Shown here in pieces: positions 1 through 64,000 of a stretch of DNA of 64,000 nucleotides. The position numbers were made by a program, and so were the translations under genes. Under the pieces are notes generated by a model, which saw only the letters and a list, made by a program, of their open reading frames with translations, ran no database searches and had not been told where the DNA came from. The stretch covers positions 186,001-250,000 of the forward strand of contig JAMXDE010000058.1 of the NCBI GenBank assembly GCA_026770025.1. Reading direction: 5' to 3'. Source of the stretch: Craspedostauros australis. Its lineage: Eukaryota; Bacillariophyta; Bacillariophyceae; Mastogloiales; Achnanthaceae. Numbering within the stretch: position 1 is the first letter of the stretch; each line of letters starts with the position of its first letter.

Positions 1-932
1 TTGTTGTTGCTGCTGCTGTTATTGTTGCTGTTGCTGCTGCTGTGGTTCGAGCCATTCTTCTTACCAGGCTTCTTGCTGTTCTTCTCATCCTGTTCATTCG
101 CCTTGTGCATTGCAGCAACGGCCTCGTGCACCCAGTTCCCATTGGTGGGATCTTGGACATACCTCGTTCCACCGTCGCTCTGGTACGAAGCTATATTGTC
201 ATCGTCGGCACCAGCTCCAGACGCTGTCCCTTTGCCTCGGCCATCACCGTCGTCACCGTCGTTGGCCATGGAAAGGAACTGCTCCAGCTCGTTCTGCACA
301 TCTTCCTCTTCTTTGCTCTGTTCTTGCGTGCCGCTGCTCTTACCGCCATCGTCTCCCTCACTCTGGCCATCCCCTGCCGATGCGGAAGCAGCTTCGCTCT
401 GTTCTTCCGCCTGCTTCGCCCGTTCCAAAGTCTCCTGCATGCTGGGTTGCCGCAGCGCCTGAAACACAAGCTGCAAGTTGGGAAGCTTCGACAAGGCCAT
501 CCATTCCGGCGTGATGCCTTGCGCGAAGACGAGAAAGGCATCCGGATCCTCGTCTCCCTTGGCCACTTGTGACGACAGCGCACGGCAGGAAACCGCGTCT
601 GTGGACGTCGATGCGCCATCCGCATTGGGTTGCCTGCGATCCTGGTAGTACCATTTGGTGGCTGCCTCTTTCAGCACATCGATAGAGCTGACCGGCTTCC
701 ATTGCTGACTGCCTTGCTGACTGCCTTGCTCTTCTGAGGCAGCACCAGCGGCCGTGTCCACCACCATGGTCTGCGGCGTGAGGATGGTGGGAAGGCCCTC
801 CCTGGCTGGAACCAACAGCTTGCAGATCTGACGGATGGAAAGCGTGGTCGTTGACACAGTCCCGCTCTTCGGATTCTGGTAGTAATACCGCGGCTCATCC
901 AGCGCCATGTCGTTTGCGCCTGCGTCCGTCAT
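1..932 (-). CDS. GYF-like tandem-domain protein, possible Tat-SF1/CUS2-type splicing factor (3' part missing)
   Basis: The reading frame opens at the ATG at 932 and stays open for about 310 codons to the left edge, so the C-terminus is outside the window. Two repeats have the spacing of GYF_2-like modules: residues about 14-90 begin PRYYYQNPKSG and end in WKPVSSIDVL, and residues about 92-170 begin KWYYQDRRQ and end in PEWMALSKLPNL. Residues about 170-235 are acidic and Glu/Gln-rich, followed by RYVQDPTNGNWVHE, which resembles the short aromatic motif that precedes the first RRM in Tat-SF1/CUS2 U2-snRNP factors. The frame then runs into a Ser/Asn tract at the edge. No RRM is visible, so the Tat-SF1 assignment is an inference; a GYF-like adaptor of another family is the main alternative. 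The gene was chosen over several overlapping frames because only this one gives coherent domains. Confidence 0.5.
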   Translation of the reverse strand, partial: MTDAGANDMALDEPRYYYQNPKSGTVSTTTLSIRQICKLLVPAREGLPTILTPQTMVVDTAAGAASEEQGSQQGSQQWKPVSSIDVLKEAATKWYYQDRRQPNADGASTSTDAVSCRALSSQVAKGDEDPDAFLVFAQGITPEWMALSKLPNLQLVFQALRQPSMQETLERAKQAEEQSEAASASAGDGQSEGDDGGKSSGTQEQSKEEEDVQNELEQFLSMANDGDDGDGRGKGTASGAGADDDNIASYQSDGGTRYVQDPTNGNWVHEAVAAMHKANEQDEKNSKKPGKKNGSNHSSSNSNNNSSSNN

Positions 933-1589
933 CGCGTCTGCTCTTCGGAGGACTCGGACCCGCAATAGGATGCTTCACTTCCTTCTGATCAAGAGGGTTA
1001 TATGATATAATGCTAAGCTTCGCCTTTGACTTTGTCTCTGTCGATCCATTGATCTATTGATCTGCTGGTCTACTGCCGTGGTTGTGCACACCCATCGTCA
1101 ATCATCCACACCTCCTCTCCGTCTTCGCATCTCTCTCACAACAACCAAACAACTCTATGCGGGACTCGAATAGGACTGGATAGGATACCATTTGTCTGTG
1201 CTGCTGTGCGTCAGCGTGGATGTTGGAACCAACCATCCAAAACCATCGCGTGGAAACAGCCAACTCGCGGCCACGATCGAACCGCACCATCCAAAATCAT
1301 CGTCGCCTCAATCTGCCCACCGCTCTACCTGCGCTCTGCTCTGCGAGCACCACTGTACTTGCGTTGGCGAAATTCATTACGGCTATTGTAACGGTATGAA
1401 CTCCCTGCTAGTCTTACATTGTACATTCGGTGCTACTACCCCATCAGCGGATGATGGCGCGGATGGTATGTCCAGAGCAGGTTGTTGTTGGGTGGTTGTT
1501 TGATTGTTGGTTCTTACACCACACGCCCCACGCCCCACGCCCCACACCACACACCACACACCCGCGAAAAGGCTGTGCTCGCCCTGCTC
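933..1589. other. intergenic region upstream of the GYF-like gene
   Basis: About 650 bases lie between the start of the minus-strand GYF-like gene and the stop of the minus-strand chitin synthase, so it should hold the promoter of the first and the 3' UTR of the second. A TATA-like AT run (ttatatgatataatgc) lies near 998-1013. A short imperfect CCACACC/CCCCACG repeat lies near 1517-1560. No coding sequence is supported. Confidence 0.5.
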
Positions 1590-4500
1590 TTAACCCAAGT
1601 CGGGTTCGTACTTCATGTTGCGGTAATCTGCGTTGCTTTTCCTTGGCTCTTTGTAGTCGTCGTCGTCGTGACCAACAAGCTTGCGGATCTTCTGTCGATC
1701 CAGAATGCCTGTGGTGAAGTCCATTGGAATTTGTTCCATCACGTCGATGGCGTTTTCGTGCTCGTCCAAAGAAATGTCGTCGCCGCTTTCGTCGTACTCG
1801 TTCGTCGCATCGGGGTCCTTTGATGCCCTCGGCTTCTTCTTCTTCTTCGTGCCAGGCTTCTTCGCGGTGCTGCCCGATTTGGACTTGCGGCTGGCCACGC
1901 TCTTGGTGGATGGTTTCCTTTGCTTTGGTGCAGAGGATTTGGTTCGCTTCTTCCTGGTTGGCTTTGCCGCTGCGGCACCCTCTGCGGTGTTCATTTCTGT
2001 GGATGCCTCCTCTTCATCCCCCTCCTCGATGGTCTTGATTCTGCTCTTCTTCTTGTTTCCTGAACTGCTCTTCTTCGATTTCGTGGGAGCGCTGCTTGAT
2101 GGTTTGCTGCTGCTCTTCGACTTTGACGAGGTTGCTTTTTTGCCGGAAGATCGAGACTTTGACGCCTTCTTCGGAGATTCCATGGCTTCACTGTCGTCGC
2201 CATCATCGTCATGCCTGATGGTGCTGCTGGCAGTGCTTGCACCATCCAGATCTTGCGCCCTGCTCGGCGCAGGCGCAGGTGGGTCGTTCGTATCGAGCAG
2301 ATCGACTGGCTGCGCAGCTGGGGGGTCTACTTTGCTGGACCCTGTGCTTCGCGATGACCTGCGCAGACTGGAGTCGGAGATGTTGGCTCCGCCCGCGCTG
2401 GGGTCAGACACGAGCGTGTGGGCAGAATCCATGCCTTCGATCTCTTCATCCACGAATTTCTCTTGCTTGATCTTGGGCTTTGACGCTGGCTTCTTCTTCT
2501 TCTTCGCCGTCGTTGCGCCCTGGCCAGCCGCCTTGCCCTTGCTCTTCCTTGAGGTGGTGGACTTCTTGGATGCCACAGACTTCTTGGAGGCGACAGACCT
2601 CTTGGACGACGGGCGTTTCTTTTTGGGGGCAGATTTTGATGCACCGGCATTGTCACCCAGTTGTTCTGATGTCAGTTCGTCACCCTCGAATGATTTCGCA
2701 TCAGTGTCGCGAGATGCCCACGACACCTTCTTGTGATTGTCAGGGTTATCACCTGAGGACTCCGAGGACTCGTGCGGCTGGGTGATGTTCGTGACCTTGC
2801 TGTCACCCGATCCCTTCGTCCGATTCTTCCTGTTGGGCTTCTGTACATTCGGGGTTGGCGCAGCGCCCTTCTCGTTGCTCTGTGGCGCAGCACCCCTGGT
2901 CTTGTCATTGCCATCGTTCTTGGCTTTGTTGACGTCATCTTTGTCCTTGTCCGAGCCTCCGGTTTCTTCCGAATCGCCTTCATCTATTCCCTCCGATTCT
3001 TCCTTCTCCTCCTTTTCTTCAGAAGCGGCGACTTCTCTCGTCTTTCCCCAACCGAAGTCGTCCATGTTGAAGACGGAGTAGACGGGAAGGTACAGGTAGA
3101 ACACTGGGATACCGAGGAATGTGTAGATGATGAACCAAACCAAGTAATCCCAGCGTGCGCGAAAGAGGAACGGGAGCATCGTCAAGACGATGGTGGTGAT
3201 GAAGAAGTAAATGACGAGAGGGTCCGATGTCGACGGGTCCATCGCAATTGAGACGATCAGGAACACCAAGTAGATGATGCTTGCTGGGAGTATCAGAGTC
3301 GTTATGATGTCGCAAATCACCACAGTCTTCATCGAGCAGCAGAAGATTCCGCACATGGTCTTCACCTTCAGCAGCTCGAACATATTGTGCAAGGTCGAGT
3401 TGATCCACCGACGGCGCTGGCTCAGCAGGATGCTGAAGGTGTGCGGCACGATGGTCCAGCAAACGGCTTCGGGGACGAACTGGAGGTACATGCCCGCGAA
3501 GGTTTGCAGCAGCAGCGTGGTCAGCATGCGGTCCTCGCCCAGCTCGAAGAGGTTCTTTTCGTGCAGCGATGAGATGTCATTTCTGGAGTACTGCTTGAGG
3601 ATGATGTCGTTGGAGATCAGCGGGTTCATTTCGTCCGTGTACAGCCGGTACATCGTGAAGCATCCTGGCAGACAGGTTACGCACCCGAAGACACTCTCGA
3701 AGGCCTTCTTCATGTGGTGACTGGAGAAGTACTCGAAGACTTGGATCATCGTGACCCAGCTCTGCGACTTGTTGTCGACCTGTGTTTCGCCGCAGCATGC
3801 CAGTGTCTTGGGGTTGCGTTCCAGGCAGTAGACCAGATGCCTGACTGCGTCTTCAGCCACACGAGTGTCAGCATCAATCGCCATGAGGTACTCGATGTCG
3901 CGCAGCGGCACGCCCAGCCAGTCCAGGTCTTGCTTCACCTTGATATCAAGCTCAACGGGTTCACGGTTGTAATGCAGACGGTTCAGCATGTGCGCCAGAA
4001 GCAGCTGACTGTCACGCTTTCCGCGATTGCCGGCTCTGGGCGTGTTCCTCTCGTCGTCGCCACCCTGCTTCACGATCACCATGTACTTGAGGTTATGCGT
4101 GTTGCGTCCAATGCGCTTCTCGTAGTTGCCGGAATACACGCTGGCGTAGTTCTGCGTATTCTTTCCGATGCTCACGTATTCGTACGCCTCGTCGTCATTG
4201 TCGAATTCAAAGCCGAGGATGCGCCCGAGCGTCGCCGGTGTGCTGCATGGTTCGCCACGGCCTGTGATCACACCGTCCGCAACAACCACCATGATTCTGT
4301 TCTCCTCGGGGTAGTCATTGAGCAGGACGCTATCGATGGTTTTGCGGAGTTCGTTGTCGGATTCGTTGTAGCATGGGACCATGACCATGACTGCGGCCGC
4401 CAAGTCCTCGTCCGTGAAGCTGGGGATGCGCCTTGCGAGGTACATCAACGAACACAGAACCTGGATCGCCATCATACCAGTGAAGAGGAACAGGAGGACG

Positions 4501-7500
4501 AGGATGAAGATGCTGATCCCCTCGCACGCCTTGTTCTCTCGTTGGTCCACCATGCCGACATAGAAGAGCTCGTCCAAGCACCTGTTTTTGTTTGGTTGCG
4601 TGTATTTTGTTATTGTTGGATTGTTGGCAGGATGTGTGATGCAGCGAGTCCCAGCCGGAAGAGAAGAAGAAGGAGGAGGAGCGGCAGCAGCACAGCCACA
4701 AACAAATGCGGATGTAATTGCAATTGCAAATGCAAAGAGGAAGACGAGAATGGAAGTTAGCAAGATATACAGGACGTACCCTAATGGAATGGAAACATGT
4801 GCAACAGTGCGTGCGATTTCGAAGAGACACGAGCCAAGAGCGACAATGGTGCCGGATCGGCAGGTGCGACTGTGCATCGCACCAACTCAATGCCAATGCC
4901 AATCCCAATCCCATTGTCAACGGGAGCCGCAGCCGAAACAGCCAGCAGAGCACATTCAGACTTACTTTTGATATTCTCCATTCGGAAAGACGAAGTCGTA
5001 CAGCTCCGTCGCATCCTCGTTGAGCTTGTTGATGATCAAGGAGTTCAGTTCCGGGGCCAGGTAGGCGAATTCATGATCCGGATCGAGGATGAATGTCCCG
5101 GTGGCTTCATCCTGCATCGGGAGAACGTAGGAAGTGACATCGTAGACAAGGTTTCTGATCCTGATGGAATGCCGGCCGGTCATGAAGCCGTCCTTGCGGA
5201 AACGGAATTTCTCAAAGAGAAGGTCACCTGCGATGAAGTCGGCCATCACTTCGTGCGCCGCCGCCATGCCGACAGTTTTGTGGCAGTGGACCTTGCGCAG
5301 AATATCCACGTCCGTCAGGTCGTTGCACTGGGGTTCCAACTCCCTGGCCTTTGCATTCTCCATGTTGAGACAGATCTCCGGGAGGTTGCCTGGTGGCAAT
5401 CGGGGGAATACGCGCGACGAGTCCTGACCAGTGAAGTAGTCGATGGCCTGGCTGCCGCCTGGATGCACGTCGAAGTAGCTATCCATCTTGATAACTTTCC
5501 CAAACACAGCAGAAAGATCGTTGCTCTTGTCCAGCATGTCTTCCACCGAGTACATGGTATCCTCCCGGCAGAGGTAGGCGGGGAAGAAGGCCAAGCCGCC
5601 GACGATGACGATACTGATGACAAAGAAGATGAGCACGATAGTGGCCTTTTCTCTGTGAAGATGGAAAACAAAGAGACATGGTCAGCAGTTGCGCACCGAC
5701 GTTTCATCGGCGATCATTGCATGGTTCCAATAAAGCGGGGCACGTTGTGAAATGATACGGTTGACAGTTGCATAATTGCACAGTTGGAGAATGGGAATGT
5801 GTGAGTGTGATGCATAGAATGAGAACGTTCACAGATTATCGGCAACGCGATGGTAAATGCTCCATGTCTTCAACAACAACAACAAAAGAGCAATAGAAGA
5901 GTACACTTGGCATGATTGTCGCACGCGACACCAAAGTGCTTGTCGCAGAGACGAGTGCATGTGGCACAAGTGCTGTGCCGACACTTTCCGACGCACCTCC
6001 ATGCCAACTTGGCGGCCGCGCCCTTCCTGGGGACGAACATATCCGGCAACCAGAAGGTGCAGATCATGCAGAACGATCTCCACATTTGGGCACCGGGTGG
6101 ATCGCTTTCTCGTTCTCTCTGCTCCAGCGGTGGTTCGAACAGCGAGGAGTTGCCGGCACGGTTCTTGTGAGCGCCGGAGTGGGAGCTGTTCCAGTCCAAC
6201 CGAGCCTTGCGTTCGGAACGGATGTCGTCGATGTTGCGGGTTCCTCGAGAGACGCCGCTGCGGGTGGTGCGCATGCCTTGAGACATGCCGCCGACACTGC
6301 CGCCGCCTGAGTGATTCTGGCGCAGCACGCTTTGCAGCACATCGGGATCCAGCTCGTCTCTCTGGTAGAGGGATTGGTTCTCGTCACCGATGAAGGTAAT
6401 TTCATCTCTGCTGTTGACCGACGACGTCAAGGCTTGTGTCGCGTTGTCGTAGTTGTAGTCATCCGTGATGATGAGCGAGTCGATGGGCGCGTTGTGGCCC
6501 ATTGGCTGTCCGTAGAACTCGTCTTGCATCATGCCATTCTGCGGTCCCATTCCCATCCCGTTGTTCATGCCGTTCGGCGGTCCCATCCCCATCCCGTTGT
6601 TCATCCCATCGTTCATGCCGTTGGGATCGTTGTATCCGCCGATGGAACCACCCATGTCTCCGTAATCCTCTTCCACGGAGTGATGGAATGACTGGGGCTG
6701 CGGCGGTGGCGTGGGATCCAGCCCCAGCATGCCGTCGTCGATGGCAGCATCTTCGATTTCTCCGTCCTCGTTCATGGCATCCAGGTTGGCGATCTCGATC
6801 TTGGGTTGCTGCGAGGCCTTGTCGGGATCGTCGTCATCGCCGCCGAGCAAGGGATCGTCCTCGCCGTTGTTGCTGGACGTTTCGTGGTTGAGCGGCTCAT
6901 CTGGATCGGAGACGGGGTTGAGCGATCGTGTGGAATCGGGCACCACCTGGGTCGTGCCGTGGATGTAGTCCTTCTCGTCGGCGACGGGAGCGGACATGCC
7001 CATTGGCATGGGGACGGACATGCCCATGTCGTCATGGTAGAACTGCTGGTTTGGATTGGGCGCTCCCATCATGGGGTTGATGCCGTAGTCTCCTGCCATG
7101 ATGGGCATGTTGGGCACCGTCTGCATGCCGGAATGCAACGATCTGTCGTCGAGGCCGCCTCCAAAGTTGACCCCGAGGGAGTTGCTGACGTTTCCGACGA
7201 CGCTGCTGCTGCCGCTGGGCAGTCCGTGGAAGGCGGGGTTCGTGTAGAACTGCTGGCGCGCGGTTCTTGGGTCCGCGTAGTAGTCCATGGATTGCGTACG
7301 GTCGGGTGCGCGTCGTTGGTGCGGTCCTCCCTGCATCTGCTGCTGCATCTGCATTTCCATCTGCATGTTGTGAAGTTCGTGGGGGTCGGACGCTGCGCGC
7401 ATGCCGCCGCCCATGCGGTTGCGCATCGGTCCCGGTGACTTGGAGCGTCCCGTGTTGACGTGGCGGCCGAACCTGCCTGGGGACTTGGACCTTCCTATGT

Positions 7501-8788
7501 TGGATCGCAGGGCCCCAGGCGAGACGGACCTTCCGAGGCTTTGGCGTCCTCGGAATGCGCCTGGCGACTTGGAGCGCCCCATGTTGGCTCTGTTCATGCT
7601 GGCGCGTCCGCGCAGAGCTCCCGGCGATCGGGATCTGCCGAAGTTATCATTGCTGGCGACCGAGTGGGCATCTCCCATGTACATTGGCTGCTGTTGCTGC
7701 TGGTACATCTGCTGTTGACCCATGGGTGGGACGGACATGGTGTCGTAGAAGTTGTCATGCGGTTGCTGCTGCTGCATTTGCATCTGGTGCTGCATGCGAG
7801 GTGGCATGGAGTAGTTTGAGTTGTTGCGCTGGGGTGGCATGTTTTGGGCCCCGTGCGCCGATTGCGAGTGCATGTCGTTGTTATTGTAACCGGCCACCAT
7901 GGCGCGACGGCCGCTGCGAGGCCTGCGGCTGTGGCTGTTGGTGCTGACGACGCTGGCCCCGCCGCTCATGCCGTTTCCGAAGCCAATGTTATGGCTGTGA
8001 TTGCTTTGGTCGTTGTAGCCGGTGGCGCTGGCAGTGCCTGCCATGTCGACCCTGGCCGGGCCGGAAGGTCTGGATCGTCCCCTTGGGCGGATCTGCGACG
8101 TTGGCTGTACCGGGGGCGGCGACGATTCGACGGATACGGAAGCGGAGGATATGGATTCGTTGCCGCTGAGAACCGTCCCGTTATCGCTCACATGCATGGG
8201 TGCAGGTTGTTGATGCGGTGGCGGTGCCTGTGCTGGTGGTTGTGGAGGCGCCTGCTGTTGCGGTTGCTGCTGCCGGGCCGGTGCGAATCCTTCCTTCTTG
8301 GCCACGGAGGGCTTGACGTTGGCCACCTCGTTAGGCGGAGCCTGCGGCATCTGGGTCTGCAGAGTCCTGAGCTGATCCATGAGGACCTGGTTCTGCTGAT
8401 TGAGACGGTCCAGCTCCTGCTCCGTCGCGTGCTGGTGTGGGTTCTGGAGCTTCTCCTGGATCTGTCGCATCTGCTGTTCGTAGAGCTGCTGCTGCTGTTC
8501 TGCCATGGTCTGCACCAGGTGGGTCTGCTCGTCCATCATCTGTTCAAGCTGCGCTCTGCGTCCGTGCATGGGAGACCGCGCTGGGTTGTCGAAGAATGCG
8601 CCTCCGTCGAGTTCCTGCACGAGGGCTCCAACTCCCGGCTTCTGTTGTTGTTGTTGCTGCTGTTGCTGCTGCGTAGTGGATGGTCCTGTTGGTGGTGAAG
8701 AGCTGTCTGGATCTATGCGAGATGGTCGGGAGATTCCCTCTCTCGGTTCGGCACCTGCTGATGTCCCTGCGGCGCCGTCTGGATCCAT
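1590..8788 (-). CDS. CHS: chitin synthase with cytochrome-b5-like domain and long disordered N-terminus (3 exons)
   Basis: Processive membrane glycosyltransferase that would make chitin from UDP-GlcNAc. Exons are 8788-5997, 5652-4966 and 4581-1590; introns of 344 and 384 nt have GTGCGT/ACAG and GTAAGT/ACAG ends and join in frame, giving about 2156 residues. Residues 1-900 are low-complexity (Gln, Asn, Gly, Met) with five GRS-x-SPG repeats. A TM pair spans the first junction (WRSFCMICTFWLPDMF; EKATIVLIFFVISIVIVGG). Residues about 965-1060 carry the b5-like GKVIKMDSYFDVHPGG motif, as in class V/VII fungal enzymes. The catalytic part shows DAD (about 1396), GEDR (1508), QRRRW (1548) and the terminal DDFGWGKTR (about 1669) between TM segments. 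There is no myosin head. A Lys/Ser-rich tail of about 480 residues follows. The start is the first ATG in frame; codons upstream of it lack another. Confidence 0.93.
7400..7650 (-). repeat. GRS-x-SPG coding repeats in the chitin synthase N-terminus
   Basis: Within the first exon of the chitin synthase five copies of G-R-S-(K/R/V)-S-P-G recur at intervals of about 15-18 residues, with Arg/Gly/Asn-rich linkers between them. The SP dipeptides are candidate proline-directed kinase sites. The DNA copies are similar but not identical, so the array is not a recent expansion. Confidence 0.75.
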
Positions 8789-8795
8789 TGTTGCA

Positions 8796-8820
8796 GTGTG
8801 TGAGTGTGAGTGTGAGTGTG
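8796..8820. repeat. GTGTGA microsatellite in the chitin synthase leader
   Basis: About four copies of a six-base GTGTGA unit lie directly 5' of the chitin synthase ATG on its transcribed side. Copy number could vary between alleles. Confidence 0.8.
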
Positions 8821-9063
8821 TTAGCTTGTGGTGGTTTGTGTCCTGCGTTGTGCTGCCCTGCGACGTCTGACGTCTGAGGAACCCTTCGTTCCAACTACTC
8901 ACACGATTGATAGAGCAGGGGAAGAGTGTTGTATGTCAATGTCCTGCAATGTCAGATTGTGGAGTCTGTGGAGTCTGCAAGATGTGACTGAGTTGGTCGA
9001 TCGTGTGACACACAAGCTGCCCTTTCGTTCTTTTCCAATTGCCTTTGTGTATGCCTCAGTGTA

Positions 9064-9123
9064 TGCCTTTGCCTTTGCCTGTGCCTTTGCCTGTGCCTTT
9101 GCCTTTGCCTGTGCCTTTGCCTT
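9064..9123. repeat. TGCCTT/TGCCTG hexamer microsatellite
   Basis: About ten consecutive six-base units alternate between TGCCTT and TGCCTG. The tract lies in the non-coding stretch upstream of the chitin synthase. Frames reading through it yield Ala/Phe/Cys or Lys/Ala repeats and are not genes. Confidence 0.85.
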
Positions 9124-12100
9124 AGTGTTTGTAGAGAGCAGGAAGAGGAAGATGGTCAAGAGACAGTGTCCAACTGGCGATGAAAGTCACGATGATGGTG
9201 AGAGCGAAGCCGATGGAGGATCTCCGGAAGACCGCAGGTCACAAATCAACTCGAGGTTGCTGCGAGAAGTCACGGACTTGTTGGTTGCTGGTCGATACTC
9301 GTTGATTGTTGATTGGAGCAGAGCGAGTCTAACCGCCGAGAAGGTCGCCAGATTGCAAGTTCTCTCTCTCTTTGGCTTTCGCGATGCTTCGTTCGTGTTG
9401 TATAATAGCTCGAAGTGTTGCGTGCTTGCGATGATGCCGATGCCAATACTAATGCCAATCCTGATGAGAGCATAACATGATGTCGTTGGGCATGAGCGTG
9501 AGCGTGAGCATGGCAAGATAAGCCATGATGCGCGAGGAAAGAGATGGGAGATAGAACAGAACGTGAGGATTGGCGAAGTCGGAAGGACAAGGCGACGCCG
9601 ATTGAGTCTTCGTCCAAACAAGCTCTCTGCTTGTTTGCTTCCTTGCTGGAGTATAGCAGTTGGTTTCCAACATGAACTTCGCCCTTGATGGATGACATCA
9701 TGGTTGCAAGCATGAACCGCCAAGCAATACCCAGACATATGCAGACACCCACAGACACACTCTCTTCTCCATTGAGCTCTCTCGTGCTTGTGTTGATGCT
9801 CGTGTTGATGCTCGTGCTGCCAGCCCGCTGACTCACTCACTCACTCACTCTATGTGCTTCGTCTTGGTAATCAGCCGCGCTCGTTGTTGTGCTCGTGGAT
9901 ATAGTACAGACCAGCGATGCAACCACCGCAGAGTTCAGCCTGTGCCGTCTCGTCCCCTCCTATTCTACTATCCTTGTCCTGTGATGCCTTGTCCTGTGTG
10001 CTCTCTGTGCTCTCTGTGTATGTGATGCTGTGCGAGTTCCCAAACAAGGATCGTCAACGAAAACGCGCGAAATGGAGGCACAACGGTCGATGTCGATGTC
10101 GTGGTGTTGCTCTTGACCTTCCTCTTGCGCTGGCTCAATGGAATGGTATAAAAGTTAACGGAATGTGTTGATGGCAACAGAGTAACGTTGAATGAACATG
10201 CACCGATCTCGGTGTGCAAGTGATGCTGCGGTTGTTGTTGATGCTACTCTGACTTTCTTGGTGACTGTCTTGCTTGCTGACTTGGATGCGCACAACGCCA
10301 GCGGAATGTTTCGGCAATGGCGCTTTTTTGGACACAAGGGCACAGAAAACGCGATGACCGCGATGTTTTTGTTGGCGGCAGCTGATCGTGGTCACAAGCA
10401 GCGCGATCGTTGCGTGTTGAAAACCGAACGTTCGTGAAAAGCCCGCCAGTGTCGCTGTGCCAGCCTTCTGTGCATCGCACAATCTGTACTGTACGTGGAC
10501 GTCTACGCGTACGAGACCGTGTATTTGTACTCTCCGGTGACTTTACCTCGTTCCGTCCAAGAGCATGGCTGTTGATGCGAGCACAGCTCTCTGCACAGGC
10601 ACAGCAAAGGCAAAAAAGAGGCACAACAACTGTTCTTGCCACCGCGCCCAACGGGTCATCGAACTATCGTACATGTATGCAGTCTTGTGGCACGAGCACC
10701 TCACAAGTAATGTCCACACCAGTCATTAATTATACGCTGCGACATGCACAGGACGCACATTCTGCGGTTGGCTTTTATGGGCGAGATTGCAGTGTTCGTG
10801 AACGGATTAAGCCCCCGTCTACCAAACAGCTCCCGAGGCTCTTAGCACAGAGCCAAAAGCCCCAAACAACATGTTCATCGCATCACGGCTGTGTTCTCTT
10901 CGTTTCTTCATACGAGTGGTTACTTGGAAACACGATTTGATCTGTACCTCGCATGTGACGTCTACGTACAAGTCGGTCATCGTCGAAGCTGTACTCGGAG
11001 CTCTTGCCGAGCATAGCAGTTGTACGCAAGGATACTCTCTGCAAAGAATCTCCCAATCACCTCAAAACGCACCATCTTCGGAACACAACAGCAAGAGTGC
11101 CTGCAGAGAGCCAAGGGAAGATTCGAACACAAACGAGAGTCGATACAATACTATTATAGCTACAAATAGCACGCCATCATCGTCATCATCATCAATAGAA
11201 ACAGAAACAGAAACAGAAACAGACAACACGAAGAGTCGGTCTCATCTTCGTTCCCTCCCTCCTTCCACACCAGATCACCTCCTCCAGATCAACCAGTTTC
11301 CATGCCAAACAGCGACACGCCAGGAAGCTTGCCAACGATCTTCTCCCAATCCCATGTTTCGCTCTTCCACAAAAGCGAAATTTGGAAAAGACGTTCCCTT
11401 CGCTCTACATGAATGACATTTTCCAGACATCGCGAACGCAGAGACAAATGACCGATCTTCGGAAAGCAGGGCTATTCTATTCGCGTGTCTGAGTGACGAT
11501 TTTCTTTGTTTTGGTCCATGTTGTCGAAATTGGACTTGTTGGACTGAAGCCGTGTGGCTGTTGGTCCACCGAGTCGATGAAAGTGACGCTGTTGCCGTTT
11601 TCGGGGAATCGTAAAGAGTGATGATGTCACCGGGCTTCTTTGTTGTTGGGGACGGAACTATCAATTCGACCAGCGTTCCATCAGGGTGTGAGTTAATTTC
11701 GTGTTTGTGTGCGTGCGTGACACTTGCGCTCGGCATCATGACAGGTGGTGCGACAAGGGTGATGATGTTTGGCAAGCTGCTGCTTAACGAAAGGAGATGA
11801 TGGTGAGACATGCGAGCTTGTCATTCGCCATGTCGCCTTCCGTGTGTAGCGCGAGCACGACCAGTTTGTGGGTGTGATTGACTGCTTCATGTTGAGTGTT
11901 GTGTGCGGTTCATTCGGGAAGTACGGTAGCAGAATGCGCGCATTGTTCGTTGTTTCCGTACTACCGAGATGTCTGTTTAACGAGGCAATATTGAAAAGGT
12001 TGGCGGAACGCATAAATGTAAAATGACACATAAATGAAGGCAACAACTTAACTACTGGACTGTACCATCACGCGCTGTCTGGGGCGCTTTTGATTGGCGA

Positions 12101-13164
12101 TGTGTGCGCCAAGTTCACGCATTGGGACGGATGCGGGCTTACTTTCGGCTCTCTCCTTCCTTCGAGGCGAAGAACGCCACATTTGACTCTTCGTGGTGCG
12201 ACGAACGGGCAACGAACACAGCGTGAGAGTACAGGAACAGAAGCACACACACGAGCGACACACGCACCCGCACCAGAGGTTCACGAACAAACAAGGGCGC
12301 AACGAAGAGAGCGTGTACCGCGTGGATGTGTATTTGCGATCATTGGTGGTATTGCCGTAGATGGCGTACTGACACATGGTAGTGTGCACGTATGTAGCGT
12401 ATGAGTAGAACGCGGCAACGAGCTGTGCAGAAACGCCCAATCCCTTCTCGGCACATCACGAGAGCCTGTGAACGAACAAAATGAAAAGCCAAACAAAGAG
12501 GCACTGTGCACAACAGCCAACAACGAAAATGAGCGTCGCAGCCTCCAACCACGCAACCAAAACCAAAACAACGCACACGCCAAGGACTTCTACTCGTGGT
12601 TGTGGTTGCGCTCTTCGTGCTCATTGCAGTATTTGTACGGAACGCAAGGCGCGAAACAACGCGGGCACGAAGAGAATGGCACGAAGAAAATACCGGCACC
12701 AAGAACAACACGAAACAGCGCTGTGTCGCACAACGACGGTGACAGAAAATCAAACAGCACAACACCGCACCTCACGCGCGCTTCTTCCGCACGAAGCAAG
12801 ACAACAAGACACAACAGACGGCAAGAACGCGCGCAATCCTCACAACAAATCACAAAAAGCAAGAAACGACGGCAACTCCCATTTCTTTCCTTCTTTCCTT
12901 CCTTCGTTCTGTCGATTCATGGATCAGCCAACCCAACCAAACGATCACTCTTCCATTGCTTAATCCATTGATTGAATCCATTGATCGATTGATTGATCGA
13001 TTGATTGATTGAGGGAAAGGCAAGGACAGTTGAAAGTGGAAGCTGTTCATCTTTGGCTGATCTTGCTCCAATCATCATCAGCACAACACAAAGCAGAAGA
13101 GAGCAAGAAGAGTTCGCCGCAATTCGGACTTTGCTTCGACTCAGCCTACGTCCAAGCTTGGATG

Positions 13165-13200
13165 CTATAATATAATATATACAACATATATATAATATAG
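13165..13200 (+). promoter_or_regulatory. TATA-rich core promoter candidate of MORN-1
   Basis: An uninterrupted AT run containing several TATAATAT/TATATATA units ends 40 bases before the MORN-1 ATG. It stands out against the roughly 50% GC background and is placed where a core promoter or short leader would lie. The assignment rests on position and composition only. Confidence 0.35.
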
Positions 13201-13239
13201 ATTGGCAGAGAGTGGAAAGTAAACCAATTGAGAGGAACG

Positions 13240-16200
13240 ATGGCGTCATCAGCAGCGATCGCGCCAAGGACCACGGCCACCAACAAGGGACGCAGGTTCA
13301 GCCTCGGAACCAGGAACAGGGAGTCCGGGGGTGCTGCAGGCAGAGACAGAGACAGAGGCAGGGAGAACAGCAGCAGGGACATCAACAGAGGCAAGTCCCC
13401 CACCAAGGGAGCCTCCTCTGCCGCAGCAGCAGCCGATGCCAGATCCAGGAGGTCCTCCAGGACGCTGGGCAGGACAGTCAACATCTCTCCAGAGCGGCAG
13501 ACTCCTCAGGAGAAGCAGGCGCAGGCGGACGCAGTGGCAAAGGCTCAGGAGAGAGCGCAGGCCAGGATCAGGGCCAGGAACAAGGCCAACAGCAGCAGCA
13601 TGACTAGCAGTAACGGCATTGGCAACAGCGCCAGCAACAACGCCAACACCAAAGGCAAGCACAGGTCTTCCTCACCCAGCAAGAGCGGAGCCGCGGAGGC
13701 AGCCGCAGCGATGGGCAGAACGGCCACCGTCTCGGCCACAGGGATCGTCATGACCAAGGTCTCGCGCTCTCAACCGGAGCTCAACGCGGCCGCCGTCATG
13801 AGCGCCAACGTCGCCGTGCTGCAGGACGCCAAGGTCAGGGCCGATCTGGGCATCAACGTGCACGGCAAGTGCCTGCGCCACCCCAACATGGACGTCTACC
13901 AGGTGCAGGCCACCATGTGCGCCTGCCAGCCCATCCAGATCTGCACCACCAACGCTGCCACCAACGCGGACGGCTCCAATACTGCGCCCACCGACGACTG
14001 CAGCGCACAGGCCAACCAACCAACCTGGGACCCCATCGCCGACTTCACCATCACGCCATGTCGCATCTGCGCCTCTGAGGAGGAGGCCGGTGGGGAGACC
14101 AGGATCCGACAGCGCAAGTCATTCGCGCAGGTCATTCGCCGCATTCAGTCTCTGCAGTCCGCAGGGGGTGGTCCGCCTCGTCCTGCTTGGAGCAACACGC
14201 AGCCTCGTCCGCCCACGGCGCCGCCACATCAATCGAACATCAATGCTGTCAGCAATAACAATACCAACAGCAACAACAACAACAACGACAAGGACCAACA
14301 GGCAGCCGAAAAGGAACTGGGCGAGAGGCTCAAGGAGCACCACAGCAAGCTCTGGTGGAAGGCCATGCTCAAGCGCTGCGATCAGGTCCACGGCTGGGCC
14401 CTGCGCCAGAAGGACGACGAGCAGAACCTGCTGCAGCAGCGCGTCGAGGAGGTAGAGGCCAAGCTCGTGGCCGCGAATGCCGCCAACGAATCCAACAACG
14501 ACATCACGGAGCAGTACAACAGGCTCAGCCACCACTTCCAGTCGCAAATACAGAAGCTGGAGCAGGTCGTCGATCACGTCACCATGGAGAAGGACGCCAC
14601 CATCTCAGGTCTCCAGGCAAAGCTCAAGGCCTACGAGGCCACCATAGAACGCCAGGCCACCGAGATCGAGTTCCTGCACGAGAAGTGCGACAAGCAGGAA
14701 AAGACCATCTCCAACGAACTGCGCATGATCAAGGCCATCGCGGTCAAGAGGGCCATGGCAGCGGCCACCAGCAATTCAAACCACGGCATCACGGCCGCCA
14801 ACAGCAACAGCAACAACCAAGGTCTCAACGGCAGCAGCCATCATTCCAGGTCCAAAAACAGGGACAAGTACAAGCACAAGCCGCGTCAGCGAAGATCCAA
14901 CTCCAGCAGCGGCAGCAACAACCACAACGCCAACAACCAATCCCTCAACAGATCATCCCACAGCAATACGCAGCTCCAGTTGCAGCAGCCGCAGCACCCC
15001 GGTGCCAAGCACAAGCACGCACTGCTGCATCAGTCCTCCAGCAACTTCTCAGCCTCCTCGGACTCATCGCAGACCAGCATGAGCACCAAGGGCCAGGACC
15101 TGCAAAGGGAGTTCCAGATGGACGCCGCCAGCAACAACAACTTGAATATGAACCTCAGTCTCAACGGTTCTGGAAGCATGGGAGGTGGAGAGGCACCGCC
15201 CATGCTGCCCAGGCGCAAAGTATCGGAGCAGATGCAATTCAACAACCGAACCCTTCCGGTGCAGACCGAGCTCGAGGAGGATGACAGCAACAACAACAAT
15301 CACATTATCAATGACAGCCACATTATCAATGACGACGCCGCCGCTGCCATCCTTGCCGCGCATTCTTCACCGGTGCCAGATCTCAGCGAGAGCCCGGAGG
15401 AGGATGAGCACACCGACGACGATGACAATCATGACAATGAGGATGATGAGGATGCCGACATCGACGACGACGACGTCGTTCCGAATTACGCCAATCACAT
15501 CATTGAACCTGCCGAGCACGACGATGACGAATTGGAACAATTGCACCGCCAGGAGCACGAAAGCACCAGCCATCACGAATCGTCGGAGGGCACTTCGTCC
15601 AGCGAATTGCAACGCCTTGGCAAAAACAGCGCATCGCAGGAACGTCTCGCCAGTCTCACGCCAGAGGATTTGGCGCTGTACCAAAAGCAGGATCACAACC
15701 TGCAGCAGCAGCAGCAGCAGAACGGTGCGTCCATGAATTCCGTCACCTCGGCCAATCGACCACCGCCTCCGCCACCGACGTCGTCATCCACATCGGCGGC
15801 CGCGTCAGCATCGGAGTGCCTCAACGCCATGAGCAAGAGCAACGGAACGCTCATGACGTCCACGTCCACCTACAGCGCCACGCCCGACGTCAACGGACAG
15901 CGCAAACTCGCATCCAACAAAAGTGCCAACAAAAAGTACCTGCAGCGACAGGCCTCCAAGAGCGAAGAAAATGACATTGACGATGACGACGAGGGCATGT
16001 ACAGCAAGCCGGCATCGGCCAAGTCATTCTTCTCCGCCAACTCCACATCGTCCAAGAGATCCAGCCGATCCAAGAGATCCGTCACGGACGGAGAGGCGTC
16101 GCCCAAGCCGGAGGCCAGCAACAAGGGAGGATGGCGGAAGAAGCTACAGAGCGCAACGCAGTACAACCAGATGGCCACCACCTTCGAACCATCCGAACGA

Positions 16201-18372
16201 CCGCAGCGCAGATCGATCTCCATCTCCATTCCTCAAAAATCGGACTCCGACAAGCAGAAATCATCCTCGAAGAAGAACGGACCCACCATCATGTCGGCAA
16301 TGTCACCCTACGCATCGGAGCCACGACGCGGTATCAAGCAGGTCTTCAACAAGATGAAATCCATCGCCAACAGACGCGGCAGCACGGGAAGCAACAACAG
16401 CAGCGGCAAGAACAACAGCAAGCACAGCACCGGAAGCGGCAACATCAACAATTCGGCGCATAACGGCAGCAGCAACTCCGAAATCTCATTCACGCCGGAA
16501 TTCCCGGTGCTGCAGGCGCAACAACAACACTCGCAGGAGATCCAGTTCAACGGCAGCAACGAAATGAATTACTTCCACACCGACGAGCAGCCGATTCAGA
16601 ACGATCCCTTGCTCAAGGAGGCCATGAAGGAGATTCAGCAAAATCCGGCCGTTGGCAAGACCATCATGGAGGAACCCGAAGACGAGGAGGATTGGGACAT
16701 GAGCGAGGCAGAGCTCGGTGGAGTGCTGTCCGGGCAGCAGTACCTCGAGGTCAACCGCGGTGGCAACATTTCACCTGTCAGCGCATTGACCACCGGTTCC
16801 TACCTCCTTGACAAGGGCGGCAAGATGATGGATGACGAAAATGACGGCGGCCCGCACAAGGGTTTGAGGGAGGCCGCCTTCACCAAGCGACTGCCGCTCG
16901 AGGAGGACTTTATTTCCGATGATGACGAAGATGAGGACGGGGATGAGATGGAGAATGGCGACAACGATGGCGATCACCTCCATCATCAGCAACATCTTCA
17001 CGCTTCGGCTGGTTACCAGCAAAATGGTCAAATGATTCCGCAGGACAACGACCCCTACTACGGCAGCGGAACCCCGGTCGTCGATGACCAACAGTACCAG
17101 GAGCATATCGACAGCTTCAACCGCAGTCTCGGCCACACGCAGAATTTCAACCAGAACTACAACAACAGGAGCTCGAAGAGCCTGTTTGCGCAGCACCAGA
17201 AATCGTACACCACCTCACCGCAGCAACAGCAGAGGCGCAAGCAGCCACGCAACTCCGGCGGAAAATTCTCACCCAACGGCACGTCCTTCAAATCCATTCT
17301 CAGCACTTCCGGCCACCGCTCCGACCACGCCAATGGCATGATGAAGTCCAAAGTCCAGAACAATGGCGGCGTGACATTTTCCCACCGTCAGCCACCGCAG
17401 CCCCAGCGATCCACCAGGGCGCATCCCAACCCCCCGCGACGCACCACCAGTCGCGAGAAGAAGCACAAGCGCACCTACACCGTCAAGAGCCAGATCGTCC
17501 ACGACAAGTACGGAGATGGCGGCGAGTACACCGGCACTGTGTCTGTCGATGAAAACCTCCCGCATGGCTACGGCAAGATGCAGTACGAGAATGACCGTCA
17601 GTACGAAGGTGACTGGAAGGATGGAAGATGGTACGTGGCAATTTCGTGTTTGTGTGCTGGTGCTGCGTGACGTATTTGGACTGATTCATTGATGTGTTTG
17701 GGCTGATTGGTGACAGGAATGTGGAGGCAGCGCATAAACCCACATGGATGTCGTCTGCTCTGTCTTCTGCGCAGTGCAAAGCAGTCGTTGACCAATCGAA
17801 TGCCCCACTACTTCGACTGGAATCAGCGTTGCATGCACGATGCCAATCAATCTCGCAATGATCAACTTGCTCACCCTTGCATTTGGCCATCATCACTGCC
17901 TGCAACCCAAAATACACTCCGCACCCATCCGGTTCTCTCAATACTCGTATTCAGGCACGGATTCGGTCGCTGGATGAATCCAAACGGCGACTGTTACGAA
18001 GGCACGTTCGTGTACGATGCCCGCCACGGCAGCGGAACCTACACATGGAAGAATGGCAACGTGTACGAAGGTGATTTCTTCGAGGACAAACGCCAAGGCA
18101 ACGGCAAGTTCCTGTTCGCCAACGGCAACACGTACGATGGAGAATTCGTGAACGGTGTGTTTGAAGGCCTCGGACGGTACGAATTCGAGGGCGGCTTCTA
18201 CGAAGGCCAATGGAAGTCCGGCCGTTACCATGGCAAGGGCCTGCTCCTGTTCACCGATGGCAGCAGCTACAAGGGTGACTTCAAGGACGGGGTGGCACAC
18301 GGTCGTGGACAGGAGACAGACGCTCAAGGTGGCATCCGATCAGGATACTGGAAGGAGGGCATCGCGATTTAG
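13240..18372 (+). CDS. MORN-repeat protein 1 with coiled coil (2 exons)
   Basis: Exons are 13240-17630 and 17955-18372. The 324-nt intron has GTACGT/TTCAG ends and splits a TGG codon, giving WKDGRW-HGFGRW and about 1602 residues. The ATG at 13240 is the first in frame. Residues 1-200 are basic and Ser/Ala-rich. A Cys/His cluster at about 210-285 (GKCLRHPNMD, CACQP, CRICAS) shares the C-x-(R/K)-H-P core with MORN-2. A coiled coil lies at about 365-510, followed by long Asn/Ser/Asp-rich disorder. Seven to eight MORN repeats (YEGDW, YEGTF, YDGEF, YEGQW, YKGDF with HG-x-G cores) end the protein. MORN arrays usually bind lipids or proteins and act as membrane-cytoskeleton scaffolds; the specific role here is unknown. 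It converges on MORN-2, a paralogue. Confidence 0.9.
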
Positions 18373-18693
18373 ACAGTCGCATCCACGCAGCACTCGAAAT
18401 GGATTCCCAATTGTTCTTGAAACCCAACAGCAACAACCCAACTCATAAGAAGATGTTCAAATAGTGATAAAACAAATGTTTTTTGTCAACTTGGTACGTC
18501 GCTGTGTAGCGTTTGTCAGAACGAGTGTGGTGCATGGCATGTCCTCACAGAGATGGAACTGGGTTCGAGACAACGAGCGCCCTCGAACTGCAATCCTCGC
18601 CCGAAAGTGAAGCATGTGTTGACCAATGGATACTACTGTAGATAAAGATATGTGCGGCATCCTGTGCGTACATTGCATTGCGTTGCGCGCTCG
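18373..18693. other. shared 3' region between convergent MORN-1 and MORN-2
   Basis: Only about 320 bases separate the two stop codons, so both 3' UTRs and polyadenylation sites must lie here. I see no gene and no clear hairpin. Confidence 0.5.
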
Positions 18694-21673
18694 TTAACGA
18701 ATGGGCTCATCATCGATCCACTGTCCCTCGTGGCGGATCTTGCCGTTGGGGTATGTTTCCATGCCACGTCCGTGCGCCATTCCATTTCTCCATTCGCCCT
18801 TGTAGCGACGGCCATCCTCCCACGTGCAGGTCCCGAATCCGTCGTAGCGTCCGTCCTTCCAGGAACCGACGTACTGGCCACCATCGGAGAATGTGTAGGA
18901 ACCATGGCCTTCGCGCTGGCCGTTGACGAATTCTCCGTCGTAGATGGCGCCGTCCGGCCATGTGAACTTGCCCTTGCCGTGCCTCTTGTCCTCGCTGAAC
19001 ATTCCGTCGTACACGCGGCCATCATGCCAGCGGTAGACACCACGACCGTGTCTTTGATCGAACTTGTATTCTCCCTCGTAGCTGTCGCCGTTGGAGAAGC
19101 TGGCTCGGCCATATCCATGCCAGCGACCGTGACGCCTGTTGAATTCGCACCAATTGATTTTTGATGAATTGATTGTGATTGATGCATCGCCACGGAAAGA
19201 CAGCAACAATAGAAGAAGACAAATACAGCGTGTGAGTGAAACGCACATGCGCGCATACCATACAAATATAGAACCACAGAGAATGATAACGAACGTACCA
19301 ATCTCCTTCATAGACACGACCATCTTCTTCGTAGATCATGCGTCCCAAACCATGGGGCATGCCGGTGGTACGCAGGACGACTCCTGTGTAGACTCCCTTG
19401 TCGCCGTATGGGTCGAGGAGAGGTTGGTTGACGACCTTCTGACGATCCTCTCCGTAGGTGGAGGAGGCGACTGTCTGTCCCAGACTGCGGTTATCATCCT
19501 CCATCATCATGGTGCTCATGACGTTGTTGTTGTTGTTGTTGTTGTTGTTGTCGTTGGGGGCGCTGGTTGCGTTGGGGGCTGGTCGTGGGTCCATGTGCTC
19601 GTCGGCATCGTCATTGTCCCGGATCTTGGGTGTGAAGGTGTCGGAGACCAGCTTGTTGTTGGGATCATCGTTGTTGCCGTCGCCGCCATCATCTGCTGCG
19701 CCACGCATGGCCGCACTTCGATCGAGCGCAGCACCGCCCTTTGGATCGAGGGTTCCCATGGTGCCCATGGTGATGTTCTCTGCCAATGGCACGGTGGGTG
19801 GGACGTCATTCTCAAGCGAGAGCATGGAGGGGACTCCGCCTTCCATATCGCTATTTTTGTTGTTGTTGATCTTGGCACCGCCATTGTTGTTGTGGTAATC
19901 CTGGTTGCGGAGCTGTGACTGCGGTGCGTCGGCAAGCATGGCCGGTGTGTCCTGGCGTGGCAATCCATCCGGCTTTTTCTTTTCGAAGGTCCTGGCAGGC
20001 TTGGAATTGAACTGGTCCATGGTCTCCCTCGCCATGTTGCCTTCATCTTCATCGTCATCGTCATCATCATCGTCATCGGGTGATGGCAGGTCCTTGTTCT
20101 TCTTGAGCTTGCCCTCGAGCTTGAATTCGAAGGGTGCCTTTTCCTTGTCGTCGCTGTTGCTTTCCTTGTTGTAATTGTTGTTGTTGTTGTTGTCATTGGA
20201 GAGGGTGGTGGCCGCGGATAGCTGGAGGGCGAGAATCTCATCCTTGTGGGTCTGGATCTGCGTTTCTGCCCGCTGTAGCTTGTGGTTGGCAGCCTGCAGC
20301 TCCCTCTGCGCCTGCTCCATCTGCAGACGTAAGTTGGTGGCATCCTGCTGCGCCTGGGCGAGCTGATGCTGCAGGGCTCCGTACTGATCCTGCGCCTTCT
20401 TCTCGGCCTGCAAGGACGCCAGCTGCATCTGCTGGTCCGCCTGCGACTTTGCCTGCTCGATCTTGGACTGCAGCAGGGCGTTCTCGATGGCCTTCTCCTG
20501 GATGGTGAGGGCCTGCGACTCCACCTTGACGCGCAGCTTGGCCAGGTCCTCCTGCGTGGACTTGAGCATGGTGTCCTGCATGGCCTGCATGCGCTGGAAG
20601 AGCATGGGATCCGGTCCGCCGGGAGGCGCGTGGTGGGGCGGGTAGGGGCCGGGGGCACCGTAGGCCGTGTGCGGTTGCATGTGGCCTGGGTGGTGATGCG
20701 GGTGGTGCGGCTGATGCGGCTGAGGGTAGGCTCCGTAGGGATTGTGGGCGTGGCTGGGATGGTGCGGCGGAACCGGCGCTCCGTTGGGATTGGTGGCGGA
20801 GCTGTTGGCGGACCTGGAGGAGGCCGACCCCGGCGGCGCGGGCGAGGCGCTGGTGGGGGGCGCACCGGGAGCGGGCGGGGCGTTGGGCGGGTATCCCGGG
20901 TAGGCGGCCGAGTGGGAGGCAGGGGGGGCACCGTAGGGAGAGGGGGCGTAGGGCGACGGCGGAGGGTGCGAGTGGGAGTGCTGCGTCATGGGCAGGCCGG
21001 TGGCTGGGTTGTAGTAGGGGTTCTGCTGCTGGTGCGGGTGCGTGCCCGGGACCATGGCGCCCGGCATGACCTGGGAGCCGGCATGCGATGGCTGCACGCT
21101 GTTGCTGATGCTGCCCGCGCCCTCCTGCGAGTGGCCTCCGATGGAGGAGGCGTCCGCGGCTGAGGAGTTGCTGTGCGCGGCCACGATGGTGTCTGCCGGT
21201 TTGGGCATGCCGTTGCTGCCGTTGGTCATGCCGTTGGTCATGCCGTTGGTGGTTGTGAGGGCAGAGTGCATGGGAGCAACCTCCTGCGGAGGAGCAGGCA
21301 TCTGAGAGGACACGGCGGCGTCCTTGAGCGCCTGCTGCTTCTGCTGCTGATCCAGCTGCTGCAGCTGGCGATCGAGCTCCGCCTTGCGCTTCTTGAGGAT
21401 GAGCTGGTTCTTGCGGTACTCGGCGTCGCACTCCGGACAGGACTCCCGCTGGTAGACGTCGCCGTTCTTCTCCTGGCGCAGCATCACGTGGGGGTGCTTG
21501 GTGCAGCTGCCGTCCGAGCTCATGATGGCGATCGTGCGGATGCTGCCGTCTCCCACGGTGTAGCCGTCGTCATCTTGGTGCTCGTTGTTCGCGATGTCCT
21601 CGTTCAGCAGGATGTTGCTTCCCATCCCGCTGTTCAGGCCGTCGTTCAGGTAGTTCAGCTTGTCCAGCGACAT
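18694..21673 (-). CDS. MORN-repeat protein 2 with coiled coil (2 exons)
   Basis: Exons are 21673-19299 and 19135-18694; the 163-nt intron has GTACGT/AACAG ends, splits a TGG codon and gives about 938 residues (YEGDW-RHGRWHGYG across the junction). Near residue 55-80 is a Cys/His motif, GSCTKHPHV then CPEC, sharing its core with MORN-1. A charged helix follows (KNQLILKKRKAELDRQLQQL). Residues about 140-340 are Pro/His/Gly-rich. A coiled coil rich in Gln and Ala covers about 350-490. Asp/Asn-rich disorder precedes seven full MORN repeats and a partial eighth, of the same number and order as in MORN-1. Likely a membrane- or cytoskeleton-associated scaffold. The start is an ATG with no in-frame upstream rival. 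The gene is divergent from the PRCC-like gene. Confidence 0.9.
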
Positions 21674-22402
21674 CTTGCTTCTTCACCTATGGACTGCTTC
21701 TTCTCTCCTCTCTATTGTTACAATAGAATATATTATAATAGAATGCTAATGATAACAATGGTGATAACAATGGTGATAACAGCAAGAATGCAACCACGGT
21801 GCAATTTGTGTTTTCTTGCTCCACTTCCGCTTTCTTGGTTTTTCTTCTTGCTTCTTGCTTCTCTTGCCTCTTCTTGGTTTGCGCGCGCACTCTGTTCCGT
21901 TTCCAGTTTTTGTCCGTGCTGGGCTTCTTGCTCTCGCACAAACGCTAATACACGAGTCCACGTACCGACTCCACCAGGACTCGGTCACTCACATTCATTT
22001 TGCGCGCATTTCTTGGTCGATGACTGTGTGTGGACAATTTTTGAAATAATGTCTCATGCGACATCTACTGCGACTTCTATCCAACCGTGACATTCTATCC
22101 AGTCGTGCGGTTTCACGTTTCATGGGTAGGTTCCTGTGCTTCTTTCCGTCATAGCAACACCAACCAACCTCTCCTTCGTTCTTGTCATCGAACACGCGCA
22201 CATGTGAGTATCTTCACTTCCACCACCCGTACTCACAACTGCAGATCGTACCACCAACAGAGCATCCGACATCATACCCACGCTCCTGCATAGAGTAGTG
22301 CACATAGTATTCTGTAATATATTCTATTCTGCAACATCCAGCATACTGAATACCAATACTATATACCAAGTGTCAGAAGCAGAAGGAGTCGAAGCAGCAA
22401 AG
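21674..22402. other. divergent promoter region between MORN-2 and the PRCC-like gene
   Basis: About 730 bases separate two head-to-head start codons. There are AT-rich patches near 21718-21780 (with three copies of a ggtgataacaat-like unit) and near 22315-22372 (atattctattctg, atactatatacc), each 30-90 bases before one of the genes. No gene is supported. Confidence 0.5.
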
Positions 22403-23719
22403 ATGGACTTGATTGGAGGTTACAACTCATCGGGTGATGACAGCAGCCAGGATGGCGGTCCAGCAGTTGCCACGAGCACCAATGCAAAGGCAAAGCAGGC
22501 GACGAAGAGTCCAGCCAAGGGCAACTCTGCCAAGGTCTCCAAGAAGGGGAAGAAGATCCTCTCCTTGACTTCCGTGCTGCCCAAGCACATCATGGAACGC
22601 CTCACCAGGAGCCAGGCCAGAGGAGGGGCCTATGACACGGACAGCGACAGTGACAGCGAGGATGGTGTCAAGTCAGCGCCTGTATCTGGCAACAACAAAG
22701 CCAATACCAACAAGAGTAACACCAAGAGTAACAACAAAGGCAAGCAGACAAAGAGTAACAACAAGAGCAACAACAAAGGCAAGTCAGGCGACATGCATGA
22801 TCAAGATGCGGGCTTGAACTCCTTCCTCCAGGAGCTCTCTTCCGCGGCCAAATCGGATGGAAAGAAGGATGACAAATCGGCGGCCAACAATGCGCCCACG
22901 GTTCTGGGTGCAGCCTTCGTCACGTCCACCACTGAGACCATCGTACGATCCGCCAAGTCTGCTGTGGTGGACATTCATGGTGGATCGTCCAGCACCAAGT
23001 CAACAGCAAAGGCAAAAGCATCAGGCGTCAAGGTTTCGACGGTGGGCAGCGACGATGGTTCGGACGGTGACAGCGATAGCAGCAGTGATAGTGATAGTGA
23101 TAGTGATAGCGATAGCAGCAGCGACAGTGATGATGGAGCCAAGGACAAGGTCACGCCGATGTTCAGCAAGTCCAGCGCGGGAGCACGAGCACCGGCTCCA
23201 AGACCCTCCTCCGTCAAGAGCGGAGCCAGCAAATCATCGAGGAGCATCTCCGTCAAGGCCGCGCCACGATCGAGATCCTCGGTCCCAACACCAAGGTCAA
23301 TGCCCGCACCCCCGCCGCCTGCACCATCGATCCGCCCATCCCACCAACACAGCCACGCACAAGCCGCGCAAGGCAGAAAGATGAATTCGAAAAAGGCCCG
23401 CAAACGACAGATGGAGGCCATGCTGCGACAGGGCAACGTCTCCGGCATCCAATCCGACATCAACCTGCAGGGCCACGACTCCTCCCACTACCACCTTCCC
23501 ACCGAGGACGAACAACAGCAGCAGTACAACGCCCACGGCATCCAGAACGTCGACGTCAGCATGTACCGCGACCAGCAGGAAGGCAAGCACTCCAACACCA
23601 ACCAGCTCACTCATCTCATGGCGAACGCCGTCGCCTTGGAGACCACGCGATTGCAGAATCCAAAGAAGGACACCAGCAAGATCAACAGGGCGTCCGCCAA
23701 GCGCAAGTATGGTTGGTAG
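22403..23719 (+). CDS. PRCC-like nuclear protein
   Basis: The protein is about 438 residues if the ATG in MDLIGGYNSSGDD is used; that start matches the usual beginning of PRCC-family proteins (a short hydrophobic Y-x-S-S-D/E-D opening). Residues about 20-75 are Lys/Ser-rich, then Asn/Lys-rich repeats, then a Ser-Asp tract (about 215-250) and a Pro-rich stretch. The C-terminal 60 residues carry the recognisable part: GKHSNTNQLTHLMANAVALE followed by a basic RASAKRKYGW end, comparable to the KH-x-ITYLIHQA and KYGF ending of human PRCC. Family members are nuclear and associated with splicing and mitotic checkpoint control. The gene is intronless and head-to-head with MORN-2. The family call rests on short terminal motifs. 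Confidence 0.7.
   Translation: MDLIGGYNSSGDDSSQDGGPAVATSTNAKAKQATKSPAKGNSAKVSKKGKKILSLTSVLPKHIMERLTRSQARGGAYDTDSDSDSEDGVKSAPVSGNNKANTNKSNTKSNNKGKQTKSNNKSNNKGKSGDMHDQDAGLNSFLQELSSAAKSDGKKDDKSAANNAPTVLGAAFVTSTTETIVRSAKSAVVDIHGGSSSTKSTAKAKASGVKVSTVGSDDGSDGDSDSSSDSDSDSDSDSSSDSDDGAKDKVTPMFSKSSAGARAPAPRPSSVKSGASKSSRSISVKAAPRSRSSVPTPRSMPAPPPPAPSIRPSHQHSHAQAAQGRKMNSKKARKRQMEAMLRQGNVSGIQSDINLQGHDSSHYHLPTEDEQQQQYNAHGIQNVDVSMYRDQQEGKHSNTNQLTHLMANAVALETTRLQNPKKDTSKINRASAKRKYGW
23080..23130 (+). repeat. Ser-Asp coding microsatellite in the PRCC-like gene
   Basis: Repeated AGTGAT/AGCGAT units encode a Ser-Asp tract of about 20 residues, a typical acidic casein-kinase-2-type stretch. The near-perfect units around 23088-23112 could be variable in length. 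Confidence 0.75.
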
Positions 23720-24787
23720 CGACAACAGAACGCAGCACAACGCAACATGACATTACATATCATGGCGTGGCATGGCGTGAGCCTACTCGTAGTGTGATGT
23801 GCTAGTGGAGTATAATAGAATAGAGTACTGCAATGCTCTACTCTGAGGAGCAACATCCTTGTCTATTGACAGAGCATTGCGCTCTGCTTTTCTTGCGATG
23901 CAACGCATTTGGTGGACACAGAACGGCCTGTTCGTGGTTGCGAGCAAAGTACCCAACACAATTCCTGTCTGCCCTTCCACCCTGCAGCGGAATCACTCGG
24001 GTGTCATCCGGACATTCCGCATGATACAATTTGTTCTTTCCGTCATTTTCGTTTCCGAACAATCAGTCCTTCAGGCTTGCAAAGACCTCGTCACACTATT
24101 CGCGAGACACTACTACTCGTGAGCGTACTCCGACGTGGCAGCGTACCTTTGCACCGCATTTGATTGTCGTTGCTGTGGTGGCATCCTCCTTGTTGATCAT
24201 TCTTGGTGGAAACAGAGGATTCATCCCTTCGCCACCCTCATCCTCTTCTTTCTTCATTCACCTCCGCCATTCGCGACGACCAGGCAGGCAACCGAGAGGC
24301 AGGCAGAACCAACACCCCCACCAGTCTCCAGCAACGCCAACCGCACAGGCGAAGCATCCGTACCAGAACAGCCACAACCATCGCATCGTCACAAGGCCAA
24401 GCAACACAAAGACAGCGGAGGGAAGGCGCGTTTGCAGTTGGAATTGTGTTTGTATTTGCATTCGTGCGATCTTGGTGGAGAGGAGTGCGGACATCGGAGA
24501 GCTCTGAGTGCCATCGGTGTTGTCGAGAGAGCAGCATTGAAGGCAAGGTAGTCTGCTTGGACATACATACACCTTCAGAGGCATAGTTGAGACCCGACAT
24601 CTTCCCATCCAGGAGGGGTGATTTCGGACAGGCTATACTACCGCTGTCTAGAGACTACAGCAACAGATCGGAGTGTTGTCAGAGCACTCAGCCACTCTCC
24701 TCTGTCAGACTCTGTCATATAATACTCTGCAGGAGTGGAGTAAACAGAGAGTGGCTACAGAGTTGATACAGAGTGGATACAGAGACC
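23720..24787. other. intergenic region between the PRCC-like gene and MORN-3
   Basis: Roughly 1.07 kb between two plus-strand genes. Short overlapping open frames on both strands show no domain. The 150 bases before MORN-3 contain repeated GAGTGG/AGAGT units. No gene is supported. Confidence 0.45.
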
Positions 24788-27700
24788 ATGACACAGCAAC
24801 CTCGACGCAAGAGCATCGGCCTCCTGTCATCTCTGGCGAGATTCAAGAGCAAGTCTCACATTTTGCATGATGATGATGATGACAGCGACAGCATCGGCGA
24901 TCAGGACTTTCACAATGATGGCAATGATGCCCGTGGCCGCAGTCCTCAGCAACCGCAGCAGCAACAGCAGCAACACAAGCTCCACTTCTCATCTCCCTCC
25001 GAAACCAACAACTCGCCATCCAGATCCAAGAGGAGCGCATCACCTATGAGATCGGGAACGTTAGGTTTCGGCAAGTACCGCCCCTCCGTCCAACGCGAGA
25101 TAAAGAAGGAGAAGAAGCAGAGTCAGGGACGCAAGGACATGCTGTCTGCCTCGCTGGCCAGGCTGGGCGTGGGGGTCAGCTCCCGCAAGCTCATGGACGC
25201 TGGCAAGGTGGACGATGCTGCATCATCTCCGACGCCTGCCCAGGCCTCGCCCAGCCACTCCATGAGGCGGCGCATCCGCAATCCATTCAAGAGCACCAAG
25301 GGTGCCAAAGCCACCAAGGCCGCGAAGCAGAAAGACAAACAGGCTCCCGCTGGTTACGATGAGATGATGGTCTCCGATCATTCGCTGGACGAGAGCAGCC
25401 AGGGCAGCTTCACCAACACCAATTCCAACTACGATGCCGACATGAACACGAGCGGATCGGGATATGGCGATGGAGACCTCACCAATTCCGGTCATGACTG
25501 CACCAACTCCTCCTCCGCCCACCAGCGCAACATTTGGGATGACATAGGAGATGGTCAGAACTTTGGTATTTCGCCATCTCGGAATGGTGGGCATCCATCG
25601 CAGGCGCAATCACAACCGTACAACCCGCAGAATGATGAAATTCCACAATTCAACCCAGCTGCGGTACGCCCGCCTTCGTTGACCAATGTTAACCATGGCA
25701 GCAATGCCAACAGCGCAATCAACGTCAACAACGTCAACAACCCACCACCGACCACTTCTCCTCGGCGGACGCAATCCAAGCAACCAATTGTGCCGCCTCC
25801 ACCGCCACCACCGGATGACTCCGAGGACCATGAAATTCCGCTGCATTCACCAAGGCGCGGCAACGAAGGCGGCAACCCAAAAAGACCGGGAACGAGCCGA
25901 CGTCGGCAATCCAATGAATCCGAGGCAGGTTCCACCTCGTCATCATCGTCGCTGCGCAGGCAACGCTCCGTCAGGCGGATGCCATCGTCCAAGCCAAAGA
26001 GCCGCAGGCAGATATCGGCCACCGATTCTTCCAGAAGCAGCAGAAGCAGACGCAATACCTCCGTCTCCCCACCTCCCGACGGCGCAGCCGCGTCGCCAGC
26101 ATCCGTGTCTTCCAAATCGAGGCGCGTTCGCGTCAGCAGGTCTGCGCAAAAGACGGCGTCCCGCTCCAGCGACGATGACAACTCCTACCGAAAAATGCGC
26201 AGAAACATCTCGGCCAATTCGCAACTCTCCCAGTTATCGCAACAATCGAACCGCAGCACCTCCAAGTCGCCATCCTCCTACCGAACGCACCGTAAAACGC
26301 CAGGCAGGTCCATCTCCGCCACCTCCACAGCCACCACATCGTCGGCGGCCAGTTCGGTCGATGGTGCTGCGGATCCCAACGCGGCTGGTCAGTCATCGAG
26401 GAGGAATACCTCGTCGCGTCCACGCCGGCGTTCTTCGGTGCAAAGCGCAATGTCCGCCAAGACGGCACCGTCCGTCCCCACCAGCAAAGCGAAGGACAAG
26501 AAGTCCACGTCTCGTTACGCAAATCGCAGATCCTCCCTCTCCTCCATGCCAACATCGCAGCGACGCAATTCAAACGCCAGCACCGGCAGCGGCATGGACG
26601 ATCCCATCCTGGAGGGCAAGTTCCTCCTCCACGTCCTTCACACCTATCCCAAAGAGCAGTGCACCACCTTCGTGGAGCATTCCGAAACGGCGTGGCAGTA
26701 CTGCCTCCAGCAGCTCAAGTACCATGACTACTACAGCGCCATGAAACCGAGCAAGCTGGCGGAGCTGCAGTACATCCTGGAAGAAAAGGTGGCGTTGCAT
26801 CTGGACTCCATCCAGCTGTCCGAGCAGGATATGGCAACGTCGGCGAAGGGACGGCAGCACAGGCAACGCAGCCGAGCATCCGGCAAGAACGTGAAATCGT
26901 TATCTTCCTTCATGGACGATCAGAGCAAGGCGAAAGCACATGACAACGCTTACGATGATGCAAACGGAAACTTGAAGACGCCACCATCGCCGACACCCAC
27001 CATGAACTCCAACGCCAACAACAGCATCACGTTGCAAGCAGCAACGACCAATCAGGGACGAGCTGGCGGCGCAACGAACAACAACAGCTACTCCAATCCA
27101 TGGCAGAATTCCAACCGATCCTTCAATTCCTCCTACAATACCTACAACACCACGCACACCATACAGCCCACGCACAACAATTCACGTATTCCGCCGACCA
27201 GCACCGGCGGCGCCAAACAACAGCAGCAGCAACAGCAACAACAACAACAACAGCAAGGTTTGATGAACACCTCTTCCAGCACCCCGTACGTACCCACGGG
27301 ATACATGAACACGTCTGACGCGCTGTCCAACATGAACGCCGTTACCGAACCAGGCATCAACCTCAGTTTCACGCAGGGTTCCTCCAAGTTGCTGAACCCG
27401 CCATCCCAACGTGCCTTCGATGCCAATCCGCAGGATGAGGATGCCCGGGGATCGTCCAAGCGGCGCAAGCAAAAGAACAAGCGCGGCGACAATTACCAGG
27501 CGTTCCTCAAGAATGCGGCGCAAGACGGTGACAGCCAAAACAGCGACGAGGATGGCGAAGACGAAGAGGAGGAGCAGCTGATCCAGGTCACCAAGCTGAA
27601 TGTTCTGGACCCAGCAGGCAACCTGGGCACCTACAACGGCACGCTCGATGTCAAGACCGGCAAGCCAACCGGCAACGGACGCATCGAGTACTCCGGCGCG

Positions 27701-28159
27701 GGCTGGTACGAAGGTGAATGGTGGGACGGTGCGTGGAACGGCCAAGGACGGCATTGCAAGAGCAACGGCGATCTGTACGAGGGAACGTTCCTGGATCACA
27801 TCAAGCATGGATTGGGCCGCTACGAGTACGCTGACGGGACACGGGTGTTCACGGGGCGTTACGTTCAAGGCCAGCGCGTCGAGGGCACCATGCAGTACCA
27901 GGATGGCAGCAAGTACCAGGGACAGTGGTACAACGGAAAACGCCACGGTCGGGGCACGTATCAATTCAGCGACGGGTCCATCTACAAAGGCGAATTCGTC
28001 AAGGACCGCATCCATGGCGCGGGACAGCTGGTGTGGCCGGACGGGGGGCGTTATGTCGGAGAATGGAGCCTGGGCAAGCGGCATGGAACTGGACGAGAAT
28101 TCTTGGCGGATGGGACATTGCGCCGTGAAGGGACATGGAGAGATGGGTCGCCGATCTAA
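24788..28159 (+). CDS. MORN-repeat protein 3, intronless
   Basis: The protein is about 1123 residues from the first in-frame ATG (MTQQPRRKSIGLL). The N-terminal 600 residues are basic, Ser/Arg/Asn-rich and probably disordered, with an Asp run near residue 30 and a proline run near 340. A more ordered, unassigned segment lies at about 605-690 (LEGKFLLHVLHTYPKEQ to EEKVALHLDSIQL). A polyglutamine tract of about 14 residues follows near 815. The last 190 residues hold about seven MORN repeats (YNGTL, YEGEW, YEGTF, YQGQW, YKGEF, YVGEW). Unlike MORN-1 and MORN-2 it has no Cys/His N-terminal motif and no intron. A scaffold at a membrane or cytoskeleton is likely from the family, but no partner can be inferred. 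Confidence 0.9.
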   Translation: MTQQPRRKSIGLLSSLARFKSKSHILHDDDDDSDSIGDQDFHNDGNDARGRSPQQPQQQQQQHKLHFSSPSETNNSPSRSKRSASPMRSGTLGFGKYRPSVQREIKKEKKQSQGRKDMLSASLARLGVGVSSRKLMDAGKVDDAASSPTPAQASPSHSMRRRIRNPFKSTKGAKATKAAKQKDKQAPAGYDEMMVSDHSLDESSQGSFTNTNSNYDADMNTSGSGYGDGDLTNSGHDCTNSSSAHQRNIWDDIGDGQNFGISPSRNGGHPSQAQSQPYNPQNDEIPQFNPAAVRPPSLTNVNHGSNANSAINVNNVNNPPPTTSPRRTQSKQPIVPPPPPPPDDSEDHEIPLHSPRRGNEGGNPKRPGTSRRRQSNESEAGSTSSSSSLRRQRSVRRMPSSKPKSRRQISATDSSRSSRSRRNTSVSPPPDGAAASPASVSSKSRRVRVSRSAQKTASRSSDDDNSYRKMRRNISANSQLSQLSQQSNRSTSKSPSSYRTHRKTPGRSISATSTATTSSAASSVDGAADPNAAGQSSRRNTSSRPRRRSSVQSAMSAKTAPSVPTSKAKDKKSTSRYANRRSSLSSMPTSQRRNSNASTGSGMDDPILEGKFLLHVLHTYPKEQCTTFVEHSETAWQYCLQQLKYHDYYSAMKPSKLAELQYILEEKVALHLDSIQLSEQDMATSAKGRQHRQRSRASGKNVKSLSSFMDDQSKAKAHDNAYDDANGNLKTPPSPTPTMNSNANNSITLQAATTNQGRAGGATNNNSYSNPWQNSNRSFNSSYNTYNTTHTIQPTHNNSRIPPTSTGGAKQQQQQQQQQQQQQGLMNTSSSTPYVPTGYMNTSDALSNMNAVTEPGINLSFTQGSSKLLNPPSQRAFDANPQDEDARGSSKRRKQKNKRGDNYQAFLKNAAQDGDSQNSDEDGEDEEEEQLIQVTKLNVLDPAGNLGTYNGTLDVKTGKPTGNGRIEYSGAGWYEGEWWDGAWNGQGRHCKSNGDLYEGTFLDHIKHGLGRYEYADGTRVFTGRYVQGQRVEGTMQYQDGSKYQGQWYNGKRHGRGTYQFSDGSIYKGEFVKDRIHGAGQLVWPDGGRYVGEWSLGKRHGTGREFLADGTLRREGTWRDGSPI
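27218..27254 (+). repeat. CAG/CAA polyglutamine tract in MORN-3
   Basis: Mixed CAG and CAA codons encode an uninterrupted glutamine run between a Gly/Ala/Lys segment and GLMNTSSS. The codon mixing suggests moderate stability. Confidence 0.85.
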
Positions 28160-29986
28160 AGAGAGACAGCACATCGTGCAGCGGAGAGACAAGCATGAAA
28201 CAACCAAACAATCGATGCTACGTCATGCCATGCCCTCATGCGCATGTACTTATGCAAGTGTATGTTCATGTACGAGAATGGATACTCTGTCTCATGTCAA
28301 CGCTGAAATGCAATGGAGTACAACAATACTCTACTGACTCTAAATTAATGGGAAGATCTGATTTGCTGATGCAACTCTCTCTCTCTCTAGAGTATGATGT
28401 CATGGGGGAGAGTGTGGCAAGCTGGTGTCAGGGTGTGGCCTGTTCTGCGCACTCACTCATTTCCAAAGATGTTTCGCACTTCTATGCTTGCAACTGGAGT
28501 CTACTGATCTGTCTGATTCACTACAAAACGGGATTGAAATCGATGGTTGATCAACACGATCGTTGATGTTGTTTGTGAAACATGGAATACGCGGTGAATT
28601 ATCCATATTATGTAGTACACACCGACACATGATTTTATTTTTATTTACAATATTCCCCGCAACTTATGTTCTGTTTGCGGAAGATCATTTCAGTCCCGGT
28701 AGAATGCCAATCAACGATTCAGAACGTCCACGATCACAAATCGTTGACAACCGAACCCAACAACAAAAACCACGAACCATCGTGGAGATGCGACACAAAC
28801 ACACGAATAGGCCGTTCGACACCACTATCCGCATCAGTGACAACGAGAAGGAACGGGAGAATCTCACACAGATGCGATGTGCGAGGTCTCCTCCTTTCTC
28901 TTCGTGGTGAGCTGTCCGGAAGCATTCACAGGACGGTTCGCATTCTACTCCAAGGTGTCGTTGCTGGTTGCTTGTGCGCTTGATGTGTGCCTTCGTCATC
29001 GATCAACGTCGTTGATTGCCGTCAAGAACGCAGCAACAGCGACAACAGTAACAACAAGGGAGAAGTGACGATGGGAGCAATCGCGGGACAACGAACAAGG
29101 GAGGGAGGACCAATTCCCGCGGAACAGCATCGCTGCGTTCCTTTCGGAACAGCAAAGAGGCAGAGCCTCCCGAAAGCTGAACAGTCCCAACACGCCAACG
29201 AACAAGACTGCTTGGAGAACTACAAAGCGCAGGCAACTGGTTTACTGTCACCATCTTCATCATCAGCCTCGTCATCGCCATCACCGCCACCATACTATCA
29301 TCCTTCCATTCAATAGTGCGCACGTTCTACGCCAACGCGCATCACACTCGTACGCAGATCCTCCACCATCCGCAGATCTTTTGATATCATGAGCGCCTCA
29401 GTTCCCACCATCGCAGATGCGAGCGTGGCGCAAGGAGCCATCCCTCATCATCGTCACCACAATGCAGGCGTGCCCCTACAACTGCGTGAGTTCACTGCAT
29501 AGAGTTATTGGCTTTCTGAGTGTGCATTGCACTGAGGTTGCGGCGTTGATGCTCCCGTCGCTCTCCATCAGGGTAGATGTGAACGAATTCGAGGAAGCTG
29601 TCGAGAAGAAGGTATCTTCGTTCATCGTTGCTGTCATTTGGAATGATATCGGAGCTGTCAGCAACAACGGGAGACATCGATCTGGTCTGGTTGTTCTTCT
29701 CTCCTCGTACGGATGATACAAGAAATGGCGTGTTGCCTTCAACGACTCTTAAAGCGTCACACCTCCACGAGTTGCCTGCCATTCTCACCTCGCTCAGATG
29801 CATTCTAATCTCCGTTCAATCCGCCACGACTGCCACCCTCCGCGCACCTTTGGCATCTCATCATCTTCCACGCAACACGTAACACTCGACTCCCGACTCC
29901 CGATACACCACGTCTCACTCATTTGGCTACCAGCACCATCGCCATCACCCACAAACACCACAGCCACAACTCTTGCACCTGCGCAA
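28160..29986. other. intergenic region between MORN-3 and the histone-like gene
   Basis: A 1.8 kb stretch with only short overlapping frames. A TC-rich CTCTCTCTCTCTAG tract lies near 28376-28390. I see no RNA gene, repeat family or coding domain. Confidence 0.4.
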
Positions 29987-30472
29987 ATGAGTACCACCGT
30001 CGTCCACACTCCCACGAAGCCTCACGTGGCATCCCCGACATCGCACACCACCATGCTGTATCAAAGAGCAATACTGAAGGCGATTGAAGAGTTGAACGAC
30101 TGGCAGTCGCGTTCGTCTGTGGACGCCATCCGGAGGCACGTCGAGGCGCAGTTCATGCACGATTTCCACGACATCGTCTTCCTCAAGACCATAAAGAACA
30201 TGATGCACAACGGGGACCTCCACATGGATGCGCAGTTGTGCGAGGCTTCCGACCAATGGAAGCGGAAGCGTGCGCAGGCGTTGGTCACGAAGGCCACGCA
30301 ACAAGCACCCTCGCGTCTGCATGGCCACAACACTCGACCCGATTCGCTCCACCCACGACAACATCTCCAGCCTGCAATGCAACAGCACGAACCAAAGGAT
30401 TCCCCGAAGCGCAGGGCGGAGCACGCCAAAATCAAGATCATACCCAAGCGCATCTACGACAAGCAATTGTGA
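29987..30472 (+). CDS. linker-histone-like (H15 winged-helix) small basic protein
   Basis: From the ATG at 29987 the protein is 161 residues. Residues about 23-80 (MLYQRAILKAIEELNDW, SSVDAIRRHVEAQF, FLKTIKNMMHNGDLHM) fit the helix-turn-helix-strand order of the H1/H5 globular domain: Y-x2-(A/M)-I-x2-AI, then S-S-x2-AI, then the L-K-x-(V/I)-L/K step. The C-terminal half is basic and rich in Lys, Arg, His and Gln, ending KIKIIPKRIYDKQL, which suits DNA contact although it is less Lys/Ala/Pro-rich than a standard H1 tail. The frame is open for 63 codons upstream, but those residues are His/Thr/Pro-rich and look like leader. Likely a chromatin protein; another winged-helix DNA binder is the alternative. 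Confidence 0.5.
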   Translation: MSTTVVHTPTKPHVASPTSHTTMLYQRAILKAIEELNDWQSRSSVDAIRRHVEAQFMHDFHDIVFLKTIKNMMHNGDLHMDAQLCEASDQWKRKRAQALVTKATQQAPSRLHGHNTRPDSLHPRQHLQPAMQQHEPKDSPKRRAEHAKIKIIPKRIYDKQL

Positions 30473-32293
30473 GTGAACATGTTGGCACGTGTTATTGCTG
30501 TGGATGAGCCCGACTCATGTGCACGTATCCAAAGCACTCACATCCAATGCTTCTCTTGCCACTACTCTACCGCTTTGCAATACTCAAACTCTCTCTGCCA
30601 ATCGCACTATTCAAACATTCCAATGCTCCACTGGCAGCATTCGCAACCCAATGGATACGCACTGATTGCTCATGCGACATGAGTGCATCCAGCACTGGAT
30701 TCCTCGTGGGGGTACATTACCTACTGTGCCAACTAATGCTCTACCCGTAGTGTTTGTCTCCTCCGGGATGACGATCGGACGAACGTGGGAAAACGCTACA
30801 TGTTCGGTGCTTGCGAAGAGCGGAAGAAGTCTCGCAGCATCGTCCTGGGAACCCGCAGATCTTTGGCAATTCCGGATTGGGGTGACAGTCAGATCCCGCA
30901 TGCGCTGCTCGCTCCTGATGCCTGCTGATCCCAAGACAAAAGGGATGCGCCCACAAAAGCTCTCTTGAGCATGACCATGGGCATCATAGAAATTAGACTG
31001 CACAATACATTATACATAGTCGTACAATACTCCATCATACCTGCAATCTGCAGTTGCCATACTTCATGTAATGTATTGCCGTGCTATGAAGATCAATGCA
31101 CTCCTGTTCATATTCGAAGTGCCCCGTATCACGCGAGTCCACGCTAGTCCGACTTGCTATATCTTCGCCCGCATCAACTGAGCAAGAGAGGGAGACAGCA
31201 TGCCGCCGACACGCGAGAGCTTCCATCGATTTCCATTTGTCCGGACATGTCATGATGAGAGACCCAGCCTTGATGATGCAGAGCTGTGTGCATAGCCTTG
31301 CCTCTTCCATCCATCCACACACACGCCGCAGCTGCGAGTTTCATTCGAAAGGATTTCAATCTGAGCATCGCAACGCAGAAGCCTCCGTTCTGCAAACCCT
31401 GGGAGTTGTGGAGAAGTTGAGAGAGGAAGATGACTGAACGAACGATTTTAGCTGTTGAGACTTGTAAAACAGAGGATGAGTGTGCATTCGGAACGGGCAG
31501 TAGTAGTGGAGAGCAGCCCAAGCCGAGACGCTGTCCAATTTCACCATGCGTTATTGTATTCGTAACAGCAGCACGAGGAGGCTGAATGCCGCACTGCCTC
31601 AAATATCGGGCAATGTCACGGTCTAGCTTGGAAATGTAGCATGATTCTGAATCACAGCCAAATTTCACGATAGCGATCAAACAGAACGAGAAAGGGTGAC
31701 ACCGAAAATGTGACGCTCCGGATTCGGAGTGGCAGCAAATTCGATGCCTGCCGGCGCGCAATTGCCATCTCACGTTCAACGCAGCGAGCACCGTGTCGGC
31801 TTTCTTGGCGAGTGTGTATTGTGTCTTCCACACGCAATTAAGAAGGAAATGTGTATTGAATCTTGTATACAAATTATGTTGGCGATCGTGCGCAACAAAA
31901 TTAATTACGAAATGTGTGAGACGTTCCGCGGACAAGGAAGTACAATGAACGTCTAAGTAATCAGGTTGCGTCCATTTCAACGGACCAATGCGGTCGCTGA
32001 ATCGTTTTGGCTGCTCCGGATCCACGCCAACGGTTCGAAAATTAGAGACCGCGAACTTCGTTGATCCCAAAGTACGCAGAAGATCCATCAAATGCGCAAG
32101 TTCTTCACGAAACATACTGCTCCCCCATTCTGTTCCACGGGTATTCTACCAGCGCTCTACTCGACTCCACTGCGCATCGTGGCTACCGATGCCCTACTTC
32201 ACGATAGATTGCTCTGCTGCAACCTCTCCGTTCTCACAAATCCAGCAAGCGATCCTCAGCACAGCCAGCAGACAAACAAAGCAATTCTAAATC
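30473..32293. other. intergenic region with an uncertain 313-codon minus-strand frame
   Basis: This 1.8 kb stretch contains one ATG-started minus-strand frame (32115-31174, 313 codons) that lies head-to-head with the next gene. Its product is rich in Cys, His and Leu, has no recognised motif, signal peptide or TM, and its codon use is unlike the neighbouring genes, so I do not call it a gene. The final 60 bases are likely the leader of the secreted-protein gene. Confidence 0.4.
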
Positions 32294-33403
32294 ATGAAGT
32301 TCGCCCTCCTCACCGCCTCCCTCCTTTCCGTGGCTTCGGCCATGACCATCAAGGGTAAGAACGCCGCCAAGATCATGAGCTCTGCCCGTCGCCTCGACCA
32401 GAACAACCAGCAGGACGAGCCAGACTACGGCGACTACGGCTACCTCGTGAACTACTCCCTCAAGCTCGTGGGCTGCAAGGCCGGAGAGACCGTCGTGAAC
32501 CCGCAGGACGGCGAGTACGAGTACAACGCCGCCATCGTCCGCATCTGCCCAGCCGACTCCTGCGATGAGGGCTGCAGCGAGGGGTACGGAGACATGGTCG
32601 TCGGCCTCAACACCTACGTCCAGGCCTTCTTCGAGGACCAGCGCGACAACATGAACTGGGACGACGCCGTCAACCCAGACGAGTACACCGAGTGCCGCGA
32701 GTACGAGGTCGAGCAGGAGGACGACGGCAACAACAACAACAACAACGGCAACCAGGCCGTGTACTACGTCGGGCCAACCTGCGGAGACGACGGCATCAGC
32801 ATCGTCACCGACCTCTTCACCAACGAGATCTGCACCGTCAAGTCCGAGACCACCTTCGCCGAGATCTCCAACGGATGGTCCCTTCCATTCTCCGAGGAGA
32901 GCATGGTCACCGACCAGTGCCAGACCTGCCTCATGTACAACGACAACTACGAGCTCGAGATGCGCGAGATGTGCGAGGAGACCTACATGGCCGCCGGATA
33001 CAAGTGCGAGGAGAACATGGAGTATGTCAGCCAGTACGGACCAAACGTCGGAGGCTGCGAGCAGATCACTGCCCTTCTGCCACAGGCCAGCACCGGTGGA
33101 TCCAGCGGAGCCATCTTCGGATGGATCATCTTTGCCTTCATCATCGTTGGCACCGTCGGATACGTCATGGTAAGTACAGATACACGCATGCGAAAGATTG
33201 CCCTGTCTGATTGAGCAGGCTTGGGACAAATGTTCTGACGATGTCATTCATGCATTCACCCACTCACACCCGCTTTCCTTCCATTCATTCATCCCCTCAA
33301 CTCACTTTTGTGATCAACTCACACTCCTTCCTCTCTTCCACAAACACAACAGTGGTGGCGCAACAAGAAGGCCGCCACCACCTCTGATGGCATCATGAGC
33401 TAA
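32294..33403 (+). CDS. secreted cysteine-rich type I membrane protein, silicanin-like layout (2 exons)
   Basis: Exons are 32294-33169 and 33353-33403; the 183-nt intron has GTAAGT/ACAG ends in phase 0, giving 308 residues. Order of parts: signal peptide MKFALLTASLLSVASA (1-16), a short basic pro-segment ending SSARRL (an RXL-type processing site of the kind cut in diatom wall proteins), a short Asn/Gln stretch (DQNNQQ), a lumenal domain with 12 cysteines, a TM segment (SGAIFGWIIFAFIIVGTVGYV, about 270-290) and a 16-residue basic tail (WWRNKKAATTSDGIMS). Codon use is extreme, almost all C-ending (CGC, ATC, AAC, GTC), which points to very high expression. The order signal peptide, RXL, N/Q, Cys-rich, TM, short tail resembles silicanins of the silica deposition vesicle membrane, but I cannot confirm homology. 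Confidence 0.85.
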
Positions 33404-34044
33404 ACTCTTCAATGGAATACTAGCATACCATACATTGCCTCATGACAAACGCAAGGCATTGACTTCCCTTGGCGTGCGGTACTAGCATACGCTGGGTCTT
33501 TTGCACCACTCCGCAGCAGCGGCAGCAACATCAGTCCATGGCTTAATCGATTGCCATTTTGGGCAAACGATCCATGGACGCAGCTTCGGTTGCGACTGTG
33601 TGGGATCCAGCAGAAGCAGAGCACGTCGTCCATGAATACACACACACACACTACCTCAATGATAACCAAAACTGTTTAATAATCGTAAACTACTCTGCAA
33701 TTCTTTGATCACCTCCTTCGCAGTGCGACAACACTCGCTCATGCTTTGTGTTTGTGTTCGTAACCACTGAGTTTGCATAGTTTTCTGACAATCTTTAAAG
33801 AGATCTGTCAATAGCATCTGCATCATCCTCTGATACAACATTGCCGTCATGAGGCAAACAGCAACAACACACACTTGAGAGGATGTGCACAGTCAAGCCG
33901 TAAGAGCGGACTGCAGTGTCCATTGGTATGCAAAAGACTGGTTGATCTAATAAAATGTACTCATCTTTTCTCTCTCTATCTATCTAGAGAGAGTAATAAT
34001 CGTATGAACAACAGCAAGGACTTCGGAGACTACCACGTTGCAAA
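33404..34044. other. convergent intergenic region, 3' of the secreted-protein gene and of ALDH
   Basis: About 640 bases separate two convergent stop codons. A short CACACACACA tract lies near 33640-33652 and a CTCTCTATCTATCTAGAGAGAG inverted stretch near 33967-33992. No gene is supported. Confidence 0.45.
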
Positions 34045-36093
34045 TCAAAATGGTCCCCCGTACGGCTTCAAGGCCTTCGCCCCGAAGACGGCTTCGAGAA
34101 GGACATTGGGCACGATGGTATGGATGAGCGCCACGATGAGGATGAGAAGGATCTTCATGGTCGCCGCACCCGCCGTCTTGGAAACGCTGACGGCGTGCAG
34201 GATATCGAGAAGGATGGGCGGCGTGGGTTTGGCGAGATCGAGGAGGGGCGTCGCCGTGAGGGACGGTCCGTACAGGACGGTGCGCTCGATGTTGCGCAAG
34301 GCGTAGATGTCGCCGACGCCGCCGCGTCCGCTGGATCCGTAAGGGTTGTTCTCGTCGCTGCTGTGGCCGCCCCACTTGCCGCCGCAGCAGACGTTGGCCG
34401 TGTACATGAAGATCGAGCTGGAGTTGACGCAGAGCGATGTGTACTTGAGCTGGGCGACGAACTTGTCCGGGATCTTGTCCACGCTCTTGGGATGGGCGAC
34501 GACGGCCACGAGCGTTCCCAGGATGTTGGATTTGTCGTTGAGGAAGGGAACCACGGTGTCCACGAGGTATTCATCCGTGCTGGTTCCGCCCGGCAGCTCG
34601 ACGATCGCCATGGTGGAGCTGAAGGCTTCGTGCAGCAGAGCGGTGTTGTTGTACCCCTCCTCGCCTGGCGTGCCGCACTCCAGAACGACCAGGTTCGGCT
34701 CGTGGCTGCCGTTGAAAGCATCCGACGAAACGGGGACCACCGTGGTGGCTTCGATGATGGTGGCCTTGCCATGCTCGTTGTAGGCATCGAGGAGCTGCTT
34801 CTGCCGCTGGCCACATCCGGGATAGTAGGCCGGATCCACGATCGCGGCATGCAGCTCCTGGTCCAGAACCTTGCGGAAGGCCTCCTTCTGCGGCCACTCC
34901 TTGGGCAGAAGCAGCACCTGGTTGGACAGGCAGTTGGCGCCGCGGTTGCACAGACGCGATGTGACGAAGAGCTTGGCGGCCGTGCGCAGTTCCGCATCGG
35001 TGTACTGTGCCGGCGTCACGATGAACGGGTTGACGCCGCCCAGCTCCGTGCACATCATCGACGCGATGTCGGGCTGGGACAGGTGCGGGCGCAGGGTCGC
35101 CAACGTCTTCTCGATGGCCCTGGCCGTGTTCCAGGAACCGATGAGATCGACGCGCTGCACCAACGGGTTGGCGAGGAGGTACTGCTGCGTGACGTGGATG
35201 CCATGATCGGGGATCTGATGCAGGTAACCTCGTCGCATCAGCGGCTCGAAGAAGACGGCCACGGGGTCCAGGAGGTACTCGCGCAGCGGATGGTGCTTGA
35301 GGATGACGGGGTAGCGGTGCGACATGATGCAGTGCAGCACGCTGACGAGGCCATTGAAGGACTGGTTTCCGGCGCCAAGTACGAGGCAGACGGCGTCCTG
35401 GACGGAAGCCTCGCTCCTTGTCTTCGCAGCTGCTTCTCCAGTTGCTGGTGCAGACGATGCCTTTTGGACGGAATCACCGTTGCACCAGACCTCGAGGGTA
35501 TGCCCGGGTGCTGCGTCGTACGCGGTTGGACCGTAGACGGTCATCGCGCTGTCATCCTTGACATCATCAGGAGCGCTGCCATCGTTGGCGACGAATCTCT
35601 TGGATTTGAGCAGCGGCGGAACGGGCACCGACTTTGCCGCAATCGGCTGCTCCGCCTGGCTGTCCTGATACTCCAGCGACTTGATGAGGTTGGTACAGTA
35701 CGTGAGGATGTGCTGCGCCATCAGCTGCCTTGTGAGACTGAGAACGCGGTGCGTGGTGGCCGGGTATCGGTTCTTTGCAGCATCTGTCGCGTTGGCCTGG
35801 TCATGATCTTTGTCATCGTTGACCTTGTCATCATGGCCATCGCTCACAATGTTGAGCAAACGGGCTTCCTCATTCAACCAATCACCGGCCTTCTCCCACT
35901 CGGAGTCCTGCATCTGCGCGATGATCTCCTTGAGGATGACGCAAAGCTCGGCATTGGAGAGATCATGCAGTTCCTGGCGGCGCTTCGAGATGGATTGGAT
36001 GGCCTTGGGGATGCTCTCGATGGATGGGTGGACCTTCTGTTCCTCCCGTGGCTCAGCGATGGCCAATGGCGTTGTTGTGGCGCATGGTGGCAT
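34045..36093 (-). CDS. aldehyde dehydrogenase family protein with C-terminal membrane anchor
   Basis: A 682-residue, single-exon protein starting at an ATG. Residues 1-220 are an extension not found in standard ALDHs (about 500 residues). The ALDH core then shows the nucleotide-site step VDLIGSWNTARAIE, the general-base region ELGGVNPFIV and the nucleophile region RLCNRGANCLSNQV with the cysteine kept, where most ALDHs have G-Q-x-C. Near the end comes a hydrophobic segment, MKILLILIVALIHTIV (about 644-660), then LLEAVFGAKALKPYGGPF, so it is probably tail-anchored to an internal membrane, as fatty aldehyde dehydrogenases are. It would oxidise an aldehyde to an acid with NAD(P). The deviating C-loop means it may instead act on acyl or semialdehyde substrates. 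It is convergent with the secreted-protein gene. Confidence 0.88.
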   Translation of the reverse strand: MPPCATTTPLAIAEPREEQKVHPSIESIPKAIQSISKRRQELHDLSNAELCVILKEIIAQMQDSEWEKAGDWLNEEARLLNIVSDGHDDKVNDDKDHDQANATDAAKNRYPATTHRVLSLTRQLMAQHILTYCTNLIKSLEYQDSQAEQPIAAKSVPVPPLLKSKRFVANDGSAPDDVKDDSAMTVYGPTAYDAAPGHTLEVWCNGDSVQKASSAPATGEAAAKTRSEASVQDAVCLVLGAGNQSFNGLVSVLHCIMSHRYPVILKHHPLREYLLDPVAVFFEPLMRRGYLHQIPDHGIHVTQQYLLANPLVQRVDLIGSWNTARAIEKTLATLRPHLSQPDIASMMCTELGGVNPFIVTPAQYTDAELRTAAKLFVTSRLCNRGANCLSNQVLLLPKEWPQKEAFRKVLDQELHAAIVDPAYYPGCGQRQKQLLDAYNEHGKATIIEATTVVPVSSDAFNGSHEPNLVVLECGTPGEEGYNNTALLHEAFSSTMAIVELPGGTSTDEYLVDTVVPFLNDKSNILGTLVAVVAHPKSVDKIPDKFVAQLKYTSLCVNSSSIFMYTANVCCGGKWGGHSSDENNPYGSSGRGGVGDIYALRNIERTVLYGPSLTATPLLDLAKPTPPILLDILHAVSVSKTAGAATMKILLILIVALIHTIVPNVLLEAVFGAKALKPYGGPF

Positions 36094-36917
36094 GGTAGGA
36101 TGATACTAGTACGGTCGCTGTGGAGTATAGTGGTTTGATTGAGCACTCTGGATCGATAGATTGGCTTCGCTGATGATCGCACTTACTAGAATGAGTACTG
36201 ATATGATGGAGTATAATGATGATGATGATAATGATAATGGAATATTGTGATGGTGGGGATCACGATGATACTGTGGTCGTATCAATTGACTTCCTTTCAC
36301 GCGAAACGAAATGAGTGTGCTTCGTCCAAGTTATGATCACATGGAGACCTTTCCACTCAGCATCGCTTCGATCTTCGTTGTGTTACACTGCGTTGTGCTC
36401 GATTTTGCTCAGCTGCGCAGTTTGTTTTGGCTGCTATCTTTCGTCGCTTCGGTTCGTTCAATGAAGCGCGATTCTTGCGTATGTCAGCAGTGCCGAACGC
36501 TCATGTGCGTTAGGGAGAAAAATGAGACGAGATCCACACACGCGGTAACTTCACTTGCACTCATTTTCGCTCATAAGTATCGTCATACGAGGCGACATCA
36601 ACATCGACACAGCCAACAACGATAACGATGGCGATTCCGCCAACGGAGTCGCGCCAGAGACAGAGAGAAGACAGCGATCCCAACACAATCGCCGCACGTC
36701 CCACTAACATCACTTTTTCAAACTTCTACCAGTTCTGTTCCTTCTTGGATCGTCTTGGTGATCCGTGGCGAAGTGCACCACGTATGAGCTGCAAAGAGGG
36801 TATGTGCGAACCAGGGGGCAGAAGGAGTCGAAGTACCATGGATACGAGCTGGTTGACGTGGTGGATGGAGGTTTCGTGGGATTGTCTGCTTCAATCTCCC
36901 CTCCCAACACTCGCATC

Positions 36918-36968
<51 letters not shown>

Positions 36969-37974
36969 GCAAGGACCGTATCCGCACCCTTTCTCACACT
37001 CACACTCACCCGCCTCCAACAGGTGCATCAACATGCTTTGCCTGGCGCAATCCGTTTCGGTCTTGTGACTTGCTTCACATTCTTCTGACGAGGTCATTGA
37101 CGCAACGCCCTTTCATTTACTCTGTTCTGGTGGGAGCAGCATGCTTTCCAAACAAAAAAGAAATCACATTGAAGGAATTGAGGTACTATTGAGAGAACTC
37201 TGCCGCTACCAATGGGAGTGTGAATCTTGGGTCCTTGAAGAATCGGAGGCCAGATGCCAGTTTCTTCCACCAGACATCCACACTCACCTACCCACAATCA
37301 CGAAAAAATGTTCTTCTCCCACAACACCAAGGTGCCGAAAGCATCCGCAAGTCGGCAGCATCTTGTTGCGCTCATGTTCATGGATGTGTTTATCCTCAAC
37401 GTCAACCAGCGATGGATCAGAAGTTCTCCCAGGAACGAGCGTCCGTTGGCTCAATTGGATACGAACCAACGAAGACTCCTTTCCTCTCAGAGGAGAGAAA
37501 GAGTAGCACACTCACTCACTCTGATCTGCTCTGCTCTTCTCCAGAGACCAACCATTCTTCTCCCCCTTCAAGTGTGGAGACTGCGATAAAAACGAGACGT
37601 TCCTATGGACCCAAATGCTCGAAGGTTGAACCCAAAGGAAGAAACCATGCACGCAACAGTATCGGTGTCCAGGTGAGCAAGAAAAAGTACTTACAAAGTC
37701 CAATATTAGGCACGACTCCAGTATGATTCCTTGTCATCAACGGCGATGTGTCAACCAAAACAAGCACAGACACCGATCCCTTCCCCCATCGTCCCACCAT
37801 CCATGCAAAGCATGCAACACAGCACAACTGCTACAACTGCAAAAACGACTATGGCCATGCCTTGTCTTTATTTCTTTGTGTTTGTTTTTGTTTCCAAGGA
37901 TGTCACCAAAGGACCTATAATATGACACTCTACGAGGAGAGGAGAGCAGAGTACCTGCATGCTCATTATCGTCA
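36094..37974. other. intergenic region upstream of ALDH, with CAA microsatellite
   Basis: 1.9 kb containing the ALDH promoter side and the 3' side of the first fusion gene. An ATGATGATGATG/ATAATGATAATGG tract lies near 36205-36240 and a pure CAA tract near 36919. A plus-strand frame through the CAA tract would give polyglutamine or polythreonine but has no recognisable flanking domain. I call no gene. Confidence 0.4.
36919..36966. repeat. (CAA)16 microsatellite
   Basis: Sixteen perfect CAA units followed by CAG CAA. Perfect purity suggests it is young and length-variable. It lies outside any supported gene. Confidence 0.95.
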
Positions 37975-40900
37975 TCATTTGTGCTCCGTCGAAAAGTTGA
38001 TCACCTTGTTCACACCGCGTGGGAAGTCATCTCGCAGCTGCTTGCCCCATATCGTGCCGGCCATCGCCAGGAATCTGCCCATGAAGAGGTCGGACACGGA
38101 CCTCGTCTGATCGAACTGGAAGAGGTTCAGGGTAATGTGATCGCGGCCGTCCCAGATACCGACCACGTGGGCCTCCTTCCAACGCACGATGGCCACGGCG
38201 CCATCCCCGAGGTCGTTGTGCAGCATGGAGGACTCGAGGGTGTATCCCATGGACTCCTGGACGGCGAGGAGGATGGTGTCCATGTTCGGGCTGGAGTCGC
38301 GGTGGCCATCATCGCGGCCGAGCTGGTAGATGCTCTGACGTCCCAGCGCTTTCTGCTCCTCATACTGCTTGATCCCGGCGCTGAGGTCGTAGTCGCTCTG
38401 CTTGAATTCTATGGGCTGGAATTCCGTCTCGTTCTGGTAGATGAGGCCTCCACCTTCCAGCACGGTTGGGAAAATCTCGAGATCCTCACCGTACCTGGCA
38501 AGTAGCGCCTTTTCGACGTTGCGGACCTTCGGGAACGTGGTCTCCATGTCCACGTTGAGGATGTTGAATTTGACCCCGGAAGCATCGCGCGTGGAACCCT
38601 TGGGCTTGACGATCACCTCCGAACGAGTCAAGGGGTCCATATCCAGCTTGCGGCGCGTGTCGACGATGACATTCAACCTCCAGGTCTCGGCTCGCGAATC
38701 GGGCATGATGGACACGAGGGTGTGAATGACCGTGTCCTGGAATATGCTTCGTCGGAACGTGAAGAAGCTGCTGAAAATACGGGCCATGGCATACGGCGCG
38801 TCTCCGTCGAGGAAAGCGGCGTCAATGGCGATCCCGGTCTCTCTGACGATCTCCTTGATCTGGCTTTCCACCTCCCGCCTGCACTTGTGCAACTTCTTGC
38901 CGTTGGTGGGTTCCCCAAACTTGGCATCGGCGATATCTGAACAAATGTAGAGAGGAACGACATGGCCGACGTTGGGGTTCTCCTCGAGGGCCTTCTTGGC
39001 ATGGCACTGCTCACCGGAAAGACCGCAAAAGACCAAAGCGATGGATCCCTCGACGAACATGTCATCGACGATCGAATTCACACCGGTGGAGACCAGCTCT
39101 TCTGTGAAGATTCCTTCCACCGTGTCCAAGTTCCTCTCCGCAGCCGTCGGAGATGGCGCCATCTTTGTGGAATCCTTGTCGCAGTCGCGAGTGTGCGTAG
39201 TCAAATCAGGGCCGATCAGCTTGTCGTCCTCCTCCCAGGAATCGTTGCCGTACATGCCGGACGCCACGACGCGGAAGGATGACACGGAACCCTCCTTGAT
39301 GTCGTTGCCGCTGCCCAGCGCCTTGACAAGAGCGGCACGGGTTGCATCCATGCGCTCGAATCGACCCCACAAGTGTATGTCCAATGCCACGTACTTCTCC
39401 TCCGCCCATCGACGGGCGATCACGTACCCCTCCGCCATCAAGACCACCACCTCGAAGCTGGTCTCCGCGTTGTGTTCGCTCACGATGGATGTGTACTGCA
39501 ACGACTGCAACGACTGCAACGTCTCGACGATGGCGTCCTCCACCTTCTCCATCGGCAGCGAGCAGTTCTCAACGTCAACGATCATGACAACGCCCTCGCT
39601 CTTGCCGCTTCGAACACCATCCGTCTTTTGCTGTGCGGCGATTGCCCTCTCGAGCTTCTTGCAGGATTTGTCCTTCGTTCCATCATTGATCTTGTAATCT
39701 CTCCACAGCGGGTACTGATGAGGATAATCCTTCAGAGCCGGAAGCAGCAGGTTCTCGACACCATGATCCACCATGTCGTCCACGTGGTAGAAATCGATCT
39801 CGTTGCTGCCCATGATCATGGACTGCTCGCAGATCATCGGGCAGTCGTAGAAGTGGATGTCCACGGAATAGTCAAAGGCTCGGGAGAGCTGTCGGAAGTA
39901 CGGTTCGTTCTTGACCATGATGCCATCTGGCTTGACCAGCAACGCCATGGCATTCAAAATATCAAGGTGACGCGTCACCGTGAGGCTGGCACCTGTCTCG
40001 GAGACATCCACCATCACCAAATCGAACGAATTCATGTACTCCTTGGGCAGGAGCAGCAAGGATTTGGTGGCATCGCCGAACCACCACTCCACGCGGTCGT
40101 CGTGGAAGCTGGGTTCGGTGTGGAACCACTTGAAGGAATTGCGCACGACGATCTGATCGAGCTCCAGCGCGACCACCAGCTCCAGATCGGGGTACTTGAG
40201 GAACTCCTGCAGGATCATGTTGTCACCGCCGCCGATGAAGGCCACGCGCTTAACCTCCTTCAAATACCTGGCAGCATAGTTGATTGCGTACTCGTGGTAG
40301 TGCGGACGGTAGCTGTCGCAGATCTGGACCTCCTCATCGAGCTTCATGCAGATGTCGGTCTCCTGCTCCATGTCCTCCTGCGTGAGCTCGGCTTCATCGT
40401 CCTTGCCCTCCGGGAAGCGTTTGTAATACCAGATGGTCTGATACTCGGTGTGGATCGTGTCCAAGGTCGTGTGGCCCTTTGAGAAATCGAGCAGGGATAC
40501 GATGTCGCAGGAGAAGTCACGACCGTAGGGCATATCATTCTCGGCGTTGAGCGGGTGGTAGAGCTGATGCACCATGCACATGTCGTTGACTTCGGTCATG
40601 CAGTAGTACAGATCCTTGTCCTTGGGAAGCTTCTTGTCGTCGGTGAGGGAGTCGAATGCATTCGACAGCACAATGATTGCTGCATCGACGTACGACTTGA
40701 CAACGTCCCATTCCCTCTGCGGGATGACGGTTGTCGTGTTGCGTGCCACGGCCCATGCTTCACGCCCAAGGGCAATTTCATCGCTGCGTAGACGTCCCAG
40801 GCGACGCAGGTAGATCTTGAGGAAGTCGCGTCCTATTCGCACATCATCACCGTTCCAATCGACTGTGTACTTAGGTGCCTTGGACTTATCGTCCGAGTCA

Positions 40901-42279
40901 GAGATGGAGGTTGGATCAATGTCGATGTCCAAAATGGCCCGCATGCGGCGGAAGTCATCGTAGAAGAACGCCCACTGCTGCGGGTAATCTTCGATGAATC
41001 CGTAGTCACGCAACAGTTCTGCAGCAATGATTGATGAAATGAGGAATTGCAAATAAAGTATAGAAGGCCAATTGCAGTTCGAGGGATCGTTGTCGTCGTC
41101 GTCGTTGTTGGTGAAGAAAGAGAGGTGTGAGATAGAATTCATTGTGAAGAGCATGAAGAGCAACTTGGATGTGGACGAACCTCGTGCGGTGGGTACATTG
41201 ATGCATGCGATGATGATGCGATCGCCAACAATTGAACCAATCCAAGCGAGAGCAGAGCAAAATCAGAGAGCAGAGCAGAGCACAAAATCATATTACTCAC
41301 CAGGGGTGCCGTAGTAGTCGCCGCGTTCGCAATGTGGACAGTCGACGTAGGTCACGAAGATCTGTTCTCCCTTGGCGATGAATTTGGACGCGTAGACTTC
41401 GTAATCGTCGGGCTTGCGCTTGTCGGAGGTGTTTGGGTTGTAGCGATAATCAATATCGTCGTCTTCTTCGTTGAGGATACTGACCTTGGCATTACGCTGC
41501 TTGCCGTCATGGTGATTGTAGAGATCATAGACGGGGACGAGGACGTCTGTATCGGAGCGCGTGATGAAGGACAGCAGAGACCAGATCTCTTCATCGGATG
41601 TGCCGCCGTCGCAATTCTGACGCCAGTCCTTCTCGATCCAATGGACCGGCTCGAAGGGTGGCAGCATGGTGAAGATGGTCGTTCCCGTCGTCATGCGCTG
41701 GAAGAAGTCCCTGCCTTCGGGTGTCCAGGCACTGGGGATGAAGGGGGCCGGAATGGATTTGAGATACTTGAAGAAGGGTGCGAATTTGGAGGCATCTCCC
41801 AGCCGTATCTCCGCCATGACCTGTTTAATCCCATTGCACGGAAGAGTGTCAACTTCGATGTTGGGATTGGATTTTCTCTTCCACTCCGCTTCGTCGTCAT
41901 CCGCCAATGCCTCATCCTTGGGATCGTGGATGGCTTTATCGAATGAGATGCGAGCAAGCACCGTTCCGGGGTGTATGTCCTCTTTCGCGAACACGCCCAA
42001 CCCGAACGTGCTCTCGTCGTTGTACATGTTGGTGCCCGCAGGACGGATCTCCTGGCTCGGGTTGAAGTAACCGTACCCATCATCCTCCACCCAGCTGATC
42101 AGAGCGTTGATGTTGTCTTCGATGGTCTTGTCTACGCCGCTCGCAAAGCTGGCATCTGCTGCAGCCACAATGCAGGCCGATGGATGGAGGGCCACGCACA
42201 GCCATGCAAGCGACAGCGACAGCCATAGCGCCGGTCCTGGCACCCATCTTCTCGTACACCCCAAAGTTGGAACCTCCAT
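37975..42279 (-). CDS. secreted SET / aminopropyltransferase / AdoMetDC-like fusion protein A (2 exons)
   Basis: Exons are 42279-41301 and 41018-37975; the 282-nt intron (GTGAGT/GCAG, phase 1) joins YYGTP to ELLRDYGFIED, giving 1340 residues. A signal sequence (ALWLSLSLAWLCVALHPSAC) precedes a SET domain at about 50-330: FGLGVFAKEDIHPGTVLARI, VYDLYNHHDG, KGEQIFVTY, CPHC. Residues about 520-740 are spermidine-synthase-like: TEYQTIWYY, LDEEVQ, YHE (567), IGGGD (588-592), GDA, and VDVSET (about 663), where the usual DSTDP aspartate pair is D and E. Residues about 800-895 match bacterial AdoMetDC, but the ESH-x-SIHTW processing site reads EGYVIARRW (856-864). The last 440 residues are unassigned. 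It may methylate or aminopropylate lysines of wall proteins in the ER or Golgi; activity is inferred. It is a tandem copy of gene B. Confidence 0.9.
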
Positions 42280-43313
42280 CGTTCCTGTCGCTATCACCCG
42301 ATACCGATGCAGCTTCGGATGTGATGGTGAGAGTGCTGTGCAGATGAAAGCCGCTCTCTTGAATGTGTACGTATTATATTAGAGATGAGGATCTGGAGAA
42401 GCCAGACGTCAAATAGAGTAGTCGCAGAGCAGTGTGAGCACTTCGGTGTCCAAACGAGTATTGTGGGGTCGAGTGGAGTCCTTCGTGCCACTCATTCGAT
42501 TGTCGGATGTTTGTCGATGGCCCAAATGGATGATGAGTGCGCGTTGTTCTCATGAACTACCACCTACGATCTCGGTCTGTCCATCTCCTGCCGCACTCCC
42601 GGGTTCATGTTACCGTGTTCCCAAGTACGGGAGGCACAACGGAAGATATCTTTTCGTGTGGATGATGTGCGCCATGGCACGTTTCGACAGCCAGCAACAA
42701 GGCGCACCAAAGATGCCAAGTCGGCACACTTTGCCACATGGAAACGATCCGACAACCACTCCAACAAAGACATCGGGATTGGCAAATCACCACGTGACGT
42801 GACACCACGCCATTCCGCGAGCAATGCTCCGTGATCACGACTGATTTCGTGTCTCTTTGACACTACATAGTCGTTCAACGGATACAACGTTAAATAGGCG
42901 TTATATTGCATTCGGAACAACGTTCTCTTTTCGCAAGCCATTTCAATAGATCAGTCCAGCTCGTGTTTCACAATCAACGATTCCACATACTCAACGAATT
43001 ATTAAGCTAATTTATGAATATACCGCGGCCCCCACTGTCTCACACTTTCGCTTCACTTTTCGTTCTGCATTTCGCTCCGACGAAAGATTAGAATGGACCA
43101 GCAAAGACCGGAATAGCGCTGCTTTCAATGCTGCTGCCTGCTTGCTCAGCCTTGCTGCAAGCGCCCCTCTGTGCCCATGTGTGGAGGAGAGTATTGTTCT
43201 ACTCGACTCGGCTCGATGGAAGTTTGTTTTCATATTGTATCTTTGTTTTATTGTATTTCTCGTGTACTGTTGCTGTTGCTGTTGCTGTCACTGTCACTTC
43301 CAAATGTCACATC
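42280..43313. other. spacer between the two tandem fusion genes
   Basis: About 1.03 kb between fusion B (upstream copy) stop and fusion A start, both minus strand. It should hold the promoter of A. A TGTTGCTGTTGCTGTTGCTGTCACTGTCAC tract lies near 43268-43297 just 3' of gene B. No gene is supported. Confidence 0.45.
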
Positions 43314-46300
43314 CTACTTGTGCTCGTAGGAGAAGTTGATGACCCTGTTGATGCCGCGTGGCATGTCATCGCGGAGCTCTTTACGCCATCCTCCGTTCAC
43401 CATGGAGGCCAGGAACCGGGTCATGAACTCATCGGCGCGCGATCGTCTCTGATCGAAGCGGAACAGGTTGATCGTAATGTGGTTCTCACCGTCGAAAACA
43501 GCCACCGCGTTGCCCTCCTTGAAGCGCACGACCTCGACCATTCCCTTGCCAATCTTATCGTAGCTCTTCGCTGATTCGATCTTGGCGTTTGTGGACTCCA
43601 GAGTGGCGGCCATGATGGAGTCTAAGTTGGGGCTCACTCCGTCGGCCCCGCGGCGACTTTGGTCTCGGGTGAACTGGAAGACAGTCTGGCGACCGAAGGC
43701 GACCTGCTTCTTGTACTGTTCGATCTCGGCGCTCAGATCGTAGTCGCTCTGCTTGAATTCGATCGGACTGAAATCGTGAGTGTACATCAATCCACCGCCT
43801 TCGATGTAGGTGGGGAAGACGGCGAGCCTGTCGCTGTACTTGTCAGCGATGGCATCTTCGATGCTGCGAATGCGTGGGAAGGTATCCTCCACGTCCACGC
43901 TCACAACGTGGACGGCGGCGCCGGGGTCCTGGCGTTGTGCCGCCACTGGCTTCACGATCAACTCAGACACGATGAGCGGATCTATCTCCAGGACGCGGTG
44001 GATCTCACGGACGACCTCTCTCCTCCAGGCATCCTTCGATGTGTCGCGTTGGAACGAAGCGAAGTACTGGATGGTGGTGTCCTGGAAGATGTTGCGTCGG
44101 AAGGTGAAGAAGCTGGAGAACGCTCGGGCCATGCCGTACGGGGCGTCGGCATCGAAGATTGCACCGCCAATTATGCTGCGAGTCTCAATCACCACCTTCT
44201 TGATCTGCTGCTCCAGCTCTGCGCGGCATTCGTGCAGGGCATTGATTCTGGCAGCTTTGTCCGTTTCTTGCTTCTCGTAGCGAACGAACTCCATATCCTT
44301 GATGTTCTCACATGCGTGCAAGGTCACCACGTGGGCAAGGCGAGAGTGTTCCTGCAGGGTAGCAGAGGCTTCGCATGGCTTGTCCTCGGTGTCGCAGAAC
44401 ACGAGCACGGTGGAGCTCTCGTTCGCCAGGTTGTCGACGATGGCATCCAACGTGGTCTTGACGAATTCGGCATCGACGATGTCCTCGAGCTCGATTGGAG
44501 GCTGGTCAGTGACGGTGCTGGCCGGCGATTCGGCCGCCCTTGCCTTCTTCAGAGCCTCCACATTTTCATTCACGTGGCCGTCGCAGTTGCGAGTGTGCTT
44601 GGTGAGATCGGGCCCGATCAGCTCGCTGTCCTCCTCATACGAGTCGTTGCCATACATGCCGGACGCCACCACGCGGAACGATGATGCCGATCCCTTCTTC
44701 ACGTCGTTGCCACTGCCCAAGGCCTTGACCAAGGCCTCGCGAGTGTCCTCCAGCTTTTCGAAGCGACCCCAGCTGTGGATGTCCAACGCAACGTAGTTGT
44801 GCTTCGGCCATCGACGGGCCACGACGTAGGCCTCTGCTGTCATGACGACCACATCGAATCCATCCTCGGTGTTATCCTCGGAGATGATGGATGTGTATCC
44901 CAGCGCCTTCAGCGTCCTCATGATGACAGACTCCACGTCCTTCATCGGGATGGTGACATGCTCCACCTCGACGACCATGACGAGTCCTGCGCTCTTGCCC
45001 GAGCGCTCTTCATCGTCTTCTTCTTTCTGATGCTCGATACCAGCTCGAAGCTTCTCGCAAGACCCATCCTCGTTTGGATCGGTGTTCTTGTAATCACGCC
45101 ACAGGAAGTAGTCGTGAGGGTAGTCCTCGATCTCGGGGAGCAGCAGATTCTCCACACCATGATCGGTGAGGTCCTGGTGGAAGAAGTCGATATGGTTGCT
45201 GCCCATGATCATGGACTGATCGCAGATCATGGGGCAGTGGTAGAAGAGCACGTCGACAGCGTAGTCAAAAGACTTGGCCATCTGCGTGAAGTACGGTTCG
45301 TTCTTGACCATGATACCATCCGGCTTGACGAGGAGGGACATGGCGTTGAAGATGTCCAGGTGACGCGTGACGGTGAGGCTCGCTCCCGTTTCGGAGACGT
45401 CCACCATCACGTAATCGAAGGAGTTCATGTACTCCTTTGGCAAGAGGGTGAGGGACTTGGTGGCATCACCGAACCACCATTCCACACGATCGTCGTGGAA
45501 GTGCGGATCCGTGTGGAACCATTTGAAGGCATTGCGCACGACGGTCTGATCCAGCTCCAGCGCGACGACGAGCTCCAGATCGGGGTACTTGAGGAGTTCC
45601 TGGAGGATCATGGAGTCTCCGCCACCGATGAAGGCGGCCCTCTTGAGCTTCTTGAGATAGCGGGCACCGTAGTTGACGGCGTACTCGTGGTAGTGCGGGC
45701 GGTAGCTGTCGCAGATCTGGACCTCCTCATCGAGCTTCATGCAGATGTCGGTCTCCTGCTCCATGTCCTCCTGTGTGAGCTTGGCGTCGTGGGGCTTGCC
45801 CTCCGGGAAGCGCTTGAAATACCAGATCTTCTGATACTCGGTCTGGATGAAGTCCATGGTGGTGTGTCCCCTGGAGAAGTCGAGGAGTTGCTGGATGTTG
45901 CAGGAGAAGTCACGGCCGTAGGGCATGTCCGGCTCTTCGTAAAGGACGTGGTAGAGCTCGTTTCGCATGCAGGTGGCGTTGACCTCCTGCGAGCAGGGGT
46001 ACTGGGCGATGGGCTTGTTATCGAGGTCTTCATCCTCATCCGCCGCGTCCTCGTGGTACTCGAACTCGGCGTCATAGAAGACGTGGCTCATGACGAAGAT
46101 GCAGGTCTCGACGTACTTCATGACGGAGTCCCATTCGTGCTGGGGCACGAGGTCGGTGCGGTTGCGGGCGAAGGCCCAATCCTCGGCGCCCTTCTGCAGC
46201 TCGTCGCTGTAGAGACGTCCCAAACGGCGCAGGTACCACGAGGTGAGGTGGTGGGTCATGTAGCTGTCCTCACCCCTGTCCCACTCGACGACACCCAGCA

Positions 46301-47530
46301 GCTTCTTGTCCAGGGGGTTACGCTCGATAGACTCATCGAGCTGATCCTCTGAGGTGACGAGATGGACGGAGGTCATCTCCATGGTGAAAGACATGCGCTG
46401 ATTCGCGAAGTGATCAAAGTAGATATGCCATGTTTGGGGGAAGTCTTCGATGAAACCGAAGTCTCTCAACATTTCTGTTGTCGGGCGGAGCGGGCGCAGT
46501 TAGAGCGGAGATGAGCGCATGGTGGGAAACGGTTAGCTGATGATGGCGTATGGGACCAAAACCAATGGAGTAGGCGTAGAGTCGAGTACGCGTAGAGTGC
46601 AATTATCCATACATGCAATCAACGAGATGATGGCAACGGCAACGGCAAACACATAATTGACGACATTTTCGAGAAGCGCTCTGGGAACGTACCTGGTGCC
46701 CCGTGACGCTCGTCTCGATCGCAGCTCGGACAAGAGGAGTAGTCGACCGTGATCTGGTGACCCTTCTCGATGTCGTAGGCCGCCTTGAGCTCGTAGTAAT
46801 CATTGTGGTAGACCCTGCCACCGACGTTGTCGACTTCGGAGGCGTGGTTGTAGAAATCGTAGATGGGAACGAGGGTGTGAACGTCGGCGCGTGTCATGGT
46901 CATGACGACGGCGTGCAGCTCCTCCTCGCTGGTGCCGCCGCCGCAGTCCTCGACCCAATCGTCGTCGATCCAGGCCGTCGGTTCCTGCGGTGGCATGTAG
47001 GTGAAGTGGGTGGGCCCAGCCACGGCCGCTTGGAAGAGGTCCTTTCCAGCGTCACTGAATTCGCTGGGCAGCATGGGCGGATGCGGCGCGCTTCGGAGGA
47101 AGCTGGTGAATGGGGCGTACGCTGAGTTGTCGCCGAGACGCATCTCCGCGAGGAGCTTGCGGATTGTGCTGCAGTACAAGACGCCCCTGGTGTTCCTTCC
47201 TTCTCTCGTCTTGTTGATCTCGTTGGGATCGGGCGTGATGAGGACCTCCCATGGGATTCTGGCCAGGACCTCGCCCTTCTTGATGTCGTCCGCGGCGAAG
47301 ACGCCGATGCCGATCTCTTCGGAGGAGTGGAAGGCAGTCTCGGGTGCGTACATGATCTTCTGCTTGGAGCTGAAGAAGCCGATGTCGAAGGTCTGCACCC
47401 AATCGATCACCTCCTGCGCCTGCTTGAGACGGAGATCGTTCTCGTCAGCGATGTAGCTGGCCTTTGCGGATCCGCCGCAGCAGCCCAGGAGCGCGATGCT
47501 GGCGAGCAACGCTGTGGATGGGAGCTTCAT
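43314..47530 (-). CDS. secreted SET / aminopropyltransferase / AdoMetDC-like fusion protein B (2 exons)
   Basis: Exons are 47530-46693 and 46474-43314; the 218-nt intron (GTACGT/ACAG, phase 1) sits at the same place as in gene A (GAP-EMLRDFGFIED), giving 1332 residues. A clean signal peptide opens the protein (MKLPSTALLASIALLGCCGG). The SET domain has IGIGVFAADDIKKGEVLARI, VPIYDFYNHASE and KGHQITVDY. The aminopropyltransferase-like domain has TEYQKIWYF, LDEEVQ, YHE (541), IGGGD (562-566) and VDVSET (638-643). The AdoMetDC-like domain (about 775-870) reads EAYVVARRWPK where active enzymes have ESH-x-SIHTWPE, and HSWG where they have FTCG, so both the pyruvoyl-forming serine and the catalytic cysteine are absent. 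The C-terminal 440 residues align with gene A up to the shared ending NFS-x-EHK. It probably acts in the secretory pathway. Confidence 0.9.
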
Positions 47531-48931
47531 CTTTGTCCACGGCCGCTCACTCGGGTCGGATTGTTATGATGATGATGTGATGTGATGTACTGCTCGTAGT
47601 ACTCTAATGCACGATATCTCGGAATTGGAGCTCAGTTGGGCTGAAAGAAGCTGGTCTCTCTCTCTCTCCCTCTTTCTGTGCTACTCGTAGGGACTATTGA
47701 TGGGCCAGTTGATGGGCCAGTTGATGGAAAGTGACAATGATGTTCCACAGTCACCTTCTGACGTTTGTGGTAAGAGCAAGTGGCTTGCTGCTCGTTTCGT
47801 TCTCTTTGCCTCTTTCTCAGAAGTTTGTGCTGCGTTGTGTTTGTGAGTGAAGTGGAGCAGCGTGAAGTGATTCGCAGTCGCAATTCTTTCCGAGCAGAGC
47901 AAGGGAGCACTTTACAGCACCTTGTGGAGAGTCTGTCTGACTGGGTTCTCATGAACACAGGATGGCTCGCACTCTGTGATAGTATGGTACCAGAGGCAGT
48001 GCGCTTTGCTCAGCAGCACAACCCAAGTCCACTTGAGGTGGATCCGCGCACTGACAAATCTTCCCGCACCTTCCTGTTATCTTTGGCACCATCTCCTCTG
48101 CTCTGCGCTCTCTGTGCCGTTCTGCTCTCTGCCTTGCTCCCATGTTCACTTCACTTGTGTGCAGCGCCCACCTTCACTGGTGTTGGCAGCAAGTCGGTGT
48201 TCCGTTCTGGATCTCGGTATGATTCGAGTTCCATGAAAGAAGATTGGTGCGTTGCGTGCAGATCTAAATAGGTGACACTCGCAAGGTGCGCCGCGCAGGC
48301 GCGCCCAACGGCTACAAAGATCTGTGACGTGTGCAGACGCAAACACTAAATGGCCACGCCGCGGTTTTCTGTCTGCCCAGTCGTGACCGTTGAGAATAAC
48401 GCCCATGTGCAACAGACGCGTGTCGAAAACGGAACTATCACATTATCACATGCCCTCGCACTCCCGCTGTGATTCAAGGTACTCTATTTCGTAAGATTGT
48501 CATCTTGCGCGTGGTCGATTGCATGATCTGTTGTGGCAGTACAGTAGAGAGTATTACGGTAAAGCGCGCAGAGTTTCAATAGCTTTATCTTTTCGCATGA
48601 TGCGGAGCAGTTTGAATGCAAATACCATTTCTCCTGCTGCTCTGCGTCAAGCTTCGTATCATCCATCATCCTTCTCTGCCTTTCCTGCCATCAGACGAAA
48701 ATGGAGCGTGCGAAGGCCGGAACACGCATGGTACATTGTGCGATGGTGACTCAACAATCGAGCCGGCATGCATACGTACGACTGATAACAGAGGTGCAGA
48801 GAAGCATGCCGCAGAGGAGTGACGCTCTCAAAGTTTGCTGCTCTACCAAAAATAGGTTCACAGGCGACAGCCCCATGCCCCCACCGACCTGTTCCACATG
48901 AAGCGCCCCTGCCACTTGCTGACCTCGCGCA
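47531..48931. other. intergenic region upstream of fusion gene B
   Basis: 1.4 kb separating fusion gene B from the AKR stop. It contains a TGATGATGATGTGATGTGATG run just upstream of B and a 12-base GGGCCAGTTGAT direct repeat near 47702-47726. A 163-codon plus-strand frame (47780-48271) is Leu/Cys/Ser-rich and has no supporting feature. No gene is called. Confidence 0.4.
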
Positions 48932-50503
48932 TCAATTGAAATCCAACATGCGCATGGGATCTTTGCGCCAGCACAGCCGACGCGACAGGACCGGTGCCTT
49001 GTTCGCTGCCGCGTCTCCTTTGCCTGCTTGCTGCTTGCGTTGCTTGGCTTCCGCCATGCCGATGGCGGCATCGAGATCCCTCTGCAGCGCATCCATGGAA
49101 TCCTGCGACAATCGAAAATCGAACAACGCCGCATTCTCCAACATGCGCTGTGGTGTGACCGTCTTGGGAATGATGGCGCAGGAATTCTCCAGCGCCCATC
49201 GCAACAGTACCTGAGCCGGCGTTCGCTTCACCTGTTCTGCGAGATGTAACACGGGCGGGGCGTTGCAGAGCTTCGTGGTGACGTGCGCCGTTCTGGCAGA
49301 CGACAGACGCGGGTAGACCAGCTTCCAAAAGTTCTTGCCGGTGTCCTGTCCTCCCAATGACGCGTAGGCCTGCACGACGATGCCCTCCTTCTTGCAGTAG
49401 GCCAGAAGATCGTCCTGTCGGTACAGCGGATGCAGCTCGATCTGGTTGACGGCTGGCGGCCAGATGGTGGCGGTCTTCTTGAGCTCCTTGAGGTGCTCCA
49501 CCGTGAAGTTGGAAACGCCGATGGTTCGGAGCTTGCCCTCCTTGACGGCGTCTTCCATGGCGCGCCACGTTTCGCTGCGCTTCTTGGGCATATCTTGCTC
49601 TGCGGTGGTTGCGTAATGCCACGGTCCCTTCTCCTGCAGGACATCCTTCCTGCGCATTATCGTGGAGTAGGCCGGACCGGGCCAGTGGATGAGCCAGAGA
49701 TCGATGTGGTCGGTGTCGAGACGCTCGAGGCTGAGATTCAGGCATTCCTTGGTCTTGTCGTAGCCGTGATACTTCCTCCAGTGCTTGGACGTGAGGAAGA
49801 CCTCGTCCCTGCTGGCGATGATGCCCTCCTTGACGGCATCCTGGATGGCGAGACCCACCTGAACCTCCGTCGTCTCGCCGCCATAGATGAAGGCCGTGTC
49901 GATGGCGCGGTACCCGCAGCGCAGAGCCTCCAGTGTGCAGTGCCTGGACTTTTCCTTTCCCAGCTTGTAGGTCCCATACCCCAGCCATGGCAGGATGTTG
50001 CCGTTTCCGAGATCAGCGCCGTCCGTCGGTGACCTTGCATCCGTGCTGGCGGTCGCACGGAATGGCGTTGCCCGTTCCTTCTGTGGAGATTCAGATTCAG
50101 ACGGTAGCACTGATCCTGACGCTGACATTGACGCTGGCACTGACGCGTTGTCATCATCAGTCTGCGACTTCCTCTTCGCCTTTCTGGCATCATCCATGCT
50201 GTCTATCTTGTTCATGCCGCCCGTGTTGTCGGCGTCGTTTGAAGTGGAGGATCGGAGCCCGCGCTTTGTCATCGATGCACCATGAACGAACCGACCAGCT
50301 GCTGCTATTCGCGCCTGACCCAATTGCTGAGAGGAAGGAAGCAGAGCTGGAGCGAAAGCGCTGCCGAGACGAGCCGATGTTGCGACCTCGGCAGCAAAGA
50401 GGATCGGAAGCAGGAGGGGGCACCTTCGTCTTGCAACCACGATCATGTTCCACACATGTGCAGCAAGTTCATTGCGATATCCCTTCACCAATGAAGCAGC
50501 CAT
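48932..50503 (-). CDS. plastid-targeted aldo/keto reductase
   Basis: Single exon, 523 residues from the ATG at 50503. A second ATG at 50446 (MIVVARRRCPLLLPILFAAEV) gives a better placed signal peptide and may be the true start. The motif SARLGSAFAPALL fits the ASAFAP cleavage site of diatom plastid bipartite presequences. After about 165 residues of linker comes the AKR barrel: LPWLGYGTYKLG, the tetrad in AIDTAFIYGGE (Asp, Tyr), LTSKHW (Lys) and LIHWPG (His), then GKLRTIGVSNFTVEHL, AVNQIELHPLYRQ and cofactor residues near AIIPKTVTPQRMLEN. It would reduce carbonyls to alcohols with NADPH, plausibly detoxifying reactive carbonyls in the plastid. Two small insertions sit between LIHWPG and the TIGVSNF segment and near the cofactor loop. 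Head-to-head with the LRR gene. Confidence 0.93.
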   Translation of the reverse strand: MAASLVKGYRNELAAHVWNMIVVARRRCPLLLPILFAAEVATSARLGSAFAPALLPSSQQLGQARIAAAGRFVHGASMTKRGLRSSTSNDADNTGGMNKIDSMDDARKAKRKSQTDDDNASVPASMSASGSVLPSESESPQKERATPFRATASTDARSPTDGADLGNGNILPWLGYGTYKLGKEKSRHCTLEALRCGYRAIDTAFIYGGETTEVQVGLAIQDAVKEGIIASRDEVFLTSKHWRKYHGYDKTKECLNLSLERLDTDHIDLWLIHWPGPAYSTIMRRKDVLQEKGPWHYATTAEQDMPKKRSETWRAMEDAVKEGKLRTIGVSNFTVEHLKELKKTATIWPPAVNQIELHPLYRQDDLLAYCKKEGIVVQAYASLGGQDTGKNFWKLVYPRLSSARTAHVTTKLCNAPPVLHLAEQVKRTPAQVLLRWALENSCAIIPKTVTPQRMLENAALFDFRLSQDSMDALQRDLDAAIGMAEAKQRKQQAGKGDAAANKAPVLSRRLCWRKDPMRMLDFN

Positions 50504-51042
50504 TCATCAACACAGAAGACGTCAACACAGAAGACGTCAACACATCATGAAAAGCTGTCCACGACGATGGATGGCAACGAATGGCGGTTGGTGGATTTGG
50601 ATCTTCCATTCACGATTCCAAGACAAGCTAGCTGATTTCGCCGCCAAATACAACTGGAAATGTACACGATAAATTGCGTTCAATTCGTTACCATACCAGT
50701 ACCGTTTTTGGCATCCAGATCCGAGAACTTTGACATTCCATTTCGAGCTATTCTTCATACCAGACGACTCATACGAATAATGACGAGCTTTCGCGCCAAA
50801 ATTTGAATGGCATTGCCTCTCACCAACAAAAAGGAAGAACAACAACAACCAAGTGCTGCGACACGCACAAGAAAAACACACGAAAGACAAACAGAGAGAG
50901 AGCAAGAAACAACAGCGAACCATTGATCCATTCAGACAGACATCAACCACGATAACCCCACCGCTACCACATCCAGTACCACCACCAACAAGAACCAACC
51001 AACCAAGCAAGAAGGCAAGTGTGAATAAGATTGACCGCGAGG
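50504..51042. other. divergent promoter region between AKR and the LRR gene
   Basis: 540 bases between two head-to-head ATGs. Two copies of a 12-base AACACAGAAGAC GTC unit lie near 50510-50540 next to the AKR start. The LRR side is CA-rich and purine-poor near 50930-51000, typical of a leader. No gene is supported. Confidence 0.5.
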
Positions 51043-52044
51043 ATGTTCGTGAAGAAGGACCTGCGCAAGGTCCCGCGCATCATGCGGGAAGCCACGGGCG
51101 AAGATGCCAACGATGGAAGCAAGAAGCGCGCGAAACTGGCGCAGCAACCCGATCAGCAGCCGCTGGTGGATCTAAAGCTGGCAAGACGGCAGAATGAGTT
51201 CCAAGGGCGGTTGGATCTGCTGTGCCGGCCGCAGTACGTGTGCAAATGGAGGCAGCTGCAGTCGCTGAGCCTGTACGACTGCGGCTTGAAGGATCTGACG
51301 GGCGTGGCCATGCTGGCGAAGGCGCCGCAGTTGCGCAGCCTCGATTTGGGGAGGAATCCCTTGACGTCGCTGCCGGACGAGATGGGGGAGCTGCGAGGGT
51401 CGCTGCAGGTCCTGTGGTTGGACGATTGCCGGGTGGAGGGGTCCATGCCGAGCTGCATCCTGGAGCTGACGAGACTGACGGAGCTGCGCATCTCCAACAA
51501 CCGGCTGACGCATGTGCCCTCGGGGATAGCCAAGTTGGAGAATCTGGAGGTCCTTGCGTTGGACAGCAACGAGCTCACGACGCTGCCGACGCAGTTCCAG
51601 GACATGGCCACGCTGCGGGTGCTGTCGCTGCGGCAGAATCAGTTCGAAGCGCTGCCGCAGGGCGTGCCGAGCGCTGGCATGAAGTCGCTGCAGCAGCTCC
51701 ACCTCTCGTCCAATCGTCTCACTGCTCTGCCTTCCACCATCGTGCAATGTCCGTCTCTGCAGCAGATCGTAGCCAACGGGAACATCATCGACTCGCTGCC
51801 GGATGCTCTGTGCGTGGGAAGCGACGGCGCCGACAAGCCGCCAATGCCCAACCTCAAGCAACTGACCCTCTGTCACAATCGCATCCGCAAGCTGCCGGAT
51901 GGCTTCAGCGCACGATTTGGGGACATCGATGCGGCCACCGGCATTTGCAAGTCGGGCGATTGCACTGTGGATCTTCAGTACAACCCCATCACCGAGGCAG
52001 ACGACCAAGAACATGACGCAACGACCGACACGCCAAAGCAGTGA
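51043..52044 (+). CDS. leucine-rich-repeat protein
   Basis: 333 residues, single exon, starting at the ATG of MFVKKDLRKVPRIM. After a basic N-terminus of about 60 residues, eight or nine LRRs of about 23 residues follow, including LQSLSLYDCGLKDL, LRSLDLGRNPLTSLP, LQVLWLDDCRVEGSMP, LTELRISNNRLTHVP, LEVLALDSNELTTLP, LRVLSLRQNQFEALP, LQQLHLSSNRLTALP and LKQLTLCHNRIRKLP. The L-x2-LP endings match the Ras-group (Shoc2/PIRL-like) LRR class, which usually serves as an intracellular protein-binding scaffold. There is no signal peptide, TM or kinase domain. The short tail is acidic. Partner and pathway cannot be told from the sequence. Confidence 0.9.
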   Translation: MFVKKDLRKVPRIMREATGEDANDGSKKRAKLAQQPDQQPLVDLKLARRQNEFQGRLDLLCRPQYVCKWRQLQSLSLYDCGLKDLTGVAMLAKAPQLRSLDLGRNPLTSLPDEMGELRGSLQVLWLDDCRVEGSMPSCILELTRLTELRISNNRLTHVPSGIAKLENLEVLALDSNELTTLPTQFQDMATLRVLSLRQNQFEALPQGVPSAGMKSLQQLHLSSNRLTALPSTIVQCPSLQQIVANGNIIDSLPDALCVGSDGADKPPMPNLKQLTLCHNRIRKLPDGFSARFGDIDAATGICKSGDCTVDLQYNPITEADDQEHDATTDTPKQ

Positions 52045-52694
52045 TCCTGCCTTTGCAGGCGTTCGAACACTCGTAAGTTCTACTCGAATGCTGTATGGAG
52101 TGGGACCAGGCGTGCTCGTATGGTACATTGGCGTACCTCATATAGTACGAGTGCTTGTGGTAGTTGTGTGGCGCAACGGTGCATGGTATAATGTTTATAC
52201 AATCAAAATCTCAAACCATCAAATAAATTTCATTTCCTTTCCATTTCTGTTGCATTTGCTTTGCATTCACAGTTGACTCATCAATCGATTGGTCTCTTCG
52301 ATGTGCCAATAATACTCGTGAGTTGAGTCCCCCTGCCGCTTTACGAGGATAGTACTCTCCTTGGTTGTGCCGTGGCGTGCTGTGCCGTGCTGTCAGCTGT
52401 CGTGGTGCATAAGTAGATGTACGATCATTGTGCAATTACATGGACAATCCGCACTCGCGGTTGATCTTCACCAAGAATGAAAGCAAGTGCTCACAACTCC
52501 ACATTGCATCATCATAACAATGCATTGCATCACATAATCGTGCAACCACAGCAGAGTAACAGCACTGCTGCACCTGAACAGCATCAGCATCAACATCAGC
52601 ATCAGCACATGCTTGTGCTTCCATTGCGAAACATCGAGCGACTGCACCCTTCACCCCTTCTTGCTCATCGCGCGCCTCGGATTCATCGACAGCC
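52045..52694. other. intergenic region between the LRR and Gln-rich genes
   Basis: 650 bases between two plus-strand genes. It has an AT-rich patch near 52190-52235 and a CATCAGCATCAACATCAGCATCAGCAC tract near 52580-52608 that lies in the probable leader of the next gene. No gene is supported. Confidence 0.45.
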
Positions 52695-54386
52695 ATGAGT
52701 CGTCCGCATCGTCAAGAAGCAACAGCGCAAGAGCAAGAGGAAGAAACACGGCAACCTCGCATTCGCAACAGTCTGCGTCAAGACAACACACTTGCGGCGC
52801 AGCTAGCCGATACAGAGGACTCCATGGATGCTAGATTCAATGATGCAGAAGATGACGAGCTGCGCTTCGACTCTGACTTGCGCGCTTACCTTGAGGTCGG
52901 AATCACCAATGGCCTCAGATTCGGCAGTGGCTTTGGTCCTGACAATGGACGTGCCAACGTTCCTGACAATGGACGTGCCAACGTTCCTGACAATGGACGT
53001 GGCACCGAGACGAGGATCCACCAAGAAAGAATCGTCCCTGACCAGCAACCGAGCCAGCAAGACCTTCTGCGAGTGGCCACCCCAGCTCATGCAGCCACTA
53101 CGCCGGTGTTCTCCTCACCTCAACCTCCTGCTCGAACAACTACGAGCCCAGCTGTGCAGTCTGACATGAACGTCCAGTCTCCCTCCAACATGCCACAACC
53201 GCAAATGGCAACCTCATCGCCGCAGGCGTACGCCTCTGGTAGCGCGCCTCCTTCCGATCCACTTTCGTCACTGCGCACGACTCCATACCTTCGCAATCGA
53301 AGAACACATCAACCCAAGCGGCAGAGACGACAGGAGATGGCAACGATGGAAACCACGCCAGGAACTGCCACGATGTCTGTATCCTCGGCGCCTGCAGATA
53401 TCGGCACGTCTCGTCGTCAGATGGACAGGTCCTTCATGCCGGCGCAAAACCATCTGCCTGCGCCTGCTTCCACAGGCAAGCTGCGTCGAGACGATCCGCA
53501 GCATCGATCTGGGTATGCCCAAAACCAAGTCTTCGATCTTCGGCCACCATTACCGCCAGCCCCGCATCTCCAGCTGTTTGCGCAGGATCGACAACTCTAC
53601 CAACATGCCAATCATCAACACCCCCCGCAACAAGTGCATCACCAAGAATACCAACAGGTACATCAATCTCACCAGCAGCAGCAGGCGATTCATCAGCATG
53701 CCAATCACCAACAGTACCAGCAACAGCACCCACCACATTACCCGCCACATCACCCACAACAACAACGACCACCGGAGCAAGAGCAGCAACTGCCGGTCTA
53801 CCGTGCCCAGAATCAGATTCATCCGAATCAGGTTCCTTCAAACCAAGTCCCTCCGAACCCCGTGCAGGTCCCGGCACTGCCGATCATCATTGTGGATCAG
53901 ACCGTGCAGGACACACTGTCGTCCCTCACAATCTCCCGCAGCTTGGACCCCGTCCCTCGACAAGGAAGAAACGTGCCCAAGACACTGCACACCGGCCACC
54001 CGACTTCCCTCCTCAACCGCTTCTACAACACCCTGACCCCGCGACTGGAGCTGCGCAGCGACGACTTCATCGTGTGGCAATCGCACGGATCCGCGCACGA
54101 CCCTGGCTTCTCCGCCGTCTTCCTGTGTCCGCTCGATGACCTTGCCTTCGCCTCCATCCTGTGCACGGACTTTTCGAACTGCGAGGTCACGCAGGAGCTG
54201 GCGTACTTTGAGAACAAGAAGGAAGCCAAGGCCATGGCGGCGTGGTGCGCTTGGCTGCATCACACGGAACAGCACAATGTGGCGCTCCAAGTCGATGACG
54301 ACTCCCCCCTGTGGTGTTTCATGCCGTCCGAAGTCATGACGGAGATTGAGCAAATCCGCAGTCGTCGTGGTCGGGGTGGATTGTGA
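52695..54386 (+). CDS. Gln/His/Pro-rich protein with possible dsRNA-binding-like C-terminus
   Basis: 563 residues, single exon, ATG start. The first 430 residues look disordered: acidic near 30-65, a tandem PDNGRANV repeat near 82-103, then Ser/Pro and strongly Gln/His-rich stretches (about 300-400). From about 435 the sequence becomes ordered: SLLNRFYNTLTPRLELRSDD, then DPGFSAVFLCPLDDLAF, then YFENKKEAKAMAAWCAWLHH. The order of a short helix, a P-x-F-x-(A/V) strand and a K-K-E-A-K-x-x-A-A helix is what a double-stranded RNA-binding fold shows, so RNA binding is a reasonable guess, although the N-terminal helix is not typical. The protein ends RSRRGRGGL, a small RGG-like element. I do not recognise the family with confidence. 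Confidence 0.75.
   Translation: MSRPHRQEATAQEQEEETRQPRIRNSLRQDNTLAAQLADTEDSMDARFNDAEDDELRFDSDLRAYLEVGITNGLRFGSGFGPDNGRANVPDNGRANVPDNGRGTETRIHQERIVPDQQPSQQDLLRVATPAHAATTPVFSSPQPPARTTTSPAVQSDMNVQSPSNMPQPQMATSSPQAYASGSAPPSDPLSSLRTTPYLRNRRTHQPKRQRRQEMATMETTPGTATMSVSSAPADIGTSRRQMDRSFMPAQNHLPAPASTGKLRRDDPQHRSGYAQNQVFDLRPPLPPAPHLQLFAQDRQLYQHANHQHPPQQVHHQEYQQVHQSHQQQQAIHQHANHQQYQQQHPPHYPPHHPQQQRPPEQEQQLPVYRAQNQIHPNQVPSNQVPPNPVQVPALPIIIVDQTVQDTLSSLTISRSLDPVPRQGRNVPKTLHTGHPTSLLNRFYNTLTPRLELRSDDFIVWQSHGSAHDPGFSAVFLCPLDDLAFASILCTDFSNCEVTQELAYFENKKEAKAMAAWCAWLHHTEQHNVALQVDDDSPLWCFMPSEVMTEIEQIRSRRGRGGL
52938..53001 (+). repeat. 24-base tandem repeat in the Gln-rich gene
   Basis: Two identical 24-base units and a 16-base part of a third encode PDNGRANV-PDNGRANV-PDNGRG. 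Perfect identity suggests a recent in-frame expansion. Confidence 0.95.
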
Positions 54387-54969
54387 TCTGTGTGTTGTTC
54401 CTGGCACGAGTGCAGAGGAGAATCAGGGAATGGCAATGCGGTGGTTGATGGGAGTACCATACCTCGTGGCATACGTGCTTGTACCATGTACGAGTACATT
54501 GGAGTAATTGCACAATAGATAGTGATAAATCGTATTCTGTGATGTAACGAGTAGCGCCGTGGCTCTGCAAATACCACTGTTCCATGGTGCTCGACCACCG
54601 AAACTCTGAATCGTAAATGCTGCCTCTCTTTTCTTCAGGTTTGCAAGGAATGATGTGGTATGATTCTAGAATATTCAATGGAATGTGTATGTATGATATA
54701 AACTGCATTATAGATATTGTGGAGTAGAGTAACCGTCAGGAAAGCACTCTTCTTGCAGAGCATGGTGGAACACATGTAGCAGAATACTCTCTCTCCAGAG
54801 TATCCGAACAAACCAAAAAGATTCTGTGCGTCAAAGCCGTCCGGATGGATGATCCGCCAGACCGTCGAGCCCAAAGGAAAGAGAAAACTGGGAAAATCGA
54901 CATGGAGAGTGGCGAAATGGAAGAGATGGCGACGACATCACGCAAGTCAGGGGAAGAGAGCGAACGCTC
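54387..54969. other. convergent intergenic region, 3' of the Gln-rich gene and of HSF-1
   Basis: 583 bases between two convergent stop codons. It includes an AT-rich patch near 54660-54725. No gene or repeat is supported. Confidence 0.45.
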
Positions 54970-57237
54970 CTACGCGTCGGTGTCGCTATCACTGTTGCTG
55001 CCGCCAAGGCCGTCGCTGTTGTCCCCGTCAGCGTCGTTGCTGCCTCGTGACGTTGCGGGCTTGTCCTTGTCCTTGGCGGAGCTGCTGTTTCCCTCTTCTC
55101 CTGGCTGGTCTGCCGCTGTGGTTATTCTGGAACCGCCATCTGCGCCGCTCTTTGGCGATTGCGACGTAGACGTGGATGCCTGGCTTTGCCTTCGTCCATT
55201 CGGCGACGAAGTCTCGCCGCCTTTGTTGTCATTGTCCGGGCTGCGGCTCTCGCCGGAGGCTCCTGATGTTTCCTGCTTCTGCTGCCTTCGCTGCTGCTGC
55301 TTGGGGACGACCTTGACGGCGACGCGGCGCATTCGTCGGCACAGCTCGGCGCGGTCCTTGACGAAGAGCTCGTGGTAGTAACCACCCCTGGCTGGGCCCG
55401 TGTTGATGAGCTCGAAGCCGTAGAGGTTGAGCTGTCGCTTGAAGCTGCTGAGGCGGGACTGTCGGAAGTAGAGCGGGACGATCTCCTTGAAGAACTTGTC
55501 TGGCTTGTGGATGGCGAATGCTCGGCCGTTGGCGACGAAGGATATGACATCCGATCGCCCGGCTGCCTCGACCTCTAGAAGCAGTCGGTGGAGCTTTTCC
55601 GGGAAGGGTTCGATGACACCCCCGCGCATCCTTCGGGACCCGTCCCTGTGGAAGAGAGAGTGGGGCGACGGAAGAGGGAGCTCGGCCGCTGCTGCCGCCG
55701 CGTTGAGCGGATGGTGTGGATTGCCCAAACCCACGGCCGCCGCCGCAGCAGCGGCCGCCGGGTTGATGTTCATGTTCATTCCACCCATGGCGCCCATGCC
55801 ATTCATGCCTCCCATTCCAGCCATCCCAGCCATGCTCCCCATTCCGGCCATGTTCATGGTTCCCCCCATGCCGGCCATGCCCGCCATCCCGCCCATGTTC
55901 ATGGCGGAACCGCTGATGGGACTGCCTGCCGCATTCATGTTCATGTTCATTCCCATGCCCATCCCTTGGGCTCCAGCACCACCGACGCCGGCGCCCATGT
56001 TGAAATTGTTGACCGGGTTGTTGGCGGACGCGTTGCCGTTGGGCATGTTCATCATGTTGTTCATGAACAGCCTTTGCTGCAGGAGATCGGTGGCGCTCGT
56101 GGCGTTGGCACCTGCGTTGCCGAGGAAGGGGTTGTTCATGGCGACTGCGGCGGCGGCAGCCGATTGGTTGTTCATGCCAGACGCTGCGCCAAGCCCCTTC
56201 TGCTGATCGAAGAAGGATTGCAGCAGCGAGGATGAGCCTGCCCCGGCTCCGTTTGTTCCGTTGTTGTTCGTGCTGTTGCTGGCAACGCTGTTGTTGCTGT
56301 TGACATTGACATGGGCGTTGTTGTTGCCATTGGCATTCATGGCATTGTTCATGGCATTATTCATGGCATTGTTCATCGCACTGTTCATGGCGTGGTTCAT
56401 GGCGTTGCCCAAGTTGTTCATGTTGTTGTTGTTGTTGGTGCCGCTGCTGGCGTTGGCATTGGGGCTGCCGTTGGCGTTGTTGGAATTGTTGCCATTGTGA
56501 CTTCCGCTGTTGACGCTGCTGTTGCTGTTGTTTGTGGCATCATTGCCGTTGGCATTGGTGTTGTTGGCACCACCTGCATTGAGCTGCTGGAAAGGATTGC
56601 CGCCCTGCATGGTGGAGTTGACCTGCTGCTGCAGCTGCTGCAACTGGAGCTGTCGTTTGAGGTCGACGAGGTTGTTGACGTTCATGCCGATGGCCGGCGA
56701 CATGGGGGCGCCTCCTGTTCCTGCCATGAGGCTTGAGTTGTTGGCGTTGAGGGTGTTGAGGCTGCCGAAGTTTCCTGCAGCTGCAGCAGCCGCGGCTGCT
56801 CCCATGCCTCCCATCATGGCGTTCATGGAACCAGGGCCGGATGCGCCAACCATGGAGCCGTTGTTCGATGATGCCGCTCCGTTTCCCAGACCGTTCAATC
56901 CGGTCATGAGCTGCTGCGCTGCTTGGTTGGGAACTCCGGCGCCCTGCAGCAGACCGTTTCCGAAGTTGAAGTTTGGGTTGCCTGGGTTGTTTGCGGTGGA
57001 GCCGCCTAGGCCAGCTCCTCCATTCCCGTTGTTGCCGGTGCCACGCAGGAAGGCGGAGACGGAGCCGTTGCCCATCTGCGCGTGATTGCCCGCAGCGAGT
57101 GCGTTGAGGGATGGACTGCCGAGGCCGACTCCGTTGTTGCCTCCTCCCCCGCCGGCTCCTGGGCCGCCACCGCCTGATGATGGATCGAAGGCATTCGTGA
57201 GTGCCGCAGCGGCAGAGTTCGTGTTCATCACGATCAT
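54970..57237 (-). CDS. HSF: heat shock transcription factor 1, DNA-binding domain near the C-terminus
   Basis: 755 residues, single exon, ATG start (MIVMNTNS). The HSF DNA-binding domain lies at about 545-642: FPEKLHRLLLEVEAAG, ISFVANGRAFAIHKPDKFFK, then the recognition helix RLSSFKRQLNLYGFELI and GYYHELFVKDRAELCRRM. This matches the winged-helix-turn-helix core closely. In plant and animal HSFs the domain is N-terminal; here about 540 residues of Asn-, Gly-, Met- and Ala-rich sequence precede it, with long NN-A and MNMAGM repeats. No clear hydrophobic heptad for trimerisation follows; the last 110 residues are Ser/Asp/Gln-rich. It should bind nGAAn-type elements and regulate transcription. 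HSFs are the most expanded transcription-factor family in diatoms, so its target set need not be heat shock. Confidence 0.95.
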   Translation of the reverse strand: MIVMNTNSAAAALTNAFDPSSGGGGPGAGGGGGNNGVGLGSPSLNALAAGNHAQMGNGSVSAFLRGTGNNGNGGAGLGGSTANNPGNPNFNFGNGLLQGAGVPNQAAQQLMTGLNGLGNGAASSNNGSMVGASGPGSMNAMMGGMGAAAAAAAAGNFGSLNTLNANNSSLMAGTGGAPMSPAIGMNVNNLVDLKRQLQLQQLQQQVNSTMQGGNPFQQLNAGGANNTNANGNDATNNSNSSVNSGSHNGNNSNNANGSPNANASSGTNNNNNMNNLGNAMNHAMNSAMNNAMNNAMNNAMNANGNNNAHVNVNSNNSVASNSTNNNGTNGAGAGSSSLLQSFFDQQKGLGAASGMNNQSAAAAAVAMNNPFLGNAGANATSATDLLQQRLFMNNMMNMPNGNASANNPVNNFNMGAGVGGAGAQGMGMGMNMNMNAAGSPISGSAMNMGGMAGMAGMGGTMNMAGMGSMAGMAGMGGMNGMGAMGGMNMNINPAAAAAAAAVGLGNPHHPLNAAAAAAELPLPSPHSLFHRDGSRRMRGGVIEPFPEKLHRLLLEVEAAGRSDVISFVANGRAFAIHKPDKFFKEIVPLYFRQSRLSSFKRQLNLYGFELINTGPARGGYYHELFVKDRAELCRRMRRVAVKVVPKQQQRRQQKQETSGASGESRSPDNDNKGGETSSPNGRRQSQASTSTSQSPKSGADGGSRITTAADQPGEEGNSSSAKDKDKPATSRGSNDADGDNSDGLGGSNSDSDTDA

Positions 57238-60200
57238 CTTGCTGCTGTTATTGTTGTTGCTGCTTGTTGTTGCTGCTTGTTGTTGATGGATGGGCCGAAG
57301 GGTGGATGGATGGTTAGTTGGCCACCTTGAGCTCTAGAATAGCGTGAATGTGTTAATGTGTTAACGTGTTAATGGTGGTTAGTCGACTGCCACCCTGTAT
57401 TGTGATGGTTTCCGAACAGTCGGTGGTCGCTTTTTGTGATGTATGAGAACTGGTGGGCAGCCTGCGGGAGTGGTGGGGTTTGGTTGTGACCTTGATGCCT
57501 CCGATGTGCTCAATGACGCCTCTTTGATGTGCCTTTGATGTGCCTCTTTGATGTACCCTTGATGTGATGGATGCTGTTGATTCTTAGCTCTGTTTGCATT
57601 GAGAGCACCCTTATCTGGTACTCGTATTGCGGCTGTGTCGTATTTGCAGTCCACCTCAATGCTTGTTGCGTGCGTGTGTATGATCCAAGCAGGGGTGTGT
57701 GTCTCTTTGTCAGCTTGATGTGGTGGCTTGGATACGAGCAGAGTGTGGAGCGTGGGAGTTGATGTGATTCGATGCGATCTTGTCGTTCGCTCTCTCTTTT
57801 TGTGTTTTGATGCAAGGACACGTGATTGTGCAATTGTGTGGTGCTTCTGTGGCAACCCAACGGTTTCAAACCTGCAAAGTGTTTGTGAGACGATGGACAC
57901 AAGACTGTCGCTGCAGACAACGAAGGAACGTGTCGTGTTCTTGGTTGTGAGGTTTCTGTTTGTGTCCTCTCGTTCTGCGCTTCTTCGTGCTTCTGCTGCA
58001 ATCTCTCGCATGGAGCGGAACGCGGATTCCGCGGTGTGACACGGAGTGTTCATTTCGATTATGGTCTTGCTTCATCTTCTTCACGAACTGCCTTGTTGAA
58101 GTCCATGTCGCACTTCCGCGAATTCAGCCTCCCCCGCTGACGTCTAAAACCGTTTGAGAGAAACAGAACCGAATCTCGTCAAGGGACAAGAAACTCGCAA
58201 CGGGATGATGGTTAAATGTCTAACTGCTTGACTCTTGCTGCTTCACTCGTCTTCCAGATCCATGGAGCAGTCGTACGAGCCTTTGGTATCAGGAAGAGAT
58301 TGCCACACACAGAGCGGGAGCCTCCTTCTCTTTGCCACAGACAGAGAAACCACTCCACCACGACGCAACACCAACTTACACAACTCCGCGAGTATCACAA
58401 AAGCAGGACAGCGACAGTCGCATTCTCGATTAGGGTGTATCTCATCACCATTTGGGCATTGGAGGTTTAACATCCTCGGAAACATCAATGCAACCAGGAG
58501 GGGCAGACAGCATCACCAAAACGCCCCCTGTGTTCTCTGTTCCTGGCTGGGGATGACGCTCTCGTTTCCCCGCAGAGATCTTGCTGTCTCCTTGTCTCCT
58601 TGTTTCTCTGTCTGATCTCGTTCACACTGCACGCGGTGTTGCCGCGGATAGTTCGCTTTTTAACCTCGAGCTGTGCGCAAGTCCTGTTGAATGCGAAATG
58701 ACATCGGCATCGGCAACTGTCGTTGATCAGTGACATTGGTTGTGGCTCGAATGCGAAGAGATCTGGGTCCCGCCATCAAACTCGCAGGGTCGATAGTGAT
58801 AGCAGAGAACACAGTGCCTGTCCAAATAAATAGCCTGGCTCTCAGGCCACGTGCTGCAACAGGAGTCGCAAAGACATCCAAACTGCGAACAGGAAGGTCG
58901 CCAGCTGCTCTCCCCAATCCTGCTTGGTTGGTGTCAAACTGCTCACGACTCGCGCTTGCGTGCAGGGGTGATAAAAATCGCTGACAAAAACCAGTCCATT
59001 GTGCAAAACCAGTGGCCAAAACCGACGCAACACGTGGTAGCATGTTTGTGCGAGTATGTACCTACAAGTACTGTATCGCAATGCAACCAGAAGCAGAGTA
59101 CTTAGCGCTGCCAAACAGCACATCGCATCTTGAACACCGCGCTCGCAAGTGCGCAACCGCAATCGCGATTGTGCTTCTCAATCGCCAGCACAACCACGGT
59201 CGCAGAAGGGCTCGCCAAGAACATCTCCCGTTCCCATTCCCAACAATCACAACCACAACCAGAAACAGTGTCCACAACAATCACAGACAGAATTCACACA
59301 CAGCTTTCTCATTCGAGTTGTCAGGAACAACGAAGGGAGAAGGACGCGGGGGCTTCCTGCGCATTCGAAACCGGATGTCTCGTCCGACTTCTCTTCGCTG
59401 ATGCTTTTTTCGAGAAATGAACAAAGGACGGCCTCCAACTTTCATTAGCCTCGTCGTCGGAGGGTAGGTATCATAGGTCGCACTCAACAGTACTATACTC
59501 GCAACAACAGCATGGGCCACGAGGTGTCAAGGAGGTTGGCGATACGAGGCAAGACAACGAATCAAACAAGAAATGGAGCCCAACGAGAGAGCAAGAGGAA
59601 GGCGACCCTGTCATGTGGGCAATGGTGATGTCTGATTGTTTTGTTTTGTTTTGTTTTGTTTTGTTTGTTTCGAGAGTCGTCGCGGACAACCCCCCTCCTC
59701 CTCCGCCATTGCCATTCTCTCACCTCCACCAATGAGCGCGAAGTGTTTAATGTCGATGTCGCGCTCATCCCGCTCCATTCCACAAGGACACAGACAGATG
59801 ATGGCACGTCACTGCGTGCCTAGTCGTATGAGTGCACTTACCATACACTTTGTGGAACACGAAATCAATGTTGTTACCGTCACTGCCGAAGATGCCTATC
59901 ACGCTTGCCATGTTCCCTTCCCAATGTGGCTATAGAACATCATGTCGCCGTTCCAACACGAACATGTCCTTCGTTATGAGATCAGCCACCATATTCTCGA
60001 ATCGCCGTTCCGTGCAATTCCGGGCGGGTGGATTGGCATCATTCTGTGCAATCCCCACAAGAGACGAACCAACCCTCCCATCACGGCGATTCTCTTTAGT
60101 TCGTACTCTCATCAACCATCCATGTATTCTACGTACACACTCGCATGTTGCGCTCCTTGCACATTACTATTGAGAACAACCCATCCTATTGCGTGGCGAG

Positions 60201-61167
60201 CCGATACAACCACAGCATACCACGGATCTTTCGACTGCAAGCCGTGTTCTGACGCAATCGCAGGGCAGCATGCCCAGCCCACGACCATGATGCCGTCTGG
60301 AAAGCTTGAGTCAAGCGACACTGCCAACCAAAGGCATGAAGGCAACAGCGAGAGGAGAGAAAGGAGACCTTCCGCAAGAGAGACAGAGATGGAAACCAAC
60401 GAAGAACAACGCTTCGCCTGCGAGCTATTATACCTGGCAGCTCATATGTCTGTTGCGAGAATCGTTGTGGAGGCAGTGCCACGCTTATACTCTACATGAT
60501 CTATCTACCCGTATCTTCGTGCTCCTTCCGACATGGTTTACCCTGCTCGAGCTCGTCGACTTCTCCTCACTGGGAATACTCGTACAAGCACACATTCTCC
60601 GTACAAGGTGTATCAGGCAGAACGATCGATGCGTCATCCAGTCAATCTCACAAAAGGGATGGAGTAATTCTTGCCGGTACCCGCAGAACTGCTGCGGGCT
60701 GGTACTGATACGTATCACGCTGCAACATGCGACTCATTCCGAGCCATCACGCAAGTATAATATGATAATAAGATTGGAATGCATCTTCCACTTCGCGCTC
60801 GCTGTGCAAATGTACCGACTCACGTGTGGGCGCATGAGTAGTCCATGCTCGCAGAGTCTGCAGATCGCACCCAATTGTATGACATCATGCGCACTCTCGA
60901 GTACTCTGGATGCTTGGACATGATTATAGAATATTATAACGTAATCCATGAGTTATTATATTTTACTACTAATACGTGGAGAGCCTAAGAATTTTCGTAT
61001 AGCTCGTACTTGCGCACTGTAGATAGAGTGTACAATAACATAATATAATACACACTAACAGATGTCCATGGATGATGAAGCGATCGTATTGTACATCTCC
61101 AGATGTATGGCACTCGGCCATTCTCCCCTTTCTTTTCACTCACATGTACGCGTATGGTACCTGCGAG
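57238..61167. other. long non-coding stretch between the two HSF genes
   Basis: 3.9 kb with no supported gene. A 224-codon minus-strand frame next to HSF-1 (58053-57379) has short direct repeats and low-complexity Thr/His/Lys composition and is more likely leader or promoter of HSF-1. Other items are a GTGTTAA(T/C) repeat near 57350-57370, a GATGTGCCT(T/C) direct repeat near 57525-57560, a TTTTG tract near 59636-59670, and AT-rich stretches near 60750-60770 and 60925-61055 at the 3' side of HSF-2. Confidence 0.4.
59636..59670. repeat. TTGTT pentanucleotide microsatellite
   Basis: About six tandem TTGTT units followed by TTGTTTGTTTC. It is non-coding in all supported models. Confidence 0.9.
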
Positions 61168-63407
61168 CTATGGCACTCCAGGTCTTCGGATTGCAGGATA
61201 ATACTGCGGCGGATACCTGGCAAGGTCTGGGTGGTGCATTGCGTATGGGACTCCTCTCGCGGCCGCGCCTTGAGCTGCTACTGCTGCCGCAGCGGCTGCC
61301 GCCGCCGTCGATGCCGACGATGGCGTTACCACGGGCATGGCTGGATGCGTCCCCGCAGCAGCAGCTGCTGCCGCCGCTGCACCATGGTATTGCGGCAGCA
61401 GATGATGGGCGGCGGCCGCTGGGTGAGCCGCAGGAGGGTAGTACATAGGAGCTGATTGCAGCACGATGGGGACCATGCCAGGCGGAAGGAATACAGGCTG
61501 GGCGCCTGTCGCCAGCGTCGGATGCGGAGCAGCAGCGAACGGATACTGATACCTCGCCAGTGCGTTTGGATCCATCATCGCGGCGGTCGCTGGGTTCATT
61601 GCTGCAGCCCCACCCAGAGCAGCTCCTGGTGCCACCCCCGAAGCAGCAGCAGCGGCGGCGGCGGCTGCACCCCCGAATCCCATTCCCATTCCCATGCCCA
61701 TATTCATACCGACACCGACACCCATGTTCACACCCATGCCCATGTTCATTCCCATGGCCATTCCTGGATTCATACCCATCCCGACACCCATCGCGAGAGC
61801 AGAATTAGCACCATGCGGCAGCCCGTGACCGTGTCCGACAGCCAAACCGGCTGCTGCTCCTGCTGCTTCTGAGATGGAGTGGAATCCCGCGCGTACATTG
61901 GGCGGCATTCCTGCCTGCGCAGCTGCTGCGGCTTGAAGGTGATGGTGCGATGTGGCGGCTAACTTGCTGTACGGATCGGACAGTGCAGGATGGGGCTGCG
62001 GTTGCTCCGCGGACGGGATACCAAGCACGTGCTTCCTCTGATACAGCTCAGCTTGAAGGCCTGCGTCGACGGGCGGAGCTTGGAGCCTCAGAGCGGAAGT
62101 GCATTGACTTGCGCGAACCGCGACGATCTTGCGCTTGGCCTCCATCTCGCCTTCTGATAACAGCTGAAAGTCCTTCTTGTCGGCGCCCGAGCGGAGAGAT
62201 TCGACTTGAATAGAGTGACCGTCGTTTGATGCAGGCTTGCTGGCAGCATCATCATCACCACCGCCTTCCTTCCTAGCGGCCGCTGCGGCAATTGCTTTGA
62301 CACACGCTTCTTCTTCCTCTTGCTGTTGCTTGAGCTTCTTCACCCTTTCCAGCTGTCTTCGTTCTTGTCGTTCCTGCCTCTTTCTGGCATCCTCTTCGTC
62401 AGCCTCTATCAATGTGGGCAGCGGGCTGAACTTTTCCAGCGCGAAGAAGTCCGGCTCGTCTTCTTTGTTCATGACAGGCTTTCGCGTTGCCTTCGGTAGG
62501 CGTCGCATGTACTTTTGCAGATGCGGCTTCCCTCTCAGAAACAACTGTGCCATTTCAAAATCGAATGGTCGAGCGCAGCCGTAATCGACATCGCATGTTG
62601 TTGCAATTTGCAAATCGCGCATTGCAGACGATAAGATGAGAGCGTTGCGCATATGACGAGTATAAGTGAACATCGAAGTGTGAGATTTGCATTTGCATTT
62701 GCATATGATCGGTGCGAGCATGCGTGGAAAGACACGTTCCAAAGCTACCCATCACGTGGTGGTACAAACACCTTCGAAGACAATGGGTACACTCTCCGCC
62801 GCGACAGTTGTACGCAAGTGAACGCAACGCAACGCAATTCAATTCCATGCAACCCAATTCAATTCAATTCAAGCCAGGTCGAACTCACCTCGTGGAAGTA
62901 GCAACCGCGGTCAGGCCCGCTTGAAATCCGACGAAAGCTCCAGGCGTTGATGACCCGGTTGAAGGAGTGATAGTTGTCTGAATCGAAGAAGACTGGCAGG
63001 ACGAAGGATTCGAAGACGCCTGGATTATGTACCTTCCATGACCGACCGTGCGGCATCCAGGAGATGATGCCATTGAGCTCTGGCTGCGCCAGGATGGCAT
63101 ATAGCTTGACCGGGAACCTCTGCGCGCGCACGGAGAGGCTGGCCCGCATCATGGGCTGCGCCGGCATGATGCATTCCTTCCGATGATGCTCGGCTGCCAA
63201 CAGGGCGCTCTCCACCAGAGCCTCCCTGAGCTCGACGGCCTCCCTGTCCGCATCCTCCGAGATCTCCACTTTCTCCTCTGGCATGGCTGCGAAATCGCGG
63301 TAACGGTACGCGTCCTTGCTGCCTTGCTCTGCGCGAGGGATGTCCCATTCGGCCGGCATTCGTGGGAAGTCTTTTGTCTTCCGTGTTGGCTTGTACGTTT
63401 CGCTCAT
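61168..63407 (-). CDS. HSF: heat shock transcription factor 2, divergent DNA-binding domain (2 exons)
   Basis: Exons are 63407-62889 and 62544-61168; the 344-nt intron (GTGAGT/GCACAG, phase 0) joins GCYFHE to LFLRGKPHLQKYMRR, giving 631 residues. The intron lies inside the DNA-binding domain at the wing, just before the conserved YHELFLRG step. Residues 98-190 form the domain: FPVKLYAILAQPELNGIISW, GRSWKVHNPGVFESFVLPVFF, then YHSFNRVINAWSFRRI. The normal recognition helix reads SSFVRQLNMYGF, so the Arg-Gln-Leu-Asn-x-Tyr core is changed here to Arg-Val-Ile-Asn-Ala-Trp. A charged Glu/Arg/Gln-rich coiled coil (about 225-270) follows, which could oligomerise. The C-terminal half is Ala/Met/Gly/Pro-rich. 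The start was placed at MSETYKPTRK because the frame upstream lacks another ATG and is Gln/Ser/Thr leader-like. Confidence 0.93.
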
Positions 63408-64000
63408 CTTCCTGGTGCGAGTGTGCGAACTGCTGGTTTGGCTTGGCTTGGTCTGGTCCGGTTTGCTGTTTGTTGCTTGCTGTTTGTGTTGTTGCTTCTC
63501 GGTTGATTGCAAAGACGGATTCTTGATGAATTATGTTGGTGTTGCTTCTGTTGTGCAGTATGAGAGCAGTGATCAGACAGACAGCACCCGAGAGACCAGG
63601 CCAGACAGAGTATGGCACTTGTACGAGTATGTGGGTGGGTTTCTGGTGTGCGGCTTCTTGCTTTTATGCTGGTTGACTGGAGCAAGGAAGCGAGCTTGCG
63701 CCTTCTTGTCTGTCTGGCGAAGAATTCGGACTCGTTTTCGATTCTGCTGGGGTGCGGGTTCGACCTGAGATGATCAGTCGATGATGCTCTTCTTATTGCC
63801 TTGTCCCCCCTTGGTTGTGATGGGCTGCTTGGGGTTGCAATAAATGTCAACGCTGTCGGTGGTCGCAGTCAATGCGGATGGTGACCTTGAAGCGAGATGG
63901 TCGTGGGGAACACGAGAGTGGAGTTGACAGTCGATGTCCGGCGGCCGTATTGTGCGTTCTTCCGTTGACGAGTCTGATTGCCTTTTGCTGTCTCGATGTT
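63408..64000. other. upstream region of HSF-2 to the window edge
   Basis: About 590 bases that should carry the HSF-2 leader and promoter. A GGCTTGGCTTGGTCTGG repeat lies near 63437-63455. No gene is supported up to the edge. Confidence 0.45.

Follow-up and report, generated by a model that had tools for sequence, protein, structure and literature searches.

A tandem pair of diatom genes for SET-aminopropyltransferase fusion proteins whose decarboxylase-like domain has lost its catalytic residues

Introduction

Fusions that bring a methyltransferase and polyamine enzymes together in one diatom protein have been described before. Michael (2011), as excerpted in PMC3820600 and PMC12029483, reported that diatom genes for AdoMet decarboxylase (AdoMetDC) and aminopropyltransferase (APT) in some cases occur as fusions with a histone N-methyltransferase domain, and proposed that such fusions may both synthesize and N-methylate long-chain polyamines (LCPAs). 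Nitzschia inconspicua is credited with 32 APT fusion proteins (excerpt of PMC12803844), and the functions of the diatom SAMDC-APT fusions are said to be still awaiting characterization (excerpt of PMC6356823). Silicon regulation of such genes gains no support from two silicon-response papers on Thalassiosira pseudonana, where neither “aminopropyl” nor “SET domain” occurs in the main text. Full-text searches covering few subscription papers gave no report of a diatom fusion of SET with spermidine synthase or aminopropyltransferase; this is, of course, not evidence of novelty.

A second family comes from Nemoto (2020), who described diatom-specific SET-domain methyltransferases for which a part in wall proteins and LCPAs is suggested (excerpts of PMC11151724 and PMC11554505). 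In Skeletonema, 12 SET-domain genes are inhibited by salinity (excerpt of PMC11554505). The proteins considered here are like this family in having a SET domain, a likeness drawn from its description only. Members of the family are reportedly targeted to the ER.

A third comparison lies in animals. Their spermine synthase carries a domain whose AdoMetDC function has been lost, and which is nonetheless essential because of its role in forming the dimer (excerpt of PMC12803844).

Here, we analyze two neighboring genes in a 64-kb window of the Craspedostauros australis genome (the whole 64,000-nucleotide stretch of contig JAMXDE010000058.1 presented above). They have in common with the fusions of Michael (2011), as these are excerpted, that methyltransferase, APT, and AdoMetDC-like parts lie in one chain, for which the synthesis and N-methylation of LCPAs has been proposed. 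Neither this architecture in diatoms nor the proposed role in making and methylating LCPAs is new; both are, on the evidence of those excerpts, already published. What the present analysis adds is that the AdoMetDC-like part is, to judge from its residues, dead in both copies, while the APT appears to keep its site. Compared by description only with the published fusions as excerpted, the two proteins may differ in having this apparently dead part and some 390 extra residues.

The gene pair and its domains

The two genes are arranged head to tail on the minus strand, copy B (47530-43314) being followed by copy A (42279-37975), with 1034 nt between the stop codon of copy B and the ATG of copy A. 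Exon 1 of copy B (46693..47530) encodes an N-terminus that resembles a signal peptide (residues 1 to ~24, judged by eye) and most of a SET domain (Pfam, residues 74-264). A phase 1, GT-AG intron of 218 nt follows (46475..46692; GTACGT...CAACAG), after which exon 2 (43314..46474) delivers the end of the SET domain, the APT, the AdoMetDC-like domain, a C-terminal region, and the stop codon. Copy A is built in the same way. Its exon 1 (41301..42279, with the ATG at 42279) encodes a signal-peptide-like N-terminus (residues 1 to ~43, again by eye) and most of SET (Pfam, residues 93-311); its intron (41019..41300; 282 nt, GTGAGT...CTGCAG) is also GT-AG and phase 1, at the position found in copy B; and its exon 2 (37975..41018) carries the same parts through to the stop codon.

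Once spliced, the reading frames encode 1332 amino acids (copy B) and 1340 amino acids (copy A), with no internal stop in either. A sequence-only reading of the locus had proposed a single conserved phase 1 intron and a one-chain fusion of about 1335 residues, and the gene models bear out both. It had also expected Pfam to find SET, Spermine_synth, and AdoMet_dc in that order, which is the order found in both copies. All six matches pass the gathering score (E-values of 4.3e-8, 2.5e-13, and 1.9e-5 in copy A, and of 2.3e-10, 1.1e-14, and 2e-6 in copy B), the AdoMet_dc match of copy A barely so, at 25.4 bits against 25, a margin of 0.4 bits. In NCBIfam, the E-values are 8e-19 and 6e-19 with the best APT model, and 1.2e-4 and 1.7e-4 with the class 1b AdoMetDC model. 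These scores are far below the cut-offs of the models, which makes both proteins distant members of their families. The APT and AdoMetDC-like domains share one polypeptide in both copies; the SET domain joins them in it, given the predicted splice.

A decarboxylase fold without its catalytic residues

The AdoMetDC-like domain lies at 44709..44939 in copy B and, by its Pfam match, at 39310..39579 in copy A (both minus strand). Aligned with the AdoMetDC of T. maritima (1tlu), copy B has alanine at the position of S63, arginine at that of H68, and tryptophan at that of C83. The same columns of copy A, mapped through the copy B alignment, hold glycine, arginine, and tryptophan. We take S63 to be the residue that gives rise to the pyruvoyl group in the T. 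maritima enzyme, and H68 and C83 to be catalytic. By the known mechanism, therefore, neither copy should be able to make a pyruvoyl cofactor or decarboxylated AdoMet; as far as residues can tell, the domain is dead in both. The neofunctionalized members of the SpeD family that decarboxylate ornithine and arginine are likewise pyruvoyl-dependent (excerpt of PMC10407285), so those activities would also be excluded by the known mechanism.

The fold, in contrast, is evident. Foldseek searches with a 567-residue model of copy B, poor in quality (mean pLDDT 40.6) and predicted from two sequences only, returned class 1b AdoMetDC structures in each of the best five rows, with probability 1.00 and E-values from 5.3e-4 to 1.8e-3. 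Both of the rows at E <=0.001 were of this class. The matched portion of the model is presumably the AdoMetDC-like part. The relatives include 1tlu, 1tmi, and 1vr7 from T. maritima and 2iii from A. aeolicus, which share the fold at that probability; copies A and B lack the pyruvoyl-forming serine of this class and its His and Cys at H68 and C83. Row 4, 1tmi, is itself titled “S63A non-processing mutant.” Human spermine synthase (3c6k) appeared in rows 7 and 10, with probabilities of 0.94 and 0.75. A RuvB-like helicase in row 6 (probability 0.41) was taken as noise.

The sequence-only reading was thus right in assigning a bacterial-type AdoMetDC-like domain, whose class 1b fold is indicated by Pfam and Foldseek; a working decarboxylase it is not, to judge from the three replaced residues. 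Without the residues at S63, H68, and C83, the chain would not be a self-sufficient machine leading from AdoMet to polyamine.

Animal spermine synthase offers a parallel, since it too joins an APT to a dead domain derived from class 1b AdoMetDC. It differs from copies A and B in that the AdoMetDC-like part precedes the APT, in having no SET domain, and in having a known small-molecule product.

Aminopropyltransferase, SET, and C-terminal regions

The APT core (Spermine_synth) was placed by Pfam at 45300..45695 in copy B (residues 260-391 of the exon-2 product) and at 39910..40302 in copy A (residues 239-369), both on the minus strand. Here, the residues tell a different story from those of the AdoMetDC-like domain. 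Compared with spermidine synthase of P. falciparum, Q93, Y102, H103, E104, D127, E147, D178, and D196 are all retained; we take Q93, D127, E147, D178, and D196 to be donor-site or catalytic residues of that enzyme. D199, presumably on the acceptor side, is replaced by glutamate in both copies, a conservative change that need not abolish activity. The APT therefore looks usable, with donor and catalytic residues kept and one conservative change on the acceptor side. The loop that precedes YHE also departs from the P. falciparum enzyme, which has DEF there. This difference, together with the change at D199, suggests that the acceptor may not be an ordinary polyamine.

In the SET domain, a GxG motif, an NH motif, a tyrosine before the intron, and a [Y/F]GF motif after it can be recognized by eye. 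The spacing and the final [Y/F]GF resemble, again by eye only, the Rubisco-LSMT/SETD class. The last motif begins with tyrosine in copy A and with phenylalanine in copy B. Of the three named domains, SET has diverged most between the copies (identity 0.42, dN/dS 0.43). This divergence and the phenylalanine of copy B leave it less than certain that SET is active in both. No solved SET structure was matched; the sole hit was a penicillin-binding protein, at E 0.96.

The C-terminal region (43317..44495 in copy B, 37978..39144 in copy A, both minus strand) comprises ~390 amino acids of unassigned fold. Neither Pfam nor NCBIfam gave anything over cut-off on the region, nor did Pfam on four pieces of it. 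A weak hint points to degenerate AdoMetDC-like repeats. With an AdoMetDC-like profile, 4, 8, and 7 of 200 column shuffles scored at least as high as observed for the first piece, the second piece, and the whole, respectively, although such shuffling also destroys the periodicity of strands and helices, so that the counts flatter the hint. For an APT profile and the middle piece, the count was 46 of 200. Comparison by hhalign gave E-values of 0.096 and 0.11 and probabilities <1%. Foldseek found 0 matches at E <=0.001 with a poor model of the region (mean pLDDT 45.4, from two sequences). A second AdoMetDC-like unit is thus not established by shuffles, hhalign, or Foldseek, and we treat it as a hint only.

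Divergence of the two copies

The exon-2 products of copies A and B are 59% identical. Of nine segments compared pairwise by NG86 (rough, at dS values of 0.8-2), eight have dN/dS <1, and the remaining one, a short linker, is saturated. Conservation is highest in the APT (identity 0.85, dN/dS 0.13). The AdoMetDC-like domain is conserved despite its lost residues (0.68 and 0.28), and the C-terminal pieces have identities of 0.46-0.52 with dN/dS of 0.30-0.31.

Searches with both proteins (tblastn) found no third copy in the window, other matches having E-values of 2.5 or worse. Against plasmids, the APT of copy B matched two records, both Leptospira speE, with 28.2% identity over 44% of the query; against phage records it matched none. 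Pattern scans of viral and genome contigs gave pattern matches and 0 confirmed relatives. Such patterns were drawn from two sequences only, which makes the scans weak evidence that relatives are absent.

Proposed function and its alternatives

The most likely function for the pair is that of a two-activity enzyme of the secretory pathway, one that modifies amines both by N-methylation and by aminopropylation. We infer that the fusion chain would enter the secretory pathway, where amines would receive methyl groups from AdoMet through SET, and aminopropyl groups from decarboxylated AdoMet through the APT. Together, the two would build and methylate oligo-propylamine chains for silica formation, either free or on silaffin-type lysines. 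The AdoMetDC-like domain would be a pseudoenzyme scaffold, probably serving dimerization as in animal spermine synthase. With that domain dead, decarboxylated AdoMet would have to come from another enzyme. This explanation as a whole, which takes copies A and B to be diverged tandem paralogues of a known diatom type of fusion enzyme that serves silica polyamines, we hold at about even chances.

Within it, the nature of the amine matters. The APT might elongate chains based on putrescine or ornithine, which SET would then N-methylate, the product being free long-chain polyamines rather than a modified protein lysine. We consider this possible, if somewhat doubtful. It is the published view of such fusions (Michael, 2011, as excerpted in PMC3820600 and PMC12029483). 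It also draws on Prymnesium neolepis, a silicifying haptophyte that has N-methylated LCPAs linked to lysine, and in whose transcriptome the modified polyamine genes of diatoms reportedly have no homologues (excerpt of PMC4742977); this absence would tie the fusions to chains of the diatom type. In Entomoneis, moreover, one fusion of spermidine synthase with SAM decarboxylase rises with aluminium-linked silicification (excerpt of PMC12533330). Against free polyamines as substrates stands the chemistry of the SET family. To our knowledge, the SET domains characterized to date act on lysine or histidine in proteins.

The other substrate is just such a lysine. Here, one chain would methylate silaffin-type lysines through SET and extend them with aminopropyl groups through the APT, the dead decarboxylase would be a scaffold, and the donor would be imported into the vesicle. 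We think this unlikely in its full form. We know of no enzyme that has been identified biochemically as adding methyl groups or propylamine chains to silaffin lysines and LCPAs.

The favored explanation includes secretion, and several features fit a disulfide-bonded secreted protein without being proof of one. Signal peptides were judged by eye and by hydropathy. In each copy, basic residues come ahead of a hydrophobic stretch, and small residues occupy a plausible cleavage point. No 11-residue window in the chain of copy B is more hydrophobic than this stretch (2.46); in copy A it comes second, at 2.09 against 2.15 within the AdoMetDC-like part. The signal peptides of the sequence-only reading are therefore plausible in both copies, less cleanly so in copy A. 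The mature proteins have 18 cysteines each, 17 of them shared at 59% identity over exon 2, and three N-glycosylation sequons in common. The pI values of 4.76 and 4.82 would suit polycationic partners. Both chains terminate in EHK rather than KDEL.

Such N-termini might also lead to the plastid. The pair would then be plastid-targeted protein methyltransferases of the Rubisco-LSMT type, in which the APT and AdoMetDC-like parts served only as scaffolds or in substrate binding. Plastid signals of heterokonts have an aromatic residue at +1, and an aromatic residue does stand one or two places past the likely cleavage point (ADA-SF in copy A, AKA-SY in copy B, by eye), a faint resemblance to which the Rubisco-LSMT/SETD-like spacing and ending of the SET domain may be added. 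However, acidic sequence comes after the cleavage point, with SET close behind. The lack of an obvious transit-peptide-like stretch ahead of it makes plastid targeting less likely, and the GSAFAP that is clear in a neighboring gene is not seen in either copy. Nor does the APT look like a relic, since no domain is better conserved and its donor and catalytic residues are intact. We regard this alternative as quite improbable.

The neighboring gene encodes an aldo/keto reductase, with GSAFAP after a hydrophobic stretch. In algae whose secondary plastids are of the red type, this motif is a mark of plastid proteins. A SAFAP pattern at the DNA level, designed with the motif already in view, matched once against 0.05 expected; 5 of 100 shuffles gave one match or more. 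The same 64-kb window also carries chitin synthase and HSF genes, which with the motif would by themselves make a diatom source likely.

The secretory enzyme proposed above requires, of course, that SET and APT be made as one chain. In both copies, the intron falls within the C-terminal end of SET (...YGTP/ELLRDYGF in copy A and ...HGAP/EMLRDFGF in copy B, the slash marking the junction). We take the LLRDYGF or MLRDFGF with which exon 2 begins to be the usual end of the SET core. Thus, the intron interrupts SET, and splicing is required to complete it; the remaining portion then continues in the same reading frame into the APT. The introns themselves are dissimilar (local score 17.0, a value reached by 341 of 500 shuffles), and each has at least one stop in every frame. 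The coding bases that flank the junction match at 72 of 120 positions (30 from exon 1 and 90 from exon 2, ungapped and without a shuffle control). With SET finished only by exon 2, the introns unrelated, and the coding sequence conserved at the junction, the worry that the parts belong to separate messages is mostly answered. That the fusion is an artefact of the gene models, concealing a secreted SET and a cytosolic APT-AdoMetDC-like protein on separate transcripts, is very improbable indeed: copy B does have an open reading frame in exon 2 that opens with an ATG (46472), but that ATG corresponds to CTG in copy A, SET needs exon 2 for its completion, and coding sequence is conserved on either side of introns that are unrelated.

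Implications

The gene pair supplies two exact gene models in which APT and SET are the candidate activities. It strikes out the AdoMetDC-like part as the source of decarboxylated AdoMet, and predicts instead a separate decarboxylase together with a route by which the donor enters the vesicle. The published idea that one chain does everything is thereby made testable. Should the lysine-modifying reaction prove to be true, an APT-fold enzyme that aminopropylates protein lysine would add a new type to the known protein-modifying enzymes. For the secretory enzyme favored here, the mechanism would no longer be that of a self-contained machine, but that of a methyl- and aminopropyl-transferase that carries a scaffold domain.

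C-terminal ends of the fusion proteins

The two tandem fusion proteins each end in a region of ~390 residues that has no known fold (37978-39144 in copy A and 43317-44495 in copy B, both on the minus strand). Comparing copy A with copy B, the pairwise dN/dS over these C-terminal 390 residues is ~0.3. Their similarity to the AdoMetDC-like domain that precedes them is weak; when its profile was set against the first piece, the second piece and the whole of the C-terminus, 4/200, 8/200 and 7/200 column shuffles, respectively, scored at least as high as observed.

Other genes

Two very long low-complexity reading frames lie on the plus strand, the first (13228-17670) ending in a stretch that looks MORN-like by eye, the second (24773-28159) carrying MORN repeats. 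The others noted here are all on the minus strand. A heat-shock-factor-type DNA-binding protein (54970-57237) is rich in Gly, Asn, and Ala. An aldo/keto reductase (48932-50503) has at its N-terminus a hydrophobic stretch followed by GSAFAP, a heterokont-type plastid signal, which points to an alga with a red-type secondary plastid as the source of the DNA. A Gly/Ser/Gln-rich reading frame of 1010 residues (5870-8902), within which the motif GRSKSPG recurs, had no Pfam match at E 0.001. Last, a chitin synthase (1590-4877; Chitin_synth_2, E 2.7e-158) is of interest given that some centric diatoms make chitin.
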